Origin: an uncultured Roseburia sp.
GTDB taxonomy: Bacteria; Bacillota; Clostridia; Lachnospirales; Lachnospiraceae
Direction: 5' to 3'
Assembly: GCA_947567625.1 (NCBI GenBank)
Contig: CANONN010000040.1
Coordinates: 1-32,301, forward strand
DNA: 32,301 nucleotides
The translations under genes and the position numbers were made by a program. Positions 1 through 32,301 of this stretch are shown one piece after another (positions within the stretch are counted from its first letter, which is position 1; every line of letters begins with the position of its first letter). The notes under the pieces are model-generated. The model was given only the letters and a program-made list of their open reading frames with translations, had not been told where the DNA came from and did not search any database.

Positions 1-54
1 CAAATGGTTCTACTCCTAAGCGGTAGGCCGGAGGTTCAAATCCTCTTAGCGACG
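1..54 (+). tRNA. 3' half of a tRNA-Arg(CCT)-like gene, cut by the window edge; possible att site
   Basis: Positions 13-19 read as an anticodon loop (CTCCTAA, anticodon CCT). They are followed by a 3' anticodon strand at 20-24, a normal five-base variable loop (25-29), a T arm (stem 30-34/42-46, loop TTCAAAT 35-41), a 3' acceptor strand at 47-53 and a discriminator G at 54, with no encoded CCA. The bases just 5' of the loop (8-12, TTCTA) do not pair with GCGGT at 20-24, so the 5' half does not match the 3' half. This is what a site carrying only the 3' part of a tRNA looks like after integration of a mobile element to the left. A degenerate or unusual intact tRNA is the alternative, because the 5' part lies outside the window. 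Confidence 0.5.
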
Positions 55-64
55 TTCAAAAAAT

Positions 65-100
65 GCCGGGAATACTGGGATTCCAGAGTTCCCGGTGTTT
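65..100 (+). terminator. Rho-independent terminator after the tRNA-like sequence
   Basis: CCGGGAA (66-72) pairs with TTCCCGG (89-95). A nested CTGG/CCAG hairpin sits inside, and TGTTTT follows. It lies 10 bp after the tRNA-like 3' end and probably ended the original tRNA transcript, which suggests that DNA to the right of position 54 is the native flank. Confidence 0.65.
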
Positions 101-232
101 TACTATATCTAAGATTGCGAATCAAATAGTGTTTCTACTAATTTTTCCAAAAGTTGTGTTAGATATCTTGCCAGCGGATATGGCAAACACCTCTTTGCTG
201 TATGAGAGGTTAAATAAGCGGGGGAAAATAAT

Positions 233-940
233 ATGACAATGTGGAATCCGTGGCGTGGCTGCCACAAGTATAGCGAGGGATGCCGATACTGTTATATCCA
301 TAAAGGCGATTTCAAGCGTAAAATGGATACAAACCATATTGTAAAGACGGATAATTTCTATGCCCCTGTCGTTAAAAATAAATCGGGAGCATATAAAATG
401 AAACCGGGACAGACCGTGTATCTGTGCTTTTCCTCAGATTTTCTGGTTGAGGATGCCGATGCATGGCGTTTAGAATGTTGGCAGATGATACGGGAGCGTT
501 CTGACTTGCACTTTCTGTTTTTAACAAAGCGTATTGAGCGGTTTATGGATTGTATCCCGGAGGACTGGAACGACGGGTATGATAATGTTACTGTCGGATG
601 TACGGTAGAAAATCAGGACAGAGCCGATTACAGGCTTTCCATTTTCAATGAACTTCCGATCAAACATAAAAATATTATCTGCCAGCCATTGATTGAAGAA
701 ATAAATCTGACTGCCTATCTTGATAATGTTGAATTAGTCGTAGTTGGCGGCGAATCAGACAGGAACGCCAGACCGCTTGATTATGCGTGGGTGCTTGCCA
801 TACGCGAGCAATGCATCGCCCGCAAAGTACATTTTGAGTTTCGGCAGTGCGGGACACATTTCATTAAAGACGGAAAAAACTATACGTTATCTGTGCGTGA
901 TTTATGCAGCCAAGCCAGAAAAGCAAATATCAATTATTGA
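233..940 (+). CDS. DUF5131 (phage Gp37/Gp68-like) family protein, radical-SAM-like
   Basis: The 235-residue product begins with the WNPWRGC signature, and its cysteines C10, C17 and C20 (C-x6-C-x2-C, in GCHKYSEGCRYCY) would be the likely iron-sulfur ligands. Later motifs (FLTKRIERF, VTVGCTVENQ, VVGGESDRNARPLDY) are typical of the DUF5131 family, which is found on phages, integrative elements and chromosomes. The family resembles radical SAM proteins, but no reaction is settled, so none is assigned here. The start at 233 follows a G-rich ribosome site (GGGGGAAA); a second ATG lies two codons in. It stands alone, close to the tRNA-derived junction, which fits accessory DNA. Family assignment is firm, function unknown. 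Confidence 0.85.
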   Translation: MTMWNPWRGCHKYSEGCRYCYIHKGDFKRKMDTNHIVKTDNFYAPVVKNKSGAYKMKPGQTVYLCFSSDFLVEDADAWRLECWQMIRERSDLHFLFLTKRIERFMDCIPEDWNDGYDNVTVGCTVENQDRADYRLSIFNELPIKHKNIICQPLIEEINLTAYLDNVELVVVGGESDRNARPLDYAWVLAIREQCIARKVHFEFRQCGTHFIKDGKNYTLSVRDLCSQARKANINY

Positions 941-1081
941 ATCGCTGTCTCTCTTTTTCGTGCAGGGATAGAGAGGAATCATTTTAGAATAAGCCTTATA
1001 ATCATAAAAGAACACTTGTGTTTATAGAGCGCTAAATGAGGTATGGATACCCATAGCAAAAAAGGCATAACGGAGGAACGT

Positions 1082-1582
1082 ATGGGCGAGAAATTTAACA
1101 TGTTTATGGAAACGGTTGACGGGAAATTTCGTAACTTTGTGAATCAAATCAACGAGTATCTGACTGCAAATGGCTGTAAGTGTGATATAAAACTGCAAAA
1201 AAGCGGCTATGTTGTGTCCTATGTGTTAAACGGCAGCAAGAGGACTTTGGCAACATTCGTGTCCCGAAAAACGGGGATGAGGCTGCGCATTTATCCCGAA
1301 CATATACGAGAATACCAGAGCTTTCTTGACAGCCTGCCCCAAAAGATAAAAAACGAAATCAAAAAAGCATCCGTTTGCAAACGACTGATCAATCCCGATG
1401 ATTGTAATCCGAAATGTGTCATGGGATATACCTTTGTGCTGGATGGCGAGCAGCATCAGAAATGCCGTTACATGGCGTTTCAGCCTGCATTGAGTGAGGA
1501 AAATAATCTGTACATAAAGCAGTTTTTAGAGAACGAATTACGGGCGGGTACAATTATGAGTGGGCAGGCCAATAACGCGTGA
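1082..1582 (+). CDS. Hypothetical protein, 166 aa
   Basis: The frame is open from 1043, but the ATG at 1082 is preferred because GGAGG lies at 1073-1077, five bases upstream. The product begins MGEKFNMFMETVDGKF and is soluble, with no signal peptide or membrane segment. It has a mixed alpha/beta look, with basic stretches and cysteines scattered near the middle (CKCD, VCKRL, CNPKCVMGY). I do not recognise the family. The nearest neighbour is the DUF5131 gene 141 bp upstream on the same strand; co-transcription is possible but not shown. A clear terminator follows 51 bp after the stop. The ribosome site and terminator make it very likely a real gene. Confidence 0.7.
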   Translation: MGEKFNMFMETVDGKFRNFVNQINEYLTANGCKCDIKLQKSGYVVSYVLNGSKRTLATFVSRKTGMRLRIYPEHIREYQSFLDSLPQKIKNEIKKASVCKRLINPDDCNPKCVMGYTFVLDGEQHQKCRYMAFQPALSEENNLYIKQFLENELRAGTIMSGQANNA

Positions 1583-1633
1583 AAGCGATGGCCTGTCTTG
1601 CGCTTGTCGGTAGTCATCTTCTCTGTCTCGATC

Positions 1634-1662
1634 GGCCATACATTTAGTATGGCCTGATTTTT
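1634..1662 (+). terminator. Rho-independent terminator
   Basis: GGCCATAC (1634-1641) pairs perfectly with GTATGGCC (1647-1654) around an ATTTA loop, followed by TGATTTTT. It ends the transcript of the gene stopping at 1582. Confidence 0.8.
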
Positions 1663-1811
1663 GCCATTTATATTCACTTCTTATTCCCTTGATTCTATAC
1701 CCGATTCTTCAAAATAGGATGTCCCCTTTTTTATATCACATCAAATTAAGTTTGTCAGAAAACCATCATTTACAAATTCCATATAGGTTCTAAGTATCAT
1801 ATAATATCGTA

Positions 1812-1854
1812 TATAGCATAAAATATAGATTTTGCTATTTTATTATGCTATAAT
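1812..1854 (+). promoter_or_regulatory. Inverted repeat with -10-like box upstream of the histidine kinase
   Basis: TATAGCATAA (1812-1821) and TTATGCTATA (1843-1852) are a perfect 10-bp inverted repeat, and the right arm runs into TATAAT (1849-1854). The start codon is 63 bp downstream. The overlap with the -10 suggests an operator or a hairpin in the 5' leader. The surrounding gene-free stretch (1583-1916) is AT-rich and otherwise holds only the terminator at 1634-1662. Confidence 0.45.
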
Positions 1855-1916
1855 TTATATTCATTACCAAAAAAATTGCAGTCAATAGTTATTGTCCAAA
1901 CGGAGTGGAGATATAA

Positions 1917-4493
1917 ATGAAAAAAAATCCAAGCGGAACGAAAAAGAACAAAGGAACATCTCTGCTGATTTCCATTATACTGGTGTTCTGTATATTGGGC
2001 ACGGTTGTTGTATCGGTAGCACACAAGATATCCCGCGAAATGTCTGACTCGGCGATTCAAAATTTAAGTGAAAACCTTAATTTAATCAAGTCTACGATCG
2101 AAGCGGTTTTGTGCAATGAAGCGGAGTTTCAAAATCTGATCGCAAACGAGATCGCGTTATCTGATGATCCGGTTGAATATGTGCGCTCCTATGTGGCAAA
2201 CAGAACCATGGTTAAGATGTCTCTGATTCGGGCAGGAGCGGATAAGGGTGTTTCCAATACAGGGGAGACTTTTTCGGAAGAAGGACTTGATTTTTCAGTG
2301 GAAAAAACAGTGGCTGGCCTGCCCATATCCAATTCATATTTAAATTATATGGGTACCTGGGCCTACACGATGAAATGTCCGGTAATAAGAGATGGCAGGG
2401 AGATTGCGACACTGTATATCGAATATGTCTATGATTCGCTTGACCGTTCCCTGCCGGATGGATTCTATAATAATCAGGCAGCGCTCTATATCGTGGACGC
2501 AGAGAGTCAACGATTTGTGCTGAAACCAAAAGGAATGGGAATGAGAAGTGCAGGGCATCTCAATCTGGCCGATTTTTATCGGGCCAACAGCATCGAGGAC
2601 GCCACATTGCGAGCGGAAGTGCAGGACTGCCTTGATAATGGCAAAAATATTTTGTTTTACCATGATATACGCGAGGTAAATTCATTAAATTACATGTGGT
2701 CTGTAAACGGGGGAACCATATATTTGGCAGGCTATGTTGCGCTTGAAGCCATCCAGCAGGAGGGGCGGACGGTCAACCAGAACATACTGCTCGTTGTCAT
2801 AGTGATGTTGGTGGCATTTTTCCTGTGCTTTTTTCTTTATTATTTTAACCAGAGGCAGCAGAATAAAACCAGGAGAGAGAGGGAAACGGAGAGAGAAATC
2901 CACAACAAACAGCTTATGGAAGCATTGCAGGCGGCACAGATCGCCAATAACTCGAAAACAATGTTCCTCTCTAATATGTCACACGATATCCGCACGCCGA
3001 TGAACGCTGTGCTCGGATTTACGACGCTTCTGGCCAAGGATGCTGAGAATCCGGTAAAAGTGCGGGAATACACCAACAAAATCATGGCGTCCGGGCAGCA
3101 TTTGCTCAGCCTGATTAACGATATCCTGGATGTGTCAAAAATAGAAAGCGGTAAAGTGGTACTCACGTTTGAAAAGTTTTCTTTGAATGACGTGGTTTCT
3201 TCTGTGGATGCGATTATCCAGCCTATGGCGAAAGCGAAAAAACAGAATTTTCATGTGGAAGTCAATGGAATCAAACACGAAGATTTGATCGGAGACGAAA
3301 CACGAATCAATCAGATCTTGATTAACCTTTTGTCCAACGCTGTCAAATATACGCCGGAAGGAGGCAATATCTGGTTTCGCATCACAGGGCTCAAACAGCG
3401 TTCCAGCCAGTACGAGCATATCAGGATTGAAGTGGAAGACGACGGTTACGGCATGACGCCCGAGTATCTCAAGACAATCTTTGACGCATTTACGAGGGCG
3501 GAAAACAGCACCACGAACAAAGTGCAGGGAACCGGGCTTGGCATGGCAATCACCAAAAATATTGTAGAACTGATGGGGGGTACGATTGACGTTTCCAGTA
3601 AAGTAGATCAGGGAAGTTTGTTTAAGGTGGAGCTGGAATGTCGTATCCCGGAAGGGCAGGCAGACAGGCAGTTCTGGAATCAGTGCGGTATTACCCGTAT
3701 ACTTTTGATCGATTATGACAAAAGTATCTGTGAAAATATTTATATGCTGATGAAAGATGTCAATGTTCCGGTCACTGCGGTGCAGAGTGTTGACGAAGCG
3801 CTGCATTTTATCCGAAATGTGGATGTCGCGCAGAAGCCATATCATTTGATTTTGATTGACGGTAACGTGCCCGATTTAGACGGCGCACATACCGTTGAAG
3901 TGCTGCGGGATGCATTATCGTACTGCGTGCCGGTTTTGTTTATGAATGATCACCACGACAGCGAGTCCGATGAACCGATCATGTTAGAAAATGTTGGTGT
4001 TCTGTCAAAGCCATTCTTTGTGTCCACATTGCGAGAAAAGATCGTGGAGATGCAAAGCGGAGTGGCTGCGGACAATAAGGACGAAGCGACGTTGGACGAT
4101 TCTATCGAAGGACTGCATTTTCTCGCTGCGGAGGACAATGAAATCAACGCGGAGATTCTTGCAGAGCTCCTCGAGATGGAGGGGGCGAGCTGCGAGATTG
4201 TCGAAAATGGCCGGTTGGCTGTGGAGCGTTTTGCAAGGGCCAAAGAAGATGAATTCGATGCAATCCTGATGGATGTTCAGATGCCGGTCATGAATGGATA
4301 TGAGGCCACTAGGGCAATTCGTGCGCAGGAGCGTGATGACGCCAGATCAATCCCTATTATCGCCATGACCGCAAACGCTTTTGCCGAGGATGAAAAAGCG
4401 GCGCTCGATGCCGGAATGAACGCCCATGTGGCAAAACCGCTCAATGTTGAGCTGGTAAAAAAAGTGATTCGGCAATATATAAAAGGGAATTAA
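1917..4493 (+). CDS. Membrane hybrid sensor histidine kinase with two receiver domains
   Basis: The 858-residue product has one membrane helix at about 14-36, an extracellular sensor region (about 37-285) and a second helix at about 288-312. A charged linker leads to a HisKA domain with the phospho-acceptor H356 in SHDIRTPMN. The ATPase domain follows: N box around 465-480 (NLLSNAVKYTPEGG), DDGYGM, and GTGLGMAI near 538. Receiver 1 (about 593-710) is divergent but keeps D648 (LILIDGNVPDLDG) and SKPF. Receiver 2 (about 735-855) is canonical, with E739/D740, D786 (ILMDVQMPVMNGYEA) and K840. There is no DNA-binding output, so the phosphoryl target is unknown. GGAG lies upstream of the start. The next gene, 77 bp on, is a solute-binding lipoprotein that could feed a ligand signal to the extracellular region. 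Confidence 0.93.
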   Translation: MKKNPSGTKKNKGTSLLISIILVFCILGTVVVSVAHKISREMSDSAIQNLSENLNLIKSTIEAVLCNEAEFQNLIANEIALSDDPVEYVRSYVANRTMVKMSLIRAGADKGVSNTGETFSEEGLDFSVEKTVAGLPISNSYLNYMGTWAYTMKCPVIRDGREIATLYIEYVYDSLDRSLPDGFYNNQAALYIVDAESQRFVLKPKGMGMRSAGHLNLADFYRANSIEDATLRAEVQDCLDNGKNILFYHDIREVNSLNYMWSVNGGTIYLAGYVALEAIQQEGRTVNQNILLVVIVMLVAFFLCFFLYYFNQRQQNKTRRERETEREIHNKQLMEALQAAQIANNSKTMFLSNMSHDIRTPMNAVLGFTTLLAKDAENPVKVREYTNKIMASGQHLLSLINDILDVSKIESGKVVLTFEKFSLNDVVSSVDAIIQPMAKAKKQNFHVEVNGIKHEDLIGDETRINQILINLLSNAVKYTPEGGNIWFRITGLKQRSSQYEHIRIEVEDDGYGMTPEYLKTIFDAFTRAENSTTNKVQGTGLGMAITKNIVELMGGTIDVSSKVDQGSLFKVELECRIPEGQADRQFWNQCGITRILLIDYDKSICENIYMLMKDVNVPVTAVQSVDEALHFIRNVDVAQKPYHLILIDGNVPDLDGAHTVEVLRDALSYCVPVLFMNDHHDSESDEPIMLENVGVLSKPFFVSTLREKIVEMQSGVAADNKDEATLDDSIEGLHFLAAEDNEINAEILAELLEMEGASCEIVENGRLAVERFARAKEDEFDAILMDVQMPVMNGYEATRAIRAQERDDARSIPIIAMTANAFAEDEKAALDAGMNAHVAKPLNVELVKKVIRQYIKGN

Positions 4494-4570
4494 GTCCCAA
4501 AATTCCGTGGGGAAAATAGCAGTCAATGTTTAAAATTTAAAAACCGTTATGCGGTGGAATGTGAGGAAAT

Positions 4571-5887
4571 ATGGAAATAAGTAGAAAAAAGATGAAACGG
4601 TGTGTGCCGGTGATGTGTCTTGCCATGATGGCTGTAACGATGCTTGCCTCCTGTAGCGCACGTCCCGATCCCAACCAAAACGTTGTCATTACGGAAGAAA
4701 AAGAACAGCGGCTTGTCAATCTGTTCAGTCCTATGGAAAAGACCGATCCCGATGCCGAAAATGTGGCGAGAAGTGCAGCAGATACGACGATCGCCATGGC
4801 AGAAGAAAAGCTGGGTGTGACGGTGGCATACCGAACCTATACGGCGGAAGATTATCAGGATAAAACCTATGACGATATCACCCTTGACCGCGCGCGCAAT
4901 CATATGGATGATATCTATCTGCTAAACCCGGATACCGTTCTGACGCTTGGCGCAGAGGATTTATTGATGGATTTGTCTGAGCTTGATTGCGCAAAGAATC
5001 TGCGCGATGTGGTCAAAACCGCAAATACTGTAAATGGTAAACTGGTGGCGATTCCCCAGGAGGTAGTCGCATACGGGCTTTTTATCAATAAAGACATATT
5101 TGACCGGTATCATCTGACAATGCCGGAAACACCGGAAGATTTTTTGGAGTGCTGCCGGGTATTAAAGGAAAATGGATTTGAGACGCCGATCGGTGCAAAT
5201 CGTTGGTGGCTGGAAACATTTGTTCTCGCCCAGGCATATGCCGATCTGTATAACGGTGGAAATACGGAGGCGGAGATTGCAGCGCTCAACAGCGGCGAAG
5301 CCAAATACAGCGATTATATGCGCTCCGGTTTTGAGTTTTTGCAGAAGCTGATTGACCGTGGTTATATTGATGCCGAGAAAGCATATGTCAGTGAGGCCAT
5401 CGAGGCAGAGGGCCCCGATTTTCTTGCCGGTAAAACACCGATTGTAATGGCATACTGGGGCGCGGCAAATACAGAAACAGCTTACGGCAAAACAGATTTT
5501 AATCTTCAGGTGATCGGTTTTCCCAGCAGCCGGGGGCAGATGCCCGTTATGCCCATGACCGGGTTTGCAGTTGGCGCCAATGCGGAACATGCGGAGGACG
5601 CTATGCTCACCCTGGATGCCATACTTTCCGATGAAGCGCTTTTGACTTATGCGGAAATTAACAGGGTGATTTCTCCCTCCCAAAACGTGGAGGTTGAATG
5701 TGTTCCCGCCCTAAAGCCATTGAACGACAAGATCAAAGAGAATGTTTTTGTCCTTGGTTCTAATGCAAGCATGAAAGTGGAACAATGGGGCAATACATGT
5801 CTGATTGTGCGCGAGCTGCTGAACGGTGCGACGGTAGATGAGTGTATGGAAGCGTTCGATCGGCTGCAGGAGGAATCACTGCGCTAA
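4571..5887 (+). CDS. Extracellular solute-binding lipoprotein (ABC sugar-type), without permease
   Basis: The 438-residue product starts with a basic, hydrophobic signal ending in a lipobox (LASC, C28 lipidated), so it should be anchored outside the membrane. The body shows the pattern of family 1 solute-binding proteins for sugars or oligosaccharides: LVAIPQEVVAYGLFINKDIF, then NGFETPIGANRWW, then MPMTGFAVG near the hinge-proximal C-terminal lobe. No permease or ATPase genes are nearby. It directly follows the hybrid histidine kinase (77 bp, same strand), so I infer that it either senses a ligand for that kinase or serves a transporter encoded elsewhere. GAGG precedes the ATG by a suitable distance. 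Confidence 0.88.
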   Translation: MEISRKKMKRCVPVMCLAMMAVTMLASCSARPDPNQNVVITEEKEQRLVNLFSPMEKTDPDAENVARSAADTTIAMAEEKLGVTVAYRTYTAEDYQDKTYDDITLDRARNHMDDIYLLNPDTVLTLGAEDLLMDLSELDCAKNLRDVVKTANTVNGKLVAIPQEVVAYGLFINKDIFDRYHLTMPETPEDFLECCRVLKENGFETPIGANRWWLETFVLAQAYADLYNGGNTEAEIAALNSGEAKYSDYMRSGFEFLQKLIDRGYIDAEKAYVSEAIEAEGPDFLAGKTPIVMAYWGAANTETAYGKTDFNLQVIGFPSSRGQMPVMPMTGFAVGANAEHAEDAMLTLDAILSDEALLTYAEINRVISPSQNVEVECVPALKPLNDKIKENVFVLGSNASMKVEQWGNTCLIVRELLNGATVDECMEAFDRLQEESLR

Positions 5888-5955
5888 TATTTTTAAGGTT
5901 TTGTTATGCTCATTAGCAGATGATAAGTAAAGATCTGAATATAGAAAAAATAATT

Positions 5956-5976
5956 GGGAGACAAAGTTCGTCTCCC
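5956..5976 (+). terminator. Possible terminator hairpin after the solute-binding protein
   Basis: GGGAGAC (5956-5962) pairs perfectly with GTCTCCC (5970-5976) around a 7-base loop, 69 bp after the stop. There is no good U tract (TAAAATTG follows), so it may be an mRNA-stabilising hairpin rather than a terminator. Confidence 0.45.
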
Positions 5977-6065
5977 TAAAATTGTAGTATTTGTAAATTT
6001 GAATTGTAAATGACAAAAAAGTATAATTTGTAAATTTATTTAATTATTTTACTATTATAGCAAAT

Positions 6066-6918
6066 TTATTTAATTTTGTCAATAGCATTTTGAATAGAAT
6101 CATTTTCATTAGTAGAATCTATTTCATCCATTATTTTTGCCCATTCTTCATCTGGTTTTACAATTAACCTTGAATTCATGTATGCCCATTCAACAGGTAA
6201 AACAGTCACCCCTTCATAATAATCTTTCACGCCAGTATTTATTTTGTTCAGAACCAATGCCAGACGAACTGGCGCTCCCGGAAAATATAAAGGTGCTAAA
6301 AGTTGTATTTTACTTTCGCCAGTCTCTGTATTGTGATAATAAAAAGGTAGTGCTAACTTAAAGTTTCTTCTAAGTTTTTTTCTAATGTTGTTATTGCAGA
6401 ATCAAATAATGCGCTTATTAGCTCTTTATCAAAGTAACCAGCATTGCAAAATCTTTCAAAGTTATCATCTATTATATGTTCTTTCTTTGGTTTTAATTCA
6501 AGATTATTATCATAAATTAAATCATTGACATTATCGCAATAATCTGCTAGAAGCGGTAACGTTAAAAAATTTGTGGTAAAAAATTTATCTGTTTCTTTAA
6601 AGAAACCATTCAAAACCATGGTATTTTTCCTTCTCTATTATTTTTTGCAAATATCGCAACAATTTCTTGATTATATACAGTTAATAATCCTGTATTCATG
6701 CAACGTAATTTTCCGTTTTGTGAATCAAGAAATTTATTTTCTTCATCTATTCTGTTATATGTAAATTGAATATAATTTCTTAAAATACGATATGGATCGC
6801 TTTTTTGAATTTATTTATAAGTCCATTTTTCTGGTTGTGCCATTTTTGCAAGCATTTCTAATTTTTGATTATATTTTTCTGTTGTTCCCAAAAATACATC
6901 TTCCCGTATTGTTCCCAT
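6066..6918 (-). pseudogene. Decayed DUF3825 family gene (nonsense codon and two frameshifts)
   Basis: Read on the minus strand from the ATG at 6918 (AAAGGAAAC ribosome site at about 6924-6932), three consecutive frame segments give one protein-like path of about 284 residues. Segment 1 has an in-frame TAA at 6811-6813, then continues with RILRNYIQFTYNRIDEENK and LRCMNTGLLTVYNQEIVAIF. The frame is lost in a run of four A near 6612 (a one-base deletion in IPWF/LNGFF). Segment 2 gives FLTLPLLADYCDNVNDLIYD and ERFCNAGYF. A second shift near 6355 leads to segment 3, with LLAPLYFPGAPVRLALVLNK and LPVEWAYMNSRLIVKPDEEW. The order and motifs match DUF3825 domains (FNTGLLT, WYFKGF, LARLIAKPD-type). The region is much richer in AT than its neighbours, suggesting transfer and then loss. 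Confidence 0.75.
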
Positions 6919-7469
6919 ATTTGTTTCCTTTCATTTTTCTTACCATCGTTTTTCTAGTATATCATACATTTTTCTGTGAAGATAGTTTTCTTTTTATTAT
7001 TTTAGTCAGCATGTGGGTATACCTGAGTATTGAAGAATCTATGATTGATATACAATCCATGAATAAGGAACCAATCAACGATTTTGTGTTGTATCAGTGC
7101 TAATGCAAAGTGTTTATAAAAATGCCTGCGGTAGGATACACCCGCATATAGAAAGCTTATCCCTACAATTTTGTAAGGTAGCGTAAGGAAAAAAAGGCGA
7201 CAACAAAGAGGAGATCTCATAGAATATCTTACATAACCTGCAAATATGTCACAGTATTTACATCCCGTCAGTTGGCCTGTCTGGGAGTGGACGGCGCAAT
7301 ACGCTATTTCCATTGCGCAACCGTCCGGTAAAAATACGTCATCGGCACATGTGGCAGCATAGCCGAATCATCTTGTATCTGTATCGAGGCATTTGCATAA
7401 CATAAACAGAAAGATGAAAAATGAAATCATAACCTTTTATAATTATGTAAGAATATGGAGTGAGATATC
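6919..7469. other. AT-rich gene-free stretch with an inverted repeat at 7289-7326
   Basis: I find no convincing gene in these 550 bases. The open plus-strand frame that runs through 6792-7103 is antisense to the DUF3825 remnant, is almost all hydrophobic because of T-rich codons, and lacks a ribosome site. The one clear structure is an inverted repeat: GGACGG plus CGCAAT (7289-7300) against ATTGCG and CCGTCC (7312-7326), interrupted by a few unpaired bases. A weak U tract does not follow. The GC content rises again after about 7250, marking the border of the AT-rich patch. Confidence 0.4.
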
Positions 7470-7601
7470 ATGAAGAAGAAAAAAATTGGGTTCAAAGTGA
7501 TCGTGCTTGTAATCGGCATAGTCGTAATAGCAACGTTTTTGTTTTCTAAAAAATCCCCGCGCACAATCCGGCTCGGAGAATACCGAAACAGCGACTGGTA
7601 G
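7470..7601 (+). CDS. Small single-pass membrane peptide, 43 aa
   Basis: ATG at 7470 is preceded by GGAG (7457-7460). The translation is MKKKKIGFK, then a hydrophobic helix (VIVLVIGIVVIATFLF, about residues 10-25), then a basic, polar tail ending in GEYRNSDW. The positive N-terminus followed by a single helix is typical of small bacterial membrane proteins or an uncleaved signal anchor. It ends 24 bp before the -35 of the polymerase IV promoter, so it is a separate transcript. I do not recognise a family, and no function is proposed. Confidence 0.55.
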   Translation: MKKKKIGFKVIVLVIGIVVIATFLFSKKSPRTIRLGEYRNSDW

Positions 7602-7624
7602 GAGAGACCACCATAAATTACCGG

Positions 7625-7653
7625 TTGAAAATAGAACATGTGTTTACTATAAT
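7625..7653 (+). promoter_or_regulatory. dinB promoter with a LexA (SOS) box between -35 and -10
   Basis: TTGAAA (7625-7630) and TATAAT (7648-7653) are separated by exactly 17 bases. The spacer contains GAACATGTGTTT (7634-7645), which matches the Gram-positive LexA/DinR consensus GAAC-N4-GTTC at seven of eight fixed positions. A repressor bound there would block polymerase directly. Transcription should start near 7660, which rules out translation starts upstream of that point. Confidence 0.75.
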
Positions 7654-7681
7654 GAGGGCAAAACAGGAGGTGAACACACGT

Positions 7682-8908
7682 TTGAATAAAATTATGTTCC
7701 ATATTGATGTCAATTCGGCCTTTCTGTCCTGGGAGGCCGTTTATCGTCTGGCGCACCGGGGAGAAACGCGGGATTTGCGGGAAATCGTCTCCGCAGTAGG
7801 CGGAGACGTCACCATGCGCCACGGCATCATACTTGCCAAATCTATCCCGGCCAAGAAATATGGCGTCAGAACAGGTGAGACGATCTTGGAGGCGAGAGGG
7901 AAATGTCCCGGCCTGACACTGGTTCCGGCAAATTACGAGCTGTACGAAAAATGTTCGGCGGCATTTTTAGCGATTCTGCGCGATTATTCGGATATCGTGG
8001 AGCCCTACAGCATCGACGAGGCGTTTGTGGATATGAGCGCGAGCTGCCACCTGTTCGGGACGCCGGAGGATACGGCGGCACAGATCAAGAACCGCATCCG
8101 CGATGAACTGGGATTTACGGTCAATGTGGGCGTGTCCGGCAGCAGACTGCTCGCGAAAATGGCTTCAGACTTTCAAAAACCCGATCGGGTGCACACACTC
8201 TACCAGGAAGAAATCAGGCAAAAAATGTGGCCGCTTCCGGTGTCAGATCTCTTTTTTGTGGGACGTGCCACGGCGCAAAAACTGTATTCCATGGGAATTG
8301 CGACGATCGGGGAGCTTGCCTGTGCCGATCTGGCGTGGATACGGGAAATTTTAAAAAAGCCGGGGGAGACGGTGTGGAGATTTGCCAACGGAACCGATCT
8401 TTCGGTGCTGCTGGACGAGCAGACGGCAAACAAGGGATACGGAAACAGTACGACCACCCCGTATGATGTAACCGACATAGAGACGGCGAACCGTGTGCTG
8501 CTGTCACTCTGTGATCTGGTGGCGAGCCGCCTGCGGGCCGACGGCGTAGAGATCGGGGTAGTGTCAGTGGCGATTCGCTATGCGGGATTTGCCGGCGGAA
8601 AGTTTCCGTTTGTCTCGCATCAGAAGACACTGCACAGTGCCACGAATTTGACAAAAGAAATCTACGACACGGCCTGCGTGCTGCTAAAGGAATTGTGGAA
8701 CGGCAGTCCCATCCGTCATCTGGGCGTGCATACCACGCGGGTCAGCGGGGAAACCGTTTGCAGACAGATGAATCTGTTTGAGGAGATCAATTATGAAAAA
8801 TTATCGTGTGTGGATAGAACCGTGGATACACTGCGGCATCGTTACGGGACGGAGGCGGTCACGCGCGCCGCACTCCTGAATACACCTTTCGTCAGAGCTG
8901 TTAAATAG
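7682..8908 (+). CDS. dinB: DNA polymerase IV (Y-family, translesion)
   Basis: The 408-residue product is an error-prone Y-family polymerase that copies past DNA damage. The palm carries FHIDVNSAFLSWEA near the start and the catalytic SIDEAF motif at 110-115 (D112, E113). GVSGSRLLAKMASDFQKPD and the helix-hairpin-helix region (FFVGRATAQKLYSMGI) follow, and the little-finger domain ends the protein. The start is TTG at 7682: AGGAGG at 7665-7670 is 11 bases upstream, while earlier in-frame starts (7625, 7652) fall inside the promoter, and ATG 7694 is too far from the ribosome site. Regulation is probably by LexA through the box at 7634-7645. The stop codon lies in the first copy of a 39-bp tandem duplication. 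Confidence 0.93.
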   Translation: MNKIMFHIDVNSAFLSWEAVYRLAHRGETRDLREIVSAVGGDVTMRHGIILAKSIPAKKYGVRTGETILEARGKCPGLTLVPANYELYEKCSAAFLAILRDYSDIVEPYSIDEAFVDMSASCHLFGTPEDTAAQIKNRIRDELGFTVNVGVSGSRLLAKMASDFQKPDRVHTLYQEEIRQKMWPLPVSDLFFVGRATAQKLYSMGIATIGELACADLAWIREILKKPGETVWRFANGTDLSVLLDEQTANKGYGNSTTTPYDVTDIETANRVLLSLCDLVASRLRADGVEIGVVSVAIRYAGFAGGKFPFVSHQKTLHSATNLTKEIYDTACVLLKELWNGSPIRHLGVHTTRVSGETVCRQMNLFEEINYEKLSCVDRTVDTLRHRYGTEAVTRAALLNTPFVRAVK

Positions 8909-8968
8909 GCTTTGCGTCAAGCAGCTCTTGTCAGAGCTGTTAAATAGGCTTTGTGTCGAGCAGCTCTT
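8891..8968. repeat. 39-bp tandem duplication joining the ends of dinB and the AraC gene
   Basis: 8891-8929 and 8930-8968 are two adjacent copies differing at only two positions (GCGTCAA against GTGTCGA). The first copy contains the end and TAG stop of dinB. The second contains the end and stop of the convergent AraC-type gene. The duplication therefore created or preserved both C-termini and looks recent. Confidence 0.9.
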
Positions 8969-9806
8969 TGGGAGAAATGCCGTACTCTTTCTTGAAAGCC
9001 CGATAAAAACTGGAATAATCTCTGAAACCGTAGCTTTCATAGGTTTTGGTGATATTCATACTGGCTAAGATCGCCTCCTTGCAGAGAGCGAGCCTCTTTT
9101 TTGTGATAAACTGGTGCAGGGAGAAACCAAGATTTCTCTTAAACAGATGAGCAATGTAGTATTTGCTGACAAAAAACTCGTCCGCGAGCTTTTCCAGGCT
9201 CAACTCCTCGTCCAAATGTCCCTCAATATAATTGCAGAGATTTTGATACAGGGAAACATCCTCGCTGGCCTGGTAAGGATTGTTTTGTTCATAGACCAGG
9301 CGGTTGATCTGTAAAATAAGATCGGAGACTTTCAGGTTGACAAAAGACTCCTGTCCGAAGCGTTTGGTCTGCATTTCCTCGATCAAAGAGAGCATCTTTG
9401 ACTGGATATTGTTGAACGAAATGCGGTCGAGATGAAAGATATATTCTCTGTTTGTGATGACATGCTGCATCAGATATATGTAATCGGGGGACATGGAGAG
9501 CAGGCGGTTACAGTATGCGCGGCTAATCCAGAACACGAAACGCCGATAGGGGGCATGATAGCTGTGAACAATCGCGCGGTGTGAGATTTCCGGCGGAATC
9601 AGCATAATATCCCCGAAAGCGATGGTGTAAATGTTGTCCTCAATCTCGAAGCTCGCGTCTCCCTCCAGAAAGATATAAAATTCATAGTAATCGTGCGTGT
9701 GCGTGGATAATTTGATCGAAGAAGTGTCATGATAATAAAAGACTTCAAAATCCTTGGAGAGCATATATTGACGGTTGGAGAATTGGGATTGCAGCTTCTT
9801 TTTCAT
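8940..9806 (-). CDS. AraC family transcriptional regulator (probable uxuAB regulator)
   Basis: The 288-residue product has an N-terminal cupin-like sensing domain (HTHDYYEFYIFLEGDASFEI, about residues 35-60, then FGDIMLIPPEISH). It ends in an AraC double helix-turn-helix of about 100 residues (EELSLEKLADEFFVSKYYIAHLFK, then YGFRDYSSFYRAFKKEYGISP). The start at 9806 is chosen because GAGGT lies at 9811-9815; an upstream in-frame ATG at 9845 lacks a good site. The gene is divergent from uxuA-uxuB across about 200 bp, so it most likely activates those genes in response to a hexuronate, but the ligand is an inference. Its end overlaps the second copy of the 39-bp duplication. Confidence 0.92.
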   Translation of the reverse strand: MKKKLQSQFSNRQYMLSKDFEVFYYHDTSSIKLSTHTHDYYEFYIFLEGDASFEIEDNIYTIAFGDIMLIPPEISHRAIVHSYHAPYRRFVFWISRAYCNRLLSMSPDYIYLMQHVITNREYIFHLDRISFNNIQSKMLSLIEEMQTKRFGQESFVNLKVSDLILQINRLVYEQNNPYQASEDVSLYQNLCNYIEGHLDEELSLEKLADEFFVSKYYIAHLFKRNLGFSLHQFITKKRLALCKEAILASMNITKTYESYGFRDYSSFYRAFKKEYGISPKELLDTKPI

Positions 9807-10007
9807 AGTTACCTCATTTCTGCGCTGTTTTTCTTTATTATACAAAAAGACAGCAACTTTTGCAATATAAGTAACAATCCTGCCAATGGATTTTTTGTGA
9901 AAACTTTATATAATAGAATTGAAATGTACGAAAACTATGAAAATGCAGCGCAAAGAGTGAAATAAATGTTTCACTCACAATGAAAAGAAATCATGGAGGG
10001 TTTGCAG
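9807..10007 (+). promoter_or_regulatory. Divergent regulatory region between the AraC gene and uxuA
   Basis: A good -10 box TATAAT at 9909-9914 lies 94 bp before the uxuA start, but no matching -35 is visible at 16-18 bases. That is the usual picture for an activator-dependent promoter. The region is AT-rich and should hold the AraC binding sites, which I cannot define by eye. Confidence 0.45.
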
Positions 10008-11075
10008 ATGGAAATGACATTGAGATGGTATGGTGCAAAATTTGACACGGTGACGCTGAAACAGATTCGCCAGATTCCGGGTGTGACAGGAGTTATCACG
10101 ACATTGTATGATACACAGCCGGGAGAGGTGTGGAGCAGAGAGCGCATCCGGGCCATGAAAGAGGAAGTTGAGGCTGCCGGCCTGCATGTGGCGGGTATCG
10201 AGAGTGTCAATGTGCACGACGCGATCAAGACCGGGGCGCCGGAACGCGATCAGTATATCGACAAATACATCACGACACTGGAACATCTGGGGCAGGAAGA
10301 TATTCATCTGGTATGCTACAATTTTATGCCGGTGTTTGACTGGACAAGGACCGAGCTTGCGAGAGTACGGCCGGACGGTTCTACGGTTTTGGCGTACACG
10401 CAGGAGGCGGTGGACGCCATCAACCCGGAAAAAATGTTTGAATCGATCGCCGGAGACATGAACGGCGCCGTAATGCCGGGCTGGGAGCCGGAGCGCATGG
10501 CGCATGTCAAAGAATTGTTTGAAATGTATCAGGACATTGACGACGATACATTATTTGAAAACCTCAAATATTTCCTGGAGCGCATTATGCCCGTCTGTGA
10601 CAAATATGATATTAACATGGCGATTCACCCGGACGACCCGGCCTGGAGCGTGTTCGGCCTGCCGAGAATCATCATCAATAAGAAAAACATTCTCCGCATG
10701 ATGGAGATGGTCGATAATCCGCACAATGGCGTCACATTCTGTTCCGGTTCCTACGGCACCAACCTGGAAAATGATCTTCCCGACATGATACGCTCTTTAA
10801 AGGGTCGAATCCACTTCGCGCATGTGCGCAACTTGAAGTTCAATACGCCGACAGATTTTGAGGAGGCGGCTCACTTATCTTCGGACGGCACTTTTGATAT
10901 GTACGAGATCATGAAAGCACTCTATGAAATCGGATTTAGCGGGCCAATCCGCCCCGACCACGGACGCATGATCTGGGACGAGGTAGCGATGCCGGGATAT
11001 GGTCTCTATGACAGGGCCCTGGGCGCGACTTATCTGAACGGACTGTGGGAAGCGATCGAAAAAAGTGCAAAATAA
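10008..11075 (+). CDS. uxuA: Mannonate dehydratase
   Basis: The 355-residue cytoplasmic enzyme removes water from D-mannonate to give 2-keto-3-deoxygluconate in glucuronate breakdown. It starts MEMTLRWYGAKFD, the typical UxuA opening, and carries VTGVITTLYD, HLVCYNFMPVFDWTRT, MAIHPDDPAWSVFGLPRII, GVTFCSGSYG, IHFAHVRNL and RPDHGRMIWDE. The histidine, cysteine and aspartate residues in these motifs are expected metal or catalytic ligands of the family. The start at 10008 is preferred over ATG 9993 because the latter overlaps the GGAGGG ribosome site (9995-10000). uxuB follows after 29 bp in the same operon. The length is normal for the family. Confidence 0.96.
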   Translation: MEMTLRWYGAKFDTVTLKQIRQIPGVTGVITTLYDTQPGEVWSRERIRAMKEEVEAAGLHVAGIESVNVHDAIKTGAPERDQYIDKYITTLEHLGQEDIHLVCYNFMPVFDWTRTELARVRPDGSTVLAYTQEAVDAINPEKMFESIAGDMNGAVMPGWEPERMAHVKELFEMYQDIDDDTLFENLKYFLERIMPVCDKYDINMAIHPDDPAWSVFGLPRIIINKKNILRMMEMVDNPHNGVTFCSGSYGTNLENDLPDMIRSLKGRIHFAHVRNLKFNTPTDFEEAAHLSSDGTFDMYEIMKALYEIGFSGPIRPDHGRMIWDEVAMPGYGLYDRALGATYLNGLWEAIEKSAK

Positions 11076-11104
11076 AATAATATAAATAGAAAGAAGGGGT
11101 TTCT

Positions 11105-12715
11105 ATGAAGTTAAATGAGCAGGGGTTAAAGAACAGAGAAGATTGGCAGCAGGCGGGGTATGCATTGCCGGAGTTTGACCGGGAGAAAGTGGCGGCCGCA
11201 ACAAAAGAAAACCCGTTTTGGGTACATTTTGGCGCCGGAAACCTTTTCCGTGCATTTCAGGCCAATCTGGTTCAAAAGCTTTTAAATGCCAATGAACTGG
11301 ACCGCGGGCTGATCGTTGCCGAGGGCTACGATTATGAGATTGTGGAGAAAATGAACCGCCCGCACGACGATTACAGTATTCTGGTGACGCTCAAAGCCGA
11401 CGGCAATGTCGATAAGACAGTCGTGGGCAGCGTGGTGGAGTCGCTTGCAGTGGATTCCGAGAATGATGTGGATTTTAACCGCTTAAAGGAAATATTTGCC
11501 AAAGATTCCTTACAGATGGCAAGCTTTACGATCACGGAGAAAGGCTATAGCCTTGTCAACGGAAAGGGCGAGACTCTGCCGGATGTGGAAGATGATTTTA
11601 AAATGGGACCCGGGCGGCCCAAAAGTTATATGGGAAAAGTGGTTTCGCTGCTGTACACAAGATTTCAGGCCGGAAAGAAGCCGTTAGCGATGGTGAGTAT
11701 GGACAATTGTTCCCACAACGGTGACAAGCTTTTTGCAGCTGTAGACAGTTTTGCTAACAAATGGGAGGAGAGCGGGCTGGTGGAAACCGGTTTTGTCGCA
11801 TACATTCATGACAGGGAATTGGTGACGTTCCCTTGGACCATGATCGACAAGATTACGCCGCGCCCGGACGCTTCCGTGGAGGAGATTTTGAAGAAAGACG
11901 GTGTGGAGGGGTTAGAACCCGTTATCACATCCAAAAATACTTATGTCGCACCGTTTGTCAACGCCGAGGAGTGCGAATATCTGGTGGTGGAAGACGCCTT
12001 TCCGAACGGCAGGCCGGGCCTGGAAAAGAGCGGCGTGATATTTACCACGAGAGAAAAGGTGGAAAAGGTGGAGAAGATGAAAGTCTGCACCTGCTTAAAT
12101 CCCCTGCACACCGCACTCGCAGTGTTTGGATGTATCCTTGGGTATCACAAGATCTCCGACGAGATGAACGACACAGAGCTTAAGAAACTGGTGGAGACGA
12201 TCGGGTATGTGGAAGGACTGCCGGTGGTAGTCGATCCGGGTATTTTAGACCCCAAAGAGTTTATCGATACGGTATTAAACGTCCGCATCCCGAATCCGTT
12301 TATGCCGGATACGCCGCAGCGTATCGCCACCGACACATCGCAGAAGCTGGCTATCCGCTTTGGCGGAACCATCAAGGCATACCGCGCGTCCGGCAGCTTA
12401 AAGGTTTCCGATTTGAAGATGATACCTCTCGTATTTGCGGGATGGCTCCGCTACCTGATGGCGGTGGACGACAGCGGAACATCCTTTACGTTAAGTCCGG
12501 ACCCGCTGCTGGCGACGGTGACGCCGTACATGGCGGATATCAAGATCGGCGATACCGTTTCCGCCGAAAAGCTGGAGCCGCTGCTTGTAAACACGGAAAT
12601 TTTTGGCGTCAATCTCTTTGAAATCGGCATGGCGGAGCAGGTTGTCTCATATTTCAATGAGATGATTGCAGAAACCGGCGCGATCAGGAAAACATTACAG
12701 AAATATGTAAAGTAG
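11105..12715 (+). CDS. uxuB: D-fructuronate reductase (mannitol dehydrogenase family)
   Basis: The 536-residue product belongs to the long-chain mannitol dehydrogenase/UxuB family, which reduces D-fructuronate to D-mannonate with NADH, the step just before UxuA. The nucleotide-binding start shows HFGAGNLFRAFQANLVQKLL. The substrate domain includes SMDNCSHNGDKL, AYIHDRELVTFPWTMIDKITPRPD and CTCLNPLHTALAVFGCILGY, where the lysine and asparagine/histidine residues are those expected in the active site. It has an AAGAAGGGG ribosome site and is the second gene of the uxuAB operon. Other MDR family members (mannitol, altronate oxidation) are possible, but the uxuA neighbour favours fructuronate. 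Uronate isomerase, keto-deoxygluconate kinase and aldolase are not in the window. Confidence 0.92.
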   Translation: MKLNEQGLKNREDWQQAGYALPEFDREKVAAATKENPFWVHFGAGNLFRAFQANLVQKLLNANELDRGLIVAEGYDYEIVEKMNRPHDDYSILVTLKADGNVDKTVVGSVVESLAVDSENDVDFNRLKEIFAKDSLQMASFTITEKGYSLVNGKGETLPDVEDDFKMGPGRPKSYMGKVVSLLYTRFQAGKKPLAMVSMDNCSHNGDKLFAAVDSFANKWEESGLVETGFVAYIHDRELVTFPWTMIDKITPRPDASVEEILKKDGVEGLEPVITSKNTYVAPFVNAEECEYLVVEDAFPNGRPGLEKSGVIFTTREKVEKVEKMKVCTCLNPLHTALAVFGCILGYHKISDEMNDTELKKLVETIGYVEGLPVVVDPGILDPKEFIDTVLNVRIPNPFMPDTPQRIATDTSQKLAIRFGGTIKAYRASGSLKVSDLKMIPLVFAGWLRYLMAVDDSGTSFTLSPDPLLATVTPYMADIKIGDTVSAEKLEPLLVNTEIFGVNLFEIGMAEQVVSYFNEMIAETGAIRKTLQKYVK

Positions 12716-12751
12716 ATTGAAAAATCAGAAACGGTTACAAAAATAGGTAAA

Positions 12752-12796
12752 CTAACGGCAGGGAGCGATAGGTATGGCGCCATTCCCCGCAGTTAG
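12752..12796. terminator. Imperfect hairpin in the convergent uxuB/LysR intergenic region
   Basis: CTAAC (12752-12756) plus the following GGCAGGGA pair with TCCCC-GC and GTTAG (ending 12796), with two mismatches. It lies 36 bp after uxuB and 7 bp beyond the stop of the convergent LysR gene, so it may serve both. No clear U tract is seen. Confidence 0.4.
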
Positions 12797-12803
12797 CAAA
12801 ATA

Positions 12804-13706
12804 TTAAGAGCTTCTTGTCCTGACACCCATCAGATAGCGTCTGAGTTCGTCGGCCATGGCGCCATTCCCCCGGCCCTTGTCGTAAACGATACAGATGCTT
12901 CTGCTGGGTGTCTTGCAGTTTAAAGGAATCTTTACAATCTTATTTTCTTCCAGCAGCGTCTTTGCCATGCGCTCCGGCACGAATCCTATGCCAAAATTGT
13001 TTTCAATCAAAGGGAGCAGAAGATCGGAGGTCGCAACCTCCATATCCGGCTCTATCTTTACATGCTGCGTCAAAAAGAAATCCTTGTACAATTCGTAAGT
13101 GGCTGTGCCGCTGCCAAGTCCAATCCAGGGAATGTCTGCGAGCCTGCGCAGATCCTGTTGCTGACTGCACAGGCTGCGGTAATTTGTACCGCCGACTAAA
13201 ATTTCCTGAAAGGCGAGGAGCTCTTTGCAGGAAAGTGCGTGCGGGAGCTCAAACGGGGTTGTCAGCAGGGCAAAATCGAGCCTGCCGCTGGCCAGTGTCT
13301 GCATGGTATAGGGCGTCGTGTAATTGTGGATGATGATGCGGGCTCTGGGATAGAGCTTTTTAAAGTCCTGTAGGGTGTCAAGCAAATAAAGATGAAGCGC
13401 CGTTTCCGTGGCGCCGACCGTCACGGTGCCCGTACCGCTCGCCGCATGATTGTAGATTTCGTCCTGCGCCGTCTGGAGATGTTCAAAGGCAATCTCTACA
13501 TGGGAATAGAGGCGCTCGCCCTCCTCCGTGAGGCTGATGCCGCGGGCGCCGCGAATCAGCAGGTTGCATTTGAGCGCGGATTCCAAAAGCTTGATGATGC
13601 GGGTGACATTCGGCTGATTGCTCCCCATAGCGGCGGCGGCCTTGGTTATATTTTTGTATTTTCCCACATAATAAAACACCTTATAATACTCAAAATTAAC
13701 ATCCAT
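12804..13706 (-). CDS. LysR family transcriptional regulator
   Basis: The 300-residue product has the standard LysR layout: a winged helix-turn-helix at about 1-60 (YYVGKYKNITKAAAAMGSN, then QPNVTRIIKLLESAL) and a periplasmic-binding-like effector domain at about 90-295 (GTVTVGATETALHLYLLDTL, then FGIGFVPERMA). It is divergent from the MATE exporter gene across about 195 bp, the usual arrangement for a regulator and its target, so it may control export of an unknown compound. The inducer cannot be read from sequence. The ATG at 13706 has no strong ribosome site in the AT-rich leader. Confidence 0.93.
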   Translation of the reverse strand: MDVNFEYYKVFYYVGKYKNITKAAAAMGSNQPNVTRIIKLLESALKCNLLIRGARGISLTEEGERLYSHVEIAFEHLQTAQDEIYNHAASGTGTVTVGATETALHLYLLDTLQDFKKLYPRARIIIHNYTTPYTMQTLASGRLDFALLTTPFELPHALSCKELLAFQEILVGGTNYRSLCSQQQDLRRLADIPWIGLGSGTATYELYKDFFLTQHVKIEPDMEVATSDLLLPLIENNFGIGFVPERMAKTLLEENKIVKIPLNCKTPSRSICIVYDKGRGNGAMADELRRYLMGVRTRSS

Positions 13707-13805
13707 ATGATTGTTATATTCCTTATATATAAACTATGTATTTTTCGTATTGATAAAAATCAGTATAATACATAGGTGATGGCAAGTAAAGCGTAAAATT
13801 GCCGA

Positions 13806-13890
13806 CACAAACTTGTTATGCGCAAAAAGTGTAACAGTGAAGCCGAGGCTGAACCAAAAAGTAAATGCGAACGTCGTTCGCAATGCAGAA
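13806..13890 (+). repeat. Dispersed palindromic element, copy 1 (upstream of the MATE gene)
   Basis: The stretch contains CACAAACTTGTTATGCGCAA and ends with the palindrome TGCGAAC-GTC-GTTCGCA (13866-13882) followed by ATGCAGAA. The same two blocks occur in the same order at 19059-19112. Here they are separated by an extra block (about 13831-13855) that is related to the hairpin at 27542-27572. The element ends 12 bp before the MATE start codon, so it lies in the mRNA leader. Confidence 0.75.
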
Positions 13891-13902
13891 ATGAGGATGA
13901 CA

Positions 13903-15243
13903 ATGAATAAAGATCTGACGGTGGGGAATCCGCAAACGGTATTATGGAAGTTCTGTCTGCCGATGTTTGGCAGTATTATTTTCCAGCAGCTCTACAATAT
14001 TGCAGACTCGCTGGCGGCCGGAAAGTTTATCGGGGAAAACGCGCTGGCGGCTGTGGGAAACAGCTACAATATTACTCTGATTTTTATTGCCTTTGCGTTC
14101 GGATGCAATATCGGATGCTCGGTCGTCGTCTCGCGATTTTTTGGGGCGAAAGACTACGGCAGGATGAAAACGGCGGTCTATACGGCATTGACTGCCAGCG
14201 GCGTGCTCTGTGCGGCGCTGATGCTGTCAGGCTTCTTCGGCTGTAATTTCCTGTTGGAGATAATGAACACACAGCAGGAGATCATGGGGGATGCGGCGCT
14301 GTATCTGAATATCTATATATTGGGACTCCCGTTTTTATTTTTCTACAATATCGCAACCGGGATATTTTCGGCGCTGGGAGATTCGAGGACGCCGTTTCTT
14401 TTTCTGGCGTTCTCCTCCACCGCCAATATTATTGTAGATATCCTGTTTGTCTGTGCGTTTGACATGGGGATAGCCGGCGTCGCCTGGGCGACATTCCTCT
14501 GCCAGGGGATTAGCTGTATCCTGTCTGTCGCTTTGGTTTTAAAACGTCTGGCAGCGATCAGGACCGCGGAAAAAGTAAGCATTTTTTCCTGGGATTTGCT
14601 GAAGCTGCTGTCGGTCATAGCGGTGCCGAGTATTTTACAGCAGTCTTTTATCTCTGTCGGCAATGTATTGCTTCAGGGGTGTATCAACAGCTTTGGCGTC
14701 AGTGTCGCTGCCGGATATTCGGCGGCGGTAAAACTCAACAATTTAGTGATTACCTCGTTTACCACACTCGGAAACGGTATCTCCAATTTTACGGCGCAGA
14801 ATATCGGGGCAGGGCTTTATCCCAGGGTGAGAAAAGGAATGTGCGCCGGGTTGAAGCTGGTTTGGGGGCTTTGTGTCCCGCTTGTTATTCTCTACTTTAT
14901 CTTTGGCAGAAGCCTGCTTCTGTTGTTTATGGACGACGTTTCGGTGGAGGCGTTAAAGACAGGAGTAGAGTTTTTGCGGATTGTATCGCCGTTTTACTTT
15001 GTGATTTCCGCCAAGTTGGCGGCGGATGGTGTGCTGCGCGGCGCCGGCGCCATGAAATTGTTTATGGCGGCGACGTTTACCGACCTGGTATTGCGCGTGG
15101 TGTTGGCTTTCATCTTTGCGGCCATATGGGGGCCGGTCGGAATCTGGTGCGCGTGGCCTCTCGGATGGGGGATTGGAACCGTGTTATCGCTGCTTTTTTA
15201 CCGTATGCAGGTCACAAAAACACACGCTGTGCTTAAGAGGTAA
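13903..15243 (+). CDS. MATE family efflux transporter
   Basis: The 446-residue integral membrane protein has about twelve helices and the family pattern: an N-terminal motif TVGNPQTVLWKFCLPMFGSI, IFQQLYNIADSLAAGKFIG, and the second-half repeat around AAGYSAAVKLNNLVITSFTT and GNGISNFTAQNIGAG. MATE proteins export drugs or metabolites using a sodium or proton gradient; the substrate cannot be told. The frame is open from 13813, but the ATG at 13903 is chosen because GAGG (13893-13896) is six bases upstream and the encoded protein then matches normal family length. The upstream codons come from the dispersed palindromic element. Confidence 0.93.
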   Translation: MNKDLTVGNPQTVLWKFCLPMFGSIIFQQLYNIADSLAAGKFIGENALAAVGNSYNITLIFIAFAFGCNIGCSVVVSRFFGAKDYGRMKTAVYTALTASGVLCAALMLSGFFGCNFLLEIMNTQQEIMGDAALYLNIYILGLPFLFFYNIATGIFSALGDSRTPFLFLAFSSTANIIVDILFVCAFDMGIAGVAWATFLCQGISCILSVALVLKRLAAIRTAEKVSIFSWDLLKLLSVIAVPSILQQSFISVGNVLLQGCINSFGVSVAAGYSAAVKLNNLVITSFTTLGNGISNFTAQNIGAGLYPRVRKGMCAGLKLVWGLCVPLVILYFIFGRSLLLLFMDDVSVEALKTGVEFLRIVSPFYFVISAKLAADGVLRGAGAMKLFMAATFTDLVLRVVLAFIFAAIWGPVGIWCAWPLGWGIGTVLSLLFYRMQVTKTHAVLKR

Positions 15244-15391
15244 CCGTTTTGCACAAGCAACCGACGGACTGTCGCTGGAAGCGTTAAAATGGGAGGAATT
15301 ACGGTTGAAAGATTCGTTAAAAGCCGATATTAATGAAAGAAAATACAAGATTAGAGTACTGGTACAGTGAATCATAAGGAACTGACGCCTT

Positions 15392-16336
15392 GACCTGTTC
15401 GATCAATCGCTGTACTTGACGGGCAACACAGGAACGGAGAGGCGATTTCCTTTACGATGACGGACGCAAACGGCGCTGCTTATACGATGCAGGCGGACAA
15501 TGTGAGCAATACCGTGACATCCCAGGTTGAGAACGCTGTGACTTCCTATATTTCGAGATTTGCAAACAGCTTAAGCTACGGTTACGGCGCCGATTCTTCC
15601 TTTAGCAATCTGATTACCCTATACTCTCAGGATGCGAACGGTTATTCCGTGGATTTTGCCTATGATTTTGACTTGAGCAGCCTGAACTTAACACGCGATA
15701 TGTTTATAGCGACGACCAACCCGGTGACGAACCGCACGACTTACACATGGAATCCGGCCAGCGATGCGCGGATTGCAGCGGCAAAGGCAGAAGTCATCAA
15801 TAACATTGTGTCTGTCCTCACTGCGGAATGTGACGGTGACGTCTGTGAGCACCGACAATGGGCCGCCCACGGCTTCGCTTGAGGTCAGGTCGCCGCTGAC
15901 TACGCTCAACACGCGCTATTCCTCGCTGTCGATCGAGGCCGGGCGCGAGATTAAGATACAGTCCGGGGCGCTGGGCAAGCAGTATATTAAACTGGAGCTG
16001 CCCTCCATGAACAGCAGTATCCTGCGGGTGGGCGGTGTGGATGTCTCTACGCATGAGAGCGCTTCCGCGGCGCTATTAAATATCTATTATGGGATAGAAT
16101 ATGTCTCGCGTATGCGTTCAGGCTACGGCGCGACGCAAAACCGCATGGAACACGCGATAGCCGTCAACGAGGTGACGGCGGAAAATACACAGTCCGCGGA
16201 GAGCCTGCTGCGCGATACGGATTATGCCGACGAAGTCGTCGTTTATGCTAAGCATCAGATTTTGACGCAGGCGGGTCAGGCTATTCTCGCGCAGTCCTAT
16301 CGCAGCGGCGAGTCGGTCTTGAATTTGCTTCAGTAA
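15392..16336 (+). pseudogene. Flagellin remnant: N-terminus missing, at least two frameshifts
   Basis: The last part is clearly the flagellin C-terminal D0/D1 domain: TQNRMEHAIAVNEVTAENTQ, then SAESLLRDTDYADEVVVYAK, then a LAQSYRSGESVLNLLQ end at 16336. Upstream come LPSMNSSILRVGGVDVSTHE and, in another frame (15457 to about 15820), a central-domain piece (ISFTMTDANGAAYTMQADN). The reading frame breaks near 15820 and again near 15440, where a third frame gives LFDQSLYLTGNTGTE. No conserved flagellin N-terminal domain is found, so the gene cannot make a filament subunit. The 148 bases between the MATE stop and this remnant hold only a 21-codon open frame after GGAGG (TTG at 15305), which I do not call as a gene. 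Confidence 0.85.
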
Positions 16337-16449
16337 ACAGAAAAATTTGTAGAAAATTAGTTTTCATCCCCCAAAAGTTGTGCTAAAATAGTAATGTACC
16401 TGTAGTCTGGCGTCAGCACACAAAATTGGCAGGTTCGGAAAGGTCGGCT

Positions 16450-18462
16450 ATGCATATGATTCAGAACAATCAATCAAAACCGGTGGATAAGAAAAAGAAT
16501 TCTAACTTTATGATGGCGGTGATTTCGCTGGTTCTCGCGGCGGCGCTGATGATAGTGGATTTTTATCTGCTTATTAACAAACCGTCCAATTTTATCGGTC
16601 TTTTAGGCACAACGATACTGATGATTGTGTGGATATTTTTCTTTGTCCGTTCCCTGTTTTTGGAGATGGAGAAAAATAAAACCGAGACGGACACATATTT
16701 AGAAGCGATCATCAAATCAGAAAAAGCCTTTTTCCTGATGCAGCGCAAGCTCGAAAAAGAGATCGAGCAGATCGGCGAGTACAGTAAAGTGCCGTCGGAG
16801 GAGATTATCACCGCGCAGAAGGCGATTGCCAAGGTCACGATCAACCGCAGCAAGGAGAATACGGATGCGCTGATGGATTCCAACGACCGGGTACTCGACA
16901 AGTTCAACAGCTTTGTCACGCTTTTATCTGAGATGAACGACCAGATCAGAGAAACCAGGCAGGAAACGCCGGACGATTCCAAGCAGGATATCCTCGCAAA
17001 TCAACAGGATATTTTGATGAACCAGAGAGATTTTATTTCTAATATTCAGCAGATAGAGAACACCGTCAGAGACCAGATGCGAAAGGTACTTGACAGTATT
17101 CATGAACTGCCGTCGAAACTTCCGGCGCCGGCACCGAGCGATTACAGCGGTTGGCAGGAAGCGGAAACCATGGCGGATGAGAGCGGTGCGCAGGCTGGGT
17201 ACGATGAGCAGGATGGGAGCGCTGGCTTTGAGATAGGTGGAATGGCGTTTGCCGATGAGCCGGAGGCGGACGAAGCGCCGGCTTCGACATATGGGGAGGA
17301 GACAGAGGGCGCTGGCTTTGAGATAGGTGGAATGGCGTTTGCCGACGAGCCGGAGGCGGACAGTGAACCCGAAGATATCGTAATCCCCGATTTGGATTTG
17401 GGAGAAATCGGAGAGAGTGAGTCAGAGTTCGGAGAAATTGGCCTCGGCGAGCCAGGATTTGGAGAAATGGAAGAGAGAGAATCCGGGCTCGAGGAAATGG
17501 GAGTAAGTGAGCCAGGATTTGGAGAAATGGAAGAGAGAGAATCCGGGCTCGAAGGAATGGGAGTAAATGAGCCAGGATTTGGAGAAGTGGAAGAGAGAGA
17601 ATCCGGGCTCGAAGAAATGGGAATAAATGAGCCGGGATTTGGAGAAATGGAGGAGAGAGAATCCGGGCTCGAAGAAATGGGAATAAATGAGCCGGGATTT
17701 GGAGATATTGGAATAAGCGAATCGTCTCTGGAGGGGGGAATCGGTCTCAGCGAACCGGGCCTTGGAGACATCGGAGAGAGTGAATCGCTACTCGCGGGAA
17801 TCGGTCTCGGTGAGCCGGGGCTGGAAGACATCGGAGAGAGTGAATCAGACCTTGAAGAGATTGGATTGAGTGAGGTGTCGGAAGGCGAGCCGGAAGATAT
17901 TGTGATACCGGATTTAGATTTGGGAGACATTGGTCTCAGTGAGCCAAGCCTCGGAGACATCGGAGAGAGTGAATCAGTATTGGGAGATATCGGCCTCGGA
18001 GACATCGGAGAGAGTGAATCGCTCTTGGGAGACATCGGCCTTGGAGACATCGGAGAGAGTGAATCGCTCTTGGGAGATATCGGCCTTGGTGAGCCGGGGC
18101 TGGAAGAAATCGGAAACAGCGATTCTAAGCTTGGAGACATCGGTTTAGAAGACCCGGGACTTGAAGACATTGCCATGGATGAGATATTGGAGGGTGAGCC
18201 GGAAGATATCGTGATACCGGATTTGGATTTGGGAGACATCGGTCTTGGCGAATCGAGCCTGAAAGAAATCGGTGCGAATGAGCCGGAACAGACCAAAACC
18301 GGAACAAGCGGGCCGGCGAAGGCAGAGAGCAAAGCCAGTAAGCCGGCGCCCACAGAGGAGCCGAAGCCGGCTGCTAAGGCAAAACCGGCAATGCCGGATT
18401 TGACAAACCCAAGCAAATTAATGACCCCGGAAGAGATTGCCGCTTTGATTGCGAATATGTAA
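16450..18462 (+). CDS. Two-helix membrane protein with coiled coil and long acidic repeat tail
   Basis: The 670-residue product has a basic N-terminus (KPVDKKKNSNF), two close membrane helices (about 20-40 and 48-70), then a charged, coiled-coil-like region (to about 225). A very acidic, Gly/Glu/Ser-rich repeat region follows. It holds two copies of GFEIGGMAFADEPEAD, three of EPEDIVIPDLDLG, four 20-residue units (GEMEERESGLEEMG type) and many 15-residue units with GDIGESES. After a Pro/Ala/Lys linker, it ends with PSKLMTPEEIAALIANM. By the positive-inside rule, both ends are cytoplasmic. The C-terminal motif resembles the CheY-binding EIDALL helix of FliM/FliY. ATG 16450 is chosen over TTG 16426 because AAAGG lies six bases upstream. 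I know no function; repeats suggest a length-variable scaffold or linker. Confidence 0.8.
   Translation: MHMIQNNQSKPVDKKKNSNFMMAVISLVLAAALMIVDFYLLINKPSNFIGLLGTTILMIVWIFFFVRSLFLEMEKNKTETDTYLEAIIKSEKAFFLMQRKLEKEIEQIGEYSKVPSEEIITAQKAIAKVTINRSKENTDALMDSNDRVLDKFNSFVTLLSEMNDQIRETRQETPDDSKQDILANQQDILMNQRDFISNIQQIENTVRDQMRKVLDSIHELPSKLPAPAPSDYSGWQEAETMADESGAQAGYDEQDGSAGFEIGGMAFADEPEADEAPASTYGEETEGAGFEIGGMAFADEPEADSEPEDIVIPDLDLGEIGESESEFGEIGLGEPGFGEMEERESGLEEMGVSEPGFGEMEERESGLEGMGVNEPGFGEVEERESGLEEMGINEPGFGEMEERESGLEEMGINEPGFGDIGISESSLEGGIGLSEPGLGDIGESESLLAGIGLGEPGLEDIGESESDLEEIGLSEVSEGEPEDIVIPDLDLGDIGLSEPSLGDIGESESVLGDIGLGDIGESESLLGDIGLGDIGESESLLGDIGLGEPGLEEIGNSDSKLGDIGLEDPGLEDIAMDEILEGEPEDIVIPDLDLGDIGLGESSLKEIGANEPEQTKTGTSGPAKAESKASKPAPTEEPKPAAKAKPAMPDLTNPSKLMTPEEIAALIANM
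17461..17700 (+). repeat. Four 60-bp tandem repeats within the acidic-tail gene
   Basis: Units start at 17461, 17521, 17581 and 17641, each exactly 60 bp and nearly identical, so each adds 20 residues in frame. Changes are few and mostly at A/G positions, suggesting recent unequal expansion. Confidence 0.95.
17956..18090 (+). repeat. Three 45-bp tandem repeats within the acidic-tail gene
   Basis: Units beginning GACATCGGAGAGAGTGAATC start at 17956, 18001 and 18046, exactly 45 bp (15 residues) apart. They form a second, differently sized in-frame expansion in the same tail. Confidence 0.9.
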
Positions 18463-18479
18463 CATGGAAACGATGGCAG

Positions 18480-18516
18480 AGCCGGACGTATCTGTGAAGA
18501 CAGATGCGGTCCGGTT
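18480..18516 (+). terminator. Terminator hairpin after the acidic-tail gene
   Basis: AGCCGGAC (18480-18487) pairs with GTCCGGTT (18509-18516), and an inner ATCTGT/ACAGAT stem closes on GAAG. CTTATC follows, so the U tract is weak. It begins 18 bp after the stop. Confidence 0.6.
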
Positions 18517-18586
18517 CTTATCATTTGGGGCAATAAGGTAAAAAATACAAGATATGAAAAAAAAATAAAAAAATGATAAAAAACAC

Positions 18587-18615
18587 TTGCAATTATAAAA
18601 ATTCTGTTATATAAT
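18587..18615 (+). promoter_or_regulatory. Promoter of tRNA-Lys
   Basis: TTGCAA (18587-18592), exactly 17 bases, then TATAAT (18610-18615). The tRNA begins 29 bp after the -10, and A tracts lie upstream, as in strong stable-RNA promoters. Confidence 0.8.
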
Positions 18616-18644
18616 ATCTCTTGTCTTTTAGAAAAGATGTTTAC

Positions 18645-18717
18645 GCGCCACTAGCTCAGCTGGCAGAGCACCTGACTCTTAATCAGGGTGTCCAGGGTTC
18701 GAACCCCTGGTGGCGCA
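18645..18717 (+). tRNA. tRNA-Lys (anticodon CTT)
   Basis: This is a 73-nt cloverleaf. The acceptor GCGCCAC (18645-18651) pairs perfectly with GTGGCGC (18710-18716), with discriminator A at 18717. The D arm is CTCAGCTGGCAGAG, the anticodon stem CTGA/TCAG with loop CTCTTAA reads lysine AAG codons, and the T loop is TTCGAAC within CAGGG/CCCTG. CCA is not encoded. A terminator follows directly. Confidence 0.97.
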
Positions 18718-18721
18718 CTCG

Positions 18722-18770
18722 AAAGTACCGATTTTGCAGTGTAGACTGTGGGGTTGGTGCTTTTTTATTT
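18722..18770 (+). terminator. Terminator of tRNA-Lys
   Basis: AAAGTACC (18722-18729) pairs with GGTGCTTT (18756-18763), with an inner CAGT/ACTG stem, followed by a run of T. Confidence 0.75.
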
Positions 18771-18771
18771 T

Positions 18772-18858
18772 ATCTTATAGGAACGACGGTGCTGCTTTAA
18801 AACGCTAAAACATATAACTTTCCTATAAGATAAAACCATCCGGGAGGATGCGCGCTTT
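18772..18858 (+). repeat. Dispersed hairpin element, copy 1
   Basis: ATCTTATAGGAA (18772-18783) is a perfect 12-bp inverted repeat with TTCCTATAAGAT (18820-18831). It is followed by the small hairpin CATCC-GGGA-GGATG and then TGCGC...GCGCA. Copy 2 at 28598 shares the stem, much of the loop (TGCTTTAAAA, CATATA) and the tail. The unit sits directly behind a terminator, as does copy 2. Confidence 0.85.
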
Positions 18859-18984
18859 GCGCAATAAGAAATGGCTGCTGAGCGGGTTTGTCCGCATGAT
18901 TTTAGTATTAAGAAACAATTGGCTGCCGTGAAAACGAAAGTGTTTGACTTTTGGATGGTAAAAAATATACGACCTTAAAGAGCA

Positions 18985-19079
18985 GGGAGGAAGATTGAAA
19001 ATTAAAATTTTCAATCGCGAGATTTGTGTCTGTGCGCTGCAAAGCCATTTATGGCTTACACAAACTCGATATGCGCAAT
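18985..19079 (+). promoter_or_regulatory. Leader with 24-bp palindrome and possible 28-codon leader ORF before trmB
   Basis: GATTGAAAATT (18993-19003) and AATTTTCAATC (19006-19016) make a near-perfect palindrome with only two central bases. GGGAGG (18985-18990) lies five bases before a TTG (18996) that opens a 28-codon frame beginning LKIKIFNREICVCALQ and ending at a TAA at about 19080. Part of the frame lies in the dispersed element at 19059. Translation is unproven. Confidence 0.35.
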
Positions 19080-19112
19080 AAAGCTAATGCGAACATAGTT
19101 CGCAATGCAGAA
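19059..19112 (+). repeat. Dispersed palindromic element, copy 2 (upstream of trmB)
   Basis: CACAAACTCGATATGCGCAA and the palindrome TGCGAAC-ATA-GTTCGCA (19088-19104), then ATGCAGAA, match copy 1 at 13806-13890 without its middle block. As there, it ends about 12 bp before the start codon of an unrelated gene. Confidence 0.75.
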
Positions 19113-19124
19113 CTGGAGAAAACT

Positions 19125-19808
19125 ATGAGATTACGCAACATTCCGGGCGCAGAGGAAGCGATTTTAAACAGCCCGTATTGTGTCAAGGAGCCGGAAGGAC
19201 AGAGAGGGAGCTGGCAGAGCCGGTTTCCGTCCAGTCAGCCGCTTCACATTGAAATCGGTATGGGGAAGGGAAGATTTATCATGGATATGGCGGCAGAACA
19301 TCCCCAGGTCAATTATCTTGGCATTGAGCGCTACTCGAGCGTATTGCTGCGCGCGATGCAAAAGATGGAACTTTTGCCGCTTCCCAATCTAAAATTCATC
19401 TGTATGGATGCGGCCGACCTCGAAAACGTTTTTGATACAAATGAGGTTTCCCGCATTTATCTCAATTTTTCCGATCCATGGCCCAAAGACCGCCATGCCA
19501 AGCGCCGTCTGACCTCCCGGCAGTTCTTTGCGCGCTACGACCAGATTTTGGCGGCGGAGGGCAGCGTGGAGTTTAAGACGGACAATCAGGCGCTGTTTGA
19601 TTTTTCCCTCCAGGAAATCCAGGAAGCCGGCTGGCACGTGGATGCATTTACCAGAGATTTGCACCATGATAAAGTCTTATGCGAAGGAAATATCATGACC
19701 GAGTACGAGGAGAAATTTTCATCCAAAGGCAATCCAATCTATAAATTGATTGCTTCGCGCTGCGGACAAAAAGATAGCAATTCAGGTAATGCTAACTGGC
19801 CACAGTAA
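19125..19808 (+). CDS. trmB: tRNA (guanine-N7)-methyltransferase
   Basis: The 227-residue enzyme methylates G46 in the variable loop of tRNAs with S-adenosylmethionine. The SAM site is IEIGMGKGRFIMDMA (about residues 46-60), followed by YLGIERYSSVLLRAM. The family signature NFSDPWPKDRHAKRRL and TDNQALFDFSL come later. The start at 19125 is chosen because GGAG is six to nine bases upstream and the encoded N-terminus matches family length; the frame extends upstream to 19026 only through the dispersed repeat. An ATPase gene follows 20 bp later, so the two are probably co-transcribed, though no functional link is known to me. Confidence 0.95.
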   Translation: MRLRNIPGAEEAILNSPYCVKEPEGQRGSWQSRFPSSQPLHIEIGMGKGRFIMDMAAEHPQVNYLGIERYSSVLLRAMQKMELLPLPNLKFICMDAADLENVFDTNEVSRIYLNFSDPWPKDRHAKRRLTSRQFFARYDQILAAEGSVEFKTDNQALFDFSLQEIQEAGWHVDAFTRDLHHDKVLCEGNIMTEYEEKFSSKGNPIYKLIASRCGQKDSNSGNANWPQ

Positions 19809-19828
19809 GCGTTTGAGGAGAGATTCGC

Positions 19829-20542
19829 ATGAATACCCAGTTTATACAGAGTGTTGCAATCCATTGGGACAAGATTGCGCCGGACAGTTATTTGCGGGAC
19901 ATCGAGGCGTTTCGCGGTTTAAAGAGTCTCGCATTTACCCACGCAATCACATTTTTTGTCGGTGAAAACGGCAGCGGCAAATCTACCATGCTCGAGGCGA
20001 TTGCCGTGGCGTCCGGTTTTAATCCAGAGGGAGGAACAAAAAACTATCATTTTTCCACGTATGATTCCCATTCAGAATTGTGTGAGTCTCTCAAGATCAC
20101 AAGAGGGATTCGTCGGCCAGGCTGGGGCTATTTTTTGCGGGCGGAAAGCTTTTACAATGTTGCGACCAAGGAAATGGATTACGCGGACGCGTTTCATCCC
20201 TCCCAGCGCCTGCATGAAAAGTCCCACGGAGAAAGCTTTCTCGCCATAGCCGGCAGGCAGTTAAAGCCGGAGGGAATTTATTTTTTGGATGAACCGGAGG
20301 CGGCGCTGTCGCCGCAGCGCCAGCTGACGCTTTTACTGGAAATCTATGAATGTGCGAGACAGGGCGCACAGTTTATCATTGTCACACATTCGCCCATTCT
20401 GCTGGGGATTCCGGGTGCCGAAATCCTTTCCTTTGATGGTGGAACGGTGCACGCCTGCGATTATTTGGAAACGGACAGCTACCAGATTACGGAAATGTTC
20501 ATCAATCACAGGCAGCAGCTTCTGGAACGTCTATTAAATTGA
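19829..20542 (+). CDS. AAA family ATPase (ABC/RecF-like, COG3910 type)
   Basis: The 237-residue soluble protein has Walker A GENGSGKST at about 45-53, a signature-like region HGESFLAIAGRQL and Walker B IYFLDEPEAALSPQRQL near 150-160, then FIIVTHSPILLGIPGAEI, the switch region. It has no membrane domain and no coiled-coil arm, so it is a compact stand-alone ATPase of the predicted-ATPase group, whose biological role is undefined. GAGGAGA precedes the ATG. It lies 20 bp after trmB on the same strand. A toxin or OLD-type partner gene is not seen nearby, so I do not propose a defence role. Confidence 0.88.
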   Translation: MNTQFIQSVAIHWDKIAPDSYLRDIEAFRGLKSLAFTHAITFFVGENGSGKSTMLEAIAVASGFNPEGGTKNYHFSTYDSHSELCESLKITRGIRRPGWGYFLRAESFYNVATKEMDYADAFHPSQRLHEKSHGESFLAIAGRQLKPEGIYFLDEPEAALSPQRQLTLLLEIYECARQGAQFIIVTHSPILLGIPGAEILSFDGGTVHACDYLETDSYQITEMFINHRQQLLERLLN

Positions 20543-20663
20543 GAATACGGTTGCGGCCAATGCAAAGAACAAGTATACTAGACATAAATAATCTTTTCGG
20601 TGAAAGGATAAAATAGGAAACAGAGAGATTGAAAGCTCGTTCAGGATAAGAATGGAGATTTGT

Positions 20664-22085
20664 ATGAAATATAAGAATAAACAAACGCTTCTTAGTTTAT
20701 TATTGGGTATATGTTGTTTGTTGCAGCTGGGAAATCTTCACGTCTGTGCGTCAGAATATTGGCCGGAATCTCCCGAGGTAGAACCGAAGTCAGCGATTGT
20801 GATGGAGTTATCCACGGGGACGATTCTCTACGAAAAGAACATCACGGACCAACACTATCCCGCCAGTATCACAAAGATCATGACGACGCTGCTTGCCCTG
20901 GAAAATGCCGATCTCAATGAAGTCATAACTTTTTCCGACAGGGCCATAGACGAGACCAGGGGCGGCTCCGGCATCGCCAGAGATTACGGCGAGCAGATGA
21001 CGATGGAGCAGACGCTTTACGGCGTCATGCTGGCTTCCGGCAATGAGTGTGCCTTTGCCGTGGCCGAGCATGTGGGCGGCACGATGGAGAAGTTTGTCGA
21101 AATGATGAATGAGAAGGCGGCCGAACTGGGTTGCGTCAACACCCATTTTAGTAACCCGCACGGCTTGCAGGATGAGAACCATTATACCTGTGCCTATGAT
21201 ATGGCCTTGATTGCACAGGCGGCCTATGCCAACGAGACATTTCGCATCATTACGGGCACGGCGCGCTATACCATACCGCCGACCAACAAGCATGAGGAGC
21301 AGACGGATTTGCAGAATCACAATGAAATGCTGTATCCGTTTCGCTACAATAAATATGTTTATGAGGGCTGTACCGGCGGGAAAACGGGCTACACAACCAC
21401 GGCCAACAGTACGTTGGTAACGTTTGCCGAGAGAGACGGCATGACTTTGGTCTGTGTGGTGATGGACAGCCAGGCTCCCGCTCACTGGACGGACAGCCGC
21501 CTGCTGTTTGACTATGCGTTCGACAATTTCCAGATGGTAAATATCGTTGAAAATGAGTCCAGATATCCATCCTCGGAAAATTTAAAAAAAGGTGTATTGA
21601 ATAACCAGGAGGCTTTCGTGAATATCTCGGAGACGGCAGCGATCGTTCTTCCAAAGACGGCTGAATTTGCAGATACAAAGTCCGAGATCACCGTGGCGGA
21701 CGCCGGCAGTGATGTGGTTGGCAGTATCGTATACACCTACGCCGGGCATCCGGTCGGCAAAGCAGATATCAAAAGAACGGACACGGTCGTCAATGAGTTT
21801 CAGTTTGGCCAAGCGCCGGATACCGCGCAGACGGAGATCGGAGAGGAAGAACAGCAAACGGACGGCACAGCGGAGGAAGCCAAAAAAATTCATATTGTCA
21901 TTGACTGGAAAGTGATTTTGATTGTGATCGGTGTCCTTGCGGTCGTCATCATTCTAGGAATTTGCCTGAAGAAATTTATTGATAACTACTATATCATAAA
22001 ACATAACCGGGAAGTCAGAAAGCGCCGCAAACAGCAGATCAAAACAATGAGAAGCCCGCGCAGACGTCACCGGAGACGGTGGTGA
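20664..22085 (+). CDS. D-alanyl-D-alanine carboxypeptidase (DacF/PBP5 family)
   Basis: The 473-residue low-molecular-weight penicillin-binding protein trims the terminal D-Ala from peptidoglycan stems. A signal peptide ends near the CASEYWP stretch. The active site has S68 and K71 (SITK), S125/N127 (SGN) and K240-G242 (KTG, in GGKTGYTTTANS). The C-terminal part (about 300-400) is the family's beta-rich domain, followed by a membrane helix (about 414-438) and a strongly basic tail. ATG 20664 is chosen because the upstream ATG 20652 overlaps the GGAG ribosome site. The membrane helix replaces the usual amphipathic anchor, and the tail is unusually Arg-rich (RRKQQ, RRRHRRRW). Confidence 0.94.
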   Translation: MKYKNKQTLLSLLLGICCLLQLGNLHVCASEYWPESPEVEPKSAIVMELSTGTILYEKNITDQHYPASITKIMTTLLALENADLNEVITFSDRAIDETRGGSGIARDYGEQMTMEQTLYGVMLASGNECAFAVAEHVGGTMEKFVEMMNEKAAELGCVNTHFSNPHGLQDENHYTCAYDMALIAQAAYANETFRIITGTARYTIPPTNKHEEQTDLQNHNEMLYPFRYNKYVYEGCTGGKTGYTTTANSTLVTFAERDGMTLVCVVMDSQAPAHWTDSRLLFDYAFDNFQMVNIVENESRYPSSENLKKGVLNNQEAFVNISETAAIVLPKTAEFADTKSEITVADAGSDVVGSIVYTYAGHPVGKADIKRTDTVVNEFQFGQAPDTAQTEIGEEEQQTDGTAEEAKKIHIVIDWKVILIVIGVLAVVIILGICLKKFIDNYYIIKHNREVRKRRKQQIKTMRSPRRRHRRRW

Positions 22086-22224
22086 TAACGAGCAGGCACG
22101 CGGGCACAGAGTACAAGAGATAAATAATTATGGGGAGAAAGCATCAATTACAACAAGTTGTGGATGCGAAAGTCATAAAACAAAAAAGACATAAAAGACA
22201 TCAAGTATAACAATTAATTGGCAT

Positions 22225-22266
22225 AAAAGACAATATTTCACGAATAATATTGTCTTTTATTTTTTA
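22225..22266. terminator. Strong hairpin terminator, serving both strands
   Basis: AAAAGACAATATT pairs with AATATTGTCTTTT across a short loop, flanked by A-rich sequence on the left and TATTTTTT on the right. It can end the carboxypeptidase transcript on the plus strand and the convergent minus-strand gene. Confidence 0.75.
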
Positions 22267-22293
22267 ATAAGACATGATGATTTTGAGGCCAAA

Positions 22294-22806
22294 TTATCTG
22301 ACAATTAAGCTGTTCAGAAGAACTTTAAGCTTCTGCGGACAGTTGGAGTAGAACATAATGCCGTTCGAGCAGGGCTGCATGGTCAGATATTTGTCGACAA
22401 AGGCCGGGGATTGTTCGATCTGATGCATCAGATAGGAGACCACCTCCGGGGCAGTTTGCAGAAAGACCGGGGTATAGTCTTGCATGGTAAAGACAGCGGC
22501 ATTTGTCTTTTGCAGCAGGCGGTGCAGTTCCTGTTCCTGCGCGAGCTGCTCGGCCGTTTTGTTGGGGATAAAATAGCCCTGTTCATTTTTGGGCATATTC
22601 ATAGAGCGGATTGCGCGCTGTACCTGTTTGGTCAAAGCATCGGAGGCGGGATAAAGAGATTCAAAATAGACCATAAAATCAGCGGCCGTCTTAAAGTGCT
22701 CGTTTTTTCCTTTTTCGAGGATTTCGGTCATAAGAATTCTTCGTATGATATTTTCACATGCTTCGCGGGATGGATTTTTCCGCAACGGGGGATTGCTGTT
22801 TGACAT
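22294..22806 (-). CDS. Putative regulator resembling a divergent ArgR
   Basis: The 170-residue soluble product follows GAAAGGTGA. Its layout parallels arginine repressors. There is an N-terminal winged-helix-like segment ending YPASDALTKQVQRAIRSM and NEQGYFIP (compare ATVSRDIKEL and the wing). A C-terminal domain follows with AAVFTMQDYTPVFLQTAPEV, VSYLMHQIE and CSNGIMFYSNCPQKLKVLLN, which matches the beta-strand and helix order of the ArgR oligomerisation domain. The characteristic arginine-binding GTIAGDDT motif is absent, so if the fold is right, the ligand is probably different. It is convergent with the carboxypeptidase gene, and divergent from the oxidoreductase operon beginning at 23110, which it might regulate. 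This is a pattern-level match and remains uncertain. Confidence 0.6.
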   Translation of the reverse strand: MSNSNPPLRKNPSREACENIIRRILMTEILEKGKNEHFKTAADFMVYFESLYPASDALTKQVQRAIRSMNMPKNEQGYFIPNKTAEQLAQEQELHRLLQKTNAAVFTMQDYTPVFLQTAPEVVSYLMHQIEQSPAFVDKYLTMQPCSNGIMFYSNCPQKLKVLLNSLIVR

Positions 22807-22987
22807 GCGGGCTCACCTTTCTGATAGTTACTGTGCGATTCGCTATATGTTTTATCTTCTGCCATTATCCCACCGATGGAGGGAAAAAACAAGAAAAAAT
22901 AAAGTAAGCCCATGATTAGGCCGTGATTAGGTGTTCTGATTTTTACAATTTATCTTTGAGCCTGGCGGGTAGAATAAAACAAAAGAC

Positions 22988-23029
22988 AAGGGCGTCTATG
23001 CTGAAAACATTCAGTGTGGGCGTCTTTTT
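22988..23029 (+). promoter_or_regulatory. Long hairpin with U tract in the leader of the oxidoreductase operon
   Basis: About 18 pairs, several of them G-U, form between 22988-23005 and 23010-23027 around an AACA loop, followed by TTTG and TTTAC. It lies 82 bp before the first start codon and no plus-strand gene precedes it, so it looks like an attenuator or leader terminator rather than the end of a gene. The rest of 22807-23109 shows no gene. Confidence 0.5.
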
Positions 23030-23109
23030 GTTTACAGGGATGTAAAAGCGCATCTTTTAGAATTAGCTGCTAACGGCGATTGGCGGCTAACCGCGGAAGG
23101 AGAGAAATC

Positions 23110-23454
23110 ATGGAGTCAAGAATCGTGGAACATCCGATACTCGGAGAAATTGAGAACGGAAGGACTGTGACATTTACCTGCGACGGCAGGGAGCTTACGG
23201 GCTATGAAGGAGAGCCGATTGCGGCCGCACTTAAGGCGGCAGGGCTGATGGTACACCGTTATACGCAAAAAGAGCATAAACCCCGCGGCGTATTCTGCGC
23301 AATCGGGCGGTGTACGGACTGTGTTATGGTAGTCGACGGGAAGGCGAATGTCAGAACCTGTGTAACGCCGCTGAAAGAGGGCATGGTCGTGCAGACCCAA
23401 TACGGTGTAGGCGTGGAGCCGTTCGACAGGCGCGAGGAAGGAGAGAACGCATGA
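23110..23454 (+). CDS. [2Fe-2S] small subunit of an amino acid/opine-type dehydrogenase (HcnA-like)
   Basis: The 114-residue protein is a ferredoxin-fold subunit with GRELTGYEGEPIAAALKAAG, then FCAIGRCTDCVMVVDGKANV, so the cluster ligands are C-x4-C-x2-C and a later Cys in RTCVTPL. This is the pattern of the small subunits of hydrogen cyanide synthase (HcnA), octopine/nopaline oxidase and D-hydroxyproline dehydrogenase. GAAGGAGAG precedes the ATG. Its stop overlaps the next start (ATGA), showing translational coupling with the FAD subunit. It is the first gene of a four-gene oxidoreductase operon. Confidence 0.9.
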   Translation: MESRIVEHPILGEIENGRTVTFTCDGRELTGYEGEPIAAALKAAGLMVHRYTQKEHKPRGVFCAIGRCTDCVMVVDGKANVRTCVTPLKEGMVVQTQYGVGVEPFDRREEGENA

Positions 23455-25034
23455 AAAGATATGATTTGATTGTAGTTGGCGCGGGTCCGTCCGGTTTATC
23501 CGCCGCGATCGAGGCGGCCAAAAGAGGTTTACGGACGGTTGTATTCGACGAGAACGAAAAACCCGGAGGACAGTTGTTTAAACAGATACATAAATTTTTT
23601 GGTTCCAGAGAGCACAGGGCCAAAATTCGGGGTTATGTGATCGGACAGCAGCTTTTAGAGGAGGCCGACAGCCTTGGCGTTGAGGTAAGGTTAAACGCGA
23701 CGGTCATAGGGCTGTATCAGGATAAAGAGGTTGTGGTAAAGCTTGCCGACGAAGTAGTGCACTGTAAGGGGGACGCCATCATCATTGCAACCGGAGCGGC
23801 AGAGAATATGGTGACATTCGAGGGATGGACGCTGCCCGGCGTCATCGGCGCCGGAGCGGCGCAGACGATGATGAACCTGCACGGCATAAAACCCGGGCAG
23901 AGGGTCTTGATGCTCGGCAGCGGCAATGTGGGATTAGTGGTGAGCTTCCAGCTGCTGCAATGCGGTTGTGAGGTCGTAGCGCTCGTCGATGCGGCGCCAA
24001 AAATCGGCGGCTATGGCGTCCATGCTGCCAAAATTGCCAGAACGGGCGTTCCGTTCTATTTGTCGCACACCATTGTGCGGGCAGAGGGTGACGACTGCGT
24101 GACCGGGGTGACGATCGCCAAGGTGGACGAGCATTTTCAGTTCATCCCGGGAACGGAAAAGAAATTTGAGGTCGATACGATATGTCTCGCCGTCGGGCTT
24201 TCCCCGATGTCGCAGCTGTTAAAAATGGCCGGATGCAAAATGGAGGATAATCCCAGGCGCGGCGGTCAGGTGCCAATCTGTGATGCGTATGGGAGAACTT
24301 CTCTGGCAGGCGTATTTGTCGCCGGCGACGTCTCCGGGATTGAGGAGGCGAGCTCTGCAATGATAGAGGGAAGAATGGCCGGGATTGCTGCGTGCGAATA
24401 TCTGGGTTTTATGGAGAAAGAGGAGCTTGCTGCACAGCTTGCATCGCAAGAGCGCGCGCTTGACGGACTGCGGCAGGGAATGTTCGCACCGCAAAACAGG
24501 GGGAGGGCCGTTGCGGAGACAGAGGAGGGAATCGCTGTTTCCGCCAGCCTGCTGCGGCATGGATACATAAGCGATGATGAGATCGAAAGATTTCCCGGTA
24601 TCACGCACAGAGCCGGCGTTCATCCGGTGATGGAGTGTACACAGAATATCCCTTGCAATCCATGTCAGGATGCGTGCCCGAAAGGGTGTATCAGCATCGG
24701 CGCCAATATCACTTCGCTGCCGGTTGTCGTGGAGAGCGCGGAATGTATGAACTGTGGCATGTGCGTTGCCTCCTGTTCCGGGCAGGCAATTTTTCTTGTG
24801 GAGGAGGATTGTGGGGACGATACGGCAACGGTCACGCTGCCCTATGAATTTCTGCCGCTTCCCGCCGCCGGGACGAAAGGAGATGCGCTCGGCCGCAGCG
24901 GGCAAAGGGTCTGTGAGGCCGAGGTCGTGGGCGTCAGAAGTGCGAAAGCCTTTGATAAGACCAATCTGCTCACGATCAAGGTGCCAAAAGAATACGCGAT
25001 GAAAGCGAGATTTTTTCGATCGATGCACAACTGA
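23451..25034 (+). CDS. FAD/NAD(P)-binding oxidoreductase subunit with C-terminal 2[4Fe-4S] ferredoxin
   Basis: The 527-residue product is the large subunit (HcnB/OoxA/PDH-alpha type). It starts with VVGAGPSGLSAAIEAAKRGL (FAD), has GGQLFKQIHKFFG and a second Rossmann site VLMLGSGNVGLVVSFQLLQ, then GVFVAGDVSGIEEASSAMIE. A cysteine-rich tail follows: C396, C402, C405, C409, C413 and C432, C435, C438, C442 (CMNCGMCVASCSG), consistent with two [4Fe-4S] clusters. Typical HcnB-like proteins instead have a short BFD-like C-terminus, which here is a separate gene. ATG 23451 overlaps the upstream stop. The FAD-to-cluster layout suggests electrons leave to ferredoxin or a similar acceptor rather than oxygen, fitting an anaerobe. 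Confidence 0.92.
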   Translation: MKRYDLIVVGAGPSGLSAAIEAAKRGLRTVVFDENEKPGGQLFKQIHKFFGSREHRAKIRGYVIGQQLLEEADSLGVEVRLNATVIGLYQDKEVVVKLADEVVHCKGDAIIIATGAAENMVTFEGWTLPGVIGAGAAQTMMNLHGIKPGQRVLMLGSGNVGLVVSFQLLQCGCEVVALVDAAPKIGGYGVHAAKIARTGVPFYLSHTIVRAEGDDCVTGVTIAKVDEHFQFIPGTEKKFEVDTICLAVGLSPMSQLLKMAGCKMEDNPRRGGQVPICDAYGRTSLAGVFVAGDVSGIEEASSAMIEGRMAGIAACEYLGFMEKEELAAQLASQERALDGLRQGMFAPQNRGRAVAETEEGIAVSASLLRHGYISDDEIERFPGITHRAGVHPVMECTQNIPCNPCQDACPKGCISIGANITSLPVVVESAECMNCGMCVASCSGQAIFLVEEDCGDDTATVTLPYEFLPLPAAGTKGDALGRSGQRVCEAEVVGVRSAKAFDKTNLLTIKVPKEYAMKARFFRSMHN

Positions 25035-25090
25035 CTATAAGGAACAAAATGTGAGATAGGAAAAGACGGAACTCAAAATAGGAGGCTGAT

Positions 25091-25429
25091 ATGAGTAATG
25101 TAATTGACAGGTCAAGGGAGATCGGGCCATATATCCCGGCCCCGGACGACGATAGAATCATCTGCCGGTGCGAGGAAGTTACGCAGGGCGAAATCCGCAG
25201 GGCGGTACATGAAGGTATGTGGACCATGACTGAGATCAGAAGATATCTGCGGACCGGAATGGGGCTATGCCAGGGACAGACCTGCGGAAAGCTCGTAAAG
25301 GGCATTGTTGCGCGGGAACTCGGCGTTCCCATGGCGGCGCTGGAACCCGCCACGTCGCGGGTCCCGATGCGTCCGATCGAAATGCGTGTGTTTGCAAACG
25401 AGGCAAAGGAGGGCGGGGAACATGAGTAA
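25091..25429 (+). CDS. BFD-like [2Fe-2S]-binding protein
   Basis: The 112-residue protein contains a bacterioferritin-associated-ferredoxin-type domain: IICRCEEVTQGEIRRAVHEG, and then GLCQGQTCGKLV, giving C-x-C followed about 33 residues later by C-x4-C. A Pro/Met-rich tail follows (MAALEPATSRVPMRPIEMRV). The same domain is found fused to the FAD subunit in HcnB/OoxA proteins; here it is encoded separately. AGGAG precedes the ATG. Its stop overlaps the next gene's start by 8 bp, so all these subunits are probably made together. Confidence 0.9.
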   Translation: MSNVIDRSREIGPYIPAPDDDRIICRCEEVTQGEIRRAVHEGMWTMTEIRRYLRTGMGLCQGQTCGKLVKGIVARELGVPMAALEPATSRVPMRPIEMRVFANEAKEGGEHE

Positions 25430-26549
25430 TTGTGCAGAGGTTGTGATCATTGGCGGCGGTATCATTGGCTGTGCCACGGCATATTATCTGGCCAAAAGAG
25501 GCGTTGACGTCATTGTGCTTGAGGGCAGCGACCACATCGGCAACGGCGGCTCCTCCAGAAACGGCGGCGGCGTGCGCCAGTCGGGGCGCGACCCAAGGGA
25601 ATTGCCGCTGGTGATGTACGGAATCAAAAACTTCTGGCCCACGCTGTCAGAGGAATTGGAAGCAGACTGCGAATATCATCAGGACGGCAATCTGAGATTG
25701 GGAAAATCCGAGAAACACAGACAGATTTTGGAGGGGTTGACCGAGCGTGCCCAAAAAGCCGGTCTCGATGTCACAATGATCGACGGGGACGAAGTGCGCC
25801 GCATCAATCCCTATCTGTCCGGGGAAGTCACCTGTGCCAGCTGGTGTCCGACCGACGGCCACGCGAATCCGCTGACGACGACGCTGGGATATTATAAGAC
25901 GGCGAGAAAGCTTGGCGTTCGCTTTATTACCGGTGAGAACGTCACAGAGCTTCGCAAAAGAAAAGGGAGACTTGTTGAAGTGATCACGGAAAATAACAGA
26001 TACGGCGCAGGGAGCGTCGTGCTTGCCGCCGGGCTTGGCAGCAGGGAGCTCGCGGCAACGGTCGGCATTGACATCCCGATGCAGCCGGCCATGCTCGAAG
26101 CGCTTGTGACCGAGGCGCAGCCACCTATGTTTGATCAGATGCTTGGAACGGCCGAGGCCGACTTCTACGGGCATCAGACGAAACACGGCTCCTTTGTATT
26201 CGGCGGTTCCTCGGGACTGGAGGGATTTACCAGAGACAACGGCACGCCGATCTGTTATAGTAAGACGGCGCCCTGTATCTGCCGGGGCATCATGAAATAT
26301 TTTCCGCATCTGGCCGACGCCAAAATTGTGCGCACCTGGGCAGGGTGGATGGACAAATGCGCCGACGGCGTGCCTGTACTGGGAACGGTCGAGGAGGTGC
26401 CGGGCCTGATACTCGCGGCCGGCTTTACCGGCCACGGTTTTGGCATTGCCCCGGCGGTGGGAGACCAGCTGGCGGAGCTGATTGTGACGGGTAACACGAC
26501 GGTGGATATTTCGGCGTTGCATTATGACCGCTTTCGCGCTAAAATATAG
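25422..26549 (+). CDS. FAD-dependent amino acid/amine dehydrogenase subunit (DadA/HcnC-like)
   Basis: The 375-residue product is the catalytic subunit of the DAO/DadA type, which oxidises C-N bonds of amino acids, N-methyl amino acids, imino acids or opines. FAD binding is at VVIIGGGIIGCATAYYLAKR (5-25). Other family segments are GGSSRNGGGVRQSGRDPREL, GSVVLAAGLGSRELAATVGI, and RTWAGWMDKCADGVPVLGT followed by AAGFTGHGFGIAPAVG at the C-terminus. ATG 25422 overlaps the BFD-like gene; the longer open frame upstream lies inside that gene and is not used. Substrate cannot be read from sequence; the nearby permease and ornithine-cyclodeaminase-type gene suggest amino acid or opine use. Confidence 0.92.
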   Translation: MSNCAEVVIIGGGIIGCATAYYLAKRGVDVIVLEGSDHIGNGGSSRNGGGVRQSGRDPRELPLVMYGIKNFWPTLSEELEADCEYHQDGNLRLGKSEKHRQILEGLTERAQKAGLDVTMIDGDEVRRINPYLSGEVTCASWCPTDGHANPLTTTLGYYKTARKLGVRFITGENVTELRKRKGRLVEVITENNRYGAGSVVLAAGLGSRELAATVGIDIPMQPAMLEALVTEAQPPMFDQMLGTAEADFYGHQTKHGSFVFGGSSGLEGFTRDNGTPICYSKTAPCICRGIMKYFPHLADAKIVRTWAGWMDKCADGVPVLGTVEEVPGLILAAGFTGHGFGIAPAVGDQLAELIVTGNTTVDISALHYDRFRAKI

Positions 26550-26568
26550 CCGTAAAGGTTAGGGGCTT

Positions 26569-27429
26569 ATGATATGGCAAAAAGATAGCTTAAAGGCGAC
26601 ACAGCCGTTTTATGTTTTAAATACCGATAAGTTTTTACAGGAAATCTATTTCAGGCAGGGTATCTCACATTTCTATTCGTTTCGGACGGCAAAGAGGATG
26701 ACAATATCCACTGTCCCGGACGGATGTATCGACTTACTTTTTGTATATTACAGCGCAGGCATGAAAAGCTATGTCTGCGGGAGCGTGTTAAAATGCAGTC
26801 AAGTTGAGTGGGAAGGGCCCGCGGAGTTTTTTGGTGTGCGCTTTTTGCCCGGATTTCACCCGGCGGGCCTGCTCGTTACGCAGAGGGATTTGCTGGAGAG
26901 CAGGTTTCCTCTGGAACGTTACCTGCAAAAACAGGAATTGATTCGCCTTCTTGCCCCGCAGACAGACTTTTGTCAGAGAATCCGCACTTTTTTGCGAGAA
27001 TACACCAAAATGGAAGAGAAGCGGGAGGCTCCCTATGGCAAAAAGGAGCTGGTCGCCTCCGTGAAATCCCTGGTCTATCAGTCCGGCGGCCTGATAAGAA
27101 TAGGAGAAATCGAGAATCGGACGGGCTACACGGCGCGCTATATTAACAAAGTCTTTCTGGAGGAGATGGGATTTGGGCCAAAGACGTTCTGTAAAATTAT
27201 ACAGTTTCAGCGTGCGCTGGAGTATCTCAACTATGGTGTGCCCGCCAATATGACGGATGCCGCCGTTGCGCTGGGGTATTATGACCAGCCGCAGTTTATC
27301 CGCGACTTTAAAGAGTATGCCGGTATGACGCCGGCCAAATATCTGCGTCTGGTTCACGATCAGACTTACCGGGCGCGGGTCAGGGATATGGGCTTTTTCC
27401 TAGATTCCTCGGCCTGTGAGGGTAAATGA
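26569..27429 (+). CDS. AraC family transcriptional regulator (likely of the oxidoreductase operon)
   Basis: The 286-residue protein begins with a DUF6597-like sensing part (ISTVPDGCIDLLFVYYSAGM, GPAEFFGVRFLPGFHPAGL) and ends in an AraC helix-turn-helix (RIGEIENRTGYTARYINKVF, FKEYAGMTPAKYLRL). It starts 19 bp after the DadA-like gene on the same strand, so it probably sits in that operon and controls it. AGGGG precedes the ATG by six bases. The ligand is unknown. After its stop, 27430-27672 carries palindromic sequence and no gene. Confidence 0.92.
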   Translation: MIWQKDSLKATQPFYVLNTDKFLQEIYFRQGISHFYSFRTAKRMTISTVPDGCIDLLFVYYSAGMKSYVCGSVLKCSQVEWEGPAEFFGVRFLPGFHPAGLLVTQRDLLESRFPLERYLQKQELIRLLAPQTDFCQRIRTFLREYTKMEEKREAPYGKKELVASVKSLVYQSGGLIRIGEIENRTGYTARYINKVFLEEMGFGPKTFCKIIQFQRALEYLNYGVPANMTDAAVALGYYDQPQFIRDFKEYAGMTPAKYLRLVHDQTYRARVRDMGFFLDSSACEGK

Positions 27430-27495
27430 CACACTGCGCCGTATACGTGCCTGTGCACAAAAGTCCCAGCCGCAGCCAATCGTGCCAAATAGCCG

Positions 27496-27572
27496 GGAAT
27501 CCGTCCCTTTGCCGCAGGCAAACTTTAAATGAGCGGGATTCCGTAACAGTGAAGCCCGGCTCAACTGTTACG
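27496..27572 (+). repeat. Palindromic region including a 9-bp hairpin related to the dispersed element
   Basis: CGTAACAGT (27542-27550) pairs perfectly with ACTGTTACG (27564-27572). The stem and loop start (GTAACAGTGAAGCC) repeat almost exactly the middle block of the element at 13806-13890. GGAATCC (27496-27502) and GGATTCC (27537-27543) give a second inverted repeat around it. Confidence 0.65.
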
Positions 27573-27672
27573 CGCAGCTAGCAGCCAGTAATGTCAAATA
27601 AACAAAGAATGTAGCGCATTAAGTTGACGGTGCGTGAATGTTTCGTCAATGCCGGAAAGGACAGGGAGAAAA

Positions 27673-28503
27673 ATGCCGGAAATGCCGGAAGTGGAAACCA
27701 TAAAGCGTGTGTTAGAGCCGCAGCTGAAAGGGCTTATGATTACTAAGGTTACGTTGAAACGTCCTGAAATTGCGGCATACCCCGACGCAGAGCGATTTTG
27801 TGCACGGTTGGGAGGTCAGACAATTTCCCACATGGAGCGCAGAGGCAAATATTTGATGATTTGGCTCGAAAGCCAAGACCGTATCATTTTGCATCTGCGC
27901 ATGACGGGCTGCCTGCTGCTTGCGCCGGCAGATATCCCGGAGGAGAAACATACACATATTATTTTTCGTCTCAGCGACGGCAGAGAGCTGCGGTTTTCAG
28001 ATACCCGGCGATTTGGGCGTTTCTGGCTGCTACAAAAGGACGAGGCGGATACATACAGCGGAGCTGGCAAATTGGGCATAGAGCCGTTTGACACAAAGCT
28101 GACGGGCTCCTATCTATATAGTCATTTAGGCAGCCGGAAAAAAGCGGTGAAGGGGTGCCTTTTAGATCAGAGTATCATCGCGGGAATCGGAAATATTTAT
28201 GCCGACGAGATTTTGTTCGCGGCGGGAATTTATCCGGCGCGTCCGGCAAACAGCCTTAATCTTTGCGAATGGGAGAAACTTGCCGCAGTGATACCCGAAC
28301 GTCTTGTCTATTTTATTGAAAAGAACGAGATAACGCCGGAGGAATATCTAAAATCAAAGGGGCGGGATTACCGCAATACGCCCTTTTTGCAGATATATGG
28401 CCATGAGGGCAGTCCCTGTCCAGTCTGCGAAACGGTATTTCGCCGTATTGTCGTTGGCGGCAGGAGCAGCGTCTACTGTCCGGCATGCCAGAAAGACGTA
28501 TGA
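27673..28503 (+). CDS. mutM: Formamidopyrimidine-DNA glycosylase
   Basis: The 276-residue Fpg/MutM removes oxidised purines and cuts the strand. The start MPEMPEVETI exposes the catalytic proline P2 and E3 after methionine removal, so ATG 27673 is used rather than the in-frame start at 27634. RRGKYLMIW contains the conserved lysine; QSIIAGIGNIYADEILF is the helix-two-turn-helix. The zinc finger is C-x2-C (CPVCETVF) with YCPACQKDV at the C-terminus. GGGAG precedes the start. It interrupts the amino-acid utilisation block and is unlikely to take part in it. A terminator and a copy of the dispersed hairpin element follow. Confidence 0.97.
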   Translation: MPEMPEVETIKRVLEPQLKGLMITKVTLKRPEIAAYPDAERFCARLGGQTISHMERRGKYLMIWLESQDRIILHLRMTGCLLLAPADIPEEKHTHIIFRLSDGRELRFSDTRRFGRFWLLQKDEADTYSGAGKLGIEPFDTKLTGSYLYSHLGSRKKAVKGCLLDQSIIAGIGNIYADEILFAAGIYPARPANSLNLCEWEKLAAVIPERLVYFIEKNEITPEEYLKSKGRDYRNTPFLQIYGHEGSPCPVCETVFRRIVVGGRSSVYCPACQKDV

Positions 28504-28561
28504 CCGATTTATACAAGTTTTTTATGAAAAAGTAGATATAATGATGAATCATAAGTAAGAC

Positions 28562-28597
28562 AAAGGCGTCTGACAGGAATGTCGGGCGCTTTTTTTG
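28562..28597 (+). terminator. Terminator after mutM
   Basis: GGCGTCTGACA pairs with TGTCGGGCGCT (with G-U pairs) around GGAA, followed by seven T. Confidence 0.8.
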
Positions 28598-28680
28598 TCT
28601 TATAGGAAAGACTGTTTTGCTTTAAAATACGAAAGCATATATCGTTCCTATAAGATAAAAACCCTCCAGGAGGATTCGCA
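28598..28680 (+). repeat. Dispersed hairpin element, copy 2
   Basis: TCTTATAGGAA (28598-28608) pairs perfectly with TTCCTATAAGA (28645-28655). Then come GATAAAAACC, CCTCC-A-GGAGG and TTCGCAC. It parallels the element at 18772 over about 80 bp in stem, loop and tail, in the same orientation relative to the upstream terminator. Confidence 0.85.
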
Positions 28681-28757
28681 CACTTTTTTATCCGCAGCGC
28701 AGAAAATGATCTTCTGCCCGCGTCACTCGGCATAAATGTTTCGGAAGGAGAAGAAAA

Positions 28758-29105
28758 ATGGGATATTCTAAAATTGAAGTGGTGACATCCATGAACAGGC
28801 TCAGCAGCCTGAAATCAGCGTTGAGTAAACTTGGCGTCAGCGGTATGACGGTTGTACAGGCGATCGGCTGCGGCGTACAGAAAGGTACCTTTGAGTATGA
28901 GGCAGAAGAAAACGAGGAGATGGAGCTTTTGCCCAAGCAGATTATCAGTCTTGTGGTTGAGGATGAAAAAATTGAGGATGTTGTGGAGACGGTGAAAAAG
29001 GAGCTGTATACCGGGCATATCGGCGACGGAAAAATCTTTATCGCCCCGCTCTCGAATGTGATACGGGTGCGGACCGGCGAGGAGGGCAGCGATGCTTTAA
29101 GTTAA
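28758..29105 (+). CDS. PII (GlnB/GlnK) family signal protein without the T-loop tyrosine
   Basis: The 115-residue protein shows the PII fold: KIEVVTSMNRLSSLKSALSK, LGVSGMTVVQAIGCGVQKG, LLPKQIISLVVEDEKIEDVV, and TGHIGDGKIFIAPLSNVIRV plus RTGEEGSDA. The T loop between QKG and LPK has the normal 14 residues (TFEYEAEENEEMEL), but the position of the uridylylated tyrosine (Y51 in E. coli) reads Glu, and the usual RGAEY stretch is acidic. It should therefore bind ATP/ADP and perhaps 2-oxoglutarate without being uridylylated there. GGAG precedes the ATG. It lies 33 bp before an APC amino-acid permease, not an AmtB ammonium channel, so it may gate that permease; this is an inference. Confidence 0.9.
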   Translation: MGYSKIEVVTSMNRLSSLKSALSKLGVSGMTVVQAIGCGVQKGTFEYEAEENEEMELLPKQIISLVVEDEKIEDVVETVKKELYTGHIGDGKIFIAPLSNVIRVRTGEEGSDALS

Positions 29106-29138
29106 TATGCGCATGGATACGCGGAAAGCGAGGATATT

Positions 29139-30581
29139 ATGGAAGAGAAAAAATTGGGTCTGCCCAGTGTGATAGCGACCGGCATGGGACTGATTGTGGC
29201 GACGAGCTGCCTGATGTCCCTTGGGCAGGGCGCCGGTGCGATCGGAGTCAGCTTTATCATAGCGATGGTCGTCGCGTGCATTGTAAATATTTTTACCGCC
29301 CTTTCCCTGGCGGAATTAAACGCGCTGATGCCGAATCTGACAGGAGGTCTGGCACAGTACACGCTGGCCTGCATGGGGCCGTTTGCCTCAATCGTGTCTA
29401 TGGTTGGCGGATATCTGGTCTGCAATGCCATCACGGGGAGCGTAGAGTGCGCCATGTTTGGGAATGCCATCAATTCCGTGTTCGATACGGGGCTGCCATC
29501 GAGTGTATTTTGCATTATCTTGCTGGTTGTGCTGATGATCGCAAATTTGAACGGCATTGACATGTTTGCCAAAATTCAGGACATTGTGGCATATGGGCTG
29601 ATTATTTCCCTGATTGTGATGGGAGTAATCGGAATTGTGGGAGCCGGGACAGGAGAGCAGGTAACGCAGCCGTGGGTGCTGTCTTTTCAGCCGGCGGATG
29701 TTTTTTCCATGGTAGGGCTGGCATTTTTCCTGTTTTTGGGGTGTGAATTTATCATCCCGATCGCGAAAGATGTGAAGAATCCGCGCAGAAATGTGCCGCT
29801 GGGGATGGTGCTCAGTCTGGTGGTCGTCTGCCTGATGCAGATTATTGTCGTGCTCGGTATGCACAATTATACGGAATGGGGGGCGCTCGCGGCGGACAAC
29901 TCTCCGCATATTTTTTACGGAACGGCGCTTCTGGGCAAATTTGGCGCGCTGTGGATGATTCTGGTATCGATTTTTGCCGTTGTCAGTACGGTAAACTCCG
30001 TGATCAGCTCCCTGTCGTACATCTGCGCGGGCATGGCCAAGATCAATATGCTCCCGTCCGTTTTCCAAAAAAGAAATAAAAAAGGGGCTCCCTACGTCGG
30101 AATCCTGATGATCGGCGGCGTGATGATTGTGATAAACGCCACCGGGCTTTCCACATCAGACCAGTTATCGTTTTTGATCTTGGTGGGGTGCGTGTTCTGG
30201 ATGATCGCCTACATTATATCCAATATCAACGTGCTGATTTTGCGAAAACGTATGGCGAGGGCGCCCAGAACCTTTAAGATTCCGTTCGGCCCGCTGTTTC
30301 CGATACTCGGGATACTGGGAAATGCCTTTATGGTGTGGAACATCGACGGAAATATCGAGGTAAGGCTCGGCATCTATAAAATATGCTTAACGATTTTTCT
30401 TCTGTTGGCGGTGTACGCGGTGATCTGGATTAAGAAGGTCATGAAACGCAGGCTCTTTGCGCCCGTTCCCCTGCACGAGGTCATGGCGATGGAAAACGAT
30501 CTCTATGGGGTGATACATAACAGGAAAAAGCGCAGCCGTGAGAACAGCGGACAAAACGTGAAGAGTGGTAAAAGAGCATGA
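29139..30581 (+). CDS. APC family amino acid permease
   Basis: The 480-residue membrane protein has about twelve helices and the APC opening (LGLPSVIATGMGLIVATSCL, with small residues in helix 1), then ALSLAELNALMPNLTGGLAQ, FLFLGCEFIIPIAKDVKNPR and SSLSYICAGMAKINMLPSVF. It likely imports an amino acid or related compound by proton or sodium coupling. The C-terminal tail is basic (RKKRSREN and GKRA). GAGG precedes the start. It is probably co-transcribed with the upstream PII-type gene and, across a 35-bp tandem-repeat region, may be linked to the downstream ornithine-cyclodeaminase-family gene. Substrate is not determined. Confidence 0.93.
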   Translation: MEEKKLGLPSVIATGMGLIVATSCLMSLGQGAGAIGVSFIIAMVVACIVNIFTALSLAELNALMPNLTGGLAQYTLACMGPFASIVSMVGGYLVCNAITGSVECAMFGNAINSVFDTGLPSSVFCIILLVVLMIANLNGIDMFAKIQDIVAYGLIISLIVMGVIGIVGAGTGEQVTQPWVLSFQPADVFSMVGLAFFLFLGCEFIIPIAKDVKNPRRNVPLGMVLSLVVVCLMQIIVVLGMHNYTEWGALAADNSPHIFYGTALLGKFGALWMILVSIFAVVSTVNSVISSLSYICAGMAKINMLPSVFQKRNKKGAPYVGILMIGGVMIVINATGLSTSDQLSFLILVGCVFWMIAYIISNINVLILRKRMARAPRTFKIPFGPLFPILGILGNAFMVWNIDGNIEVRLGIYKICLTIFLLLAVYAVIWIKKVMKRRLFAPVPLHEVMAMENDLYGVIHNRKKRSRENSGQNVKSGKRA

Positions 30582-30599
30582 GAAATCAGAATGAAGCGT

Positions 30600-30914
30600 G
30601 AGGCGAAAACCAAAAACGCGAGAGATCAAACGAAGAGGTGAAAACCAAAAACGCAAGAGATCAAATGATGAGGGATATACCAAAAATGAGAGAGATCAAA
30701 CGAAGAGGTGAAAGCCAAAAAGGCGAGAGGTCAAACGAAGAGGTGAAAACCAAAAACGCGAGAGATCAAACGAAGAGGTGAAAACCAAAAACGCGAGAGA
30801 TCAAACGAAGAGATGAAAACCAAAAACGCGAGAGATCAAACAATGAGGCGAAAACCAAAAACGCGAGAGATCAAATGATGAGGTGTATACCAAAAACGCG
30901 AGAGATCAAACGAC
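30600..30914 (+). repeat. Nine 35-bp tandem repeats between the permease and the ornithine-cyclodeaminase-like gene
   Basis: Units begin at 30600, 30635, 30670, 30705, 30740, 30775, 30810, 30845 and 30880, with an exact 35-bp period and a degenerate unit on each side. The consensus starts GAGGTGAAAACC and is about three-quarters purine, with hardly any T. Period 35 is not a multiple of three, and TGA occurs in the unit, so it is not coding. Each unit contains a Shine-Dalgarno-like GAGGTG, and the true ribosome site of the next gene (GAGAGGTGA) resembles it. It accounts for nearly all of the 386-bp gene-free gap. Confidence 0.95.
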
Positions 30915-30976
30915 ATGAAGTTAAAAAATGTGATATCAGAAAAAAGTGACAGCGAGCAAATAGAGAGGTGACACAT

Positions 30977-32113
30977 ATGGATTATCCAAGAATTGACATT
31001 TTATATTTGAGTGAGGAAGATATGATTGCGGCAGGCGTTTGTGACATGGAGGGCTGCGTGGAGGCGATGGAGGAACAATTTAAGCTCATGAAAATGGGCG
31101 ATTACCGCATGGGCGGAGCCAACGGGAACTCGCACGGCTGTATGGTGATGTTCCCGGAATCCTCCCCGTTCCCGCAAATGCCGGTGGACGGTCCCGACCG
31201 CAGATTCATGGCGATGCCGGCGTATCTTGGCGGCAGATTTGACATGACGGGTATGAAATGGTATGGTTCCAACGTGGCAAACAAAGAAAAAGGTCTGCCG
31301 CGCTCGATCTTAATGCTGATCTTAAACGATAAGGATACGGGAGCGCCGCTGGCGTTTATGTCCGCCAATATACTGTCGGCATACCGTACCGGGGCAGTTC
31401 CGGGCGTCGGTTTCAAATATTTTGCCGCTCAGGACGCAAAAACCATCGGCATTGTGGGGCCCGGCGTCATGAGTAAGACGGCGCTCGCCGCCGCTATGGT
31501 GGTCCGGCCGTCCCTTAAGACTGTGAAAGTAAAAGGGCGCGGCAAGGCTTCCCTGGAACACTTTATGGAACATGTGAAAGCATCTTATCCCGGCGTGGAA
31601 GTCTGTGCGGTGGATACCATAGAGGAGGCGGTGCGTGGGTCCGATATCGTGTCGGTGGCCACATCCTCCCCGACCGGAGACGCCAGCTTGTATCCGTATA
31701 TCGAGGAAGACTGGATAAAACCGGGGGCAGTCATTGAGACGACCGCGGCCCTGCGGTTTGATGACGACTTTTTAATCAACCGGGCGCGGACCGTGACGGA
31801 TAACATCAAGCTCTATGAAGCCTGGGAGGAGGAGATGAAGCCGGACGCATACAATACGATTCCGATACCGGCCGTCCGCGTGGAAGATCTGATAGCCGCG
31901 GGAAAGATGAAAACCGAACAGATTGATGATCTCGGCGATGTGCTGCTCGGCAATATTCCGGTGCACAGAAAAGAGGGGGAGGTTGTCATCTACTCTGTCG
32001 GCGGGATGCCGACGGAGGATGTGGCATGGGGAACCGTGATCTACCGCAATGCGCTGGAAAAGGGAATCGGCACAAAGCTAAACCTCTGGGAGAAGCCCAG
32101 GATGATAGTGTGA
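30977..32113 (+). CDS. Ornithine cyclodeaminase/mu-crystallin family enzyme
   Basis: The 378-residue protein has the family layout: INILYLSEED-type start (IDILYLSEEDMIAAGV), a substrate domain with RFMAMPAYLGG, MKWYGSN and KGLPRSILMLILND, then MSANILSAYRTGAVPGVGFK and a Rossmann motif TIGIVGPGVMSKTALAA near 155-170. Family members use NAD for ornithine-to-proline conversion, imine reduction or amino-acid dehydrogenation. Similar long clostridial sequences are sometimes labelled tyramine oxidase subunit B, a name without firm functional support. ATG 30977 is chosen because GAGAGGTGA ends five bases before it; GTG 30968 lies inside that site. It follows the permease across tandem repeats, and fits an ornithine/proline or opine pathway with the upstream dehydrogenase. 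Its stop codon is the first codon of a 55-bp hairpin repeat. Confidence 0.88.
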   Translation: MDYPRIDILYLSEEDMIAAGVCDMEGCVEAMEEQFKLMKMGDYRMGGANGNSHGCMVMFPESSPFPQMPVDGPDRRFMAMPAYLGGRFDMTGMKWYGSNVANKEKGLPRSILMLILNDKDTGAPLAFMSANILSAYRTGAVPGVGFKYFAAQDAKTIGIVGPGVMSKTALAAAMVVRPSLKTVKVKGRGKASLEHFMEHVKASYPGVEVCAVDTIEEAVRGSDIVSVATSSPTGDASLYPYIEEDWIKPGAVIETTAALRFDDDFLINRARTVTDNIKLYEAWEEEMKPDAYNTIPIPAVRVEDLIAAGKMKTEQIDDLGDVLLGNIPVHRKEGEVVIYSVGGMPTEDVAWGTVIYRNALEKGIGTKLNLWEKPRMIV

Positions 32114-32165
32114 GAAGAACTTCTAAATCACTCGCAGCAGAGGCTGCTTCGTGAAGAAGTTCTAA
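32111..32165 (+). repeat. Hairpin repeat, copy 1, starting at the stop codon
   Basis: From TGA (the stop of the preceding gene) the sequence forms a hairpin: GAAGAACTTC against GAAGAAGTTC-type arms and GCAGC-AGA-GGCTGC at the centre. It is repeated at 32248-32301 in direct orientation with one base difference in length. Confidence 0.9.
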
Positions 32166-32175
32166 TCTCACACCA

Positions 32176-32202
32176 GAGAATCCCCAAGAACAGGGGATTC
32201 TC
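32176..32202 (+). terminator. Perfect 10-bp hairpin between the two repeats
   Basis: GAGAATCCCC (32176-32185) and GGGGATTCTC (32193-32202) pair perfectly around AAGAACA. CGCGTGG follows, so there is no U tract; it may be a transcript-end structure or part of the repeat block. Confidence 0.6.
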
Positions 32203-32247
32203 CGCGTGGATATAAGTCGTGGAAGAGCCGTGACATGGGGGGGATAG

Positions 32248-32301
32248 TGAGAAGAACTTCTAATCACTCGCAGCAGAGGCTGCTTCGTGAAGAAGTTCTA
32301 A
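32248..32301 (+). repeat. Hairpin repeat, copy 2, at the window edge
   Basis: This copy matches 32111-32165 except for one missing A (TCTAATC against TCTAAATC). It ends exactly at the last base of the window, so a longer repeat block may continue to the right. Confidence 0.9.

Follow-up and report, generated by a model that had tools for sequence, protein, structure and literature searches.

The locus lies between positions 23110 and 32113 of a 32,301-nucleotide stretch of DNA (hereafter the window) and begins with four genes on the + strand. The first encodes a small [2Fe-2S] protein similar to HcnA and LhpF (subunit A, 23110–23454; Fer2_4 PF13510, 105.9 bits), and its reading frame shares 4 bases with that of subunit B (23451–25034, +), an FAD/NAD(P)-binding protein (Pyr_redox_2 PF07992, 129.8 bits) with a C-terminal dicluster [4Fe-4S] tail. 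Subunit C (25091–25429, +) is a separate BFD-like [2Fe-2S] protein (Fer2_BFD PF04324, 51.3 bits; SO_alpha_A3 PF17806, 42.7 bits), and subunit D (25422–26549, +) is a DAO-family FAD protein (PF01266, 249.9 bits), presumed to be the substrate-oxidizing subunit; the starts given for B (23451) and D (25422) are corrected ones. An AraC-family regulator with DUF6597 and HTH_18 domains (26569–27429, +; Pfam) follows. Further on lie genes for a GlnB/GlnK-like P-II nitrogen regulatory protein with an altered T-loop (28758–29105, +; PF00543, 88 bits), an APC-superfamily amino acid/polyamine/organocation permease (29139–30581, +; AA_permease_2 PF13520, 112.3 bits), which reached no NCBIfam cut-off, and an OCD/mu-crystallin-family oxidoreductase, referred to here as OCD (30968–32113, +; OCD_Mu_crystall PF02423, 236.8 bits), for which alignment with relatives suggests a start at 30977. 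No match to a Rid protein or an Fe-type alcohol dehydrogenase was found among the window's open reading frames.

Profile searches thus recovered, on the + strand, every gene named in an earlier, sequence-only reading of this span. The P-II gene and fpg/mutM (27634–28503) also lie inside it and were not mentioned there. The latter, the sole fpg match in its genome, was rejected as a part of the system: none of 80 named loci carries fpg, and the insertion is peculiar to the window. Between fpg and the P-II gene, a terminator-like stem of 14 pairs (28562–28593, +) suggests that there are two transcription units here; it is a consensus match only, and the region holds 15 such matches compared with 10.2 (sd 3.1) in its shuffles.

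The sequence-only reading had proposed a heteromeric, Fe-S-rich and apparently anaerobic variant of the DAO-type dehydrogenases, and the gene content bears this out. Searched alone, the tail of B passes Pfam Fer4_7 narrowly (27.7 bits versus a gathering threshold of 27), and B searched whole at E ≤ 0.001 matches no Fer4 family. Nine cysteines in the tail (397, 403, 406, 410, 414, 433, 436, 439 and 443, counted from base 23448 and mapping to approximately 24636–24776) are invariant in 23/23 aligned B sequences, although the spacing of the first motif, C-x5-C-x2-C-x3-C, is non-canonical. This combination upholds the predicted 2[4Fe-4S] tail on the FAD subunit, and the BFD domain is indeed encoded separately, by gene C. 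In OoxAB, LhpBEF and HcnABC, the BFD domain is fused to the FAD subunit. The window's proteins share with those enzymes and with the Ti-plasmid opine oxidases the joint presence of Fer2, FAD/NAD and DAO subunits, but they differ in the separate BFD protein and the dicluster tail on B. In two relatives within the order (L126 and L127), the [4Fe-4S] part is a gene of its own. Because B retains an NAD(P)-type Rossmann motif beside its tail (G157, G159, N160, V161, G162 and D181, invariant in 23/23), the acceptor could be either ferredoxin, as first proposed, or NAD(H).

Other genomes show a strong association of the dehydrogenase with OCD. Among 392 genomes of the order, an OCD gene is present in 20 of the 21 with a D orthologue and in 2 of the 371 others (Fisher p 2.6e-30, uncorrected for relatedness), and the two genes are no more than 4.5 kb apart in 19 of the 20 genomes having both. 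The 47 well-flanked named loci include 43 with OCD, 25 with an APC permease, 18 with a PotABCD-like transporter and 27 with an AraC-type gene near D. The sequence-only reading had named a failure of the permease and cyclodeaminase-like genes to be co-conserved with the dehydrogenase as grounds for abandoning it; since the co-conservation with OCD and a transporter is real and far above chance, that test did not refute it. The cluster is common to gut and rumen Lachnospiraceae and their kin. ABCD genes stand without a nearby OCD at 4/47 of these loci (L056, L104, L106 and L118), and in the genome of one of them, Acidaminococcus fermentans (L118), no OCD was detected at E ≤ 1e-20.

The identity of the last gene is another matter. 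The one curated cut-off cleared by its product is that of NF004848, ‘tyramine oxidase subunit B’ (579.1 bits versus 362); with 57.8 bits against the cut-off of 350 for ornithine cyclodeaminase (NF005762), the cyclodeaminase role first suggested for it finds no support, and it also fails the pyrroline-2-carboxylate reductase cut-offs. The nearest solved relative is 4M54 (111.7 bits), which is listed as a putative ornithine cyclodeaminase and is known as SbnB. The substrate of SbnB is an opine-like amino acid, a point in favor of the amine-condensing reading given below; that SbnB works in the cleaving direction is a point against it. Pyrroline-2-carboxylate reductase 6T3E is weaker kin (95.5 bits).

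Subunit D, in turn, forms a clade of its own (95/95), outside the Ti-plasmid opine-type oxidase with its Rhizobium homologue, SoxB and 1Y56_B. The phylogeny that had been proposed for this DadA-like subunit was run in part, against these references, with a single Ti plasmid (L139) and a single Rhizobium sequence (L140) standing for the opine type; the deep joins are unsure because SolA, PuuB, DadA and one Ti sequence sit on long branches. Membership of D in the opine oxidase group, as first suggested, is not borne out by this tree. Taken literally, the original proposal was that an opine oxidase is followed in sequence by an ornithine cyclodeaminase. The two superfamilies do adjoin in the window, but D stands apart from the Ti-plasmid oxidases and OCD falls far short of the cyclodeaminase cut-off, so that we regard such a system as very improbable.

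The nearest sound form of that idea places D first. The imported substrate would be an opine, a D-amino acid, a cyclic imino acid or an N-substituted amino acid; ABCD would oxidize it to an imine or 2-oxo acid, which OCD would then reduce to an L-amino acid. A parallel is the conversion of D-proline via pyrroline-2-carboxylate to L-proline. The closest solved chain to D is 1Y56_B (156.2 bits), which is listed as sarcosine oxidase and known as a proline dehydrogenase beta subunit; this relationship and the weak kinship of OCD to 6T3E favor the order D then OCD, whereas the position of D outside the 1Y56_B and Ti-plasmid clades and the failed reductase cut-offs of OCD argue against it. Thermococcales have proline dehydrogenases PDH1 and PDH2, which the cluster resembles in the affinity of D to 1Y56_B and in the separate [4Fe-4S] gene of L126 and L127, but from which it differs in the same placement of D. 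D also fails the SoxB model TIGR01373 (157.8 bits versus a cut-off of 529). Its arginines R54 and R306 (invariant in the alignment) and R58 and R61 (nearly so) would suit a carboxylate. Points in favor of the order D then OCD also come from other loci. A second clade of D (7 genomes, 48–52%) has no OCD, showing that D can act without it, and of five of its loci, read in 4 genomes, three adjoin an Opp/Nik-type ABC transporter, one a polar-amino-acid-type ABC transporter and one no recognized transporter. L118 carries a sodium/glutamate-type symporter (65.6 bits), and the Ti plasmid combines its heteromeric DAO oxidase with an ABC transporter and genes of the octopine/nopaline-dehydrogenase family.

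The transporters themselves cut both ways. Their slot is occupied by an APC permease, by a PotABCD-like transporter or, at L160, by AmtB (391.2 bits) before P-II and OCD. PotD-like proteins keep 10 of 13 spermidine-contacting residues in 24/24 rows (two of them from one locus), and an Fe-type alcohol dehydrogenase is present in 18/18 well-flanked Pot-type loci; a spermidine-type binding protein sits poorly with D acting first. Across transporter types, it is OCD that shifts most, with mean identities of 74.6% within APC, 76.2% within Pot and 55.0% between them, compared with 77.2, 80.1 and 73.8% for D and 76.5, 80.6 and 77.5% for B (53 loci each). Like B, A (74.0, 77.9 and 75.1%; 47 loci) and C (79.1, 82.1 and 79.8%; 46 loci) show no sharp divergence. 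The much larger drop between types for OCD than for D also speaks against D acting first. Among APC-type loci, however, D and OCD keep equally close step with the permease, a point in favor of that order: in the 12 loci whose permease is less than 60% identical to the window's, OCD is on average 59.0% identical versus 78.7% in the other 25, D 69.4 versus 78.4% and B 73.8 versus 77.2%. Pairwise Spearman coefficients with permease identity over 38 APC-type loci were 0.777 for D, 0.766 for OCD and 0.516 for B; a smaller count of 34 loci, with some OCD genes omitted, had put D at 0.65 and OCD at 0.49. We therefore rejected the notion that OCD alone tracks the transporter, and because D matches OCD within the APC type, the statement that OCD and not D does so is limited to comparisons between types. 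At L133 and L156, the permease has diverged and OCD is still 71–79% identical. Replacement by a paralogue could be the source of OCD divergence. In one genome (G429), OCD and permease genes occur alone, with no ABCD in the 18–19 kb read (L157 and L159), the pattern expected of exchangeable feeder units. Weighing all of this, we think it possible, though somewhat doubtful, that D acts first.

In 30/30 named-locus cases, P-II copies of the window's type (at least 50% identity) are followed by an APC permease. The window's P-II missed both P-II equivalog cut-offs and shows the ATP/2-oxoglutarate motifs QKG, LLPK, GDGKIF and RxRTGE, and it probably senses these ligands.

A different clue to the role of OCD comes from Anaeromicropila populeti (G427), which has two ABCD copies, one with OCD (L156) and one without (L104). 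In L104, the slot of OCD is taken by genes for GlnA-III, a class II amidotransferase, a GXGXG protein and an FMN-GltB protein. R. etli and Sphingobium have homologues of these genes close to genes of the SoxA/B/D type. For the N-methylglutamate pathway of methylotrophs, PMC6237917 describes the same arrangement, with mgsABC-gmaS and mgdABCD grouped together, and a route from an amine to an N-alkyl amino acid that a multi-subunit dehydrogenase turns into an aldehyde and an amino acid. L104 resembles that pathway in having gmaS-mgsABC-like genes beside ABCD; in the window, the OCD-family enzyme stands in place of the synthetase/synthase pair. Other differences are the [4Fe-4S] tail on B and the lack of a folate-binding (GcvT-like) domain, absent by Pfam from B and all nine window proteins; D, moreover, lies outside the SoxB clade (heterotetrameric sarcosine oxidase/N-methylglutamate dehydrogenase). 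The synthase-like swap is a single case: of 383 genomes of the order, one (G293) has the GXGXG gene, and there it sits on a 4.3-kb contig with no ABCD. A clean replacement of OCD by the cassette was rejected, as the same genome keeps OCD with its other ABCD copy.

OCD also occurs apart from Fe-S subunits. In 6/7 proteobacterial plasmid regions, it is found together with genes for a Rid-family protein and a single-chain FAD oxidoreductase, accompanied by an APC permease in 4/6 and by a helix-turn-helix regulator, AraC-type or otherwise, in 5/6; among the first 23 of 40 matches listed (540 plasmid records matched), the plasmid OCD is 52.8–58.4% identical to the window's. This cluster, which may correspond to the tyn genes known from Pseudomonas putida U, differs from ours in its single-chain oxidase, which shares 25% identity with D and has no annotated Fe-S subunits next to it. 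For the anaerobic loci, the Rid protein was scored from L104: it reaches 45.1 versus a curated cut-off of 106 and is 23% identical to a plasmid Rid. The plasmid oxidase groups loosely, on a long branch (89/74), with PuuB, the gamma-glutamylputrescine oxidase. This placement, the name of NF004848 and the amine-type transporters and Fe-type alcohol dehydrogenases of relatives would fit a direct oxidation of amines by ABCD as an anaerobic amine dehydrogenase, with OCD as an accessory subunit or as an enzyme that recycles a 2-oxo acid into an amino acid and so holds the ammonia. However, the closest named solved relatives of D have amino acids or their N-methyl forms as substrates, the arginines of D fit a carboxylate, and literature searches found no paper for ‘tyramine oxidase subunit B’ or for ‘tyramine oxidase’ together with ‘ornithine cyclodeaminase’. 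We consider direct oxidation unlikely.

The reading we tentatively prefer, and which we would not yet call probable, makes the cluster an operon for the anaerobic catabolism of amines, in which OCD would condense an amine with a 2-oxo acid and ABCD would oxidize the N-alkyl product. In its favor stand the co-occurrence of D and OCD, the divergence of OCD between transporter types, the solitary OCD and permease genes of G429, the exchange of transporters, the spermidine-type PotD and alcohol dehydrogenase of Pot-type loci, the L104 cassette and the plasmid clusters of OCD with Rid. Against it count the equal tracking of the permease by D within the APC type, the diverged permeases of L133 and L156, the ABCD loci and the D clade lacking OCD, the window's lack of Rid and Fe-type alcohol dehydrogenase matches, the low Rid score and plasmid oxidase identity, and the chance that a paralogue replaced OCD. 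The permease, controlled by P-II, would take up a small amine, and OCD would join it to 2-oxoglutarate or pyruvate and use NAD(P)H to reduce the resulting imine to an opine-like N-alkyl amino acid. As its family suggests, D with its FAD would oxidize this secondary amine to an imine, whose hydrolysis, by the Rid-family protein in clusters having one, would yield an aldehyde and an amino acid; in Pot-type relatives, the iron-type alcohol dehydrogenase would remove the aldehyde. Overall, the nitrogen of the amine would end up on an amino acid with no PLP transaminase involved, much as in the N-methylglutamate pathway. The electron path may run through A and C, with their [2Fe-2S] clusters, and through B, with its FAD and two [4Fe-4S] clusters, and end at ferredoxin or NAD(H), a route in which oxygen is not required. 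What the analysis itself shows is which genes are present, how they are conserved, which of them exchange slots and how their sequences diverge. A more far-reaching version, which we think rather unlikely as a whole, is a widespread, undescribed anaerobic ‘opine shuttle’ in gut Clostridia: exchangeable transporter/OCD pairs would convert various amines to N-alkyl amino acids and so feed one common Fe-S dehydrogenase making aldehydes, a dedicated P-II would gate the amine transporter by the co-substrate 2-oxoglutarate, and the [4Fe-4S]-linked output would perhaps be bifurcating.

Biogenic amines such as tyramine, polyamines and methylated amines are important in the physiology of gut and rumen, and the familiar oxidative routes for amines depend on oxygen. 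If correct, the amine-condensing scheme would be a previously unrecognized mode of anaerobic life on biogenic amines. As a module of many Lachnospiraceae that strips amines anaerobically via an opine-like intermediate, it would supply enzymes for an unassigned function, allow the label ‘tyramine oxidase subunit B’ to be tested and extend the known P-II-linked transporters to amino acid permeases and those of the Pot type. Our literature searches, which covered titles and the starts of abstracts and are no proof of absence, found no description of the cluster. Its carriers include named strains rather than metagenome bins alone (Absicoccus porci, Anaeromicropila populeti and Clostridium thailandense), which makes the scheme testable.

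The sequence-only reading had described a dehydrogenase operon with an AraC regulator, a permease and a cyclodeaminase-like gene, and all of these genes are present in the window, whose genome comprises 3.42 Mb in 110 contigs. The + strand carries A (23110-23454, Fer2_4), B (23451-25034, Pyr_redox_2), C (25091-25429, Fer2_BFD) and D (25422-26549, DAO), which encode the [2Fe-2S], FAD/NAD, BFD-like and DAO-type FAD subunits (together ABCD), followed by the AraC regulator (26569-27429), fpg/mutM (27634-28503), a P-II nitrogen regulatory protein (28758-29105), an APC-superfamily permease (29139-30581) and an OCD/mu-crystallin-family gene (30968-32113; OCD). With the assigned starts, A and B overlap by 4 bases and C and D by 8, and 19 bases separate D from the AraC gene. 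Since a terminator-like stem (28562-28593) precedes the P-II gene, the cluster may be split into two transcription units. The model match of fpg/mutM begins at residue 14, which puts its start near 27673; it is the sole fpg match in this genome and sits inside the cluster in this genome only (0/80 relatives' loci, the best 80 of 389 stretches).

Across 61 genomes (the window's own and 60 relatives), D orthologues (at least 67% identity) and OCD orthologues (at least 54%) occur in the same six; in a seventh genome, G047, OCD is matched only weakly, at 31%. D at 59% identity or above is found in 21 of 392 genomes of the order, and OCD (E <= 1e-60) accompanies it in 20 of these 21; the exception is G351, an assembly of 73% completeness in which D lies close to the end of a contig. 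Among the 371 genomes lacking a D orthologue, two have OCD (G342 and G225), and OCD was not found in the seven of those 371 that carry a second D clade (48-52% identity). The two genes lie within 4.5 kb of each other in 19 of the 20 genomes with both, and on different contigs in G274.

We then compared loci, taking the best 80 of 389 confirmed stretches, mostly from Lachnospiraceae and their kin; OCD is present in 62 of them when the 33 poorly flanked ones are included. The proposed co-conservation of permease and cyclodeaminase-like genes with the dehydrogenase is borne out in the 47 loci where D has 9 kb or more of sequence before it and 5 kb or more after it: OCD is found near D in 43, an APC permease in 25 and PotABCD-like transporter genes in 18, the same 18 that carry an Fe-type alcohol dehydrogenase. 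B is present in 47, A in 45, C in 42, P-II in 37, AraC in 27, a RidA-like gene in 4 and fpg in 0; gene content was assigned from ORFs and BLAST, which miss overlapping small genes such as the window's own A and C, so the absences are upper limits. Four well-flanked loci have no nearby OCD (L056, L104, L106 and L118). In G429, the genome that contains L106, four OCD genes occur at other sites: those of L158 and L160 adjoin further ABCD copies, and those of L157 and L159 are accompanied by permease genes, the 18-19 kb read at each showing no ABCD; the genome of L104 has one elsewhere, and a search of the genome of L118 found none.

The loci fall into several architectures. The APC type runs A-B-C-D-AraC-P-II-permease-OCD, with permutations, and the Pot type P-II-PotA-B-C-D-OCD2-OCD-A-B-C-D-FeADH, its Pot and alcohol dehydrogenase proteins scoring mostly under curated cut-offs. 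A Clostridium type reads OCD-A-B-C-D-Rid-AraC, and L160 reads A-B-C-D-AmtB-P-II-OCD-FeADH. Counting genes of at least 50% identity (which excludes some, e.g. in L107 and L113), P-II is directly followed by the APC permease in 30/30 cases and by PotA in 18/20, the next gene in the other two being unassigned and on the same strand. The T-loop region of P-II appears altered in the APC type (window 28758-29105; L049:854-1222). All parts of the cluster come from known families; their combination, the P-II link and the spread in gut anaerobes appear to be undescribed among the matches listed from an open-licence library.

The phylogeny that had been proposed for the DadA-like subunit gave a partial answer. 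In a tree of 36 sequences, the two D clades form one group (95/95) apart from both SoxB sequences, from 1Y56_B with the relatives L126 and L127, from proteobacterial single-chain oxidases and from the Ti-plasmid oxidases with a Rhizobium homologue; the comparators did not extend to HcnC, LhpB or Thermococcales PDH2. The suggested pairing of an opine oxidase with a cyclodeaminase finds support on neither side: D lies outside the Ti-plasmid oxidases in this tree, and OCD scores 57.8 bits as an ornithine cyclodeaminase against a cut-off of 350. The one curated model whose cut-off OCD reaches is NF004848 (579.1 vs 362 bits), named 'tyramine oxidase subunit B'; a search of an open-licence library found no paper with that name. 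It falls below the SbnB model (166 vs 326.9 bits) and the cut-offs of pyrroline-2-carboxylate reductase models. Its closest solved chain, 4M54 (111.7 bits), is listed as a putative ornithine cyclodeaminase, and we take it to be SbnB.

Relatives of OCD also occur on proteobacterial plasmids, where we picked seven regions from 40 matches listed. In six (Shinella, Pantoea, Klebsiella, Acinetobacter, Aminobacter and Thioclava), consecutive genes encode OCD, a Rid-family protein and a single FAD-binding oxidoreductase; 4/6 also have an APC permease, and 5/6 a nearby regulator of the AraC or another helix-turn-helix type. The Acinetobacter oxidase, which resembles ThiO (139.9 bits, under cut-off), shares 25% identity with D. 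One OCD family is thus accompanied by two unlike oxidases, one with Fe-S subunits and one without. The seventh region, from Agrobacterium cucumeris (L147), has an OCD of 47% in a different context, with DUF4147 and glutamate-type dehydrogenase genes. In L124:4940-8824 and L147:4249-8113, OCD of 42-47% adjoins DUF4147 and enolase-type genes, perhaps as a separate sub-family with a separate role. A lone OCD (48%) in L125:6072-7208 stands beside an ATP-grasp gene amid surface-polysaccharide-looking genes, and perhaps makes an opine-like side group.

Next, we asked which enzyme meets the imported compound. The comparison used those 53 of 81 loci in which the transporter was typed and sequences of B, D and OCD had been read (23 Pot and, counting the window, 30 APC); the other 28 were left out. 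Mean identities among APC loci, among Pot loci and across the two types were 76.5/80.6/77.5 for B, 77.2/80.1/73.8 for D and 74.6/76.2/55.0 for OCD, and 74.0/77.9/75.1 for A (47 loci) and 79.1/82.1/79.8 for C (46 loci). Transporter type thus makes no difference to A, B and C, shifts D slightly and shifts OCD sharply. The between-type comparison favours OCD as the enzyme that would meet the imported compound, although its jump could reflect replacement by a paralogue. Within the APC type (38 loci), pairwise Spearman correlations with permease identity were 0.766 for OCD, 0.777 for D and 0.516 for B, and the partial correlations were 0.514 for OCD when D was controlled for and 0.541 for D when OCD was. 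Where permease identity drops below 60%, mean identity falls furthest for OCD, from 78.7% to 59.0%, compared with 78.4 to 69.4 for D and 77.2 to 73.8 for B. In a smaller count that lacked some OCD genes the correlations were 0.65 (D) and 0.49 (OCD); there, L133 and L156 combine a diverged permease with OCD of 71-79%. Judged by these correlations, OCD and D are not separated within this type.

Two routes can be weighed against these data. In one, an amine would be converted to an N-alkyl amino acid, which would then be oxidised to release an aldehyde; we hold this tentatively, at somewhat under even probability, and the within-APC control lowered our confidence slightly. In the other, which we rate somewhat lower, ABCD would first oxidise an imported opine, N-substituted, D- or cyclic imino acid, and OCD would reduce the product to an L-amino acid. 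On the amine side, of the 13 residues that we take to be the spermidine contacts of E. coli PotD, 10 are conserved in the PotD-like proteins in 24/24 rows (L049 and L129 being one locus), with E171A, W255F and Q327 to V/L/I changed in all 24, and the Fe-type alcohol dehydrogenase would suit an aldehyde product. Against an amine substrate, L118 carries a glutamate-type symporter, and the second D clade (five loci, 4/7 genomes) has ABC genes of Opp/Nik type in three cases and polar-amino-acid type in one, with an ArgE/DapE-type hydrolase and a creatininase-family gene in L120; these would fit uptake of a ready-made N-substituted amino acid. The L120 region (5437-8611), where D of this clade lies beside the two genes, is possibly one of N-substituted amino acid catabolism. 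Both sets of facts fit D oxidising N-substituted amino acids. An APC-type locus, L135, has a GABA-aminotransferase-like gene under cut-off. A passage in PMC4433059 has Salmonella RidA and Rid2 hydrolysing imines from an amino acid oxidase; the one Rid protein scored from anaerobic loci, that of L104, is under its curated cut-off.

The amine-first route has a parallel in N-methylglutamate metabolism. Two copies of ABCD, L156 and L104, occur in Anaeromicropila populeti (G427), and both come with genes for an APC permease and a Rid-family protein. The L156 copy carries OCD, and the L104 copy has glutamine-synthetase-III-like, class II amidotransferase, GXGXG protein and FMN glutamate-synthase-like genes, placing gmaS/mgsABC-like genes beside ABCD. 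Similar genes adjoin sarcosine-oxidase genes elsewhere: those for alpha, beta, gamma and delta in Sphingobium pSH1, and those for alpha, beta and delta in the part of Rhizobium etli p42e that was read. As a passage in PMC6237917 describes it, mgsABC-gmaS make N-methylglutamate from methylamine and mgdABCD oxidise it to glutamate and formaldehyde. Should the cassette supply ABCD with an N-alkyl glutamate, the simplest expectation would be that OCD does the equivalent job in the sister copy. Such a cassette was found in 1/383 genomes of the order.

Whole-length B matched no Fer4 family at E <= 0.001, and its isolated tail passed Fer4_7 (27.7 bits vs a threshold of 27). Nine tail cysteines are invariant in 23/23 aligned B proteins; the first motif has three extra residues and the second is canonical. 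B carries these [4Fe-4S] features and also retains the NAD(P) Rossmann motif, so ferredoxin is a fair guess as the acceptor. Amino-acid/imine couples are generally too positive for easy ferredoxin reduction. NAD(H), or bifurcation between ferredoxin and NAD(H), is a possible alternative. In L126 and L127, more distant relatives from the same order whose dehydrogenases (L126:5256-6841 and L127:4818-6727) group with 1Y56_B, the [4Fe-4S] part is on a gene separate from the FAD part.
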